From NCBI RefSeq assembly GCF_963675165.1, contig NC_087377.1, positions 7,829,122 through 7,893,121 of the forward strand: a DNA stretch of 64,000 nt, read 5' to 3'. The position numbers and the translations under genes are program-made. How positions within the stretch are numbered: position 1 is the stretch's first letter; the number at the start of each line of letters is the position of its first letter. Shown here in pieces: positions 1-64,000 of this stretch. The DNA is from Halichondria panicea (taxonomy: Eukaryota > Porifera > Demospongiae > Suberitida > Halichondriidae). A model generated the notes under the pieces. That model made no database searches. It worked only from the letters and a program-made list of their open reading frames with translations, and was not told the origin of the DNA.

Positions 1-760
1 TTAGTTAATGATCTTTACCCACAATAACAGCTTGGAACTTGCACTTGAATGTTCCTTCTCCTTGACAATGGTTCTGTGTTGGTTTTGTAGATCTTGCCTC
101 TATCTCATCTCATGGATTGGAGTGTGACACAGTGACATTGATCAGCTTGTCTCAAATCCCTGTATCAAAAGGACTTGTATGTTTGCCGTATAAACTCAGT
201 GCGACATCTTCACATAATTATAGGCCTACCATTGACTAGTTGATGTGAGTCTCTATAATTGGCAAGGTATATACGGGTGTAATACAGTGGAATCTCCATA
301 AAACAGATGCCATTAATTGCGGGACAGCCTTTTGGCCGCTTCATAGAGAGGTGGTTCTTGTTAGAGTTTCGATTGCCAACCACATGTATAATATTGAGTA
401 AATTCTGCTACAAATGTCTTTGAACTTTTCTAACTGTTTTTCTAGTTTATATTCATGTTCTGATTCTGGGAGGTTATTTGTTAAAGTTGCTCGTTATACA
501 GATTAGAGAGGTGGCCGCTCCTGAGAGGTTGCTTTTACATTGTAGTTTCAATCTCTAGACCTGAGCGCTTGGCCGTTTTATAGCGTGTGGTGCTCTTCAG
601 ATGTGTTCGTTATATTAATGAAGGTTCCAATGCATTTTGTTCTTTCATATACATGTAGTCATTATAGGCTTGGGTACGTGGCTGCGAGTATTAATAGCTG
701 GGTAGTATTTTCTGCAATACTGTATCGACTACAGAGTTCAATAACTATGATGGAACCATG
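1..760. repeat. Segment P copy 1 of 3
   Basis: The block opens with TTAGTTAATGATCTTTACCC and shares that start and several later stretches with 1495-2425 and 5393-6590 (the GTGTGACACAG segment, the GATCAGCTTGTCTC segment, the CCGTATAAACTCAG segment). Around 290-600 it carries extra sequence absent from the other copies, probably an insertion. I see no convincing exon here. It reads as the most decayed member of a local tandem duplication. Confidence 0.6.
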
Positions 761-1494
761 AAAGACTGTATAATAAGCCATTAATTGAGGTTTGATTCAC
801 TCACTGTACTGCAGAGGATAAACTTGCCGCAGGAAAGCTGCATAATACATTCAAACAATGCCCAAACAGCTTGATTTTAAATTTTGTTGTACTACATATC
901 TGCGACTCTGTGACAGGATACATGTACATGCATGCAGTCCCTTATTTTCCATTTCCCATGTGTAATTGAACTGTCTGTCTCCCCAGCAGTGTTGGACTAC
1001 ATTGATCTCTCCACCACCCTCACATTCTCTGCCAAGTGCTGGCACCTCGGGTGCCTGTGTGCAATTATCAACTATGGATGTACATAGGAGTCTAGATCTA
1101 CAGAAAGGTTGAGTGTAGAGCTGCATGGAGTCCACCCCAAGTCACTGTATAGCCACTCCCTCCATAACTCGTCACTCTAATGGACAATAATTATGATGAT
1201 GGTCAGTGATGGAGCTTCAATGTACACGTATTACATTATGTTGTAGTATATAATACGTTGCAGTATAGGCTTAACTATAATTATACTATAATAATTTTAT
1301 AGTCAGGGTGTCATACATGCAGGGGAAGGGGGATATCCCCCTCTGGCTCCAACCCCCCCCCCTAAAATTTGCATTCAGGTTACTATAGTTGTATGGCTGA
1401 GTTTCCATAGCTGGCAATGCTACAGGAAATTGTCAGTTACTTTTCAAAATCATGCCCAAAATCCTGGTAACACACTAAAAGTATAATTGTTTTG
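761..1494. other. No gene recognised
   Basis: This is spacer between copies 1 and 2 of segment P. It holds AT-rich words and a C-rich run at 1353-1363. The longest open frame (minus strand, 851-1135) has no recognisable domain and looks fortuitous. Confidence 0.5.
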
Positions 1495-2425
1495 TTAATG
1501 ATCTTTACCCACATGAATTAATTCTGTTTCTTCTCCTTAACAGCTAGTGGTCCGATGTTGTGTTTGTGGATCCTCTATCCGGATTGAAGTGTGACACAGT
1601 ATGTACTGACATTAATTGATCAGCTTGTCTCCAATTCCTGGATCAACATGCAGGTTGTTTTACTTGCCGTATAAACTCAGTAGATTATTACGTCTTCACA
1701 TGTATATCATTGACTACTTTATGCAGTACACCTCACATAGAACTGTCTGGACATGCTATGACATGCTATATCTCTCTAGACTCGTGCGCCATCACTGGTG
1801 CATGACGTACAAAGTGCTGGCTTAAGAGTCTAATGTATCTCTGGAGGGGACAATCATCATCCTCAATATCACCACCATGCATGCACTGATGACTCAGCAC
1901 TTGGTGAGTATCTTCATTATGGGTGCGTGGCTGTGAATATTACTTGCTAGGTAGTATTTCCTCCTACAATAGTCGTATTAATATCGTGTGGGCTTCGTGG
2001 AAAGCTTTGATTGCCATTGTGACTGACACAATATTGTAGAGAGACATTCACACTGAGGCTGACCAAACCCACTCGAGTACTTGTTGTCATGACCGGACTG
2101 GATCGAGATGGCAGTCAGTGTATTCAAAACACTGTCACCAGTACAGTGTTGTATGTCCATGCAGGTGGGGACAATAGCAACAGCATGTTCCTGTTTAACA
2201 TAAAATGTGAGTGGGACAACTCCACACTAGCTGGAGTTTGTATTTCAGTAAGTAACTTAATTAGAATGCACCTATGTATCTGTGTGCCAAATCGGAGTGC
2301 ACTTGTAAACACATTATCTTGCTTATAATAATTATTATAGGTTACTGTGTGTTGTACGAAAAATTTAATGCTGTCACATGATCTCTATAGCCTTGTGTAC
2401 ATCTTGACCTGTTAAATGCTTAAGG
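1495..2425. repeat. Segment P copy 2 of 3
   Basis: This is the best preserved copy. Landmarks shared with 5393-6590 are the CGTGCGCCATCACTGGTGCA stretch (1784 and 5781), the GGGTGCGTGGCTGTGAATAT stretch and the 3' portion ending near GTACAG. It includes the candidate exon at 2040-2247, of which copy 3 has lost roughly 120 bases. Confidence 0.65.
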
Positions 2426-5120
2426 TACAGTGGTTTGCAGAACAGTTGTCATACTCAGAGTAGCAGTAGGCGGTGACTCTCTAGTGTTGTGTGGTTTTGT
2501 GGTCTTTTCACTAGATCATTATGCCTCGGTGCGCATGCATGCGCAAGCGAGTTATACGGTTGACTAAGTGTGTTTGTGTGTCTGTGTATATATGTGTGTG
2601 TGTGTGTGTAGACTGCTACAGCTGCTCAAGGATCAATGAAGTGCAAGTAAGAGTTTCTATAGGCTTCTAGTCATGTTTTCTTGGATTCTAATTTGTGGAT
2701 TTGCAAAATAATGCTTCGTTCTTAAATTATGCCTAGTTTTGCTTACTTGGAAAGCCATTGCAGCCTTTTCAGAAGAGCAGGTAGCTAAAATTGTTTACCG
2801 AGTGTTGCTACTCTACTTAGTAGTTAGCTCTGCACTAGAACGCTAGGTATTATAGCTGCAAGAGTGAGAAGATGAGAAGAGAGCTGCAAGGTTCTGCTGA
2901 TGGCAGCCATTAATTTTAGACTTAAACTTTTGGTATCGATCGTTTTTAACAACAATCATGGTCGATTATTACCCACTCCTTGAGTTTTCATGCAGCAAAT
3001 TGAAAAAAATTTCATCATGTCATCAGGGCCGTAGATAGCTTAGGTTTGCAGGGGTGGCAAAATAACAGCTGAAAATTTTTACTAGGTCAACTGTTATTTC
3101 ATATCCTCTGAGTATGGCAACTTCCAACTTGCTGTGGAACCAACTTAGAGCAACTAAAACAGGGTAGCTTGAACTAGGAAGGTTCCCAGAGGCGCAGTGG
3201 AGCTCAGAATTTTCCCTAAAAGCTTCAGCCTGCCCACATCTTATTGGGCATGTGCAGATCAATAATTTAGCAGATCTGAGAATGCCAGGGGGGGCAACTG
3301 CCCCGCTGTCTACAGCCCTGATTATTGTGTATAAAATTAAGCTGTTCACGCTCAATGTACCTTACTTAAATTAACTTTTAGTTTAACACCTTATGTTATG
3401 TAATAATTTACTACTACTTTAACCATGATTTGATGTTGATGTTGATATCATACTCATTGTTAAAATGCTCCACTTCCTCCCTTTGTTGTTGTGTGAGCCT
3501 CTGGGGCCCCCTCCACGTATTTAAGGTTTTGTTTAACTTTTTTGCCTCACTTCATTTAACTTCGATTTACCCTCACTGTACCCTGTATTATCAGTTGATG
3601 TTTTTCTTCTCAATCTAAGAATTTGGTTAAGCTACACTGTGAATTCAATTTGTCTGTAACTAGTTGTTGTTTGCCTATAGCTATAGGAGCCTGTCTCTAG
3701 CTAATTTGTCTAGCCTGTCTAGAATCCCTCTACACCAAGATAAGAGCTCAACATAAGCTATTAGTAGCTTTATGTTATGTAGCTTTGGCATATCCATGCA
3801 CCGAGGCATCAGCACCTGCGGTGCTTTCATTTACTCATGAGTCATGAATCATGAATGTGACTGCAAAGAGTTTCTTCCATCAACTGCATGCGTTGAGCTG
3901 TACCACCTTTAATTAATCTTCTGAATATGGTGTGTATATAGCTTCCCACAAGAAAAGTACTGAAGAGTAGTTCAAATTTAATGAACGCTGTGTGTTTGAA
4001 TTTTAACTACTCTCTTCAGTGCTGCTCCTGCTAACATGCCTGCACCATAATTATTCAGAGGAATTATTAAAAGTGATGGTCAGTACAGCTCTTGACAGCA
4101 ACTTTGAAGAGGACTCATTCCATGAATTGATTTTTAATCATGAGTAAAAGGTCTAGTGAACCACAAAACCACAAAACACTCGAGAGTCACCGACTCACCG
4201 CCTACTGCTACTCTGAGTATGACAACTGTTCTGCAAACCACTGTAACTGCCAAGGTTCTATAGTGATTTCCTAATCAAATTACCCTATTATAATTATGTC
4301 TGCATGTAAAAACACGCAGATTCTCAACCCATCGGTATTTCCGAGGGTGTGTGGTTTGGACAGAGTGCGATCAATAGGAGGACACTGCGACAGTTTGCTA
4401 TTACTGTGGATGCATACTGTCTCAACCAGATAGTCCCAGTGTTCGAGGACAGGCCAATCAGAAATGGTGCGTCATTATTAACAGTAACGCAGCAGGATAC
4501 TGCATGTATAGTGCAAAGTAGTATAATAATTCAGTATTTTCCATTTTGTCTGTTCTGAGACTCTCCAACGTATATACAGATAATACTCAGTGCAGTCAGC
4601 ACTTCACTAACCAACAATACGAGTTTGACCCCGCCTCTGGAAATGTGACTGTGGAGTGGGAGGGAACTGGACCCGACGCAACTGTTCAAGTCAGCCAGTT
4701 CATGTGCATATTACCCAATACGGGCATATTTTCCTGTAAGTACCAGAAAAAGAATGCTGCGTAAAAGTATACCGTATAGCGGGTAATTATTTTCGTATTG
4801 CATGGTGAGCATTTTGTATTATCGTATTGTAGACATCATCCGAAATTGATCTACCTACCGCAATAGGTTCTCTTATAATTTATATGTTGAGCCGTACGAA
4901 TGCAAAATATTTAATTGAGTACGAAAATGTTCACCAACAACTCGCGCTATACAGTATAATTATGCAGCCATTATGTATAGCACATAAAATAACGGTGATC
5001 TCAATCACCACGTTGTTTCATATTTTCACCCAATACAGGTATTAGTCCCCTTGTTATCACCGGTTTGTCCCCTGGAAACCACACCCTTTCGTCGCATCAG
5101 TGGGAATCAGTGGATATACA
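2040..5120 (+). CDS. Exon chain of an extracellular Ig-like gene (partial)
   Basis: Four exons can be read with matching phase: 2040-2247 (ends phase 0), 4364-4466 (starts 0, ends 1), 4580-4735 (1 to 1) and 5039 onward. Each is flanked by AG and GT. The third and fourth exons give a cysteine-spaced pattern, VTVEWEGTG then FMCIL then FSC, followed across the junction by ISP and GLSPGNHTL. Animal secreted and membrane proteins show this layout in Ig-fold repeats. The frame closes at a TAA near 5146, and I cannot place the donor of exon four or any start, signal peptide or membrane span. A 1.8 kb nested MITE sits in the intron between exons one and two. It could be the remains of a larger gene or a decaying paralogue. 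The phase agreement argues that the exons were once real, but the function is unknown. Confidence 0.45.
2521..3809. repeat. Dispersed repeat family R1 nested in MITE M1
   Basis: It starts ATGCCTCGGTGCGCATGC and contains the inverted match GCACCGAGGCAT at 3798-3809. The left 400 bases (GTGTGTGT tract, GACTGCTACAGCTGCTCAAG, TTCTATAGGCTTCTAG) recur near 23497, 26240, 32300, 39004, 43047 and 43317. It splits the M1 element, whose internal sequence resumes near 3828. No coding potential recognised. Confidence 0.6.
3025..3320. mobile_element. Short hAT-like MITE nested inside R1
   Basis: The left end CAGGGCCGTAGATAG at 3025 matches, inverted, TGTCTACAGCCCTG ending at 3320. The element is about 300 bp with no useful open frame of its own; the minus-strand frame at 3023-3355 is just its antisense. 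Target duplication is not clear. Confidence 0.5.
4770..4956. mobile_element. MITE family M2, copy 1
   Basis: It begins TACCGTATAGCGGGTAATT and ends CTCGCGCTATACAGTA, so the ends are inverted. Related copies are at 9369-9570 and 19531-19768. The probable target is TA. Length is about 190 bp and it is non-coding. Confidence 0.65.
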
Positions 5121-5392
5121 AGGATGGTCCCTACGAGCTTACTCATAACCATCAGAACAAACTTCATAAATGTTTATGCTGACATGTAATTATATAATTA
5201 TTCATAGCATAATAATACTGTTATAGCTGTCGATAATTTAAGGACAAGTAGATATCATCACGTCCATCAAAAAACATTGTATATAGCTAAGTGAACATTA
5301 GCTATAATTTTATAAGTGAATAACCATTTTTTGTGTCAAATTGACTGTATGTTTGCCATTATTTGTGTAAGCATAATTATAGCTGAGTTTTG

Positions 5393-6590
5393 TTAATGAT
5401 CTTTACCCACAAACTCGGCTATAATTATGACAATGGTCATAATTATAGCAGGTCTCTAGACTAGACTCTTCTACTATATGATTGCAGCAGCACAAGGCTA
5501 GCTATTAGTGACTATAGCCAATGATGTTGTGTTTGTGGATCCTCTAGTATCATATTTTCACCCAATACAGGTATTAGTCCCCTTGGATTAGAGTGTGACA
5601 CAGTATGTACTGACATTAATTGATCAGCTTGTCTCCAATGCCTGCATGGATCAACAGGTCAATCTACTAGCCGTATAAACCGTCAGTATTACGTCTATTG
5701 ACTGCTTTATGCATGCAGTACACATCACATAGAACTGTCTGGACATGCTGTGAGTGTGATACGCTAGATCTCTCTAGACTCGTGCGCCATCACTGGTGCA
5801 TGACGTACAAAAAGTGCTGGCTTGAGAGTCTAAGGTATCTCTGGAGGGGACAATCATCATTCAATATACATGTGTATATCACCATCATGCACTGATGACT
5901 CAGCACTTGGTGAGCTCGAGTATCTTCATAATAATTATAATTATTGGCTTGGGTGCGTGGCTGTGAATATTACTTGCTGGGTAGTATATTTCCTCCTGCA
6001 ATACTCTATTAATATTGGGTGGGCTTTGTGGAAACCTTTGATGTGGCCATTGTGACTGACACAATAATTATTATAGAGAGACACTCACACTGAGGCTTAC
6101 CAAACAGCACTTGTTGTCGTGACCAGAACACTCCACACTATAGCTGGAGTTTGTATTTAGTTAATTAGAACACATGCACCTACCTTAAGGTGACACATTT
6201 TCGCGTGTATTAATTTCTGCTATTTCTGCGAGAGAGTAAAATCGCAAAAATTAGTACTCGCAAATAATTGGCCGCCCTCTTGTTTAATGTATCCAGATTG
6301 ACATTTCGCAAAAAATATACCAGCAAAATGTACAAAACTATAAAAACGCAAACAAATCTACAGTAGTACCTGTGAAAATATGTCACCTTAAGGTACGTAT
6401 GTTAGATAAGTGTTTGAATCTAATCTGTGTGCCAAGGATGAGCTCATCGAGTGCTAAAAGTTAAAACACATGATCTTGTTATTTTAGGTTACTGTGTGTT
6501 CTACGAAAAATTTAATGGTGTCACATGATCTCTATATAGTCTTGTGCACAGCTTGACCTGTTAAAATATGCTTGAGGTACAGGACATTGT
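5393..6590. repeat. Segment P copy 3 of 3, chimeric
   Basis: It matches copy 2 from TTTGTTAATGATCTTTACCC to the GTACAGGACATTG region. Bases 5548-5584 repeat, almost exactly, the intron/exon boundary at 5018-5054 (ACCCAATACAGGTATTAGTC), so a piece of the exon chain has been copied in. The counterpart of the 2040-2247 exon is truncated here at about 6070-6155. Confidence 0.6.
6181..6395. mobile_element. MITE with TACCTTAAGGTGACA termini
   Basis: The inverted ends are TACCTTAAGGTGACACATTT at the left and ATGTCACCTTAAGGTA at the right. Segment P copy 2 has no such insert between its homologous flanks (about 2267-2280), giving an empty site. It is 215 bp and non-coding. Confidence 0.7.
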
Positions 6591-6759
6591 ATAAACATTG
6601 CATCAGTTTAATAAAGTGAGTCATGAATAATTGACATGTGTATGATAACAGTAGATCTACATACTGAGTATAGACTAGACTCTTCTACTAGACTATATGA
6701 TTGCAGCAGCACAAGGCTAGGCTAGAAATAGTGACTATAGCCAACAACTCCAACTTCTC

Positions 6760-9700
6760 ATGAAAAACATGAACATACTCCGAAAGCAAGTCACTGTAAG
6801 CTGCCCATTGACAGTCTCTTGATGTATGATCCAACATATCCACATATACAGGTCCTGTTTGTAGTCATTATTGTTCATATTGGCTCAGAACAAAGGGGTG
6901 AGTATATCTCTAGGTGTATAACAACTCGATCTTAATAATTATGGCCCGCTAGATGTAGGACCTAAAAATCTGTCATAATAAATCGTAATAATTATATTAT
7001 AATAGGATGCATGGGTGTTTTATGAGGGCTACTGTCTTTCTTCTAATCACAACGCCACTCTAATAGAAGCGCCAAGTCAACAAAATAGTTTTCCAACTGA
7101 GCACCGACAACTTGTGGGTTTTACCTATCATTTGCTGGTTTTGAGGCTTTAATTTATATAATAATAATTATGTACAACTGCATGATAACCTCGTGCCTCG
7201 TAGAAATAGCTAATAGTTCTATTGCTAAACGCCAAACTGAAATTATAGTTTTTTCTTGTGCGCCACTGATTATAATTTTTTAAAAGACAGACGGTAGCTA
7301 TAATATAGCTAGGATGTAGAATGTCAGTAAATGATCATGGTGGTAGATCCGTTATTAATTTGGATAGTTTTCTTATACACAGTTCAGGCCTCTGCAGGGA
7401 CTGGTGCTGCCAGTAGAGAGAACCACTCGATTGGGTTGTATACCAGAGGGCAGGACTGTCAGCTAGGAATGCACTGTCGATGATGATGATGGTGAACGCT
7501 CAACAATATGGCGAGGGAGTGCATTCAACTGTCCCAGCAGTTCATCTGTGATCAACTTAGCTCATTCTCTATATGAACCTAATGGAGTACGTGGTTCTTG
7601 CGGCGACTTGTCTGGCATGAGTGTTGGGGTTAGTGGAAATAACTTTACCTCTATACTGACTCTAATAGCAACTATTGGGCTGAATGGAATGACTATTGAA
7701 TGTACTCGGAGTGGTACAGTTATCTTTGGAAATGATACCTTAAGAAGTGGAGGTAATTAGTCCAGTAATTGTCAACCACGAGAATGATTTCACATTATTT
7801 TATCCCCATGCAGCCCGTCTCTCTCCCCCTCAACGCGCCATGGTGGACATCACTTCTACTTCATCCCTCACTGTTAGTTGGACCCCACCCTCTGATACCA
7901 GCAACCTGGAGGGATACCTGTTCACAGTGACTGGAGAGAATTGTGGGTGTGAGAGTATGAATATCAGTTCTGACACTACCAGTGTGAGCTGTTCTGGTTG
8001 GATGGTTAATAATCAGACATGTTCCTTTGAGGTGAGGACCGTCTCTCAAGACTGTGGGTTCACCAGTGCCCCTGTGAATGAATATGTCGTACTGATGGGT
8101 AAGTAGCCTAATTTTTAGCATGCTTCTGTAAATACATGTATGCTGTAATTTGTGTAGTACCACCTGCACCAACACAACTACGGGTGGTGTTTAGTGCATA
8201 TAAAATCGAGGTGGAATTCATGCAAGCAGTAAGTAAAGTTGAAGAAATATGTAGTAATCTCAAATTATTTGTTCCAACAGATTCTATCTCCTCTTGGTTC
8301 CAACCTTGACTCTACTATATCCTACACAGTGATGGTGGTTGGAACTAACTTCTCAATAAACTTCACTGGAGTGATTTGTGATAACAACAGATGTAATCTC
8401 ACAATCCCTAATTCTCAACTCTCTACTTATAATGTCAGTTACATGTACATTGTCAGCGTGGTGGCCTCTAACATATTTGGCTTTGGACCTTCTGCAGTTT
8501 ATGTTGGTAGGTTAAAATAATAGGCTGAAAGTAATCCTATCCTTGCAATAACTGTTGTGTTCCTTGCCCCATGCACAGAATGCAACCCAGAAGACCTTGG
8601 TAACTCCACTTTTCTGAATGGACTTGGAAAGGTCAATGTATCAAACGGACTAATTCACTACAGTGGCGTGTCTCCTGACTCTATTGCAATGTTACGATGC
8701 AATGATGGGTACAGAGCAAACTCCTTCCTCAACAGGACGTGCATGTTTGATGGACAATGGAGTGAGGGGGCATTGGAGTGTGTTAGAGTGGATGGAAAAA
8801 CTGTTTCGCCTCGTAAGTTAGAATTGTCTTTCTTGTTACACTTGATCAAATTCGTTGTTCAATATCGATATCTACTTCTTTCCCAATCCCTTTCGATGTT
8901 AATGCGTTGTGGAGTTACATTGACTGTTATTGTAGATGGTTATTATTATGCGTTCTAAGTAGATGTAAGTTGAGAAGCCCTCATCTTTGAAACCAGTATG
9001 GACAAAACCATACTTTTTTCTCAGGTATCACACCTGCCTGTCCTCTATACTGTGCTGTTTTGGTTGGTGTTTTTGTGTCTGTAACCGTGGTCGTGTTGAT
9101 AATCGTTTGTATTGCGATTGCACTCTACATTCTGAAGAAGTATGGAAGAGAACGCTTCGCTTCAATCAACATGTCTGAAAAGGTTCAATATCGAGCCAAT
9201 CTAGAGTAAGTTTTAATCCAGTAAAAATGATCGAGTTTCTTCATCGATTATTGATTCTATACTTAGGAGTCCAAACACAAATGAATCATCACTGTCCCTA
9301 GTCGATACGCAGCCATCAAAAGCCAAGATAAATGTCAACAGGTGAGTATTGCATGCATGTACTCTACACATATAGCGGGTAATTTTCGTGAAAAAATTCG
9401 TTCAACTCGTAAAACGGTGGTTTTCATGAGTAAAAATTTCATTTAGTCTCGTTGCCTGCCTGCATTCCTACGTTCCGCTAAGCCACGCCTACGTTAAAAT
9501 TTCGTGGAGGTCAGCTTGCCTACGAAAATAACGAATATTTTACCCCACGAAAATTACCCGCTATACGGTAATCAACTGTAGATTATCTGATATCATGTGT
9601 TGTCTACAGGAGCGAGCCATCCCAATCAGCTCAGGTGGATACGTATGCAAACCCTGAAGACTTCATTAAAACACCACCACACATGCATCCACAAAAGAAC

Positions 9701-9790
9701 GAGGAAGCGGAGGATCTGAAATCCCTTAATGTAGAGATCACTAATGATGAAGTGTCGGTGAGCCACAATGTATGTTTTGTTCATGCATAA
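6760..9790 (+). pseudogene. Receptor copy A: signal peptide, Ig-like, FN3 x2, sushi, TM (disrupted)
   Basis: Exons by comparison with intact copy B: 6760-6795 (ATG), 6852-6897 (hydrophobic signal segment), 7383-7752 (Ig-like), 7814-8098 (FN3), 8158-8228, 8281-8506 (second FN3), 8579-8812 (sushi/CCP with the LRC, GY, RTC, GQWS, EC pattern), 9025-9205 (transmembrane helix, then a short basic stretch), 9267-9341, and 9610 to a TAA at 9788-9790. The Ig-like exon is broken twice. Relative to B it is 370 nt rather than a multiple of three, and the frame homologous to B meets TAG at 7464-7466 where B has a Tyr codon; the spliced frame meets TGA at 7481. The exon is phase 1-1, so skipping it would restore an open frame from signal peptide to tail. 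Copy A lacks the last two cytoplasmic exons of B. It is a pseudogene, or a gene expressing only an Ig-less form. Confidence 0.7.
9369..9570. mobile_element. MITE family M2, copy 2 (intron of receptor A)
   Basis: It lies in the intron between 9341 and 9610. Ends are TATAGCGGGTAATTTTCGTG and, inverted, CGAAAATTACCCGCTATACG. The homologous introns of copy B (35818-35877) and copy D (38121-38184) lack it, so it inserted after the receptor copies separated. Confidence 0.75.
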
Positions 9791-10842
9791 TTATGTCTGT
9801 AACTTTGGGTGTCGTTATTGTTGTGGTTTAAAGATGGCTTGTTTTAACTATTATGCTGTATAGGTGTATATAGTCTTTTTGTCTATAGCTATAATTGCAA
9901 ACATACGTACATGTACATGTACGTGTAGCAGCATTATTGTCGACACTGATAGCTGTATAATTATTAAGTACATGGGAACACAGAGCAGCTTGTCACTGTA
10001 GTGTAGTGTTGGCATTTAGCTTTGTATACAGTATAGACATGCATGCATTAATGTTGACATTATTAAAAGCTCAGGGAAATTGGGTCATTAATTGGAACTA
10101 CAACATTACTGATTTCGTGTATAAGCTTATAATTGTCTGTGTACAAATTATTGTGATTATCTGTACCTCTGTTTCCCTGTATGATAGCGAATCTATCCAT
10201 TGTTTGCTGTTGTGTCATTGTTAATTCACTTTCCTACGAATCACTGCCGAGTTTCACAACTACTATAAAGGATGTCGAGTGTCTATATAAAAAACAAAGA
10301 TTTGACTTGTGACGGAATGCCAATTTATGTATGACTGCAATTATGGTGATCCGTTAGTGTTGTACTGCTATAATAGCTATAGTGCATTGTACATTAATCA
10401 CATAATTATAATAATAATTATGCACACATGCTTTATGTACAGTGTGCTCAGTACGAGAACATTGAAGTAGCCAGACCTGTTGAAGTAACCTCTCAAAACA
10501 AGTGTACTCTGAAGTTTTTGATGCCTTGCCAAAAGGAAAGTCCAAAATAATTGTGAAGTAAGCCAAATAAACATAAAATCATTTACTCTCAGTTGACAGC
10601 TTGCGTAACTAAAGCTCCGTTTGATCACACATGTAGTGTAAATTATTATTGAATTTCATTGATTTGTTATTTCATTGATTGTTAATTATCATTAAAAATG
10701 TTCTTTCATGTTTCCATCATTTACCTGCCACGTATACTCACTGATAGACCAACTTTAATTGGTGCCAGAACTTCTGTTCAAGTATAATTAATTTTGGGTG
10801 TTGTTGACTTAACTATAGTAGTATAATTATACTTATTACCCA

Positions 10843-11256
10843 AGGCGCGTGAGCGGCCACGGGTATAGTAGTAAGTTTGTTTGTTTGTCTGTCTGTTCGT
10901 AATAATTATGTGAGTCTACTCACCTGGATGCCACAGCATTGCGTTTACAGCATGGATGCCTCCACACATGCAACCAGTTAAAAGTGGCAGATTTCAATGT
11001 TAAAGCGTCGTTGTCGTATAAAGCGAGCAAAAGCTAAGAATTAAGCTAAGAAGCTTAAACTTTCACGTTGCCTAGCTCTACACGCATCCTTTATTCGAGG
11101 TAGATCTACATATTTGCAGCTGAAGTGATCCTTTACCGCGGTCTCTATTAAAAGTACGTTGGTGCTTCTTTAATACTCCTTTGGTTTTTATAGATCTAGA
11201 TGTCAGATCATGTCAACAGCCGAGGGTTAGCACTTTAGTGCTCTATAGTAATAAGT
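10843..11256 (-). mobile_element. Helitron-like family H, copy in duplicon A
   Basis: Read on the plus strand it starts ACCCAAGGCGCGTGAGCGGC and ends with the hairpin AGCACTTTAGTGCT followed by CTAT (CTAG in the duplicon C copy). The body contains the CACCTGGATGCCACAGCATT and GTTTACAGCATGGATGCC units seen in the tandem array at 60398-62540. A 3' hairpin followed by CTAG is a Helitron-type terminus. No Rep or helicase is present, so it would be non-autonomous. Confidence 0.45.
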
Positions 11257-13037
11257 TGTTGGGCATTGTACAATATAATGCCTTGCATGCATGCATTAAA
11301 GATCACCATCTTCCATCAAAGGCATGGGGTATTTTTATAATTATCACTTCATTAAAATAATTATAGGTAATGTTACTTAGCTTTTACTGCTACGTGACTG
11401 TTTGCATGCATGGCAATAAAAGTGAGTTCCTAAACAATATTAAATACTTCTGTAATCATGTATTTACGTACAAAGCACATGACTAGGAATGTTGTTGAAG
11501 GAACAAGTTTAAAATACATGTACATGTACCATCTGTTATACAACATACATACAGGTACAGTTATGTGGTCTAATATACATGTATATAATAATAGTCCCCT
11601 TTTAAAATACAAAATGGTAGTATCTATGTGCGTGCCACCTATCAAAAAATGTGATGCAACATGTGAGAGATCTCCCAGACAAATTCTTAGTGTGCACATT
11701 GTGTATAAACATTAATTTGTCATTGTTGAACATACGTGTTCCAGTTTAAATACTAAGGGAATAATTATATCAATGCACCTCTTGCATCCTTGGTAGTCCT
11801 CAGTATAACTCTAGATGTATACTCAATTTTACCAAAGTTATGATTTGAATGTCACAATCAATTATTACTCATCTGCATATACATGTATACCAAGTTTGAA
11901 TTTTTCAGATCATGAGTTATAATAAGATATAAACAGGGGCAAAAGCTTTCAAATCGTCAGCTATTTGAAGAAGAGGATATACACCAGTGTGAGCTATTCT
12001 GCATGGTTCAACAGTCCTGCAAGGCGGTCAAAATTGCGAAAGGGAAAATGGCTTGATTCCACAGTACTCCTCTGAATGAAAAATTATCATTAAGTGGTGA
12101 GTTTGGCTTGTTATAATTATTGCAAATGTGTATGCCCAAATTGCCATTTAATTAACCCCTCAAGTGATCAAGCTTTTCTCCTGTAGATAAGTGAATTAAG
12201 CTTTGCACATAAAACGCATTTTACAGGAGAAAGACCTCGTCACGAGCTCTCAGCTGTGAGAGTATGCCGACAACCTCCACCAACTGCCCCCACAAAAAAC
12301 GAAGAGAAAGCTTATTCGAAACACAAGCTAGTGTGCTATGTGTGGTGAGTGCCAATCCCATGTAGTCTAACTACCCTGTGTATCGATCATGAGCATAAAC
12401 TTTCTTGTAGAGTATTGTTTTGGTTATGTGTAGTTATAGGCTTGGTGTCCAGTTAACATGTGTGTACTTATACAAGGAGTTCTCCTACTTATACCAATGG
12501 TGTATAAAAGAGTGCAACAGCTGCGTAATACATGTATCTAAAATAGAATAGAATTGTGTCATAGTCTAATAGAGATAAGAGTGCATGAAGACTAGTATTT
12601 TGGGGCAATGATGCTATCCTAATAATGAGTTGCATGCCCTCTTCTCTTTTATACACCCTTACTTATTAATTATGGCATTATACTAGAAGTACGTTATATT
12701 GACAGTCTCTGCAGTTTCTAAGGTGTACGTTGTATTGTATGTACTTATCTGCTTGTTATGGTTAGGGTTGTTATGGTTAAAATGACAACACACCCAGCTT
12801 AGTTAATGGGGGGGAATTATTCCTTGGGAAATGGTGCTATCCTAAAGGGAATTCTGCCACCCCTGATGTGTTGTGTATAGCCCAGCTTATCTGCTTGTTA
12901 TGGTTATATAGGGTTGTTATGTTTTGAGGACTATCCACTGAATAGAAGCATTTACCGCAGATACCCACCCACCCATGTGAGTAGTGACTGCGGTACAATT
13001 CAATACAAACAGATGTACAAATTGTCAATAATAATTG

Positions 13038-13250
13038 TTATTTATTTAATACGTGATTGCACACATTGCGAGCATTTTCACCTTTCCCAAGCTTCAGTGA
13101 CATGGTCACCAGTGCTCTATATGTGGCCAATTTAGGATCGCTTTCCTTCCAAAGTTGGTGCTTCTCAGTATAATAATTTAATAGATCGGCTTGCATGCTT
13201 ACTTGCGTCCAGTCCCAGTTGGTTAATTGACAGAGTTTTGTAGCTACCAA
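13038..13250 (-). CDS. Possible exon, unknown protein
   Basis: An open frame of 70 codons on the minus strand has a protein-like composition: TNWDW near the start, LWKES in the middle, LKLGKGENARNVCNHVL at the end. The helical Leu/Trp spacing loosely recalls death-fold helices, but I cannot identify a family. The duplicon C counterpart (about 42860-42975) has lost 18 bases' worth of this frame and is shifted, so the exon is either real here and decaying there, or fortuitous in both. Confidence 0.25.
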   Translation of the reverse strand: MVATKLCQLTNWDWTQVSMQADLLNYYTEKHQLWKESDPKLATYRALVTMSLKLGKGENARNVCNHVLNK

Positions 13251-13395
13251 AGCAACCGGTTAGGACTTGATTATCACTGGGACATATTCCATGTGAACTC
13301 AACACAAAAAAATGAGCATTCAACGAAACTTGGTATATACATACCTTACTGTAGTAACTAGCCCTATTTATAAGCTAGTCGGCCGCATGCTAGAC

Positions 13396-13594
13396 TGTCA
13401 CAAGTAGGCACAATAAACTCTGATTGATTGCAACCGGGGGCGAGGATATCACCCCATGCAGTGGGCACGCAGGGCCCCAACATAGAATAAGTATACGCAT
13501 GCGTAATTGATAATCACATAAAGAACATAAGAGTAAATGATGACAAATGATGACTACATAAATAACATAAGAGTAAATACTGTCCATTACTACA
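13396..13594 (-). repeat. Remaining LTR of Ty3/gypsy element G1
   Basis: The block starts TGTCACAAG and ends CTACA on the plus strand, i.e. TG to CA in both orientations. Next to it is TTCCTCCCGTTTT, which is a purine-rich tract on the minus strand just upstream of the LTR and fits a polypurine tract for plus-strand priming. It is therefore the 3' LTR of a minus-strand element. No second LTR is found at the other end. Confidence 0.65.
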
Positions 13595-13618
13595 TTCCTC
13601 CCGTTTTAGTCAATTATT

Positions 13619-14944
13619 TCAGGGTTCAGGTTCGTACCTATCAGGAGGGTTACGGTCTCGTGTCGACTGCCGACGGGGTGCCAGTACTGGCCGCTGTTGT
13701 GGTACCTGAGGCGGTGCAGGATCACCATCTTCTCTGTTTCCGTGGGTCAATGGCCGTAGGTACCCCCAACCATTCTGAGTTCTCCGTATCGATATCTCGA
13801 CTGAAGTCTGGCTCACTCCTATGCAAAACATCATCAATATGTCTACGGAACAGACGTCCATCTGTCAGACGAATTTCCAGTTGGGACCCACTTACAGAAA
13901 TAACTGTACCTGGTAACCAACTCTTGCGTTTAGGGAGATCTCGACTAGACACTAGGTCTCCGATGCTAAAAGTTCGTCTGTTGGTCTCTTTGTTTCTACC
14001 AGCCACTTGATCAGTTTGTTTCTTTAACACCTTGGCTGGAAGATTTGGAAGTAACAGATCCAGCCTTGATCGGATTCGATGTCCCATCAGCAACTCCGAA
14101 GGAGATACACCCGTCACCGTGTGAGGTGTTATCCGATGTCTCAACAAGAACTGGGACACTCGAGTTTGAAGTGATCCTCTCGTCTCTTTCTTTAGGAAAC
14201 TCTTGACAGATTGTACTGCACGCTCTGCTAAGCCATTGGTGGCTGGGTGGTATGGTGCAGATCTGACATGACGAATACCATTCTGTTTGTAGAATACTTC
14301 GATCTCCTTGCTCACAAATGGTGTGCCATTATCAGTCACTAACATCTTTGGCAATCCATGGGTGGCAAACATCGTTCGAAAATGTTCCATCGTTACCAAG
14401 GATGTGGCATTCTTTACCACCTTTACCACCTTTACCTCTATCCACTTAGAGTGTGAGTCCACCACTATCAACAGCATGTGTCCTTCAATCGGACCGGCGT
14501 AATCAGCATGAATCCTAACCCAGGGTCGTTGCGGCCAATCCCAAGGTTGTATAGGTGTGGGGGTGGTTGGTGCCTTGTTCTCTGGCAACTCTCGCATAGT
14601 TTCACTCGTTCTTCTAAGTCATTGTCTATACCTGGCCACCACACAAATGATCTTGCTAAGTTTTTCATACGTGATACTCCTGGATGACCTTCATGTAACT
14701 GTTCCGTGATCTGTGATCGACCTTGAGGCGGTATTATCACACAACTTCCTCTCAACAAACATCCATCTTGGATACTCAGTTCCAGGTTGTGTTGTTGGTA
14801 TGGCTTCCAGGCAGGGTCTTGTGTATCTTCCCAACCGGTTTGTACCTTGTATCGTACTTTAGACATGAGCAGGTCTTTGTCTGTCCATTTCTTCAGCTGT
14901 TTAGGTTGTACTGGGATCGAGACACACAACATCTCCATCGCCAT
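13619..14944 (-). pseudogene. G1 integrase region
   Basis: The zinc-binding HHCC module is visible (LHEGHPGVSRM, then CESCQRT). The catalytic core shows all three acidic residues: the Asp of HADYAGP, the Asp of VTDNGT and the Glu of GLAERAVQ. After the core comes an SH3-like C-terminal region (SWLPGTVISV) and a tail with DRYEPEP. The zinc module and core lie in different frames (14944-14468 and 14597-13722), so at least one frameshift separates them near 14500. A last shift near 13750-13850 puts the tail in another frame. Integrase would insert the reverse-transcribed DNA into the host chromosome. This copy cannot make it in one piece. Confidence 0.8.
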
Positions 14945-15075
14945 ACTGTCTCTTGTGGAACGGGGACATTTCCTGGAGAATTGGGTAGCGGCAATCGGCT
15001 AAGCACATTGGCGTTGCAATGCTGTGGTCCAGGCTTGTATGTGATAGTGTAGTCGTAGGCTCCCAAGGTCAAAGC

Positions 15076-15736
15076 TCACCACTGCAACCGAGCAGAGGCC
15101 AAGGTTGGTACTCCTTTCGTTTCTTTAAACAAATCTTCCAAAGGCTTGTGATCTGATTGAATGAGGAAGTGTCTCCGGACTAGGTATTGATGAAAACGCT
15201 TTACTCCAAAGATTATGGCTAATCCCTCTTTATCCAGTTGAGAATACCTCTTTTCTGCAGGTGCCAAAGTCCTGGAGGCGTATGCGATGGGCTTCTCCGC
15301 ACAATCTTCGAACTTGTGTGACAGGACAACTCCAAGGCCATATGGTGAGGCGTCACAAGCTAAAATCAATTCCTTCTCTGGATCGAAATGAGCGAGCGCT
15401 TTATCATGTGAGTGTCACTTTAGCACTGTCAAAAGCTTCCTGATGCTCTGGATCCCAGATCCATGGTGTGTTCTTCTGCAACAACTTGTGCAGGGGGGCC
15501 AGATTGTGAGAATGGTTAGGCAAAAATTTGTTGTAGTAGTTCAACATTCCTAGGAATGATTTCAGCTGACTCACATTCCTTGGTACTGGGGCATCTCTAA
15601 GTGCTCGAATCTTCCCGTCCATGGGTTGTAAACCATCCTTGGAGATACGATGACCCAAATATTCCACTGATGGTAGCATGAAATGGCATTTCTCCTTCTT
15701 CAGACGGGCACCTGCATGTTCCAATCGGCTTAGCAC
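15076..15736 (-). pseudogene. G1 reverse transcriptase end and RNase H
   Basis: Frame 15736-15404 gives the thumb/connection part of a gypsy RT (VEYLGHRISKDGLQP, SFLGMLNYYNKFLP). Frame 15369-15076 gives RNase H with LACDASPYGLG, YSQLDKEGLAI and SDHKPLED, so the usual Asp, Glu and Asp are present. The two are separated by a shift near 15370-15404. The palm domain with its YxDD motif is absent because the element is truncated at 15740. Confidence 0.8.
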
Positions 15737-15998
15737 CTTGTAAATAAATGTACTACAATAGTGTAAAATTCATTTGCACTAACTTACAGGAGCTAAACAA
15801 GTATCTTCTTTGCTAGAGCGGCCTAGCTGGGCGGAGCCCGGCACCCGTTCCCAACGGGTGGCCGGGTGACACGCTTATATAGGATTTGTACTGCTGCACT
15901 GAGGAGTGCAGCCCAATCAGATTGCAGTATTGCAAGTGGTTGGTTAACACCCACTTAGCTAGGTGGGTGTGCAGCTGGGCGGAGCTGCCTTGAGCAAA

Positions 15999-17430
15999 AT
16001 GGAGAAAGTTACACAAGTTGTCACAGCTACAGAAGCTGCTAACCAGCTTGGAAGTAGTCACTTCTTTTCTGAGAGACAGAGATGTCTTTGCTGTATTGCC
16101 TACTGGATTTGGAAAGAGCCTTTGCTATGCTTGTTTGCCTGCAGCATTTGACAAAATATTGGAGAAGGAGAAAGGTCATTCTATTGTAGTAGTAGTAGTT
16201 ACTCCAGTCCTCTGCTGGCCATCATTCATGATCAGGTATGTAAGGCTAGATAGAACATACATATAATTATACGTACATGTGCATATGAGCTGTTTACACA
16301 TAACTAGATCATTCTAAGCTGGATGCTTTTATTCTATTATTATATAGGTAGCCATCTATTGTTCTAAAGGCATCTCTAGCACATATGTCTCGGGCGAGAT
16401 GTCTGATGCAGCTACAATGGATGCGATCTTCCACGGAAAGTATCAGCTAGTATTCTTTACACCTGAAATGATCATCAGCAAGAAGCATTGGAGAAGACTT
16501 CTGGGGGGAGATGTGTATGCTAATAGACTCAAGGCTTTGATAATCGATGAAGCTCATTGTGTGAAGAAATGGTATGTATTTGACTCATCGTTTATTATTA
16601 ACATGTGTACCAATAATATTATTGCAGGGGTGAGACTTTCAGGCAAATGCTGTTGAGAATTAGAGAAGTGCGCAGCCTCATTCCAACATCAGTTCATGTG
16701 ATGGCGCTAACAGCAACAGCTACCCGAAGTGACATTTCATTCATTTCTCGTATTGTTGGCCTAAGAAACCCATTTGTCATTACGAGAGTCCCAGTAATCC
16801 CAAATTTGATTTATGCTGTTGGATTGTTCAAAAGTATACCAGAGACATTCCAAAACTTGGCCCAGAAATTGGTAATCGAGAGAAACAAGTTTCCCACAAC
16901 AATCATATATGGACGTTCTTTTGGTGTGTGGTGACATGTACCTCTTCTTTAAGGATTACCTTGGAGCTGCATTCACAAATCCTGATGATGCACCTGATCT
17001 TCCTGAATTTCGCCTCGTGGACATGTTTACAAGTGTCACTGATCCAGCCCATAAATCTGAAATCATTCGTTTATTTAAGGGTGATGGCAATCTTCGCATT
17101 GTTGTAGCTACTATGGAATTTGGTATGGGTGTTGATTGTCCCAACATTCGGTAAATCATTCATGTTGGCCTGTCAGACGATATCAGTAGCTATGTACAAG
17201 AGACTGGTAGAGCAGGTCGAGATGGTAAACCATCACGTGTAACCCTTTTGAAGGCAAGAATTTACCATCAAGTTGATAATGAGATTAAAGAATATGCTTC
17301 AAACTTCAACACTACAGATTGTAGAAGGGATAGTCTTTTCCGAAATATTGACAATTACAAACATGTTGATCTCGGTTTCAATTGCTTGTGCTTGTTCTAA
17401 GTCATGTTTATGTGGACAGTGTGACCTAAG
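15999..17430 (+). pseudogene. RecQ-like DNA helicase (transposon-borne, decayed)
   Basis: Superfamily 2 helicase motifs occur in order: motif I LPTGFGKSLCYA (about 16105), motif II DEAHCVKKW (16542-16571), motif III LTATAT (about 16710), motif V VVATMEFGMGVDCPN (about 17100) and motif VI QETGRAGRDG (about 17200). A Cys-rich C-terminal stretch (CACSKSCLCGQC) ends the gene and fits a zinc-binding tail. Introns are visible at 16236-16347 and 16572-16627 with GT/AG ends. Damage is extensive: frameshifts near 16040, 16215 and 16915, and a TAA at 17152-17154 between motifs V and VI. An intact version would be an ATP-dependent 3'-5' DNA unwinding enzyme. Its position inside TIRs says it belongs to the mobile element, not to host repair. 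Confidence 0.8.
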
Positions 17431-17445
17431 ACTTAGTTACTTCTT

Positions 17446-17724
17446 TCAGCTAATTACAAATTTTATTTTCATTATTACCTGTGCTTCAAGAAAGCTGCTA
17501 TATCTACCGAAACATTTCCTGCACATTTTGGGCAATCTGTTTTTATCACTGCCATTTACAATACTGTTAATGTCGACATCAGCACACATCTGTTCTTCCT
17601 CATTCTCCAGTAGCATTGTCCACAGGTCCAACACTTCCTTTCCAGCTGGACCATCAAGAGCTCTCCTGTTACCAGGCCTTGATAGCTCATCCCCACATCC
17701 AAAACATTGTAGCACTTGGGCCAT
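17446..17724 (-). CDS. Cys-rich N-terminal exon of second element gene
   Basis: The 92-codon minus-strand frame starts 540 bases inside the right TIR and reads toward the helicase. It has a CxxC pair at the start (CFGCG), then a conserved-looking RRAL and LWTML stretch, and a second CxxCF motif (MCRKCFGRY) about 60 residues later. Four such cysteines suggest a small zinc-binding N-terminal domain of the kind that precedes many transposases. The frame ends at 17446 with no catalytic domain, so the rest of this gene is deleted and the two genes now abut tail to tail. Confidence 0.5.
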   Translation of the reverse strand: MAQVLQCFGCGDELSRPGNRRALDGPAGKEVLDLWTMLLENEEEQMCADVDINSIVNGSDKNRLPKMCRKCFGRYSSFLEAQVIMKIKFVIS

Positions 17725-18262
17725 TCTTGCTCAGTACTTTATTTATTTAGTAGCAAAGTCATGTTGTTCAGTGCCAGCCAGTGTGGTGCAGTGCGGTGCA
17801 TATTGCGTTTAACACCCACTTAAAATGATTATATTCATGATGCTCCAAGCAGTATTACATAACACACAAGTACAAATCCTATATAAGCATGTCCCCCGAC
17901 CTCCCGTCAGGGACGGTCGGGCTCCGCCCAACTAAGAGCGGCCCTTGTCAAAAACGGTGATTTTGCTCCGTTTTGCTACTTTTGCTGACGTATGCAATGA
18001 TATTCATTGATTTGTGACATCACAAATCATCTTGTTGTTATTTGCTACATCCAAAGGTCATGTGATGTCTACCTGCAAATACACAGTTGGTGCTAGTCAT
18101 TCCGTGTCACAGGGGCGTGGCAATTGAGCTTACTACGTAGCCAAATCGCCCCAAAAGTCATAAAAAGCACTGTTTTTGACAAGATGGGCCGCTCTAGCAA
18201 AGAAGAGGCTAGCCTAACTCCTGTAAGTTAGTACAGATGAAAAGTACACTATTGTAGTACAT

Positions 18263-18898
18263 GCTGCTCAAAAATCAGACCTTAACTAATATAAAATCAA
18301 AAGTTGTATTCCTAACATATTTGCCACCAAAAAACAACAAAATGCAGTATTTCTCAGAACTTACTAGTAGCCCAGACTTCCGTTGAAGCTCAAAAGATGA
18401 GCAATAATTATACTCAGGTACATGCACAACAAATTTCAGATCTTAACTCAAACAAATAAGCTACTTCTATTCCTAACATATTTTCGGAAGTACACATCTT
18501 CAGACAGCCATTTTATACTGATGATGTCATGTGATGTAACAGGTGGTGGTCCAATGGAAGCGCCAATAGTTAAACTTTCAGTACCTGCACTCAAATAGAT
18601 CATATCACTTTTACTTTAGAAGATATGCCACAAAATGTAAAAAATGTGTACCAAAAAAAAAATCTACTCTCTTTGGTTGTTGCACTGTAGCTAGCTGCCA
18701 CGAACAGACAACTAGCTAGCCTAGGCTAACCTGAACACTCCTTTGGCAGTTGATACATCAAAACAACAGGTACAACAAATTACAATAGCTACAAAAACTG
18801 ATAAATAGCTAGCTGGTGTCATTAATTAAGCCTTCTAAAGTTAACTTCAAAAGGGGGGGTCAAGGGACCCCATGGACCCTCCTCTGGATCCGCCACTG
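18263..18898. other. No gene recognised; ends in a hAT-like terminus
   Basis: AT-rich sequence contains two related stretches (CTTAACTAATATAAAATCAA near 18283 and CTTAACTCAAACAAATAAGC near 18444, each followed by TTCCTAACATATTT), an imperfect direct repeat of about 160 bases. At 18882-18898 the word GGATCCGCCACTG is the inverted form of the CAGTGGCG-type end seen in other hAT-like MITEs here. I find no partner end. Confidence 0.4.
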
Positions 18899-18899
18899 T

Positions 18900-19290
18900 C
18901 TAGAGTGCTAGCTCAGAAACAATGACTTTAGCTAGATCTATATAGTTGTACAAGTTTGTTGGATCTATTCTAGACATCAAGCGTTCAAGATGACACTGTT
19001 TCCCTCTGAACACCAGAACTGGCACATGGTACTTCCAGCCCTTTTCCTCTTGACAGTTGTGGCAGAGTGTCTTCTTTCTCATCATTCCTGGAGGCTGTAC
19101 ATCGATCATCCAGCCCATGGACAAATGTATAAACAAGACCTACATGAGACAATAATGGGAGGAGTGGATCAAGCAGGACATCCCTGACATCTGAGGAAGA
19201 CCAAGTAAACCAGGACCCCTCAGACTCAGATGTAGATAGCATGGGGGATCCCCTTCTCTGATGAAGACTCTGAAGATCAAGATGAGGAAG
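18900..19290 (-). CDS. Unidentified ORF pair
   Basis: Two overlapping minus-strand frames (19242-18985 and 19136-18900) look protein-like: one acidic/Ser-rich at its start, the other with CHNCQEEKGWKYHVPVLVF. They may be one exon interrupted by a frameshift near 19130. A CxxC followed by W and YHVPV could come from a transposase, but I do not recognise the family. Neighbours are MITE ends, so a decayed transposon fragment is more likely than a host gene. Confidence 0.25.
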
Positions 19291-19530
19291 ACTGAGCTCA
19301 TAAATTATTACGCTATTGCTTTTTATCTTGCATACATGTATACTTTGAAGTCTGTTATCTGTATGTGTTGTTGATTTACTGACAGTGTTAATTGAGTTTG
19401 GTGGGCGTTAATTGAGTTAGGTGGGCGCTTGCACGGTTCAGTAGCCACATAATCAAATATCCGCCCACCCCTTGTTTAGCCTAAATGTAGCTATCAAAAC
19501 ATATGGGCGGTTCGACGGTTAAGTACGGTA

Positions 19531-19768
19531 TACCGTATAGCGCGAAATTTTCGAGGCACTTATATTTCGTGGATTGGCCTCTAAAAATCATTTCGTTGCA
19601 CAATGTTCGCGGAATGACTGCTTACCGGAAGCCACGCCTTTAAATCTTTGCATGATAGCAGGTAATTCTAATTAAAGAACACTTTTTGTGGACTTAATTT
19701 TCGTGTAGAATTCTAACCAACGAAATCCGCAAAAATTTCGCCCCTCGAAAATTTCGCGCTATACGGTA
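19531..19768. mobile_element. MITE family M2, copy 3
   Basis: Ends are TACCGTATAGCGCGAAATTT and, inverted, GAAATTTCGCGCTATACGGT. It abuts MITE M1 copy 2 with a shared TA. It is 238 bp and non-coding. Confidence 0.75.
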
Positions 19769-19776
19769 TACAGTGG

Positions 19777-20368
19777 CAGAGGAGGGAGGACACGATTAAC
19801 CTTAGCTCTAATTAGCTAATTATCGCGACCTTTTATTTGAACGATTCATCTTTTCTTTCTTTATAACCTCTACATATTGGGACACACAGAACTGTACTGC
19901 AGTATGAGTGACAGGCAATTCTTGCAGGCACAGAGCAAACCATACAAATAAAGGGGTGCTAGAAGCTGAGACTGTTAGTGTCATTGATGTTCTTCATGTT
20001 GGAGACACTCTGAACTAAACAATTCCATGTTGCAGCTTTATCACAGAGACAGGAGTGCCTGGGGTGCTTCTCACAGGGATCTTAGAGACAGGGGTGCTCC
20101 TCATAGGGATCCTGTCTCCGGGATCAAGAGTGCTTCTCACAGGGATCTTAGAGATAGGAGTACTTGAGGTGCTTCTTATATGGGGTCCTATTACCTTCAG
20201 GTCCTGACAACTTGGCCATAGGGGTACCTTGCTTACTTTGCTCTAGCTCTTGTGTCCAATATGTAGAGGTTATAAAGAAAGAAAAGATGAATCGTTCAAA
20301 GAATGTAATTAAAAGGTCGCGATAATTAGCTAATTAGAGCTAAGGTTAATCGTGTCCTCCCTCCTCTG
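19777..20368. mobile_element. Long-TIR MITE inserted in the end of MITE M1
   Basis: Inverted arms of about 110 bases start CAGAGGAGGGAGGACACG (left) and end CCCTCCTCTG at 20368. The flanks repeat ATACAGTGG at 19768-19776 and 20369-20377. A 9-base duplication with long arms fits a Mutator-like MITE. If one A is chance, the 8-base TACAGTGG would fit hAT. The centre holds a minisatellite of CTCACAGGGATCTTAGAGA-like units (about 20063-20180). Confidence 0.75.
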
Positions 20369-21062
20369 ATACAGTGGTGTGCAGAACAGTTGTCATACTC
20401 AGATAGGCAGTAGGCGGCTCTTAAGTGTGTTGTGGTTTTGTGGTCTTTTCACACTATAGACCTTTTACTCATGATCAATCATGACAGCAACTTTAAAAGA
20501 GTTTTTTCCCATGAACTGTATGTTGAGTTGTACAACCTTTAATGAATATGGTGTATACCTTCCCACAAGAAAAGTACTGAAAAGTAGTTTCCCATGATGA
20601 TTCATGAGTCTAGTACATGTACAAGTAAACAGATGTACCAGACCTTTTTACTCATGAATCATCATGAGAATGACCTTTTTTAAAGTTGCTGTCAAGAGCT
20701 AAACTGCCCATCACTTTTAATAATCCTCTGAATATGGTGCAGCAGGAGCAGCACTGAAGAGAGTATAGTACAAATTCAAATTTACTAAACACGCAGCATT
20801 GATTAAATTTTAAACTAATTTTCAGTACTTTTCTTGTGGGAAGATATACAACATAATTATTCAGAAGATTAATTAAAGGTTGTACAGCTTAACATATACA
20901 TGTAGTTCATGGGAAACAACTCTTTTAAAGTTGCTGTCATGATTGATCATGAGTAAAAGGTCTATAGTGTGAAAAGACCACAAAACCACAAAACCACAAC
21001 ACACTTAAAAGCCACCGCCTACTGCCTATCTGAGTATGACAACTGTTCCGCAAACCACTGTA
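20369..21062. mobile_element. MITE family M1, copy 2
   Basis: The left arm CAGTGGTGTGCAGAACAG and the right arm ending in CCACTG at 21060 are inverted over about 120 bases. They include the CATGATCAATCATGACAGC segment and its mirror near the right end. The right flank TAGATG matches the unoccupied sequence in the second kinase copy (about 56191), so the target was TA. The first few bases of the left end also lie at 19768-19776, beyond the long-TIR MITE. Confidence 0.75.
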
Positions 21063-21127
21063 GATGTGTCATGCATACATGCACATAACCATGTGTAAAA
21101 ATAATTATTGTTTTGCTTAATATTTAG

Positions 21128-21679
21128 ATGTCACCTCAGAGGAAAGTACTTATTGCAGTGCAAGTCATCCAAGCCATTGCTTTCTGCCACTCAAGGAATC
21201 CACCGCTTGTCCACAGAGACATAAAACCAGCTAACATACTTGTAAGTATAATATACACTATACTGAGCTGCAACTTGTATATGAACATCATTAATATTGC
21301 AGGTGGAGGAAGGATCAATGCGAGTATACTTGGGTGATTTCGGCTTAACCCGTATCTGAACGGGTATGGTTAGTACCAGAACATCAACAAATGGTGGTAC
21401 ACCGGGTTTCCAATCACCCGAAGTCCTCCAGTCAGGTAAAAGCTGCGATATATATGCTGTTGCCATGGGTGTGTTTTCATCGAGCTTTTTGGTGGTACCC
21501 CAGTATGGGGGAAACTCCCACTTTTGACAATTTTGACAAATTAATGTGGCAGTTAAAGGTAAAGCACCTGAAACTAACCATATGCAGTTAAAACTATATG
21601 TGATGACTGTATACAATACAATCCAGCTCTGAGACCTAAGGCCAGTGCTATTCTGAGAAGGCTCTTAACTCTTGCGTAA
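21128..21679 (+). pseudogene. Protein kinase C-lobe, copy K1
   Basis: Exon 21128-21241 carries the helix and catalytic loop ending HRDIKPANIL, with the catalytic Asp and the metal-binding Asn. Exon 21303 onward carries LGDFGLTR (DFG). In the same frame but beyond a TGA codon follow GGTPGFQSPEVL (the activation-loop/APE region) and DIYA. The tail NPALRPKASAILRRLL (C-lobe Arg) and stop TAA at 21677-21679 need a further frame change. Upstream N-lobe exons are absent: the left border is MITE M1. Relative to K2 there is a 9-base loss in the APE helix (near 21436) and a CCATG insertion at 21463-21467. Both K1 and K2 share the TGA after DFGLTR, so the ancestor was already damaged or that region is spliced in a way I cannot see. 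The active enzyme would have been a Ser/Thr-type or TKL-like kinase. Confidence 0.75.
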
Positions 21680-21725
21680 ATAAACTGTTATACACTGATC
21701 AACTATATATACACATACATGTTAT

Positions 21726-21859
21726 AGTTAAACAATGGCCTCGAGTGGTATATTTGATTTACACGCGAGAGTAATCTGATAAACCACAAGGCGCAGCCGA
21801 GTTGGTTCATCTGATTACTCGAGCGTGTAAAGCAAATATACCAGAGGCCATAGTTTAAC
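21726..21859. repeat. Foldback hairpin element
   Basis: The sequence AGTTAAACAATGGCCTCGAG at the left is mirrored by GAGGCCATAGTTTAACT at the right. The arms continue through TGGTATATTTGATTTACACG and its inverse (about 55 bases each), leaving a short loop. A smaller hairpin of similar design is at 60216-60290. Confidence 0.7.
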
Positions 21860-21899
21860 TGGCTTGTACTATGTTTAGAACTGTACTACTATGTTTAGC

Positions 21900-23496
21900 T
21901 ACTTCCTGTCATGCTTCTTCAATGAATATGCTTATAACTACTGTTTGACATCACTGTTGCTATAGCTATGCAATGAATTTGCTATTTTTTTTAAAAGCGA
22001 TGGCTGATTCAAGCAAGCAATTGTGAAGGCTGTGTTTCTGCATCTTTATAGAAGGCACTTCAAGAAAGTACACTGGTGCTACTTGTCTACAAAGAGTGCA
22101 AATGTACCCCAAAATATCATTCCACAAGCCTACTGTACTGGCCCAGTGCAGTGCAGTCTCTTTAGTCTGAGAAACACTTGGCAGTCTGGACCCTTCTTAC
22201 TGCTCCTGGTCCCATGCAGCAATGTAATAAGCAGGTTGTGACAACCAATGTTAAAAGTTGAAAAAAAGCAACACAAACAAACCAGTATCGTTCGATTCAC
22301 GATCACGGAGTTCTTTGAAATTTGCCTCCTTTTTGGAACTATTCATCGCTCGAACTTGGCTCTTTTTATGTTGACTAAAATCATTAGTAGTCTGTTTTGT
22401 ATTGAATTCTCTCTAACTCTAATATTGCTAATAATTATTGATTGAATTGAGTAGTGTGTCATTGTTTTAATTGAAACAGTGTGTTAATTTTGTTGCAAAG
22501 GTGGGATATACTGTATTCAGTTCTAGCTGTACATGTAGTTTGACCACAGCCATGGTATATGGCAGTTACAGCAGTTTTAAGCACCTTTGCAACACACACA
22601 CACACACAAATGGGGTAAACCACAATGTAAACCCACAATGTAAACATGGACTACATGCAGGCTAGCCTTGAGTGGTTTCTTACCAAATAAAAATTGGCCA
22701 GTGTACTAACACAACAACTATAGATCTAGCTATATACAGGGTTGCGGTAATAAGGCCTACTCCACAGATGTGATATATGGAGAATGGTGTACCAGAGCTG
22801 AGGTGTGTACTTGGTCTATCTCATACCACACAGAAAAAATAACTAGCAATTTGAAATGTGAACATAATTATTGACAGCAGTGATAGCAGTGGTGTAGGAA
22901 GAGAGTTATCACTTAGAGAGCATGGAAAAAGTTTAGAAGGGGAGCTGATACGCATGTGCACACATATTAAAGTGCGCCTGCAAGGGGGTCTTAGGGTAGT
23001 CCCCTAAAAAAATTGCATGCTCTGGTATTGATTGGTGTATTTGGTACAATTAAAAGCTTGATCTTTGATTCAATTGAGCTTGGGTAAAAAGCAAGCATGC
23101 AGTGTTAGGGGCCTGGTTCCTACTTTTAGTACACCACTGGACTGAATGGACAGTACTGCAGATGTCTCCCATTTGAGTAACCACAATTTACTACAATAGT
23201 ACATTGTGGTTTTATGCTTGTGTTCATGTGTTGCAAAGGTGCTTAAAACTGCTGTATACACTAGGGTATAACTGCCATATACCATGGCTGTGGTCAGACA
23301 GGTTGTATAAGTAGTATAAACTACAACTGAAGCCTTTGATCTTTGGTGCAACCATAGTACAAGTGCATATATACCATTTATCGTTTTGGTAACAATTAAT
23401 GCATTGATTTTTTGGCGTTTGTTATATTTTAACCATCATATCCCTCCCTCATTATTAAATTACGGAAATCATTAAATTTGTTTTTTTGTCTTCATT
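21900..23496. repeat. Inverted-repeat and MITE region, no gene
   Basis: An inverted repeat joins 22541-22595 (CCACAGCCATGGTATATGGC) to 23230-23298. A hAT-like MITE with CAGTGGTGTA ends lies at 22887-23139. Bases 23360-23495 (CCATTTATCGTTTTGGTAAC onward) are the sequence that directly follows kinase K2 at 56900-57037, so the intervening 1.6 kb was gained here or lost there. Open frames in the region have no recognisable content. Confidence 0.55.
22887..23139. mobile_element. hAT-like MITE, CAGTGGTGTA ends
   Basis: The left end CAGTGGTGTAGGAAG and the right end, inverted, CAGTGGTGTACTAAAAG share 10 bases. The same CAGTGG start occurs at 30363 and 40360. Target duplication is not evident. Confidence 0.45.
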
Positions 23497-25092
23497 GTTA
23501 TGCCTCGAGGCGTAGCCGCACGAGAGATATATACGGTAAAGCTGACTGTGTGTGTGTGTGTGTGTGACTGTTCCAGCTGTAACTGCTCAACGGTTGCAAT
23601 GCGACGAAAGCTAACAGCTTCTATAGGCTTCTAGCCACGTTCCCTTGGATTTTGATTCGTGGATTAGCAAACTAAAGCTTCTTTCTCGAGTTATGGCTAG
23701 TTTGACTCACATTGAAGGCTGTTGCAGTCTCTTCAGAATCTTTCATAGCATCATCTGTCCGCACAAACTTTCTATTAGTAAAACCAGTAGGTTTTACATA
23801 GGATTGGCAGTGGGTTGCACTATTTCAACGTTTCACCGCTCTTTGTCTGACTGACTAAGTAAGTAAGTAAGTAAGTAAGTGAGTAAGTAAGTAAGTAAGT
23901 TTCTTGCCCAGCATTTACTCCAAGTACAGCCATCTCCAGGACATTCTGCACAGGGTTTCCAAACGACTACAACCTGGATTACAAAGCGCTTCTTCAGATT
24001 TGCGATTGCTTCCACGAGGCAGATGACCTCTCAGTCTCTATTTCTCTTACCTTGACAATTCCGCCATCTTTAATGACTCAGCAATTGCGTTGTGGCCAAT
24101 AATAATAGATAGGCGTGGCTAATAAACCGTGCGCCTAAAATCAGTGCAGCAGTGCTTTTCCAGAGCCTGAGGTGTTCCTTTTCTTCACACTGTTCAGCTC
24201 TAGCTCCCTTTCTCTGACAAGCATGCTATATGCACTGGCTAGATATCATGCTCTTAAAATGGCTGTCATTTAATACTGATTCGCAAATTCAACATAATTA
24301 TCAAGCAATAAATTATTACTCATTTATACTATAATTATTAGTCCAGAGATATTCGAGAAGATATCTGATTAGTCCTGTCTTCTCTTCTTGTACTGCCTCT
24401 TGACGTTCCACTTATGCATGTCATGATACGTAAACTGTACTGAAAAAGAAAGGGAATCCGACTAGAAAAACATTTGCAATGTGAAAAATTGCTAGGATTG
24501 GCCAGGGGAACCACAAAAAAGCGTGGGAACAAGAAATCAGACGAGAGCATAACTCCAATCCGTTACAACGTCATGAACATGTACAATACATAGTATATTA
24601 AATAATAGACTGTGTTCCAGATCCACCTATCAGCTTCCATCCACCACATCATTCCATGCAGTCACCAGTACGGTCCGTGCATGTTACTACGCATGGATGG
24701 ACTGTGTGTACCTGTGCTCAACACTGCATGTATTAGGAACATCAATTCATCACAAATCATCATGATTATGTGCCCCACATTCTAAAATGGATGTATAATA
24801 AATATATATTCCACCAGTAAAAATTGCGTGGCATATTGGCTGGGAAAACATGGGAAAACTACCAGTATACATGTGATTGACGTTGTAACGGATTGGAGTT
24901 ATGCTCTCGTCTGATTTCTTGTTCCCACGCTTTTTTGTGGTTCCCCTGGCCAATCCTAGCAATTTTTCACATTGCAAATGTTTTTCTAGTCGGATTCAAC
25001 ATATGAGTTAGCCTTGCACTAAAGCGCTAGCTTTTTGTTAGCTACAATACTCAGAAAATATCTGTTAAAACAGCTAGCTAGCTAGCTAGAGT
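23497..25092. repeat. Repeat R1 variant, interrupted by a foldback
   Basis: The start ATGCCTCGAGGCGTAGCCGC and the next 280 bases match 39004-39280. The matching end (AACATATGAGTTAGCCTTG, 24998 onward) resumes after 1.2 kb of inserted sequence that is absent from the 39 kb copy. The insert includes an AAGT microsatellite at 23854-23901 and the foldback at 24454-24997. Confidence 0.65.
24454..24997. mobile_element. Foldback element F1
   Basis: Arms of about 120 bases, 24454-24574 and 24878-24997, are inverted and nearly identical (GAATCCGACTAGAAAAACAT at the left end). Open frames reading through both arms (LLGLARGTTKKRGNKKSDES) are the same sequence seen from each side and do not indicate a protein. 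Confidence 0.8.
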
Positions 25093-25108
25093 AAGTCGCC
25101 AAACTCCA

Positions 25109-25728
25109 TCAGACATCAAAGTATGTCAGGTAAAAGGGCGTGTAACGCACAAACAAAACAAGACTGAGTCAAACTAATTACACACACTAACAGATGGCCA
25201 TGCATGGGCCTATTATCCAGCGAAAACTTAGATAGGTCAAGTCGCTTCCAATCCGAGCAGTGATAACTTGAAAAAAACCACCGAATAAACCACCCAAGCT
25301 ATAAGCGCTAATATATAGCGCTTATAACTTTAGGCGCTATATACTAGCGCTTATAGCCAGAATATTGCTGACTCAGCACTTTACAACCTCACAAAGAAAC
25401 AAGTGTAGCTCCGCTTTGCAGGGTCGCCTGATTCTGGGAATTGCTCCACTCTGTACTGCACTCTATCTAGATTGTACTCAGCTTGTGTCAGTTAGCTCTA
25501 GCTGTGTAGTTTTTCAAAAACGGCGATCGGTACATTCTGACAAAATCGAAAAATTCGGTGGTTTTTTCAAGTTATCACTGCTCGGACTGGAAGCGACTTG
25601 GCCTATCTAAGTTTTCGCTGGATAATAGTCCCATGGCCATCTGTTAGTGGTGTGTAATTAGTTTGAATCAGTCTTGTTTTGTTTTGTGCGTTTACATGCC
25701 CTTTTACCTGACGCACTTTGATGTCTGA
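25109..25728. mobile_element. Foldback element F2
   Basis: Arms 25109-25286 and 25553-25728 are inverted copies (TCAGACATCAAAGT at the ends; ATGGCCAT and CAGCGAAAACTTAGATAGG inside). The loop contains a set of nested palindromes built from AGCGCTTATA between 25306 and 25357. It lies 160 bases from the scaffold gap. Confidence 0.8.
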
Positions 25729-25885
25729 CCATGAGATACAAAAGAAAGGGGATTGGAAACGAAATTTTTACGAAATTTTTTGCGTGAAGCATTCCGCGTT
25801 ATAGGGCGTGGCTAAAACTACAAAGAATTATATTTATAGTCAGCATGCTCATTACCTGTCTTGACTGCTCTACAATGTGCTGGTA

Positions 25886-26085
25886 NNNNNNNNNNNNNNN
25901 NNNNNNNNNNNNNNNNNNNNNNNNNNNNNNNNNNNNNNNNNNNNNNNNNNNNNNNNNNNNNNNNNNNNNNNNNNNNNNNNNNNNNNNNNNNNNNNNNNNN
26001 NNNNNNNNNNNNNNNNNNNNNNNNNNNNNNNNNNNNNNNNNNNNNNNNNNNNNNNNNNNNNNNNNNNNNNNNNNNNNNNNNNNNN
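25886..26085. other. Assembly gap of 200 N
   Basis: Exactly 200 unknown bases, which looks like an estimated or default gap size. Frames drawn through it are meaningless. Left flank resembles an M2-type MITE end (GCGTGAAGCATTCCGCGTTA). Confidence 0.99.
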
Positions 26086-26239
26086 CTTCATCAACCTGCG
26101 AACGCTTTTTCGCTTTTTAACATTAATTTTGTTGTTCATTTTTCATGGATAAAGTAACGAAGAGGAGAGTTGAAAGTCTGTAGGGAAGGAGCTTTGTATA
26201 ATATCTATTTGCAGTTTGTTCGTTTATATATACAGTCAT

Positions 26240-26640
26240 TATGCCGGCATGCGCAAGGTATACGGTAGTGTGTCTGTGTGTGTGTAGATCGACTGTTACA
26301 GCTGCTCGATGATAAATGAAGCTCAAAGAGTTTCTGTATAATTATTGTAGGCTGCTAATCATAATTATTTCTTGAATTGCAATTAGTTGGCTTTGCAAAA
26401 TAATGCTTACGGTTATGTTTGCTTACTTTGAAAGCTAGTACAACGTACTTGTGTGTAGCAAAATAGGGGAATAACGAGAGAATGAAGTAAAATAAAAAGA
26501 ATTAAGCATTATCCACCAGGACCGATGAATCCATCTAAAATGTTGTAAATTATATGTGCAGTGTATTCATTAATAATGGTACTGCATGTAGCTTCATTGC
26601 CTACACTGAGGCATCATCACCCTTTCAGTAACATTCATTT
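26240..26640. repeat. Repeat R1 copy
   Basis: It starts ATGCCGGCATGCGCAAGGTA and shares the GTGTGTGTAGA, CTGTTACAGCTGCTCGATGA and GGCTTTGCAAAATAATGCTT stretches with the copy at 2521. It ends near GAGGCATCATCACCCTTTCA, matching the 3' end of the other copies. Confidence 0.6.
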
Positions 26641-26649
26641 TTTTCTCAG

Positions 26650-27037
26650 GTCGCGTTGAAGGACACTTTGAAGGACTGCGACTGCCTTTGCTTGTTGACA
26701 GTCTCCCTGGGTACATCATCAACCTATGTAGAAAATGTAAGTATTACTTCTCAGTGTATCTAGCAATTATCCTATTATATCCCTAGCTCTTTGCTGGAGG
26801 GAGGAGAGCCTCATTGTCTGGTGGCATGCACTCCACTTGCCCTATTAAAATGGTAGTAAAGAATTTGTTTGATATAGATGTATAATTATACTGATATTCA
26901 TATAAATTCTTTTTCAGAATCGAACTTTCAGTGAATTTCCACAATGGCACAGTTTCAATACCGTCTATTATGCAAGAAAGCAAGCTTCTTAACTCTTCCA
27001 CAACGTGCCCTGGAGTATGCTCACTGTAGCTGACCTG
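26650..27037 (-). CDS. Possible terminal exons of an unknown gene
   Basis: On the minus strand a 112-base stretch (27037-26926) after an AG reads VSYSEHTPGHVVEELRS and LWKFTESS. Downstream, after another AG, comes GQVECMPPDNEALLPPAKS and a stop at 26783. The frame is open across the whole interval, so the intron is not forced. On the plus strand an AG/GT-bounded stretch (26651-26738) reads HFEGLRLPLLVDSLPGYI. The two strands compete and I cannot say which, if either, is expressed. Confidence 0.25.
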
Positions 27038-27079
27038 GAGCTGAAAAGATTCCTTTATTAATTTATATTGTGCATACAA

Positions 27080-27674
27080 TGTAGCCTTTTGCTGTATCTA
27101 CATAAAATATTTGCCAGCCATTTATTTTATTTTTTTGTTTTTTTGTTTCTGCTTCTGGTAAAAAAGAAAAACTACCAAGAATGTATTTCCCTTCCCTTTG
27201 AGTATATTTTGGAGTGTTCACAGTGTGTAGTGAATGGGTTCTGAGCGCTTTTGCGCAAGAGAAAAAAACAGCTCGTTACTAAGGCTTGAATGGAAATTTC
27301 GGGGTCAAAGGTCGCGCCCACGGCAGCTCTTTTTATACTCAGAATTCTGGAAGCGACTAATCCGGTAATTAAAGCCAAAGCTTTATACCTCTTCCCTTGT
27401 TGTTCAGTCTTCAGAATAATGTTTTCTAAGCTTCAGAGAAGAGAGAAGCTTCAGCTAAGAGCCATTCCAATAATGATAAAACGGGAACTGACTTGTAGTA
27501 CACGATAGTACACGAATATAAATGTCACGAAAGTGAACGAGAATATCCATTCGTCAGAATCTGACAAACGACTGACGCATGCGCAGACAACTAGTACCAG
27601 GCCTAGTTGTTCGCCTAACCGTTATAAAAGCGAAAACTCGGCCTGGGATCGAGGCTAGCATGTATATTAATTAC
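27080..27674. other. No gene recognised; one DR1-like site
   Basis: This stretch has no recognisable exon. At 27302-27314 the word GGGTCAAAGGTCG is one base off a direct repeat of AGGTCA-type half-sites spaced by one (DR1). Confidence 0.4.
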
Positions 27675-27732
27675 TAGCCTCGATTCAAGGCCGATTAAAA
27701 TACGTATTTTAATCGGCCTGGAATCGAGGCTA
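27675..27732. repeat. 58-bp near-perfect palindrome
   Basis: The arms TAGCCTCGATTC and GGCCGATTAAAATA are mirrored about TACGTA, with a single mismatched pair near the middle of each arm. Related words (CCTCGATCCCAGG) occur at 32180 and 33182. Likely a tiny foldback element. Confidence 0.8.
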
Positions 27733-27797
27733 ATTAATTACCTGAGGACTCCGGAGTGAAGTACAACTCATTTGGTATTCCACCTGCTGTGTTTGCA

Positions 27798-27910
27798 GTG
27801 TTGCTTTTACGAATTCTATGAGTGTTCCATTCCCAATAAAATCGATCCAAGTCAAATTGAATGAGATGAAAGAAGCAAAATCGGAGGCAATCTCTGTTGG
27901 AAGAGTATAA
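27798..27910 (+). CDS. Possible last exon, unknown protein
   Basis: After TTTGCAG the frame reads VAFTNSMSVPFPIKSIQVKL and ends ISVGRV with TAA at 27908. Its 3' part is repeated at 57861-57940 with the frame kept. There is no recognisable domain and no linked upstream exon. Confidence 0.25.
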
Positions 27911-29618
27911 CGTAATTATAGTATGCAAATGCATGCATATAATTATATATAATTATGTTGTAATAAGTATGATTCAATGAAAATAGACATCATAGCAATT
28001 ACCGTTCAGGGATGCTTGTGTTATCGTACAAGTCATTGTACATCAAGCCCTATATAATTATCACAGAAATTGGAATTATTATAATTATGTTGCAATCGTG
28101 GATAATTATATCATGCATGCATGTGCATGTATTATTCTAGCTTTAATTATACAATACACTTGCATCTACACGCATGTGTATGTTAAAATTATTATATATA
28201 TTTAAGACCCCGAGGAGAAGCACGATACATGGTAATAGAGATCTCTACTTACTTGAAAAAGTCAATTCACCAATAAATGCAAGATTTTAGCAACTGACTC
28301 CACAGTGCCTCGATTCTCTATGATTATTTATAATTATTATGCTAAAGTATAAGATACAGGTACGTATATATATAATATAATTATACTTGGTTTGATGTTG
28401 ACCTCCCGTAACGGAAGCTGCTCAACCTACTCCTGCTGTCATTATGATTTCTTCGGAAGAATGGCTGAATGTAGGCCATGCAGATCACAGTTCTCAGTTC
28501 CATATAGTCACAGCGTAGCAATCGAGGGACTATACGTACTCCTGTGAATATTTTACTCGGTATAGTTACAAGCAAGCCAGCATGCTTCTTTACCATTCAC
28601 ATGCAGTCTCGACACTCAACAAAATAAGAATTTATCAATTTGGGATTTTTGTTTGTTGTACCCACTTTCAGCCACATAATACGCCTTGAGTATCTACGTG
28701 ATAATAATGTGCATGGTCATTATAATTATAACTGCTGTGCATGTATAACTTGTACTCACCCATCAATGCAGCCATGTATAGAAAATCCATATGGTTTCAG
28801 TTTGTCATGCCCATCACAATGCCACATCTCATTTAGGCCCTATAAATTATGTTCATAAAACAATCACAATCTGAATTTGACAGCGGGCATGAACAATTAG
28901 TATACCTTAACACAATATTGTCTCCGTTTCAAGTGATGTGACTACCGTGCTAGACTTCCTTCTGCATGGGTCTAAATTTGCCAATATAATTATAGTCCCA
29001 TAACTGTCTTCCTATAATTATATACCAGTATGAAATGTATGCAAATGCCAGTTATATATACACTATATGCACATTTATACCTTGCCACTGGTTCATTGTA
29101 CGTCTGTCTAATTCTTTAATTTGCCACATTCTCCTATAACCAATAAGCTTTCCTGATCCTGCAAGCTCTCTCTGTATGCATGCACGTAGACTTCATGCAT
29201 GTAGCCTTGTAGGATATAAAGACAGCAACCATGCCATATCATTACCTTTATTAACTTGTTTACTCTCCTTATATGCCTAGTTTGTTGATATGAGTTGCGT
29301 CACACTCTTCTTCTTAAATTAAGTTGCTGCAGTAAAAGCTTGAGAGTCCTCATTGAAATACAAATTCCATGGAGACTTCTCAGGAACTGCAGTATTGTTT
29401 TGTAAGGGTAGCCTTCCTTAAAATACCTGCTAACCAAGGTCTTTCTGAGCTCACTAACCATGGCTAGATTGTTCGCGCAAGATTATGATTTTACTTCTAA
29501 ACTGGAATGACCTTTGACCTCACCGTATTTGCAAACGGCCTCGCTTCCAATGAGTGGTGACCTCTGACCTCTAGTAACTAGGAAGTGAATTGGCTTCTGT
29601 ACTAATTAACACAAATTA
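27829..29618. repeat. Segmental duplication S2a (partner 57859-59638)
   Basis: About 1.79 kb is shared with S2b in the same orientation, nearly base for base. Differences are mainly small indels of words such as ATGC, CATG, TGCA and ATAATTAT. The segment ends 88 bases upstream of the receptor B start codon, so in this copy it also serves as that gene's upstream region. Confidence 0.9.
29508..29570. promoter_or_regulatory. Two DR1-type nuclear-receptor sites
   Basis: TGACCTTTGACCT at 29508-29520 and TGACCTCTGACCT at 29558-29570 are each two TGACCT half-sites (AGGTCA on the other strand) spaced by one base. DR1 is the classical site for HNF4/RXR-class receptors, and sponges have receptors of this lineage. 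They lie about 200 and 140 bases before the receptor B start codon. Both are conserved in S2b at 59529 and 59579. Function is inferred from the motif alone. Confidence 0.45.
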
Positions 29619-29705
29619 AATTCCTAAGGCCTTGCCGTGAAAAGGACTATTGCTCTAGCTCTGTAGCTAGCTATAGCTGTCCGTCCGTCTAGTAGCTAAC
29701 TAATT

Positions 29706-32700
29706 ATGAGCAAGCAAATTAACTCAAGAATACTGACTAATCTTGTAAGTAAAGCATGCATTGTGTCACTGCCCATACCTTTTATATACTACCGGCTTTG
29801 AAGCTCAGACTGTGTGTATATTAAACCGAAATTGGATAATTATTACAGGTGCTGTGGGCTATTTATATTGCTCAGATTGGCTCAAAGCTAAAAGGTGAGT
29901 GAGGCTAGATATACCCCTAGTCTAGGTACATTAGATGTGCAAGTAGTGTAATTTGTGTATTGTGCATTGTTCAGGTTCCCTGTTTGCAGTATTCATACTG
30001 CTATTTTTTGTTAACCTTTGCATTTGTTGCTATAATACGACATATTTTCACAGTAAATTGTGTGTGACCCTTTAGCTCAGTGAAATTAATGTTCATAGCG
30101 TTTCTAATTACGCGCAAGTGGTATCATTAGCCTCCTTCATTGCACTGCTACTGACTGCTTGCGCATGTGCAAAATAGATATTTTTTCCCATAAAATTTAT
30201 CGGAGAAAATATCCTAAAAGTCATACACAGAGCTATATAAATTATATAGCTATGTATATATGTATATAGCCAGCTAGAGACAGAGCTATAGGTTTGTTGT
30301 AAAGCTATTTTCTTTCTGACACCTCATTTTTGTGGCCATTTGGGACACAGCACACTACTTAGCAGTGGCGTAGGAAGATTTTTTGCAAGGGGGGCTTACA
30401 GTAGTCTGGCCACGCCCTCCCCAACTTTGTATTCGACTGAAAGAGACTGGAATTCGAGACTAGGCTCATACTGTCATAGATCAATCGTTATCTCTGTGGT
30501 AGATCTATCACTTTGCACTTTAGACTTTTGAAACCTAGCCCATTATGAAATAATCACGTAATTTACAGTTTAATAGCATGCAGCTGGCTGCAGCCAGCCA
30601 GCATGCTGTACTGTAGCTTAGCTAGCTCAACAGTTCAAGCCAGAGGAGGTACGACAAGCGGTTAAGTTCACGTGGCTGTTATTTCTTGATTGAGGCAAGA
30701 AAGACAAAAAAGTCGTTAAAAATACATTCCAATGACGACATTCAACTGGTGGCAAGTAAGCGCCATAAAGAGACAAGTTTAGAGCATAAAACTCAGTGAA
30801 TTTGTTGCTGGCTAGTAGCTAGAGTTTTACAAGTACAGATTAGATTTGTTGTACGAACCAAGGCTCAGATGTTGGCAGTGATCCTATCCTGAATGCAGGC
30901 ACAGAATACTTATTAAATACTCTAAAACAGAATTACACTAAAAACAATAATATCTCAAAATCTAAGTGGTGGTTGAAACTGGTTGAAAAGCTATTTCACA
31001 TCAGTATAAGCAATCAACCAGCCTGATCTTAGAAACATCAAGTGTATTTCGAAAGATACACGCCAAACCAAATCCACTATCAAAGTACACAGTCTTGAAT
31101 GATATTCATGCACAAGTTAATGAGATTCTTGATCCTTTTGGCTGGTCATGTGACCGTGTCGTACCTCCTCTGAGTTCAAGCTAAACATTGCTCTCCAACA
31201 AGGGGGAGCTCCAGCCCCTGGAGCCACCCCACTTCCTACGCCACTGCTTAGTATTAGCTTTATCATAGGTGCTATAGGATGACAAGCATGAAAAAGTGCT
31301 TTCTAGCTACTTCAAGTCACAAAAATCAAGATTATATTTTCTTAATTTCCAAATGATACTCACCATCAGGGGGCATAATTATGTATGTATAAGTGTTGGA
31401 GGGGTCTTTGCATTAGACACAATAAGTTTCCCGGGTTTTCGCAGGAGTTTTAAAGGCGAAACACGGATGGTTTCAGCATACGTGTTTCCCCGCGGTTTTA
31501 ATCGAGGCTTACTTCCAACGTGGGGGTCTAAACCATGATAATTGTTTTTGCTGCATGTAAAATGTCGATCCATGAGCAGTTTTGCTGCTAAACGTCAACT
31601 TCATGAACTACTTGTGGCCATTTGGGACACAGCACACTACTTAGACAGAATCCTATAGCTACATGTATGTTATAGTACGTATTTAGCTAAACTAACACAA
31701 GCATGAAAAATGCTCTGTGTTAGACTAGCTACTTCACAACAATCAGGATCATATTTTTTCATTTCCAAATGACACTTACCATCGAGGGACACTTGGAGGG
31801 GTCTTTGAGATGCATGCATAAGACTCAATAAGTTTCCCGGGAAAGTTATTATCAAGTTCCCGAGGTAAAAGCGAAACACAGATTGTTTCTGAGCTACCAC
31901 ATAGAATTCATTGTGGAAGCATCACGTGGACCACTTCCGTTGCCAATCCCTCTCTATTCAACCTATATGGTTTTACAGAGTATAATTATACAATGTTATC
32001 CAAAGCCCCCCGGATACCGGAGTGATCAAGATTTAACGCATGTGCAAGCAGTCAATACCAGGCCCACTTCTCTGATGAAGTGTGACCTGGGATTGATAAG
32101 GTGGCATATTTTTGCGGATGTTATTTCAATTAGAGTAAAATCGAAAAATAATTGTACTGGAAAATACAATGATACGTACCACTAGCCTCGATCCCAGGTC
32201 GCACTTGATCAGGGAAGTGATAATAGAAGCGCCAAATTCACTAAATTGTTACTACGATTGAGCGCCAAATAAATTCTGGAATTATTTTTTGTTGGTACTT
32301 ATGCCGCGGTGCGCATGCCCAAGCGAGGTATACGGTAGTGTGTGTGTATGTGGCTGTCTGTATATAGACTGCTTACATGCATCTGTTCAAGGATCAACTT
32401 AGTACTAGTAGTTAGCTTTGCACTAGAACACTAGGTATTGGTGGCTGCAAGAATGAGAAGAGAGCTGCAAGGCTCTACTGTACTGATGCAGTATAACCAT
32501 TAATTTTAGCTTTTAGACTTTGTATTTTTGTCATCCTTTTTAGCATCAATCATGTCCCACTCTTTACAGATGCAGCAAAATTACCGTAAGAACATTATGA
32601 TATCTGTGTGTATTAGCAATAGCCAGTAGCTTTATGTTATGTAGCTCTGACACATCCACCAAGGCATCAGCACTCGCTGTCCTTTCATTAGATTATAACG

Positions 32701-35700
32701 CGGCCTGAAATTGAAATTGAAATTGAACTGATACTCGTCGAAACAACTACTAGTAACCTACATTATATAGCGCCAAACTGGAAATATTGTTCTATTTATG
32801 CGCCACTGGAAAATTGTAATTAGTTATATAATATTAAATTAGGAGAAAGATGATAACTAGACATAAAATTATAGAATTCAGACCTGACCAATCAGATCAA
32901 GGATTGAAGGAAATTAAGGATGACAAGAAGCATATGCGTTCTATGCAGTCGGACGCATTTATATAGTCAACCTAACTATATGGCTGCTGTTAGTCAGTCA
33001 AGGAGCTGTAGTAAGTCAAGTTGACTGCACGAGTGCTCCTAGGCCACTTCTGGCTACTTGCAGTATCTAGAGTATCCACTTCCGTTCGTTGTGACGTCAT
33101 TGTTTTACCACCACAAACGCTGTTATCCATATCTGCGCATGCAGTCGACACCACAGGCCCACTTACCTGATGATAGTGCAGCCTGAGATCGAGGGTAAGC
33201 TCACGACTACATGCAAGCTGCAGAACTAGAGTGCATAGTGACTATTGCTGTTGCTGAGTCAGCTTATTCTGTTCTTGCGCTATGTTATGCTTATAAGCCA
33301 CCGACTGTGAAATTAATAATAATGCTGTTTGAGTTTAGAACTATTTCGAAAGGACCTTTGTTTATTTTGCTGTGGTGCTTAGCTAATTAGAAAGCACATG
33401 GACTGTACTCTTCCGATGGCCTCAAAAAATTCTTTAAAGCAGTAAACGTGCAGAAAGAACGCATGCCATTGAATATAGTCTCACAAGCCACGCTCGTTCA
33501 CATGAAGGGTTTGGCAACAGTGTGCACGTCCCCAGTGGAATTTAACCCAGTCCAGTTAAATTATATGGAATAAGCTCTGAATTGTTTATGTTGCAAATAA
33601 AAGAAAGAGTTGTACAGAAAATAAATGGCCGATTAACAGTTGACTTGTCCTGTTGGAAATGTGGTGTGTAGTGTTAGAAATCGTTTTATGTGAGATTATT
33701 CTCTTTTATGTCTGCAGGAACTAAACTAACATGTTAGGCATATTGATTTATTAAATTGCGATAGCTATTTAATCAATGAGACACTCAAGCTAGCGTTATT
33801 TATATGCATGTACAGTGTAGTATATACCTGCTTCTGTTATAACAATGCAAATTTTAAATATAGGTATAAAACCGTACCGTAATAATTGTTTCTTGTACAT
33901 GTACCTATATACAGTCCAGGCTACTCCAGGCCTCATACTGCCAGCAGAGAGAGAAATTGGACTGGGTTGTATACCAGAGGGCATGACTGTCAGTTATGAA
34001 TGCACTGTCACTGATCCAACAGATTCCCCTGTGGCCAATACAGTATGGCTGGGAACTGCCTTCAACTGTCATTCAGCAGCATCTGCTACAACGAACAATC
34101 GGATCACTCTAGCTCATAGTCAGTTTCAGCTTGGAGCTGTTGCTGGTGATTGTGGAGATTTGTCTGCAATGATTATCAGATTTATTGGAAATGAATACAC
34201 GTCAAGACTGGTTCTAACAAACACTACCGGGTTGAATGGAATGACTGTCATATGTACTTTGAGTGACAAAGCTGTTGGAAATGACACTGTCAAAATCGGA
34301 GGTGAGTATAACTACATGTATATCTACCTCACTGTGTCTAACTTTTGACAGCCTCTCCTCCTCCCCCTCGAATTTCCATGGTGGAGGTCACTTCTACTTC
34401 ATCCTTCACTGTCAGTTGGACCCCGCCCTCCGATATCAGCAATGTAGGGAGCTACGTGTTCACTGTGACTGGAGAGGACTGTGGATGTGTAAACACCAAT
34501 GTCAGTTCTGACATAACTAGTGTGATATGTTCTGATTACATGGTCAATGGTCAAACCTGCTACTTTGAAGTCAGTACTATCTCTAAAGACTGTGGTTTCA
34601 ACAGTGAATCTGTGAATGAATCTGTGTCATTGATGGGTAAGCACTAAGTACATGTAGCTTACTTGTCAGTTTGTCATCAGTCTAGCTGCGTGTACATTTT
34701 GTAGTGCCTCCCACACCCGAACACTTCATGGTAACGTTTACTGAAGATGAATTAATAGTGGTGGGATTCATGCAGCCAGTAAGTTAAGATGTGAGGAAAT
34801 AACTGTTTAAAACTATTTGATTAGATTGTTCCCCATCTTGCTATAACCTACACTGTGATGGTTGGAACCAACTTTTCAAGGAATTTCACTGAAGTGACTT
34901 GTAACGACACAAGCAGAAGATGTAATCTCACAATCCCTAATCCTAGCAACAGTTACAATGTCAGTGTCGTGGCCTCTAACATATTTGGCTCTGGACCTCC
35001 TGCACTTTATTTTGGTAAGATGTTAGATCCCTCCTACATGTACCCTTGCAATATAACTGTTGTGTTGCTTGACCCATGCACAGAATGCAATCCAGAAGAT
35101 CTTGGTAGTAACCAGACTTCTCTCCGTGGACAAGGAATGGTCAATGTATCTAACGGACTAATTCACTACAGTGGTGTGTCTCCTGACTCTATTGCAACGT
35201 TACAATGCAATGATGGGTACAGAGCAAATTCCTTCCTCAACAGGACGTGCATGTTTGATGGACAATGGAGTGAGGGGGCATTGGAATGCGTTATAGTGGA
35301 TGGAGAAACTATTTCGCCTCGTAAGTTAGAATTGTCTTTCTTGTTACATTCATCGTGCGTTATTGATATCAACCAATGTCTTTCATTCTATTGTATCGTG
35401 GTGCTTTGGAAATTACGATACATACACTTCTTCGAGTTACATTGACTTTGATTGAGGTGTTTGTAAATTGAGAAGCCCTCATCTTTGAAACCAGTATGGA
35501 CAAAGCCATATTTTTTTCTTAGATACCATGCCTGCCTGTCCTCTTTACTGTGCTGTTTTGGTTGGCGTTTCCGTGCTCATATTGATAATCGTTTGCATTG
35601 CAATTGCACTCTACATTCTAAAGAAGTCCGGAAGAGAATGCTTCGCATCAATCAACACTTCTGATAAGATTCAACTTTGTGCAGTCAATCGAGAGTAAGC

Positions 35701-36625
35701 CTGTTTTTTCATCAATCATAATTATTCTATACCTATTTATAGGAGCCCAACCACAAATGAATCACCACTCTCCTCAGTTGATACGCAACCATCGAATGCC
35801 AAGATAAACGTAAACAGGTATATAAAATTATCTGAAAATCACATAGTCAACTGCAGATTATCATGTTTTGTCTACAGGAGCGAGCCATCCGAATCCGCTC
35901 AGGTGGATACCTATGCAAACCCTGAAGACTTCATTAAAACACCACCACTCATGCATCCACGAAAGCAGAACGAGGGGGCAGAGGATCAGAGGGATGTAGA
36001 GATCACTGAAGCGCCGGTGAGCCACAATTACTTGTCAGTATGTGTTCCTCATGTTTTTTAATAGGTCGGTCATATATAACCTTGGGTGTCACTATGGTCG
36101 TGCGGCTTAAAGTTAGCTTGTTTTGGCTATGACTGTATATAATTATAAGACTTGTAGTCTCTTTGTCTATATAATTATAGCTAGTTGCGGACATACGTAC
36201 ATGTACATGTAGGTGTAGCATCGATATAATTATACATGTAACTAACCATTTAACCCTTCATCGTGTATAATGATGCGACTATTATAATTGGCTTATTCTT
36301 GAACAGAATCTGATCACAGGCCTTGGTGCATCAAGCATGGCAAATCCCACTCAACAGGTATATATATACATAATAATGTCTTCGATATAATTATTTATAC
36401 AGTCATGTATATATATAGGAACCAATCTTGCTAAGCATTTGTGATGGTCCAATTAGAATAAAGCGAAATGAAGCGTATGATCCAGTGACATTGCTGACTG
36501 AAAATGATGCCTACAATATTTTAAATATCAGAAGCGGTACGTGCAGTCAGATGACGGAAAGAAATTCTAGTCCACCCCACATATATGATGAGCCGATGCT
36601 TCTAACTCGTATACCAGCTGTGTGA
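29706..36625 (+). CDS. Receptor B: Ig-like, FN3 x2, sushi, TM, Tyr-rich tail (intact)
   Basis: Twelve exons: 29706-29744, 29849-29894, 33915-34301, 34352-34636, 34705-34778, 34825-35014, 35084-35320, 35523-35694, 35743-35817, 35878-36016, 36307-36357, 36419-36625. All junctions are GT/AG and in phase; total 1902 nt, 633 aa plus stop. Residues 1-28 form a signal peptide (basic start, then VLWAIYIAQIG). An Ig-like domain follows (GCIPEGMTVSYEC, GMTVICTL), then FN3 one (SWTPPSD), FN3 two (YNVSVVASNIFGSGP) and a sushi domain (LQCNDGY, RTCMFDGQWS, EC). Next are a TM helix (AVLVGVSVLILIIVCIAIAL) and a cytoplasmic tail of about 175 residues with no enzyme domain. Tail tyrosines: TYANP (YxN), AYDPV and AYNIL spaced like an ITAM, and IYDEP (YxxP). 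Many NxS/T sites fit a glycosylated ectodomain. It is probably a cell-surface receptor signalling through SH2 adaptors; ligand unknown. Intron 2 is 4 kb and full of repeats; the rest are about 50-290 bases. Confidence 0.85.
30363..31246. mobile_element. hAT-like MITE in receptor B intron 2
   Basis: The ends CAGTGGCGTAGGAAG and CTTCCTACGCCACTG are perfect inverses over 15 bases. CTTAG flanks both sides, suggesting a 5-base duplication as in some hAT lineages. The flanking word GACACAGCACACTACTTAG recurs unoccupied at 31627-31645. Confidence 0.75.
31275..31895. repeat. Imperfect direct duplication in intron 2
   Basis: Blocks 31283-31480 and 31700-31895 share ACAAGCATGAAAAA, ATTTCCAAATGA, TTGGAGGGGTCTTTG and AATAAGTTTCCCGGG in order. 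The upstream word GGCCATTTGGGACACAGCAC is at 30334 and 31616. The unit was duplicated before the hAT-like MITE entered the first copy. Confidence 0.65.
32300..32690. repeat. Repeat R1 copy (short) in intron 2
   Basis: It starts ATGCCGCGGTGCGCATGCCC and ends AAGGCATCAGCACTCGCTGT. It keeps the GTGTGTGTATG tract, TTCAAGGATCAACTT and GCACTAGAACACTAGGTATT of the 2521 copy, with the middle deleted. Confidence 0.6.
32691..33914. other. Rest of receptor B intron 2
   Basis: I see no exon. A CCCACTTACCTGATGATAG stretch with GAGATCGAGGG near 33160-33195 resembles the CCTCGATCCCAGG family of small palindromes. Confidence 0.4.
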
Positions 36626-36924
36626 TTTGTTACAAACTATCGCACTGAAACGATTTATAATTAGTTTTATACCCGCGCACTGACTTATTGAACTGTTGTA
36701 CATAATTATGACTTCTATAAAGCTTCAGGTGTATGTAGATTTATACAGTAACTTTTAAAGACCTCGTGCAGGTATTAAGACTAGTGCTCAGTGATATATA
36801 TATTATGAAAATATCTAAAATGCTGTCTCAAAATGAGTTCACAGCCATTATAATTATAAACGCAATCCATTATATTGAAACTAACCCTTCACAGCTGTTT
36901 CTTTGAGCATGCATGCGTGCAGGT

Positions 36925-38336
36925 GTGACTCTATTGCAACGTTACAATGCAATGATGAGTACAGAGCACTCTCCCTCCTCAACAGGACCTGCGTGTTTGG
37001 TGGACGATGGAGTGATGATGCATTGGAGTGTGTATAGTGGATGCAGGTAAGTTAGATTGTCTTTCTCGTTACATTATGCAACATCGATATCTCAATACCT
37101 TTCATACTATTCGTAGTGCTTTAGAAAATAAATTACGTACATTCAGCCTATTGTGGAGTTACATTGACTTTTAAATGTAGGTTTTATTGTTATGTTCTGC
37201 TTGATGTGTTTTATGGAAGTTGAGAAGCCCTCAACTTTGCCTATTTTTTCTCAGAAATCACGACTTCCTGTCCTCTGTACTGTGCCAGCTGTTTTGGTTG
37301 ATGTTTTTGTTGGAACCATGGTCATGTTAATAATCGTTTGTATTGCAATTGCACTCGGCATTCTGAAGATCTATGGAAAAGGAAGCATCGCTTCAAACAA
37401 AACGTCTCAATTTCAGGCAGTCAATCGAGAGTGATCCAGTAAAATGAGTTTCTTCATCGATCATTGTGATATTCTGTACTTAATAGGAGTCCAACTACAA
37501 ATGAATCACCACTTTCCCCAGTCGACAAGCAACCATCAAAAGAAAAGATAAATATACACAGGTGAGTTGCTATAATCAACAGATTATCATAATTATGCAA
37601 GTTTTGGAAAACTACTATTTCGCCTCATAAGTTAGAATTGTCTTTCTTGTTACTTGATCAAATTCGTTGTTCAATATCTACTTCCTTCCCAATGCCTTTC
37701 GAATTATTGTTATAATGCGTTGTTATTATGCGTTTTAAGTAAATGTAAGTTGAGAAGCCCTCATCTTTGAAACCAGTATGGACAAAACGATTTTCTTTTC
37801 TCAGGTATCACGCCTGCCTGTCCTCTGTACTGTGCTGTTTTGGTTGGTGTTTTTGTGTCTGTAACCATGGTCGTGTTGATAATCGTTTGTATTGCAATTG
37901 CACTCTACATTCTGAAGAAGTATGGAAGAGAATGCTTCGTTTCAATCAACATGTCGAAACGGTTCAATTTCAAGCCAATCGGGAGTAAGTTTTAATCTAG
38001 TAAAAATGATTGAGTTTCTTCATCGATCATTGATTCTATACTTAGGAGTCCTATCACAAATAAATCACCACTTTCCCCAGTCGATACGCAGCCATCAAAA
38101 GCCAAGATTAATGTCAACATGTGAGTATTTATATTATGTACTCTATAATCAACTGTAGATTATCTGATATAATTTTGTCTACAGGAGCGAGCCATCCCAA
38201 TCCGCTTAGGTAGATACGTATGCAAACCCTGAGGACTTCATTAAAACACCACCACACATGCATCCACGAAAGAAAGAGGTGGGCAGAGGATCAAGGGGAA
38301 GTTCTTACTGTAGAGATCACTAATGAAGAAGTGCCG
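36925..38336 (+). pseudogene. Receptor remnants C/D with two TM exons
   Basis: Pieces homologous to receptor exons: sushi 36925-37044 (a one-base loss puts TAG after the last Cys region, at about 37034), TM exon 37255-37430 (a CAGC insertion near 37291 shifts the frame), tail exon 37487-37561, a second TM exon 37805-37984, tail exon 38046-38120 and tail exon 38185-38336. The second TM exon keeps AVLVGVFVSVTMVVLIIV but loses one base near 37953. The final exon has TAG where B has Gln (GCTTAGGTAG, about 38206). The order sushi-TM-tail-TM-tail means either exon duplication or two collapsed gene copies. The D half is closest to receptor A, including the 3' flank. Confidence 0.8.
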
Positions 38337-39003
38337 GTGAGCCATGATTACTTGTTGGTATGTGTTGTTTTAAATTTATGTCCATCGTATGTAACTTTGG
38401 GTGTCGTTATTGTCGTGGTTTAAAGGTGGCTTGTTTTGCCTAGTACGCTGTATCGGTCGTAGTCTTTTTGTAATTGCGGACATACATGTACATGTAAGTG
38501 TAGCAGCATAATTGTCGATATTGATAGCTCTATTTAAGTGCATGAGAACACATGTGTTCATAGAGCAGCTTGTCACTGTTGTGTAGTGTTGGTATTTAGC
38601 TTTGTATACAGTATAGACATGCGTTAGTGTTGACATTATTATGAGCTCCAGGAAATGGAGTCATGAATTGAAACTACAACATTACTGATTTCATAGAAAA
38701 TTCTGTTGTATAAACTTATAATGGTTTGTGTACTAAAAAGCGATTATCTGCACCTTGGCTACTTTGTTTCCCTGTATGATAGCAAATCTATCCATTGTTT
38801 TGCTGTTGTGATTGTTGAGTTTCACTTTCCTACGAATACGAATCACTGCAGTTGATTGTTGAGTTTCACAACTACTATAAGGATATCGAGTGTCTGTAAA
38901 AAAAAACAAAGATTTGACTTGTGACGGAATGTCAATTTAATCTAGCTGTATGACTGCATGTATTTAATTATGGTGATCCGTTAGTGTTGTACTAGCTGCT
39001 ATA

Positions 39004-39355
39004 ATTATGCCTCGAGGCGTAGCCGCACGAGGGATACGGTAAAGCTGACTGTGTGTCTGTGTGTCTGTTCCAGCTGTAACTGCTCAACGGTTGCAATGCG
39101 ACGAAAGCTAACAGCTTCTATAGGCTTCTAGCCACGTTCTCTGGATTTTGATTCGTGGATTAGTAAACTAAAGCTTCTTTCTCGAGTTATGGCTAGTTTG
39201 ACTCACATTGAAGGCTGTTGCAGTCTCTTCAGAATCTTTCATAGCATCATCTGTCCGCACAAACTTTCTATTCAACATATGAGTTAGCCTTGTACTAAAG
39301 CGCTAGCTTTTTGTTAGACAATACTCAGAAAATATCTGTTAAAACAGCTAGCTAG
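39004..39355. repeat. Repeat R1 variant in duplicon C
   Basis: It starts ATGCCTCGAGGCGTAGCCGC and matches 23497-23777 joined directly to 24998-25090, so it represents the uninterrupted form of that repeat. Duplicon A lacks it at the corresponding point (about 10373). Confidence 0.65.
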
Positions 39356-39560
39356 CAGTAGCCTAGTTGGGCGTGGCCCGACCGTCTCCCTGACGGGAGG
39401 TCGGGTTGCAAGCCTATCTGGGATTTGTTCTAGCGCCCTATCAGATTGCAGCATTTTTCACGTGCTTGGTTACACTTCCGTTTGCATCTAGTTGCGAAAC
39501 CGCATGTAGTATGCTGTGGTTTACACGTCATCATGTCGGTTAACACCCACTTGAGAAGAA
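39356..39560. mobile_element. Terminal fragment of the RecQ-element family
   Basis: GCCTAGTTGGGCGTGGCCCG, CCTGACGGGAGGTCGGGTTG, CAGATTGCAGCATT and GGTTAACACCCACTTGAG parallel the left subterminal region at 15830-15960. No coding part remains. Confidence 0.5.
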
Positions 39561-39714
39561 GATACTTTTAGCTACAATAATAGCTAGCATTGTTTCATGT
39601 TCTCTTTTCATTGATAATCATTGCTAGTTACAAAAATAATGTAGTGATGAGAAATAATATCTTATGAATTATTCATGAGCAATTAGTATACCGTAACCTT
39701 AACTAGTAGTACTT

Positions 39715-40130
39715 ATTACCCATGGCCGCTCACGCGGCCATGGGTATACGTAGTTAGTCACGCGCCTCGGGTATACGTAGTAGTACGTCCGTTTGTTTGT
39801 CATAATAATATGTGAGTCTACTCACCTGGATGCCACAGCACTGCGTTTACAGCATGGATAGCCTCTACACAACCAGCTATTAGTGGCAGATTTCGATGTT
39901 AAAGCTTTGTTGTCACATAAAAGTCAGCAAAAGCTAAGAATTAAGCTAAACTTGCACGTTGCCTAGCTCTACACGCAACCTTTATTCGAGATAGATCTAC
40001 GTAATCCGTTACCGGTCTCCATTAAAAGTAGGTTGTTGCTTCTTTAATACCCCTCTGATCTATGTATTCAGATTATGTCAACAGCCGAGGGTTAGCACTT
40101 CAGTGCTCTAGTAATAATTAAGTTGCTGGG
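39715..40130 (-). mobile_element. Helitron-like family H, copy in duplicon C
   Basis: This is the counterpart of 10843-11256. The hairpin end reads AGCACTTCAGTGCT followed by CTAG. At the other end CGCTCACGCGGCCATGGGTA is repeated in a degenerate second form (CACGCGCCTCGGGTA). Confidence 0.5.
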
Positions 40131-40359
40131 CATTGTACCTTGCATTCATTAAAGATCGCCACCTTCCATCAAAGGCATGGGGTATTTTATCTATAATTAT
40201 AGCTTACTGCTATGTGACTGTTTGCATGCATGGCGATAAAAGTGAGTTCCTAAACAATATTTACATATACTTCTGTAATCATGTAGCGTACAATGCACAT
40301 GACTAGGAATTTTGTTGAAGGAACAAGTTTAAAATGCATGATTGTACATGTACCATCTA

Positions 40360-40728
40360 CAGTGGCATATAGCCAGGGGGTGGCAAAGGGGGCAAATGCC
40401 TCCCCTTTTTCTGGATCTCTACTGCTCTGCTCAAGTTATTGTATCTGATTATCTTGCTGAGCACTCCCTTTCTTCGGAATCTTGCTGCAGTTAGCTAGCT
40501 AGCAAAACGATTTAGTCTAAACTGTGAGCTATTCTGGTCTAAATCTATAGACGTAGACAGTTCTTGTTCTTTGCTAAACGTACTTCTTCTATGCAAATAA
40601 AACATCAGGCCACACCCAACTAATAGAGAAGTCAATTATGTAAGAAGCGTGGCTTCCGGTCAAAATTTCGGCGCTGCGCGGCTGATAAGTTTTGCCCCCT
40701 CTTCCAAAAAATCCTGGCTACGCTCCTG
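40360..40728. mobile_element. hAT-like MITE, polymorphic between duplicons
   Basis: It begins CAGTGGCATATAGCCAGG and ends CCTGGCTACGCTCCTG. ATCTA flanks both sides. Duplicon A at about 11530 reads TACCATCTGTTATACAAC without it, giving a clean empty site. Confidence 0.75.
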
Positions 40729-41650
40729 ATCTATTGTACAACATAACTATACAGGTATAGTTATGTTGTCTACATGTACATATATTATAGTCCTCTTTTA
40801 AATGGTAATATCTATGTACGTGCCCCACCTATCACAAAATGTGATGCAACATGGACAAATACTTGTGTGCACATTATGTATTGTCATTGTTGAACATAAT
40901 TATTGTGGTTCCAGTAAATACCAAGGGAATAATTAGTATATCCTTGGTAGTTTTCAGTATAAATCTAGATGTACTCTTACTTTACCATGCAAGCTAGGTT
41001 ATGATTTGAATGTCACATCAACTATTATACTCATCTGCATACATGTATACCAAAGTTTGGCTTTTTCAGATCATGAGGATATATAATTATAGTAAGATAT
41101 AGACAGGGGCAAAACAAAAGCTTTCGAATCGTCAGCTATGTTATTATTTTGAGAAGAAGAGGATATGTGCAGAAACACCTTTACTATACCAGTGTGAGCT
41201 GTTCTGCATGGTTCAACTCCTGCATGGCGGTCAGAACTGCGAAAGGTAAAATGGCTTACAAAGATTGTTGATTCCGCAGTACTCCTCTGCATGAATGACC
41301 CCTCATTGAGTGGTGAGTTTGGCTTGTTAATATTATTGCAAATGTGTATGCCCACGTTGATTATATAGTGTCCATCTTAACCCCTCAAGTGATAAAGCTT
41401 TTCTCCTGTAGATAAGTGAATTAAGCTTTGCACATTACCTATAATGCATTTTATACAGGAGAAAGACCTCGAGCTCTCAGCTGTGAGAGTATGCCGATAA
41501 CCTCTACCAACGGCCCCCACAAAAAAAGAAGAGAAAGCTTATTCGAAACACAAGTGTGCTATGTGTGATGAGTGCCAATCCCATGTAGCCTATAACTACC
41601 CTATATCGATCATGAGCATAAACTTTCTTGTAGAGTATTATGTTATAGTT

Positions 41651-42233
41651 AATTACTAGGCAACCAGTCAACAACTGATTTATTTACTGCAAAAACAGCA
41701 AAACAGTCATTTGAACATCAATGGAGACAGTCAAACTTGCTCTCACAGCCACTTGTGCCTCAGAAAATGCAGTTAGAACAGTTACAGCTGTCAGGTATGA
41801 GAGCTAGCTAGGTTCTAGACTACTGGAAGCTAAAACTTTGACCAGAACCGCCCACCACCAATATTCAGCAGCTGCCGTTTCAAATTAGTATTGCACAAGT
41901 CTACCAACACTGCTCTACCTCTGAGCCACAGCTTGACTAGAAAAACAGAGCAAGGATTGAACTGCAGTGTTTCAAGCCTCATGAACATGTAATAAGTAGC
42001 TTAGACTGCTAGCTAGCTCAGGTCAATATGACAATAGCACAAAACATAGTCTACAAGCCTTTTTGCATGCTGTATTGCTATTTTACTGTGTACAAATTGT
42101 CAAGATGATTCAAAAGTTGAATAGTGCTTGTAGGAAGTAAAAATATGAGCCATATTCCATACTTCCCTGGGGGAAGTAAAATATGGCTCATATTCACTGG
42201 AAATCACCTAGGATACGGACTGAATCAGTAAAT
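41651..42233 (-). mobile_element. SINE-like repeat, copy 1
   Basis: It is the reverse complement of 59639-60222 at high identity over about 580 bases. On the minus strand it carries TGGCTCAGAGGTAGAGC, which resembles a tRNA A box. Duplicon A lacks it between 12413 and 12432. No open frame is supported. Confidence 0.6.
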
Positions 42234-43046
42234 AAGTGCAGTTATAGGCTTGGTGTCCTGTTAACATGTGTGGACTTATACAAGGAGTTCTCCTACTTAT
42301 ACCAAAAGAGTGCAACAGCTGCGTAATGCATGTATCTAAAATTGAATAGAATTGTGATAGCTGCAAAGAGATATAAGAGTGCAGACTTAATAGTGATTGT
42401 ATTTTGGGGCAATGATGCTATCCTATACAGGAGAGATAGAGTGCAGTACAGACTAATAGTGAGTTGTATATGTATGCCCTCTTCTCTTTTATACACCCTT
42501 ACTTATTAATTATGGCATTATACTATAGAGGTGCTGTATCTGCAGTCTCTTTAAAAGGAATGATTTAACGACGCACACAGCTTGATGTAGTATAGCATAA
42601 GTTATAATGGGGGGAAATGATGCAAAGTATTCTTGAAATGGTTCCTCTCCTACAGGTATTTCTGCCACTCCTGGTGTGTTCTGTAGCCCAGCTAAGGTGT
42701 TTTATTGTATACTTAGAACTTGTTACGTTTTGGGATGGTTTGGGGACTAACCACTGCATTTACCTCAGATACCCTCCCACCCATGTGAGTATAGTGACTG
42801 CGGTACAAAACTCAATACAACATGCAGATGTACAGATTGTCAATAGTAATTCACCTTAATTGATTGCACACATTGCGAGGATTTTCACCTTTCCCAAGCT
42901 TCAGTGACATGGTCACCACGACTCACCAGTGCTCTATATGTGTCTCGTTTTTCTCCCAAAGTTGGTGCTTATCAGTGTACGTACTCTACTTTTAATAGAT
43001 CGGCTTGCTTATTATATATAGTGTCCAGTCCTAGTTGGTTAATTAT

Positions 43047-43880
43047 GCCTCTGTGCGCATGCGCAAGCGAGGTATGCATTAGTGTGTCTGTGTAGACTGC
43101 TACATGCAGCTGCTCAAGGATCAATGAACTGTAAGTAAGAATTTCTATAGGCTTCTAGTTAACGGTTTCTTGGATTTTAATCCGTGGATTTGATAATAAT
43201 CGGTCACCAGTGCTCTATATGTGGCCAATTTAGGATCGTTTTCCTTCCAAAGTTGGTGCTTCTCTACTCTAATAGATCGGCTTGCTTACTAGCGTCCAGT
43301 CCCAGTTGGTTAATTATGACTCGGTGCGCATGCGCAAGCGAGGTATACGTTAGAGTGTTTGTGTGTGTGTGTGTCTGTGCATGTGTCTGCATGTGTAAAC
43401 TGTTACAGCTGCTCAAGGATCAATAAACTGTAAGTAAGAGTTCTATAGGCTTCTAGTTAACGTTTTAATTCGTAGATTTGCAAAATAATGCTTCCGGTTC
43501 TCGAGTTATGCCTATTTGGAATGCTATATATTGCAGCCTTTTCAAAAGAGTGCGTAGCAAACGTTGTCCATGGAGTGTTGCTACGCTTTTTGCCCTAAAA
43601 ACGAAGCCGGTTTTTTCAGCCGCATTGCATTGGTACCATGAATTGAAGCAATTTACGTACTATCTCACTATAATGCTGAATGGTAGACAAGCATGCAGTA
43701 ATCAACCTAGCCTCTTATCGAGATATAGGCAGCTTATACTTTCGCACCACTCTCCTCCACAACTTTCTATATCCTAGTAGACTTCCTGAACCCTGCAACT
43801 CTTTCTGCGAATGTGATATTGACTTATACAAGGTCAACTACATTACAGAAATTGCTTCAATAATAGCCAGTAGCCGTCTC
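43047..43880. repeat. Two R1 copies in a flank-plus-element duplication
   Basis: ATGCCTCTGTGCGCATGCGC at 43047 and ATGACTCGGTGCGCATGCGC at 43317 start two R1 copies. The host sequence before each (GGTCACCAGTGCTCTATATG to CAGTCCCAGTTGGTTAATT) is also repeated, so flank and element duplicated together. Duplicon A has a single unoccupied copy of the flank at 13100-13235. Confidence 0.65.
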
Positions 43881-44513
43881 CTATAGTCAAGGGATTACGT
43901 CTCCTCAATCTTAGATTACGCAGTACTCTTTTTAAATGTCTCAAGGAGATAGAGATCCCATGTTGAGCATAATTATAGGAATTCTCTGATTGTTTCGTAT
44001 GTGTATCCTTTATAAAAGTACGTCTTAATAATCCTATTCCTGCTTGATTCAGACATGCATGTAGACTTGTCTAGTACTGTACTAGTATAGATCTAGTACA
44101 GTGCAGTACTGTTCACATAATAATTATAGTATCTATGCGGAAGTCTTGCCATGCGTGCTATGCCCAAAACGGATGGGTCAAAGGTCAAAGTTGCTTGTGC
44201 ACTGGAACCTGGAGAAATTTAAAGCTTGAACCTTAATGACCTGGGGATGTCCCTAATGGGCTTCCGTAAAAATGGGACTTACTCCCAGTGAAAACTAATT
44301 TTAGTTATTGGTATCTTTGATTTTATGATCATGCTGCATGGCATTAGATGTTGTTAAACTGAGTATATCCAGCTATATATATACAACTGGATACCCTCGA
44401 GCTCACACCTTAATTGATTCGTCAAATTGGTAACATTAAAATTCGTCACCAAATTTACTCGCTATATATACGGCTTATTATAATCACAACCATCCAATTA
44501 TGTGCTTATACAG
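43881..44513. other. No exon seen; DR1 site upstream of kinase K2
   Basis: No coding exon is recognised. GGGTCAAAGGTCA at 44175-44187 is a perfect one-base-spaced direct repeat of the DR1 type, about 330 bases before the first kinase-gene exon I can trace. Regulatory use is speculative. Confidence 0.35.
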
Positions 44514-45322
44514 AGATGAAGCAAGTGGTGTGCGAAGCTCCTCCACATGATGTTGTCAACATGGTGGTTGGGTCAGATGTTCTTGTAGTAGGTATGTTAA
44601 TTCACAAATTGCGCAAATTGAGTATATTATAATATAGCAATTGTTAAAATACCAATTGTACTCTCGTTCATTGCACTCTCGTTCATTGCAATTATGATGC
44701 AATAAATGTTTGTCGGTTCCAGCATAGATAGTGGAGGATGGGGATTGGCAACTCACTCACGTGAGCTTATGTTTGCAATGTAGCTGAGCCAGAGCTGAGC
44801 AGCACATCCGCTATTCGCCTAGGTATTGCGCGGGAGGTTTTACCAACACACAAAACAGACTTGCCTCTCTTGAAGTAGAGGTCAACAGCATTCATAACTG
44901 CATGTACATACCACACCAACAGTAAAGTAGGCATCATATGGAAACCACGGGAAAAAACAAAAGCGTGATTTATTTCAGATCTCCAGTGTTTTGTCTCTAT
45001 TTGGTAAGTTTTTTTGTCTTTTGTACCTTTGTAATCTTCTGGATAGCTAGATTATGAAAAGAATGATACAGATATTTGATTAGAAGCATTGTTAAAGCAA
45101 TACTTTTGTTATGTATTATGCTTATAAAATATGAGATTGTTTAGTGGAATTAGATACCCCCATTGTTCTCCCTCTGTCAACAGTTCCTTAACAGCTCAAA
45201 CACTTTTTCTTTGCCGTATGGAGTCTATGATACTATATGTATCGTAATGAGCTCTAATTCTGTCTAGACGATGTTTGTACTGTCATATTTACATGTTTGT
45301 TTCATTACTAATTATTGCAGCA

Positions 45323-47960
45323 ATGCCTCGAAAAGGCTGCTTTCAGCATAGGAAAGCACACCTGAAGAGTCGAAGGGAACAGCCTAAACGTGTAGATACA
45401 AGTAATATTCAGTTGCCGAGTAGTTCCTGGAGTTGCCAAAAGACGACTAAGAAGGCAGTCTATTATAAAATAGAGACAAGTGGTGAAGCCTCTGTTGAAC
45501 CAGCTATTATTACCCATACAGTAACCATTAATGATAATGGAACGTGGATCCTACATGTGTACAAGAGAGAAGTTACAAAATGTGATGAAGTAAAGCAGTT
45601 TCCAGCTTCCCTTACTCAAGCTCAAGTTTCAGAGTTACTTTTGATATTGGACCGTATGACGCTGTGTGCTGGTCATCCAGATGAGAATTTTGTGATCATG
45701 ATACAATCAAAGAAGGGAAAAATAATTTCACGTACCGGTGATGTCACTTCATATTTAGATGAAAATCCTGTTGAATTCTGTGGGAAAAAATATCCCAAAA
45801 CTGTTCGAAGTGCTGATTGTAGTGCTATCGCAGCTGGGCGATGTGGTGCATGTGTGAAGTATAGAGCTATTTTATAATTATTATTTTCTATATATAAACA
45901 ATGGAAGAAATCGTGTACAACTAGTCCCAGTAGTCATTGCAATGAAAGATACCTAAAAACCCCAGAAAAGAAGGACAAAATGTCGAAGCTACGTTCCCAA
46001 GTTAATGCCTTGGACAAGAGAATCTTAAGATTACAAGAGAAAGTTGCAACGCTAATTGAGTCTAGAGGAGAGCCAGTTGGTGATGATTTGCATACTGATC
46101 TATGTTCAATTATGCAAGAAAATAACGATAAAATATGCGCAGATTTTCCTGAAGGAATCTTCCAATGGTATGGAATGAGCAGAAAAAGGCTGCCTCTGTA
46201 AAGAATGGTACAGGAATGAGGTGGCATCCATTAATGATTAAGTGGTGCGTAAACCTGAAACTTATTTCTTCGAGTGCTTACAATGCCTTGCGCACAAGTG
46301 GTTTCTTGAAACTCCCATCTGAAAGAACTCTTCGAGACTACTCAAATGTGTTTGAGAGTAAAGTAGGTTTTCAAGATGAGGTAGACAAACAATTGCTTGA
46401 TCAAAATCTTTGCCACCTTCAGGAAAATTTGTTGGTTTAATTCTTGATGAAATGAAGCTTAAAGAAGGTATTGTGGTATTGTGTACAACAAGACGAGTGG
46501 CAGTGTTATTGGTTTCACAAGCATTGGTGATATTAATGATGATCTACTGAAGCTTGAGAGAGAAGAAGATGATCATTATTTGGTGAAGCAAGTCTTGGTA
46601 CTAATGGTACGTGGTACTATGTTTAAACTGTCATTCCCGTACGCTCATTTTGGGACTGAAGGTATTACGGCAGACTTGCTCTACCCAATTGTTTGGGAAG
46701 CCGTTAGAAGGTTAGAAGTTAAAGTAATATCTGTGACTGCCGACGGTGCAAGTCCAAACAGGAAGTTTTTTAGAATGCACCAAAACCCCAAAGTCAACGC
46801 TATACCTACATCCATAAGGTCCGGAACCCTTACACTGTTCAGGGTCGTTGGGTTTATTTCTTTGCCGACCCACCACACTTGATGAAGACGATTAGAAATT
46901 GCTGGTCACATTCAGGATTTCAGGGTACTCGACTAATGAAAGTAAGAAAAAAATTAATGTTCTATCTATTTTGTGTAACTGTACATGCTGTGTAATTTAT
47001 AGATATCTGGAAAGTTCATCGAATGGAGGCATCTCATTAATCTCTATAACAAAGTTTCAAGTACCGCTTCCACTTTAAAAGGCTTATCTCTACTTCCCAA
47101 ACTAAAGCTAGAGCATGTCAAGCTTACTTCCTTTTCAAGAATGAGGGTTGATCTGGCCGCACAAGTAAGTCTACTTATTAATAATAATACTTGTACATGC
47201 ATTTGCGCAATGTGAATTAATTATCTTTGATATCAAACACATGCATTGCATAGGTTTTGAGCCAGAGTTTCGCGAACGCTTTTCATTATTTTGATGACCC
47301 TGATACAGTTGAAACTCAGCGTTTTGTTTCCTATTTCGACAAATTTTTCGATTGTTTAAATGTACGCAGTAAGGTTGAGTGGGTCGGTAAACGAAAACCA
47401 AATTTGAAGCCATACATTTCCCCATCAGATGAGCGTTTAAACGTAAGATACTTATTGTCATCAATTCTTTGATATTGCTTTTTTTATACAGTGGCTTGAA
47501 AATGATTTTTTAGCCTACTTTCATGAGTGGGAGGACTCGGTGAAAGATTTACCACCAACTGAAAAGAACAAAATGACACTCTCTAGGGAGACGCTGGAAG
47601 GTATTCAAATTACAGGTAATTAAGGCTAATTAGGCCATTAACTCACACTGATAAGTTTTTATTTATTTATGTAGTCAAGTCTTTTGTGGAGATGGTGAGA
47701 TACCTACTCAGCTTGGATTCATCCTCGTTTCTGTTGAGTGAACGAATATCTCAGGACCCCTTGGAACATTACTTTGGAAACCAGAGGGGGTGTGGTGGAA
47801 GAAATGATCATCCCACTCTACACCAGTGTGTTAAGAATGCTCCAGCGCTTTGAATGAAAAAATCTTATGCATTAGATCAAGTAAAAGGAAACTGTAGGCG
47901 TAAACGTCTTTTAAGTAAAGATATGGAAATAGATAGCACTCACTACCAAAACGTAAACAA
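45323..47960 (+). pseudogene. P-element/THAP9-type transposase (decayed)
   Basis: The N-terminal exon starts MPRKGCFQ and ends with a Cys-rich CGACVKYR motif (to about 45870). A coiled-coil stretch follows (LRSQVNALDKRILRLQEKVA). The P-type core has RWHPLMIKWC and LPSERTLRDYS, then ILDEMKL and TADGASPNRKFF with the first two catalytic Asp, then DPPHLMKTIRNCW. Introns occur at about 46940-47000, 47165-47254, 47442-47492 and 47615-47675. The C-terminal part has DPLEHYFGNQRG with the acidic residue typical of this family, followed by KGNCRRKRLL beyond a TGA at 47851. Frameshifts occur near 45880, 46190, 46435, 46475 and 46790. It would cut and paste the element; this copy cannot make active enzyme. 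Confidence 0.85.
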
Positions 47961-48902
47961 ACATAAATGTTCCATTTATACTTTTCCTTAAACTAGTTGA
48001 TTTTTGTACTGTCTTCTTCTGACGATGTTTGTATGCTTCTACCCATGAAGCAACCATTGAAAAACCTCTTACAGTAACCCACAATTTAATTATTTCCAGT
48101 TCCTCAGATTGTTCTGGATCATCAATGTCTTGTGACAGAATACACCCAAAAAACTGCACATTTTCATTTGCCGCAATAACATCATGGACATTTTGCTTGA
48201 AGCTCTCTTTATTTGCAGTTCGACTGAGCATGTGACTTTCTAACACAGTTTTAACAACTTTTTCAATGGCAACAAAAAGAGAGAAAGAGTTGTCATTTAG
48301 AGGAAACAAACCACCCCGATTTACCAGATCAAACCACTTATATAGTTGTATACGACATGATGTCACTGCCTTCACTGACAACACCCATGTCTCCTAAACA
48401 GGTAATGAACCGAGAGAACTTCTCACCTTTTCTTTTTTCGAATCGTTTCAAAAGTGAGTGGGGAACAAACCCTGCTGCGTACCGAAGAGCATTGAGCTCA
48501 TCTCCGCTTAGACATAATATAGGTTCCTTTTCTTTGCAACTCTTACAGTTCGTAGAAAATTCATCCTTAATCATCCCTTCAAATAATTGTTCGTAGACAG
48601 CTTGCATGCAAATCGGATCGAACACGTCAATTTTCAATCTGAACAGTAATTCGTTCCATTTAGAGACGAGAACACCTTCTGTGTCATTTCTTAGTTGATG
48701 AAATAAGTAAGACCGACAACCTTGTCCTCTTTATTGCTGCTGCATATTTATTGTCATAGGTATCTTTAACCTGCTGCTGAAGAAACCGTGTGACAGTGAC
48801 AGAGAAACTCTCAAATACATCTGCATTTTCTTCACTGATGACTTTGTCCAACATTTCCTTTGTCCTCTCATTCACCTCAATGCTCCTGCTATTTCCTGAC
48901 AT
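47911..48902 (-). pseudogene. Second P-like element gene, unknown protein
   Basis: Read from an ATG at 48902 (MSGNSRSIEVNERTKEMLDK), the frame passes through a helical region (FLQQQVKDTYDNKY), shifts frame near 48700, and continues with KWNELLFRLKIDVFDP and ALRYAAGFVPHSLLKRFEKR. After another shift near 48350 it gives LVNRGGLFPLNDNSFSLFV, then FFGCILSQDIDDPEQ and LWVTVRGFSMVASWVEAYK, with a stop at about 47911. The joined length would be about 320 residues. I recognise no enzyme motif or zinc finger. The strong helical, conserved-looking tail block suggests a real protein carried by this transposon lineage. It faces the transposase tail to tail. Regulator, accessory factor or captured host gene are all possible. 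Confidence 0.55.
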
Positions 48903-49155
48903 AGGTATGCATTTCTCTATAGCTCCATGCACGTAAAGCACTAAGCATCAATGCACTAGCCATAGTGAGCGGTATTATCAGCTGTACTGTGTGAGCAATA
49001 ATTTAGCAGCATGTGCATAAATAACCCTTTCACCACGAACGAAGGCAGCAAAGAAAGAAAGTAGGTTTTATTGTATGACTATTAACCCGTTAGCAGATGT
49101 GCCGCTTGTACGGCTGGAGTTGCCAATCCCCTTCCTCCACTATCTATGGTTCCAG

Positions 49156-49317
49156 CCAGCAATCAGCCTGAATGTGCAGCCAGCAATCAACCTGAATGTG
49201 CAGCCAGCAATCAACCTGAATATGCAGTAACCGGCAAATCTGATGCTGAGCAAGACATTCTGGACATGGTAATGATTGCCCATGACGAAGAACTACAGAC
49301 GAGCCTAAGAGATGAAG
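49156..49317 (+). CDS. Kinase K2 repeat exon (between P-like and gypsy insertions)
   Basis: The exon begins right after the TSD-derived CAG and encodes three ASNQPE(C/Y)A repeats, then GKSDAEQDILDMVMIAHDEE. It joins the 44514-44591 exon (ends phase 1) and the 55491 exon in frame. It has two cysteines in the repeats and no other feature. This is the only part of K2 trapped between the two large transposons. Confidence 0.6.
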
Positions 49318-49322
49318 GTGTG

Positions 49323-49535
49323 TGTTATGTAGTAGCTAGATTTACTGCTACACGGCTATCTTTATTGTCTTGGTTAAAAGATCATAATTATATTATCGAG
49401 ACTCAAGTGATTACAAAACATTGCATAATAAGTTGAACAATACAGCCGGCTGCGCAGAGCGCAATGCCCAACCGGATATGACTACAAAAATCAATAAGGT
49501 AAATACCAGGTTAGGAATAAGTCCAAAACATTACA
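49323..49535 (-). repeat. G2 3' LTR
   Basis: 213 bp, plus-strand TGTTATG to ATTACA. The other LTR copy is 54489-54560 joined to 55334-55444. The donor GT of the upstream kinase exon (49318-49319) lies in the target duplication immediately outside. Confidence 0.85.
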
Positions 49536-49550
49536 ATTCTCCCTCCTTAA

Positions 49551-50468
49551 CCCTTTAACCGTCACGGGCCACGATCGTGGCCCGCAATAGTGACTTTTTT
49601 TGCGAAATTCTAATTCTGCGATACTTAGGAAGTAGCTCGAACTACACACATCCCTGTATAGAGGAAGAGCTCTAGAATCACGTGCAATTTAGTCTAGAAT
49701 TTTCCAAGCCACGTTGCTATATTAAAATTTCATTAGCATCTTACCGCACGAAGTTTATAGCTATGGCTAGGTTGTTTACTTGTGCCGATGTGCTTGAAAA
49801 GCTTGAGGACAGCAATGGCGATGTCTCCTCTGGTGATGACAGTGCCTATGAAGGAGAGGAGATAGTAGGATACCTCCCAAAGGCTACCAGCTTTATGCCA
49901 GACGCTGATGAACTGTCTGGGACTGAGAACATGCAAGACATGGACCTAGACGCTAGAGCTATGGACCAGGACGGTGAAAGACCAGGAGAGGGCTCACTGT
50001 GTGACTCTGGCAAGTAGTATAGTATAGCTAGAATATCAGTATAGTATAGCTAAAATAGAATTAGCAGTAATGAACAGTCTTTATGTGAGCTTGTAAATTT
50101 CATAGATCGTTCACCGATATAGTATTACATGTACGTATTGTACTTCAAATTGATATATAGCACTGTTACATTCATAATTATGATGTGAAAATCAAGCTTA
50201 GTCAAGCCTTTATACCATATGATAGGCTGATCCATAAAAAAAAATTTTTGGATTTTATCTCACCGCTGGCCGAGCATTTAAATTGATAAAAACGGGTGAG
50301 CGTAATAACCGTGGTTGTTATGGCAACACATGTTGCACCATTTTATTCCTTGTTGTATGGGCATTCTATTGGTATGTGGTTGCTAGGCATTTTATTGCTT
50401 TGGAAACCCGATAGAGAATTTACAGACATTTCACTTCACTGTTGATTAAGAATCCGACGGTTAAAGGG
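49551..50468. mobile_element. piggyBac-like deletion derivative
   Basis: The ends CCCTTTAACCGTC and, inverted, GACGGTTAAAGGG are flanked by TTAA at 49547-49550 and 50469-50472, the hallmark target of piggyBac. The 918-bp element keeps only the start of its transposase. It sits between the G2 LTR and the end of the G2 pol gene. Confidence 0.85.
49764..50017 (+). CDS. piggyBac transposase N-terminal remnant
   Basis: The 84-codon frame from MARLFTCADVLEKLED is strongly acidic (DSNGDVSSGDDSAYEGEE, later DMDLDARAMDQDGE), like the N-terminal tail of piggyBac-family transposases (family knowledge). It ends at TAG 50015. The DDD catalytic core and C-terminal zinc finger are absent, so there is no transposition activity; the piece survives because of internal deletion. 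Confidence 0.6.
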
Positions 50469-50492
50469 TTAATGAGGAACATAAAATAAACG

Positions 50493-52497
50493 TCAATCAG
50501 TTCTATATCCGTACCTATCAGGTTCCTTTCGAATTCGGGATGATGTTCGAGTAGGAATCAACGGTGATTCAGGTTGTTCCGGTTGTTCAGGTTGTTCAGG
50601 TGGTTCCGGTTGTTCAGGTGGTTCAGATTGGTCAGGTTGTTCTGGTTGTACAGGTTGTTCAGTTGGCGAGTCTGTCTCGGTTCCATCTGGTTCCATTCCA
50701 GAATCGAGCTGATTACTATTTTCTGTTGGTATAGCATCATTGTCAGTTTCGATTCGTAGTTTCAATTGATCAGCATGTTTCCTAACTCTCTGGCCATTCT
50801 CCAGGAGCAACCCATACATTACCGATCCTAGTCGCTCGGTGATTGTTCCAGGTAGCCAACGCGGCCCCCTTACTTAGTTCTTAGCATATACGAAATCACC
50901 AACACTGAAATTCCGTAGCTTGGCATGACTGTCATGTCCTCTCGTCTGATTATCTCTGCATGTATCAGCTTTGGTCTGTAGATGAGGTTGAAGGCAGTCC
51001 AGGAGCGATCGTAACTTCCTCCCAAACATCAGCTCAGCAGGAGAAACTCCTGTACTGCTGTGTGGAGTCAAACGATAATTGAATAGGAATCGTGAGATTT
51101 TTGTTTCCAAAGAACCTTCTTGTAACTTCTTCATTCCAGCCTTAAACGTTTGTACCGATCTCTCAGCCAACCCATTCGAAGCTGGGTGGTATGGCGGAGT
51201 CCTAACGTGTCTCACTCCGTTGCTCTTGAGAAACTCGGCAAATTCACTGCTTGTGAACGTTGTAGCATTGTCTGAGACAATCACTTCTGGTAATCCCAGT
51301 GAGGCAAATGACTTCCTCATGAGTTCGATCGTAACAGCACTCGTCGTAGTGGTAGTCATGTGTACTTTCAGCCATTTCGAATGTGCGTCAGACATAATCA
51401 AAAAACATTTTGCCCATAAAAGGACCGGCATAGTCCACATGGACTCGAGACCATGGTTTGTTTGGCCATGCCCATGGATGCAAGGGTACAACAGGGGGTG
51501 TTTTCTGTTGAGTCTGGCATATCACACAAGATTTGCATACTCCTTCTAATTCTGCATCAATTTTCGGCCACCACACATATCCTCTAGCCAAGGATTTCAT
51601 TCGTACAATGCCTGGGTGGGCCTCATGCAACATCGTTTTTACTCGGCTTCGACATTTAGGGGGTACAACTACTCGACTACCCCACAACACACAGTTTTGT
51701 TCAACACTTAGTTCATACCTTCTTCTCCAATAAGGTCGTGTCTCTTCCTGTTCGGGGCATTCAGCTGGCCAACCCGTTAAGATCCAATCTTTCACTTTAG
51801 CCAGCACCGGATCATGACGAGTCCACTCTCCAATTTGTGTGCTGGTCACTGGTGTAGAGTCTAGAAACTCCATGAGATGGACCACTTCTGGAACTTCGGG
51901 TATTTCCTTCCTGGTGTTTGGGAGCGGCAGACGACTCAAGGCATCCGCATTTGTGTTCTCCTTCCCGGGCTTGTAGCTGATGGTATAGGAGTAAGCACCT
52001 AGGATAAGTGCCCACCTCTGAATCCGTCCTGAAGCCATTGTTGGGGTGGCTTTTGTTTCACTGAAAATGTGAGTTAGGGGTTTGTGGTCAGTTTTAAGTT
52101 CAAACTGTCTCCCATAGAGATACTGATGGTACTTCTTTACACCAAACACTATGGCCAAAGCCTCCTTGTCAAGCTGTGAATATTTCTTTTCAGTTTCTGA
52201 TAGTGTTCTCGAGGCATAGCAGATTGGTCGCTCGTCTCCATTCGCCATTACATGTGACAAGACAGCCCCTACTCCGTATGGTGAGGCGTCGCACGACAGA
52301 ACCAACGGTAACTTGTTATCGAAATGGACTCGTACTCTTGAGGAATTCAGGAGGTTCTTCACATGGTCAAAGGCTTGTTGTTGTTTTGAACCCCATTTCC
52401 ACTTTTTCTTCTTCTGGAGTAGGGCATACAGTGGAGCCAGAACAGAGGCCAGGTCGGGCAGAAACTTGCCGTAATAGTTCACAAGACCTAAAAACTA
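50493..52497 (-). pseudogene. G2 RNase H and integrase region
   Basis: Frame 52482-51388 gives RT connection (NYYGKFLPDL), RNase H (LSCDASPYGVG, YSQLDKEALAI, TDHKPLTHIF) and the integrase zinc module (LHEAHPGIVRM, CKSCVICQ), up to HVDYAGPF. A shift near 51400-51430 leads to frame 51491-50874 with SDAHSKW, VSDNATTF and GLAERSVQ, so the DDE residues are all present. Frame 50819-50493 holds a C-terminal tail of PEQ-type repeats (about 15 Pro-Glu-Gln steps) ending RTSSRIRKEPDRY. A TAG at 52497-52495 separates it from the upstream RT. Confidence 0.8.
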
Positions 52498-52609
52498 CCT
52501 CAGCTCTGGCACATTCTTCGGAGAGGGTGCCTCTAGAACAGCCTTGACCTTCGCCTCAGCTCTGGCACATTCTTCGGAGAGGGTGCCTCTAGAACAGCCT
52601 TGACCTTTG
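52498..52609. repeat. 56-bp tandem duplication in G2 pol
   Basis: 52498-52553 and 52554-52609 are the same unit (CCTCAGCTCTGGCACATTCT onward), differing only at the end. As 56 is not a multiple of three it shifts the reading frame between RT and RNase H. Confidence 0.95.
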
Positions 52610-54480
52610 ACTCCGATGTGTGCAGTCCATCCTTGCTGATTATGTGTCCGAGGTACTCCACCGAATCCAAAAAGAATGAGCACTTTGCCTTCTTGAGAGT
52701 GAGCCCAGCTTTCGACAATCTGGTAAGGACTTCTGTCAGGTGCTCCAAGTGCTCCTCTTCCGTGTGACCTGTGATCAATATGTCGTCTATGTAGATACAC
52801 ACTCCAGGTATCCCTTGCAATAGATTTTCCATCACTCGTTGAAAAATTGATGGTGCGGACGAAACTCCAAAAGGTAAGCGATCGTACTGAAATAGACCTT
52901 TGTGCGTGTTAATGGTTGTTAACGGTTTCGACTCCTCGTCCAGTTCAATCTGCTGGTACGCATGTTTCAGGTCTAGCTTTGTGAACTTCTTTCCGCCAGA
53001 AAAAGAAGCAAAAAGATCCTCAATTCTCGGTAGGGGATACTTATCCACCTTGCAGCTTCGATTCAGTGTGACTTTGTAGTCTCCACATAGTCGTACTCGT
53101 CCATTGTCCTTGTTGACGGGAACTACGGGCGTTGCCCACTCTGAAAATTGGACTGGTTTGATCACTCCTAGAGACTGTAGCTGGTCCAACTCCTTTTCCA
53201 GTTTAGCCCGCATTGAATACGGCACAGTTCTGGCCTTAAAGAACTTGGGCGTTTCTTCTGCTTCCATATGGATCTTGGCTTTGACACCCTTCATCTTCCC
53301 TAGTCCTGGCCTGAATACATCTTGATGCTCGTCTAGAATGTCTTGAAGTCTACGTTCAGTTCGAATCGTTAGAATGCGTTGCCACTCAAGTTGCACTTTT
53401 GACAGCCAGTTCCTTCCTAGCAAAGGTTGGTGCGCTCCCTTTGTGACATAAAGGGGCAGGGTGTGCGTTTCACCTCTGTGTTGAACTTCAACATTGACGG
53501 TACCCAGTACGGCAATTCGTTCCCCCGTATAGGTGAGAAGCTTGTCTTTCACCTTAGTGATACACGTGTTTTCATTCTTTATTAAGCTCAAAGTTTCTTC
53601 GCTAATGAGCGAGACAGATGCTCCTGTATCGACTTCCATTTGGACGTCAGTCCCATTCAATGAAATCTCCACTACTATTGGGTCTGTACTTCCTCCACCA
53701 ACACTGTGTAAATAATATTCGTCACCACTGTCCTCACTGTCAATTACAACTGTTTTTGCGCTTTCTTCAACATTGTCTTTTCTTTTTCGACAAACTGAGG
53801 CAAGGTGCCCCTTCTTGTGACAGAAATGGCACTCATAGTCTTTAAACTTGCACTGAGCTGCTGAGTGCTTGCCTCCACATCGGTAACAAGTCTTTTCGAA
53901 TGCTTGTCTTCCCCTTTCTTGTGGTCTCCGGCCTCGTCGAGGATGCTGATGTACCTTGTAGACTGGCTTCTCGTCTCCTTCTGAAATAGGTTTATCCTTT
54001 ACTTGTAGCCGCTTGGAGTCATTCTCTGTTGTCTCTGTAGCTTGGGAAATCTCCAAAGCTCTTTCGAAGGTCAACCCAGCCTCCTGCAGTAGCCTTTGTT
54101 GCACTCGTTTGCTGGTATGCCACACACAATTCTATCTCGAAGCATATCATTCAATATGGCACCATAATCACAATACTCAGCAAATTTTCGCAAAGCCGTC
54201 ACAAAGCTAACCACAGATTCTCCTTCATTTTGACACCTTGTGTTAAACTCGAAGCATTTGATGATAGGCGATGGTTTCAGTTGAAAATGGTTTTTCACTG
54301 TCTCTACCAACTCCGCAAAGGTGAGCTCTCTTGGAGTCCCAGGGAGAGCTAGTGTCTTGATCAACCGATAAGTTGCAGGTCCTACACAGTGCAGTAGAAT
54401 AGCTCGTTGCTTGCCTTCGTTTGTAATGTCATTGGCTATGAAATAGTTCTCCAGTCTTTCTGCATACTCTACCCACTATT
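52498..54480 (-). pseudogene. G2 gag, protease and reverse transcriptase
   Basis: Gag starts within a few bases of the LTR (WVEYAERLENYF on the minus strand) and reads through 54364-54071, then shifts near 54110 into 54125-52533. The nucleocapsid has two CCHC knuckles (CYRCGGKHSAAQC and CHFCHKKGHLASVC). The protease shows EVDTGASVSLI with its active-site Asp. RT includes RLCGDYKVTLN, LDLKHAYQQI, PFGVSSAPSIFQR and YIDDILI with the catalytic Asp pair, then VEYLGHIISKDG. A 56-bp tandem duplication at its end breaks the frame. The gag start is closer to the LTR than usual, so the primer-binding site seems lost. Confidence 0.85.
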
Positions 54481-54560
54481 GCTGTGCACACGGCTATCTT
54501 TATTGTCTTGGTTAAAAGATCATATATTGTCGAGACTCAAGTGATTACAAAACATTGCAT

Positions 54561-55333
54561 AACTAGAGCACTAAAGTGCAAACCCTCGGCTGGTGACATG
54601 ATTATAAAGAAACCAGAAGACTGATATAATGCAGTGCATATAGTGATGTTGTTATTATCATCATGCATGACTTGCACAGCAACTAGGAGCAATAAAACTA
54701 AACCAGACTGGAGGCATGCTGAAACATTTGAGAACAGGTAGTAGTACTATAGATATATGCACTGTGGATTAGGATCACAGCAAAGAAGCCTAGAGTCTCA
54801 GAGAAGTATGGCTCCAGGTCCTGCATGGATCCCAGTCAGCTAAAGCAAGCGTTCTACTTTAGTGACCCTGTTCCATTGTTCCTGGTATATACAGCTTTCT
54901 ACTTTAGTGACCCTGTTCATTGTTTCTGGACCTGGTACAGGATCACTTCAGTTATAAGTAACGCATGTGCAAGTTCTGTTCAAGCTACATTTTGCTTGCT
55001 TTTATTAGACAACAAAGCTTTAACACCGAAAGCTGCCACTATTAGAAGTACTGACTTGTTGTGTGGAGGCTACCCATGCTGTAAACGCAGTGCTAGAGCA
55101 TCCAGGTAAGCAGACCCAGTCACAAGCTTCTTAGCTTTTGCTCGTTTTTATTTGACAACGAAGGTTTAACATGAAATTCTGCCACTATTAAAACTAATAA
55201 CTTGTTGTATGAAGGCTATCCATGCTGTAAACGCAGTGCTGTGGCATCCAGGTGAGTAGATTCACCTGTCACAAACAAACAAACAAACAAACCAAACGAC
55301 TACTATAACCCGTGGCCGCCCACGCGCCTCGGG
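54561..55333 (+). mobile_element. Helitron-like family H inside the G2 5' LTR
   Basis: The LTR reads GCATAA, then CTAGAGCACTAAAGTGC begins the insert, which ends GCGCCTCGGGTTAA before TAAGTTGAAC resumes. The left LTR has GCATAATAAG uninterrupted. Read on the minus strand the insert ends with hairpin GCACTTTAGTGC then CTAG, next to T, with no duplication needed at an A/T boundary. The only possible duplication is the ambiguous TAA. Internal units (GCTGTAAACGCAGTGCT, GCATCCAGGTGAGTAGA) occur twice. Confidence 0.55.
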
Positions 55334-55597
55334 TTAATAAGTTGAACAATACAGCCGGCTGCGCAGAGCGCAATGCCCAACCGGATATGACTACAAAAAT
55401 CAATAAGGTAAATACCAGGTTAGGAATAAGTCCAAAACATTACAGTGTGCTTTAAAGTATAGTCATGCTAATTTCATGGCATACATGCAGAAGAGCACTT
55501 CAACCACCTTCACCTTCTCGAAGAGATTGGACAAGGTACCTTTGGGGTGGTCCACAAGCCAATTTGGAGAGGGAAAATTGTTGCTGCAAAAGACTAA

Positions 55598-55940
55598 TGC
55601 ACCTATCAATGTCAGTCGCCACTACCCCCCCCCCCTGCGGGGCACAGTGGGGACATAGTGGGGTTTTGATGGGATTTTAATTCAGCAAGTAACCCCGAGG
55701 TGCGGGATAGGGTGGGGAATTTGACTTCCTCAATATTATACAAACTCACAACAGTAATATAAAGTATAGCGCATGCACGCGTGTAGTCAAATCCCGAGGT
55801 TGTTAAGTGGGGGTATGGGAGGGGAAGTGGGGATTTGATTTCAACCAGGCCCCCTGGGGTGGGGCAGTTGATATCAAATCCCCACTAAACCCTGACATAG
55901 CCCGCATTGGGGGTAGTGGGGACTGAAATTGATAGGTGCA
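55598..55940. mobile_element. PIF/Harbinger-like MITE in a kinase exon
   Basis: The ends TGCACCTATCAAT and ATTGATAGGTGCA are perfect inverses, with TAA on each side (55595-55597, 55941-55943). A three-base TAA target is typical of PIF/Harbinger. The 343-bp body is rich in GGGG runs on one strand (TAGTGGGG and similar), which is unusual in this AT-rich window. Confidence 0.75.
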
Positions 55941-56876
55941 TAATGCTCACAACACTCTCCTATCTGAAATGGAAGCCATCAGGTATAATTTTTATATTTC
56001 TTATTAGCAAAACAGCATATTTCATTGCTTAGTATATACTTATATATAGGAGCATCAACCATCCCAAGATACTGAGTCTGCTAGGTGCCATGACTGTTGG
56101 CAATGGTCCTACCATTGCTCTCATCACAAATTATGTTAGGGGACGAAATCTGTTCTACGTACATGATTTTCAATGATGAAGTTTAGGTATATAGATGCGT
56201 CATGCATATATACATGCACATAACCATGTGTAAAAATTGTTTTGCTTAATATTTAGATGTCACCTCAGAGGAAAGTACTTATTGCAGTGCAAGTCATCCA
56301 AGCCATTGCTTTCTGCCACTCAATTAATTAAGGAATCCACCGCTTGTCCACATGCAGAGACATAAAACCAGCTAACATACTTGTAAGTATAATATACACT
56401 ATACTGAGCTGCAACTTGTATATGAACATCATTAATATTGCAGGTGGAGGAAGGATCAATGCGAGTATACTTGGGTGATTTCGGCTTAACCCGTATCTGA
56501 ACGGGTACGGTTTAATAGTACCAGAACATCAACAAATGGTGGTACACCGGGTTTCCAATCACCCGAAGTCCTCCAGTCAGGATGTGTAACTAAAAGCTGC
56601 GATATATATGCTGTTGGATGTGTTTTCATCGAGCTTTTTGGTGGTACCCCAGTATGGGGGAAACTCCCACTTTTCACAATTTTGACAAATTAATGTGGCA
56701 GTTAAAGGTAAAGCACCTGAAACTAACCATATTCAACCGATTGCAGTTAAAACTATATGTGATGACTGTATACAATACAATCCAGCTCTGAGACCTAAGG
56801 CCAGTGCTATACTGAGAAGGCTCTTAACTCTTGCGTAAATAAACTGTTATACACTGATCAACTATATATACACATA

Positions 56877-57432
56877 ATGTATGTGCATATAATTATACCA
56901 TTTATCGTTTTGGTAACAATTAATGCATTGATTTTTTGGCATTTGTTATAATTATTTTAACCATCATAATTATATCCCTCCCTCATTATATTAAATTACG
57001 GAAATCATTAAATTTGTTTTTTTGTCTTCATTGTAATTATAATGATTATCACAGAAAAAAAAAAAAAGATTTGTATGAGGTCACTTACAATTTCTAACTC
57101 ATTAGATTTCATTCTCTATTTCATGCAATAATTCTACATACAACAATGTAGCTTCTTCAACACTTCTAGGGAGGATGTTGTGACCATTTCTCAGTATGCT
57201 CCTCTTTGCTAAAATAGCAAATTCAGTATCAACAGGAGGATCATACTGTTGCACCAGACTTAATAAAATCTAAGTCCAGGGGATCAACAGGGCATTTCAT
57301 TTGCTCAGCACCTATATACATGCATTAGTGAGCGAGCAAATAATATCTACAATTTACATGCAGTGCATTGAAGCCCATCTTAAACAATTTAGGGACCCAA
57401 AACTTTCTTCAATCCCAAAGGTCATAATAAAT
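56877..57432. other. Kinase 3' flank, no gene
   Basis: The first part (56900-57037) matches 23362-23495. The rest is AT-rich with a poly-A run near 57053-57067. No exon is supported. Confidence 0.5.
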
Positions 57433-57831
57433 TACCGTATATCTTCTAATTTATCGGACACTTCTAATTACCCGGACACTCTTTTGGGCAATTTTCGTTG
57501 TTCTAATACAACGGACACTCCAGTACTTTAATATTACATTTGTTCTAAATATCCGGACAATACCTTGAAAAGTTGAGTTACCATTCATAGACGGCAAGTA
57601 AGACTTGGAGTGCTGCAGTTAGATAGCTTTGAGTAGCTAGTTTTAGATAGTTAGTGCAACTATTCAGTCGTACCTTGTTCTATTAAACTTAGCTAGCTCG
57701 CATGCAGCTGCTTGCTTGTTCTAATTATTCCGGACACTTCGCATGCTCTATAAAAATCTGTTCCAATTATACCCGGACAATTTCCAAAATAATTATTTTT
57801 TGCTGTCCGATAAATTAGAAGATATACGGTA
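57433..57831. mobile_element. MITE with TACCGTATATCTTC termini
   Basis: The ends TACCGTATATCTTCTAATTT and AAATTAGAAGATATACGGTA are inverses over more than 25 bases. Inside, the motif TTCTAATT followed by CCGGACA recurs about six times (57449 to 57779), so the element looks built from its own terminal repeat. 399 bp, TA target likely. Confidence 0.75.
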
Positions 57832-57858
57832 TATAGAGGAGTTCCACTGCATGCATGT

Positions 57859-59638
57859 ATTCCCAATAAAATCGATCCAAGTCAAATTGAATGAGATGAA
57901 AGAAGCAAAATCGGAGGCAATCTCTGTTGGAAGAGTATAACGTAATTATAGTATGCAAATGCATGCATATAATTATATATAATTATGTTGTGATTCAATG
58001 AAAATAGACATCATAGCAATTACCGTTCAGAAATGCTTGTGTTATCGTACAAGTCATTGTATACATCAAGCCCTATAATTATTATAATTATCACAGAGAA
58101 ATTAGAATTATTATAATTATGTTGCAATCGTGGATAATTATATCATGCATGCATGTGCATGTATTATAGCTTTAATTATACAATACACTTGCATCTATAC
58201 ACGCATGTGTATATATTAAAATTATTATATATATTTAAGACCCCGAGGAGAAGCACGATGCATGGTAATATAGAGATCTCTACTTACTTGAAAAAAGTCA
58301 ATCCACCAATAAATGCAAGATTTTAGCAACTGACTCCACAGTGCCTCGATTCTCTATGATTATGTATAATTATTATGCTAAAGTATAAGATACAGGTACG
58401 TATAATTATATATAATATATACTTGGTTTGATGTTGACCTCCCGTAACGGAAGCTGCTCAACCTACTCCTGCTGTCATTATGATTTCTTCGGAAGAATAG
58501 CTGAATGTAGGCCAGATCACAGTTCTCAGTTCCATAGTCACAGCGTAGCAATCGAGGGACTCCTGTGAATATTTTACTCAGTATAGTTACAAGCAAGCCA
58601 GCATGCTTCTTTACCATTCACAGACTCGACACTCTCAACAAAATAAGAATTTATCAATTTGGGATTTTTGTTTGTTGGTACCCACTTTCAGCCACATAAT
58701 ACGCCTTGAGTATCTACATGATAATAATGTGCATGGTCATTATAATTATAACTGCTGTGCATGTATAACTTGTACTCACCCATCAATGCAGCCATGTATA
58801 GAAAATCCATATGGTTTCAGTTTGTCATGCCCATCACAATGCCACATCTCATGCATTTGGGCCCTATAAATTATGTTCATAAAACAATCACAATCTGAAT
58901 TTGACAGCGGGCATGAACAATTAGTATACCTTAACACAATATTGTCTACGTTTCAAGCGATGTGACTGCCGTGCTAGACTTCCTTCTGGGTCTAAATTTG
59001 CCAATATATAGTCCCATAACTGTCTTCCTATAATTATATACCAGTATGAAATGTATGCAAATGCCAGTTATAATAATTATATATAATACACTATATGCAC
59101 ATTTACCTTGCCACTGGTTCATTGTACGTCTGTCTAATTCTTTGCCACATTCTCCTATAACCAATAAGCTTTCCTGATCCTGCAAGCTCTCTCTGTATGC
59201 ATGCACGTAGACTTCATGCATGTACGATATAAAGACAGCAACCATGCCATATCATACCTTTATTAACTTGTTTACTCTCCTTATATGCCTAGTTTGTTGA
59301 TATGAGTTGCGTCACACTCTTCTTCTTAAATTAAGTTGCTGCAGTAAAAGCTTGAGAGAAATACAAATTCCATGGAGACTTCTCAGGAACTGCAGTATTG
59401 TTTTGTAAGGGTAGCCTTCCTTAAAATACCTGCTAACCAAGGTCTTTCTGAGCTCACTAACCATGGCTAGATTGTTTGCGCAAGATTATGATTTTACTTC
59501 TAAACTGTGTTAATTCCCAGTACGCGAATGACCTTTGACCTCACCGTATTTGCAAACGGCCTCGCTTCCAATGAGTGGTGACCTCTGACCTCTAGTAACT
59601 AGGAAGTGAATTGGCTTCCGTACTAATTAACACAAATT
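57859..59638. repeat. Segmental duplication S2b
   Basis: Partner of 27829-29618 (see there). It begins at TATTCCCAATAAAATCGATC and ends at TAACACAAATTA, where the SINE-like repeat starts. The DR1 sites are retained at 59529-59541 and 59579-59591. No receptor start exon follows it, so the duplication broke off before the gene or the gene was lost. Confidence 0.9.
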
Positions 59639-60222
59639 ATTTACTGATTCAGTCCGTATCCTAGGTGATTTCCAGTGAATATGAGCCATATTTTACTTCC
59701 CCCAGGGAAGTATGGAATATGGCTCATATTTTTACTTCCTACAAGCACTATTCAACTTTTGAATCATCTTGACAATTTGTACACAGTAAAATAGCAATAC
59801 AGCATGCAAAAAGGCTTGTAGACTATGTTTTGTGCTATTGTCGTATTGACCTGAGCTAGCTAGCAGTCTAAGCTACTTATTACATGTTCATGAGGCTTGA
59901 AACACTGCAGTTCAATCCTTGCTCTGTTTTTCTAGTCAAGCTGTGGCTCAGAGGTAGAGCAGTGTTGGTAGACTTGTGCAATACTAATTTGAAACGGCAG
60001 CTGCTGAATATTGGTGGTGGGCGGTTCTGGTCAAAGTTTTAGCTTCCAGTAGTCTAGAACCTAGCTAGCTCTCATACCTGACAGCTGTAACTGTTCTAAC
60101 TGCATTTTCTGAGGCACAAGTGGCTGTGAGAGCAAGTTTGACTGTCTCCATTGATGTTCAAATGACTGTTTTGCTGTTTTTGCAATAAATAAATCAGTTG
60201 TTGACTGGTTGCCTAGTAATTA
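59639..60222 (+). mobile_element. SINE-like repeat, copy 2
   Basis: This is the inverted partner of 41651-42233. TGGCTCAGAGGTAGAGC at 59943-59959 resembles the A box of a tRNA gene (D-arm region). GGCGGTTCTGGTC near 60020 is a weak B-box candidate. The 5' part contains a hairpin around ATGAGCCATATTTTACTTCC at 59685-59731. Either a tRNA-derived SINE with a long head, or a MITE that captured a tRNA-like piece. Confidence 0.5.
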
Positions 60223-60290
60223 TGGTTTATAACCAACCTCAGCCTCGGGCTGCGCCCTCGGCATTGGTTGGTTATAAGCCATAATTACTA
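60216..60290. repeat. Small foldback hairpin
   Basis: AATTATGGTTTATAACCAAC is mirrored by GTTGGTTATAAGCCATAATT with a GC-rich loop (CCTCGGGCTGCGCCCTCGG). Confidence 0.7.
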
Positions 60291-60397
60291 GTGAACCAGT
60301 CAATAACTATAACATATTCCATACATCCCTTGTGCCCGTGTTATAACTATAACTTGTAGTTTTTTTGTACAAAGATCAAAGGAAAAACTATGCTAAC

Positions 60398-62540
60398 TAG
60401 AGCACTAAAGTGCAAACCCTCGGCTGGTGACGTGATAATAAAGAAACCAGAAGAGTGATAATGCAGTGCATGTAGCATGTATGACTAGCATGCGCTAGCA
60501 CAGCAACTCAAGAGCAAATAAAACTAAACTAACAACGTACATGCATGAGACGTGCACTATGGACTGGGATCACAGCAAAGAAGCCTGGAGTCTTAGACTA
60601 AGAGAAGTATGGCTCCTTCCAGGCTGGAGTACGTATAGGATCCAGAGTCAGTCAACAACCAGTCACAATTCTACTTTCTTGACAATTGTTCCTGGACGGG
60701 ATCACTTCAGCTGAAAATACATAATCAAGCCTTGACTACGTATTTTCAGCTGAAGTGATCCCGTACCTTGACTCAAGGCCACGTGGCAAGTTTAAGCTTC
60801 TTAGCTTTTGCTCGCTTTTACTCGACAAAGAAGCTTTAACATCAAAATCTGCCACTATTTAAACCAAGATATTGTTGTGTGAAGACTACCTATGCTGCAA
60901 ACGCAGTGCTATGGCATCCAGGTGAGTAGATATACTCGTTACAAACAAACAAACAAACTAGAGCACTAAAGTGCAAACCCTCGGCTGGTGACATGATTAT
61001 AAAGAAACCAGAAATATAATGCAGTGCATGTAGTGATGTTGTTATCATGTATGACTTGCACAGCAACTCAGGAGCAATAAAACTAAACCAGACTGGAGGC
61101 ATGCTGAAACATTTGAGTACTATAGATATATGCACTGTAGATTAGGATCACAGTAAAGAAGCCTGGAGTCTCAGAGAAGTATGGCTCCAGGTTCTGCATG
61201 GAGTAGGATCCCAGTCAGCAGCAGGAGCTATAATTCAAGCTTCTACTTTAGTGTTCCATGTTCCTGGTATATACAGTTTTCTACTTTAGTGACCCTGTTC
61301 CATCGTTCTTGGTACAGGATCACTTCAGTTATAAGTAACGCATGTGCTACATTTTGCTCGCTTTTATTAGACAAAGGAGCTTTAACACCGAAAGCTGCCA
61401 CTATCAAAAGTACTAACTTGTTGTGTGGAGGCTACTCATGCTGTAAACGCAGTGCTAGAACATCCAGGTAAGCAGACCTAGTCACAAGCTTATTCAAGCT
61501 TCTTAGCTTTTGCTCGACAAAGAAGCTTTAACATCAAAATCTGCCACTATTTAAATCAAGATATTGTTCTGTGAAGGCTACCTATGCTGCAAACGCAGCG
61601 CTATGGCATCCAGGTGAGTAGATATACTCGTGACAAACAGACAAACAAACAAACTAGAGCACTAAAGTGCAAACCCTCGGCTGGTGACATGATTATAAAG
61701 AAACCAGAAGACTGATATAATGCAGTGCATATAGTGATGTTGTTATCATCATCATGCATGACTTGCACAGCAACTCAGGAGCAATAAAACTAAACCAGAC
61801 TGGAGGCATGCTGAAACATTTGAGAACAGGTATATAGTAGTACTATAAATATATGCACTGTGGATTAGGATCACAGCAAAGAAGCATGGAGTCTCAGAGA
61901 AGTATGGCTCCAGGTCCTGCATGGATCCCAGTCAGCTAAAGCAAGCTTTCTGCTTTAGTGACCCTGTTCCAATATTGTTCCTGGTATATACAGCTTTCTA
62001 CTTTAGTGACCCTGTTCCATTGTTTCTGGACCTGGTACAGGATCACTTCAGTTATAAGTAACGCATGTGCAAGTTCTGTTCAAGCTACATTTTGCTCGCT
62101 TTTATTAGACAACGAAGCTTTAACACCGAAAGCTGCCACTATTAGAAGTACTGACTTGTTGTGTGGAGGCTACCCATGCTGTAAACGCAGTGCTAGAGCA
62201 TCCAGGTAAGCAGACCCAGTCACAAGCTTTTTAGCTTTTGCTCGTTTTTATTTGACAACAAAGGTTTAACATGAAATTCTGCCACTATTAAAATTAATAA
62301 CTTGTTGTATGAAGGCTATCCATGCTGTAAACGCAGTGCCATGGCATGCAGGTGAGTAGACTCACACATTACAAACAAACAAACAGACCAACGGACTACT
62401 ATACCCGTGGCCGCCCACGCGCGCCTCGGGTAACAAACCAACAGACTACTATACCTGTGGCAGCCCACGCGCCTCGGGTAACAAACAGACAGACTACTAT
62501 AACCCGTGGCCACCCACGCGCCTCGGGTTAACAAATGCCA
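60398..62540 (+). repeat. Tandem array of Helitron-like family H units
   Basis: Three head-to-tail units start with CTAGAGCACTAAAGTGCAAA (the first C is variable) at about 60398, 60957 and 61654. Each holds the 3' hairpin motif, TATAAAGAAACCAGAAG, the GCTGTAAACGCAGTGCT units and an ACAAACAAAC run. The last unit ends in three copies of a roughly 55-base segment (GACTACTATACCCGTGGC to GCCTCGGGTAAC) at 62393-62532. Open frames inside (TFCSLLLD, TPKAATI) are repeated with the units and carry no domain. Confidence 0.65.
60697..60763. repeat. 25-bp inverted repeat within array unit 1
   Basis: GGGATCACTTCAGCTGAAAA at 60698 and its exact inverse TTTTCAGCTGAAGTGATCCC near 60743 flank an 18-20 base loop. 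The other units have only a single arm (GGATCACTTCAGTTATAAG), so the second arm is specific to this unit. Confidence 0.85.
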
Positions 62541-62679
62541 TAGACTAGGATCTACAACTGTAGTAACCACAGACCGTGCTCAGTGGCGTGTACAATGGGG
62601 GGCTTTGGGGGCTTGAGCACCCCCCTGTCCTCCCAGACAACCATGAAATATCACTCAGTAGCTAGCTAGCTAACTGTGC

Positions 62680-63095
62680 AGCTCCAGAGATACAGGGTTT
62701 TGCAGAATCTTTGAAATAGAGGGTGTAGAGCGTTCCTTATATGGATATCTAATGTTTACACATTGAGGTGTCATATACACATTGTGGTGAAATGCCAAGT
62801 CTGATTGGGAAGCAAAATTCAAAAACAAAATGGCTTTTTCTTGTGAAAAAAGCTGACCAAGGGGATATAAGGTGGAGAATAGTGCATCAGACAGAGCTGC
62901 TTGGACTGTCTTATCAAAGTGTTGCTGAGAATCTTCAAGTTGATCCATCAACTGTTTGGAATAGTGCATTGTTGACATGCTGACTAAGATCTACAACTTT
63001 ATGGTTGACCACAGATAACCTTATAAGGAACGCTCAACGCAAAACGCTTTTTTGTGGATATTGCAGATTCTGCAAAACCCTGTACATGCAGCTCT
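62680..63095. mobile_element. Tc1-like MITE keeping a transposase start
   Basis: Inverted stretches ACAGGGTTTTGCAGAATCT (62692) and AGATTCTGCAAAACCCTGT (63065), and further in GAGCGTTCCTTATA and TATAAGGAACGCTC, bracket one short open frame. The internal DNA seems cut down from a longer element. Confidence 0.6.
62795..62981 (+). CDS. Helix-turn-helix start of a Tc1/IS630-type transposase
   Basis: The frame reads DIRWRIVHQTELLGLSYQSV and then AENLQVDPSTVWN, the layout of the paired-like helix-turn-helix at the N terminus of Tc1/IS630-type transposases. It ends a few residues later, TGA at 62981. No catalytic DDE domain follows, so it could at most bind DNA. I take it as an internal-deletion remnant. 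Confidence 0.5.
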
Positions 63096-64000
63096 ATCTC
63101 ATTGACACAACGACAAGTCATGATCTACCACGCCCAATTGAGCATGCGCAATCAGTATTGCCATTCCAATGGTTATGTAATGCTAAATAGCTGATCAAGA
63201 TCCTCTGCACTCTCCCAGTCACCTCTTGCTCCACTGAGAGATACTGAGAAGCAATGACTAACACCAGAATGACTGGACATCCCCATTGCAGTGATTGACC
63301 AGTTTGCTAGGATGTACCCCAGGAGAATAGTGCATGGAGATCCTACAAGATGACTGACTCATAATTATCACGCTATGAGATCCCATTTGAGTGTATTTAG
63401 CAGGGAACTATGAGCTATAGTACCGGTACTATAGATTGCTCTGGACTACAAACTACAACATTGTATTGTCATTTACAAGAAGATACACATGTAATAACAT
63501 AAAAACTAGTGTTCAAGCTGGCGCTGTGCTAATGCCTCTCGCCATGTTTTTGCTTTCGCTCAAAAGTATTAGAGTGTTATCTATAATGAATTTTATATTA
63601 AAGTTAGCTTATCTATATAAAGTCACTGAGAAGAAAAGACTTATTTACATGCATCTATTGTAAGTTATTATTTTTTGTATTATGTGGCTTACCAGGACAT
63701 CAAGAAAGAAGAAAATTGATTCTTCCAGGATCTGTAGTTCAGTGTATATAATATCTAAGAAGAAAAGACCTGTGTACATGCATATTGTTATCTATATTGT
63801 TATATGGTAGTGTTTTGTGGCTTACCAGGCCCTCAAGACAAAGATGATTCTGCCAGGAGGATCTGGATCTGGATCTTGGATATTATTTTCTCACACATGG
63901 GGAATGAGCGCGCATGCGCATTACATCCACAGGAATAATTAAAGGGTGTGTCCAAAGAGATCAATTTTACAAATGGCTACTGTACTGCTAGCTAGCTGTT
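63096..64000. repeat. 3' end: tandem repeat, no gene
   Basis: A unit of about 125 bases occurs twice (63630-63745 and 63757-63870): AAGAAAAGAC, TTACATGCAT, GTGGCTTACCAGG, TCAAGA, ATTCT(T/G)CCAGGA. The longer plus-strand frame at 63436-63663 crosses into the repeat and has no recognised domain. Confidence 0.55.

Follow-up and report, generated by a model that had tools for sequence, protein, structure and literature searches.

A predicted single-pass FN3/sushi receptor with tyrosine motifs in its tail, and two broken local copies, in the sponge Halichondria panicea

Within a window of 64,000 nucleotides of the Halichondria panicea genome (the whole stretch of DNA that was analysed), gene B, well formed and of animal type, codes for a cell-surface receptor that crosses the membrane once. 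On balance, the gene probably encodes a 633-residue type I receptor that has no kinase of its own and is predicted to signal through the docking of adaptors at its tail tyrosines, a reading that we hold with modest confidence. An immune-receptor reading is plausible but unproven, because the damaged copies of the gene lack the end that carries most of the tyrosine motifs. An earlier note had described the locus as an intact immune-type or adhesion receptor with an Ig-like domain and ITAM-like motifs. As that note predicted, the gene is intact and its single-pass receptor lacks an enzyme domain, whereas a strict ITAM is absent and the Ig-like domain is unconfirmed.

The gene model proposed earlier was reproduced exactly, with 12 forward-strand exons summing to 1902 nt, all junction phases consistent, gt..ag borders at 11/11 introns and a frame that is open throughout to one terminal stop. 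Exon 1 (29706..29744) supplies the start codon and the beginning of the presumed signal peptide, and exon 2 (29849..29894) supplies its hydrophobic core; a moderate hydrophobic run at residues 9-20 fits this assignment by hydropathy. Intron 2 (29895..33914) spans 4020 nt and holds two inverted-repeat pairs. It is followed by exon 3 (33915..34301), which encodes the N-terminal domain D1, exon 4 (34352..34636), which encodes the first FN3 domain, exons 5 and 6 (34705-34778 and 34825-35014), which together encode the second, and exon 7 (35084..35320), which encodes a sushi domain. Exons 3, 4 and 7 are each 1-1 phase exons, and phase-1 introns likewise flank exons 5 and 6 as a pair, which is the typical arrangement for shuffled extracellular modules. 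The one strong membrane span, placed at residues 431-449 by hydropathy, lies in exon 8 (35523..35694, the span at about 35555-35611), where the tail also starts. The tail continues through exon 9 (35743..35817, juxtamembrane), exon 10 (35878..36016), which carries YANP with the Tyr514 codon at 35912-35914, exon 11 (36307..36357; 17 codons, in phase) and the terminal exon 12 (36419..36625), which carries YDPV (36476), YNIL (36512), YDEP (36584) and the stop codon.

A paralogue on the same strand, A (6760..10550), has exons 2-10 homologous to those of gene B, with gt..ag at the homologous sites, and 8/11 junctions of gene B are therefore independently supported, including the join of exon 2 to exon 3 over 4 kb. 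This long join, from 29894 to 33915, was given in the earlier note as a point on which its model could fail. When exon 2 with its flanks was slid ungapped along the forward strand of the window, leaving out the self match, the best match fell in A at 6847 with 41/57 positions identical (runner-up, 30). This match (6847-6903) includes both splice sites and lies 0.5 kb upstream of exon 3 of A, where the counterpart of intron 2 measures only about 0.5 kb, and the join is thus upheld at the DNA level. The sequence of exon 1 is not kept in A, where 6760-6795 can, by eye, accommodate an ATG exon of about the same length.

Pfam recognises fn3 in the product in two stretches (whole-protein E 8.5e-8, 32.7 bits against a cut-off of 25; exon 6 on its own scores under the cut-off) and a single Sushi domain (E 2.5e-6, 28.2 bits against a cut-off of 20.7), and two further listed families fall below their cut-offs. 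No enzyme domain is listed by Pfam at E up to 1, nor is an SRCR domain or an animal Ig family, and a cytoplasmic kinase domain, as expected of a receptor tyrosine kinase, is not found in the product by Pfam. With FN3 and sushi above the Pfam cut-offs and one transmembrane span by hydropathy, the product qualifies as an FN3/sushi cell-surface receptor. Thus, two FN3 domains, a sushi domain, a membrane span and a tail without an enzyme domain stand as claimed earlier, whereas the Ig-like domain is represented by a partial Cys-Trp-Cys signature only. This signature, defined post hoc, is present in D1 of both B and A, and was matched in 158 and 137 of 200000 shuffles, respectively. For D1 of gene B, Pfam lists no family up to a limit of E 10, with the tool's filters removing most matches above 0.1. 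Matches of D1 to PDB structures were insignificant (best E 0.47 in one search and 0.3 in another), and both top matches in the latter search, likewise insignificant, are antibody heavy chains. AlphaFold modelled D1 with a mean pLDDT of 36, which is uninformative because a Pfam-accepted FN3 domain modelled from single sequence fared equally badly (pLDDT 40).

The tail of about 180 residues contains exactly four tyrosines, in the motifs YANP, YDPV, YNIL and YDEP, all of which had been listed earlier. In each of them the +3 residue is P, I, L or V, which holds for all tyrosines in 0.5% of shuffled tails, a class of residues picked with the sequence in view. YDE[PVD] occurs in 0.3% of shuffled tails. 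Motifs this short do turn up by chance, with at least one YxxP present in 32% of the shuffles and YxN, the motif preferred by Grb2, in 29%. Among the four, YDEP is the best docking match and a predicted site. In the excerpted text of PMC3514216, the DOK1 peptide EDPIpYDEPEGL, with the same core, is a listed Nck1 ligand, the Crk SH2 domain needs Leu or Pro at +3, and the Grb2 preference for YxN appears in part in a table; an excerpt of PMC8187788 gives the Nck SH2 consensus as pY-D/E-x-V/P. A literature search pairing YDEP with Nck found no paper.

Tyrosine motifs of the YxxPhi type and acidic dileucines also serve as sorting signals for clathrin adaptors of the AP-2 type. Gene B could accordingly encode a receptor for adhesion or uptake in which the motifs of the tail serve trafficking, with YDPV and YNIL as YxxPhi signals and DPVTLL as an acidic dileucine. 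The tail contains two YxxPhi and three [DE]xxxL[LI] matches; however, 62% of shuffled tails have one or more YxxPhi motifs and 21% have at least one [DE]xxxL[LI], so that presence alone is uninformative, and YANP and YDEP are left unexplained. We regard the trafficking reading as unlikely but credible.

The terminal exon of paralogue A (10443-10550, QYENI) differs from that of B; it carries the motif YENI and is followed by AATAAA at 10566. Exon 3 of A is disabled by a length that is out of frame relative to B and by an in-frame TAG. Fragment C (36926..38336, forward strand) consists of half a sushi exon, two transmembrane exons and a copy of exons 9-10 that is interrupted by a stop immediately ahead of YANP. 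B, A and C form a small local family, and both other in-window copies are broken. Exons 11 and 12 have no paralogue in the window, and the 3′ end may have been mispredicted, in which case these exons would be unused, the product would end elsewhere and the tail would hold YANP only. Consistent with this, AATAAA is absent within 375 nt of the stop, where only TATAAA variants are found, and exon 11 is indistinguishable from noncoding DNA by codon usage. In this leave-one-exon-out test, each exon was compared with open frames of its own length in overlapping noncoding windows, and exon 11 was equalled by 1080/16518 of them. In contrast, exon 12 stays open over 68 codons and was equalled by just 68/15600, next to 298/15816 for exon 8 and 161/15996 for exon 10. 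An earlier version of the test, with training exons scored on themselves and a narrower noncoding set, gave 12/12095 for exon 12. In addition, the donor site of exon 10 is kept in 3/3 copies, so a further exon is expected. Misprediction of the 3′ end appears rather unlikely.

The earlier note had also asked for the tyrosines to be conserved among paralogues, which holds for one of the four: YANP is common to A, B and C, the broken fragment included, whereas YDPV, YNIL and YDEP lie in exon 12, which has no counterpart in A or C. Over the 25 codons around YANP, A and B differ by two synonymous and two nonsynonymous codon differences, and the sharing of this motif is weak evidence of constraint, the copies having diverged too little there. 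Across exons 2-10, dN/dS between B and A ranges from 0.14 to 0.71 per exon, always below 1, with the lowest value in exon 9 (over 24 codons); the values are 0.48 for the ectodomain and 0.32 for the transmembrane span and tail, as point estimates without a significance test. The dS between A and B is only 0.20 in exons 7 and 10, vs. 0.72 in exon 3 and 0.63 in exon 9, and the low divergence of exons 7 and 10 may be due to gene conversion and not to constraint. Exon 5 has the same dN as D1, so that D1 does not clearly stand out as the most diverged region.

An ITAM normally has 6-12 residues between its two motifs, and the eight residues between YDPV and YNIL fall within this range. Both motifs of the pair reported earlier are indeed present, but the first has Val at +3, and the strict pattern YxxL/I-x(6-12)-YxxL/I has no match in the tail. 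A true ITAM receptor, working through a tandem-SH2 kinase of the Syk family, is improbable. Such loose pairs occur in only 1.4% of shuffled tails, and an excerpt of PMC9601881 has a Syk-family kinase from Amphimedon, a sponge, as the outgroup; however, the six-frame translation of the window contains 62 loose pairs, one of which is that of gene B, and 32 strict ones, and the pair is missing from A and C. By eye, the tail does not match the ITIM, defined as [I/V/L/S]xYxx[L/V/I], as the −2 position is E for YDPV and D for YNIL. The hemITAM is defined by an acidic DEDG-type run preceding one YxxL, and ENDAYNIL, although acidic ahead of YNIL, shows by eye no match to DEDG.

Equally hard to credit is a receptor tyrosine kinase that has lost its kinase domain. 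Among solved structures, the FN3 pair matches the angiopoietin-1 receptor best, in its FN3 repeats, but these matches are weak (E 0.0009 to 0.008) and FN3 repeats are ubiquitous. Forward-strand Pfam scans found no kinase family, either in 9.6 kb downstream of B or in 6 kb covering A (scans insensitive to intron-split fragments, the former also having missed the half sushi exon of C), and the single kinase HRD site in the window, by six-frame motif search, lies at 21212, upstream of B.

Relatives of the 633-residue product were also sought more widely. Viral contigs gave no pattern match, in a collection that says nothing on animals, and bacterial and archaeal contigs gave eight pattern matches, none confirmed and likewise uninformative on animals. 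In literature searches on sponge ITAM/ITIM receptors, no sponge receptor of this design was seen in the titles and abstract openings of the papers listed, which is not proof of absence from the literature. FN3 and sushi (CCP) modules occur together in mosaic proteins of sponges, namely the SRCR/sushi/FN3 mosaics of Halichondria (excerpts of PMC8242945), whereas gene B has no listed SRCR, and a Geodia multiadhesive protein (known here from its title in the references of PMC10855680).

Among more distant systems, the fester co-receptors (FcoR) of Botryllus schlosseri are, in the excerpts of PMC12065747, type I proteins of 520-610 residues with a signal sequence, a sushi domain, one transmembrane span and a long tail, encoded by a multigene family. 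Their core tail motif, Y-x-x-I/L/V, is matched in gene B by YDPV and YNIL; their tail motifs vary between members, and splicing swaps them at some loci (same excerpts). Their ectodomain consists of an IgV, a sushi and two C2 Ig domains (PMC12065747, in part), whereas that of gene B consists of D1, FN3, FN3 and sushi. The resemblance of gene B to FcoR is one of layout. Hydractinia Alr proteins have ectodomains of the IgSF type, and nephrin, itself an adhesion receptor, combines Ig with FN3 domains. Alr proteins are, like gene B, candidate recognition receptors with tyrosine motifs in a non-bilaterian animal, although ITIM and ITAM-type motifs are reported for them (excerpts of PMC12065747) and gene B has no strict one. 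Oyster CgIgIT2 is likewise an invertebrate single-pass protein with a tyrosine-based tail, but with five Ig domains and a classic ITAM (PMC11999971, in part). DOK1 and nephrin share with gene B a YDEP/YDEV-type site for Nck/Crk docking (excerpts of PMC3514216 and PMC8187788), a likeness in a single motif only.

For the adaptor-docking receptor that we favour, the N-terminal domain would bind a ligand or another cell, with FN3-FN3-sushi as a spacer. Clustering would then lead a Src-type kinase to phosphorylate the tail, which would recruit SH2 adaptors, of the Nck or Crk class at YDEP and of the Grb2 or Crk class at YANP, with YDPV and YNIL as core YxxV/L motifs for SH2 recruitment. These adaptors would couple contact to the cytoskeleton or to gene expression. 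The membrane-near tail would be common to the family, and the terminal signalling exon would differ from copy to copy. A bolder proposal, which we consider speculative and quite unlikely as it stands, is that kinase-less receptors form a tandem family, in an animal lineage as early as the sponges, whose copies exchange the terminal exon for signalling (YENI in A; YDPV-YNIL-YDEP in B) and keep the membrane-near tail while the recognition part diverges. Such a family would be an independent equivalent of the fester co-receptors of Botryllus, with output altered by tail-motif exchange.

Kinase-less receptors that signal through phosphotyrosine motifs have been reported from the allorecognition loci of cnidarians and tunicates (excerpts of PMC12065747). 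If gene B is transcribed and phosphorylated, it would offer a concrete receptor for asking whether such signalling operates in its lineage, and the way in which the tails of A and B differ bears on whether further copies elsewhere in the genome retain the ectodomain but have another final exon.

Gene B encodes an intact predicted receptor that is kinase-less, single-pass and built with FN3 and sushi modules. The 12-exon model (29706–36625, + strand) put forward in the earlier note was rebuilt from the sequence and stands: it comprises 1902 nt with a single terminal stop and 633 residues, all introns are gt..ag, and the frame is open throughout. Phase-1 introns flank exon 3 (the N-terminal domain, D1), exon 4 (first FN3), exons 5 and 6 together (second FN3) and exon 7 (sushi). 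Such phase-1 bounding is the usual layout of extracellular modules spread via exon shuffling. Of the predicted domain plan, the FN3, sushi and TM parts were likewise recovered, with two stretches matching Pfam fn3 (protein E 8.5e-8), Sushi at E 2.5e-6, no enzyme domain in Pfam, and one strong transmembrane (TM) span by hydropathy at residues 431–449; the N-terminal hydrophobic run is moderate by the same measure. Taken alone, exon 4 (25.4 bits vs. 25) and exon 7 (30.9 bits vs. 20.7) clear the fn3 and Sushi cut-offs, respectively, and exon 6, at 15 bits, stays under the fn3 cut-off of 25.

D1 had been called Ig-like. The exon-by-exon search listed no Pfam family for it, and comparison with solved structures gave no significant relative, the two best matches of one search being antibody heavy chains (E 0.3 and 0.47). 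D1 carries a Cys, a Trp 15 residues on, and then L-x-L-(6)-N-(5)-Cys, an incomplete Ig E–F strand signature that lacks the Tyr normally present two residues ahead of the Cys. The signature arises in 158 of 200000 shuffles for B and 137 of 200000 for its damaged paralogue A; because it was defined post hoc from the sequence itself, and because the two genes are relatives, this Cys-Trp-Cys-type pattern is only a hint of an Ig fold. AlphaFold gave a mean pLDDT of 36 for D1 (two sequences) and an equally poor 40 for a Pfam-accepted FN3 control (one sequence), so the D1 model carries no weight for or against an Ig fold.

Two further copies were found by tblastn and self-blastn of the window, both on the strand of B, which is the only intact copy within the window. 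Copy A (6760–10550, +) retains exons 2–10 in the order of B, each flanked by ag upstream and gt downstream, and its exon 3 is disabled, being 370 nt vs. 387 in B (out of frame with B) and containing an in-frame TAG. Copy C (36926–38336, +) is a fragment that keeps half the sushi exon and has two TM exons; a stop falls immediately ahead of its tyrosine motif YANP. For 8 of the 11 junctions in B (2–3 to 9–10), both splice sites are present in A; junction 1–2 has an acceptor and a possible donor there, junction 10–11 is matched at the donor only, likewise in C, and junction 11–12 at neither site. The earlier note would have counted the lack of any transcript joining exon 2 to exon 3 as a refutation; judged from its match in A, exon 2 is well supported at the DNA level. 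Of all + strand positions in the window compared with exon 2 and its flanks, the top non-self one was 6847 in A, with 41/57 identities (runner-up 30), and blastn places exon 2 at the same site (E 4.4e-4). The second intron spans 4 kb in B and about 0.5 kb in A; that of B holds two inverted-repeat pairs, which may account for part of its length.

Codons of A and B were compared by the Nei–Gojobori method with our own script, giving the ratios as point estimates. The dN/dS values were 0.51 for D1, 0.46 for the FN3s and sushi, 0.32 for TM and tail and 0.27 for exons 9–10, with weak rows for exon 1 (1.13, 12 codons), exon 6 (0.71, 61) and exon 2 (0.63, 15), a pattern that fits a reading frame held under constraint during some or all of its past. 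The two D1 domains are 56% identical; dN is 0.37 in D1 and equally in exon 5, so fast divergence is not peculiar to D1. Across exons 3–10 (7374–9757 in A, 33906–36016 in B), dS is 0.72, 0.58, 0.78, 0.28, 0.20, 0.35, 0.63 and 0.20, the extremes being 0.78 in exon 5 and 0.20 in exons 7 and 10. The low dS in exons 6–8 and 10 may reflect gene conversion. However, exon 9 (0.63) breaks any smooth 3′-ward fall. Given this dS pattern, the look of a variable head and constant tail does not prove that the head was under selection.

A 1.8-kb block (27829–29618), ending 87 bp before exon 1, is duplicated at 57859–59639 with 92% identity, and no convincing match to exon 1 or 2 of B lies beyond the second copy. 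Because of a weak integrase core match inside it (about 28741–28836, −; rva_4, E 4.1e-5, 23.8 bits vs. cut-off 26), the block may be a mobile element. Directly after the second copy lies a 586-bp element (59637–60222), 99.7% identical, inverted, to 41650–42235. A protein kinase fragment with VHRDIKPAN (about 21120–21250, +; Pkinase E 1.8e-7, 31.2 bits vs. cut-off 31.7) sits in a segment repeated at 56192–56880 (92%), the motif search finding the HRD site in the first copy only. Long open frames at 50874–54131 and 13722–14998 (−) look like gypsy-type LTR retroelements, with RT, RNase H and integrase named by eye. A 208-aa open frame (45251–45877, +) has no Pfam family above cut-off in the part from 45326, and 54561–55334 and 60794–62534 hold related repeats of about 0.7–0.9 kb at roughly 80–95% identity.

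The tail of B has four tyrosines, in YANP (exon 10) and in YDPV, YNIL and YDEP (exon 12). Against 100000 shuffled tails, with motif classes picked with the sequence in view, P/I/L/V at +3 of all four occurs in 0.5%, YDE[PVD] in 0.3%, at least one YxxP in 32% and at least one YxN in 29%. YDEP is, by its sequence, the sharpest docking-type match: PMC8187788 gives the Nck SH2 consensus as pY-D/E-x-V/P, and PMC3514216 tabulates the DOK1 peptide EDPIpYDEPEGL as an Nck1 ligand, bound also by Abl1 and several Src-family SH2 domains. Most probably, ligand or cell contact would cluster the receptor, a cytoplasmic tyrosine kinase would then phosphorylate the tail, and Nck/Crk/Grb2-type adaptors would dock on it. 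One of the two chief rivals to such docking reads the same stretch as sorting signals, YxxPhi and DPVTLL.

The other chief rival is a mispredicted 3′ end. The conservation expected of the tail tyrosines holds in part: YANP is present in A, B and C, embedded in identical VDTYANPEDFIKTPP, and the exon 12 motifs are without counterpart in A or C. Over 25 codons around YANP, synonymous/nonsynonymous differences are 2/2 (A–B), 3/1 (A–C) and 3/3 (B–C); because these are few and the broken C retains YANP, the sharing is weak evidence of constraint. By blastn, B stays similar to A as far as 36220 and to C as far as 36129, leaving exons 11 and 12 without counterpart in either alignment; a tblastn search with exon 12 gave nothing beyond chance elsewhere in the window (best E 0.27). 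The last exon of A (10443–10550, +; AATAAA at 10566) codes CAQYENIEVARP... and holds a different motif, YENI, of the YxN class. A second frame there (10443–10560, +) reads VYSEVFDALPKGKSKIIVK to a stop, with another tyrosine motif, and may be a frame change in a broken copy. The differing ends may reflect a swapped signalling exon or just a rearrangement at the end of the gene, and both readings fit what two copies, one of them broken, can show. Leave-one-exon-out codon-usage scoring against noncoding windows supports exon 12, matched by 68/15600 windows, at least as well as the paralogue-supported exons 8 (298/15816) and 10 (161/15996). Exon 11 lacks such support (1080/16518), and the scoring has little power on short exons, since exons 5 and 9 reach only 417 and 385 of 16392.

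A Syk-ITAM route is possible but is the least favoured motif reading. Syk-family kinases are known in sponges (PMC9601881), and the tail holds no strict ITAM, as the earlier note had cautioned from the Val at +3. A loose pair (L/I/V) occurs in 1.4% of shuffled tails, a strict pair in 0.9%, and a loose pair with two YxxP in 10 of 100000; six-frame translation of the window holds 62 non-overlapping loose pairs, one being that of B, and 32 strict pairs.

The closest published plan found is the Botryllus fester co-receptor (FcoR) family, which B resembles in plan. As described in PMC12065747, FcoRs are type I proteins of 520–610 aa with IgV, sushi, two C2 Ig domains, TM and a long tail bearing ITIM, hemITAM or core motifs, swapped by alternative splicing at some loci; YDPV and YNIL of B match the core motif, Y-x-x-I/L/V. 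In contrast to that description, FN3s stand in B where FcoRs have C2 domains, the module order differs and no Ig domain is confirmed. Sponge mosaics with FN3 and sushi modules are known (PMC8242945 and a reference title in PMC10855680). On its predicted features, B would be filed with the kinase-less module receptors with SH2-docking tails, a known class.
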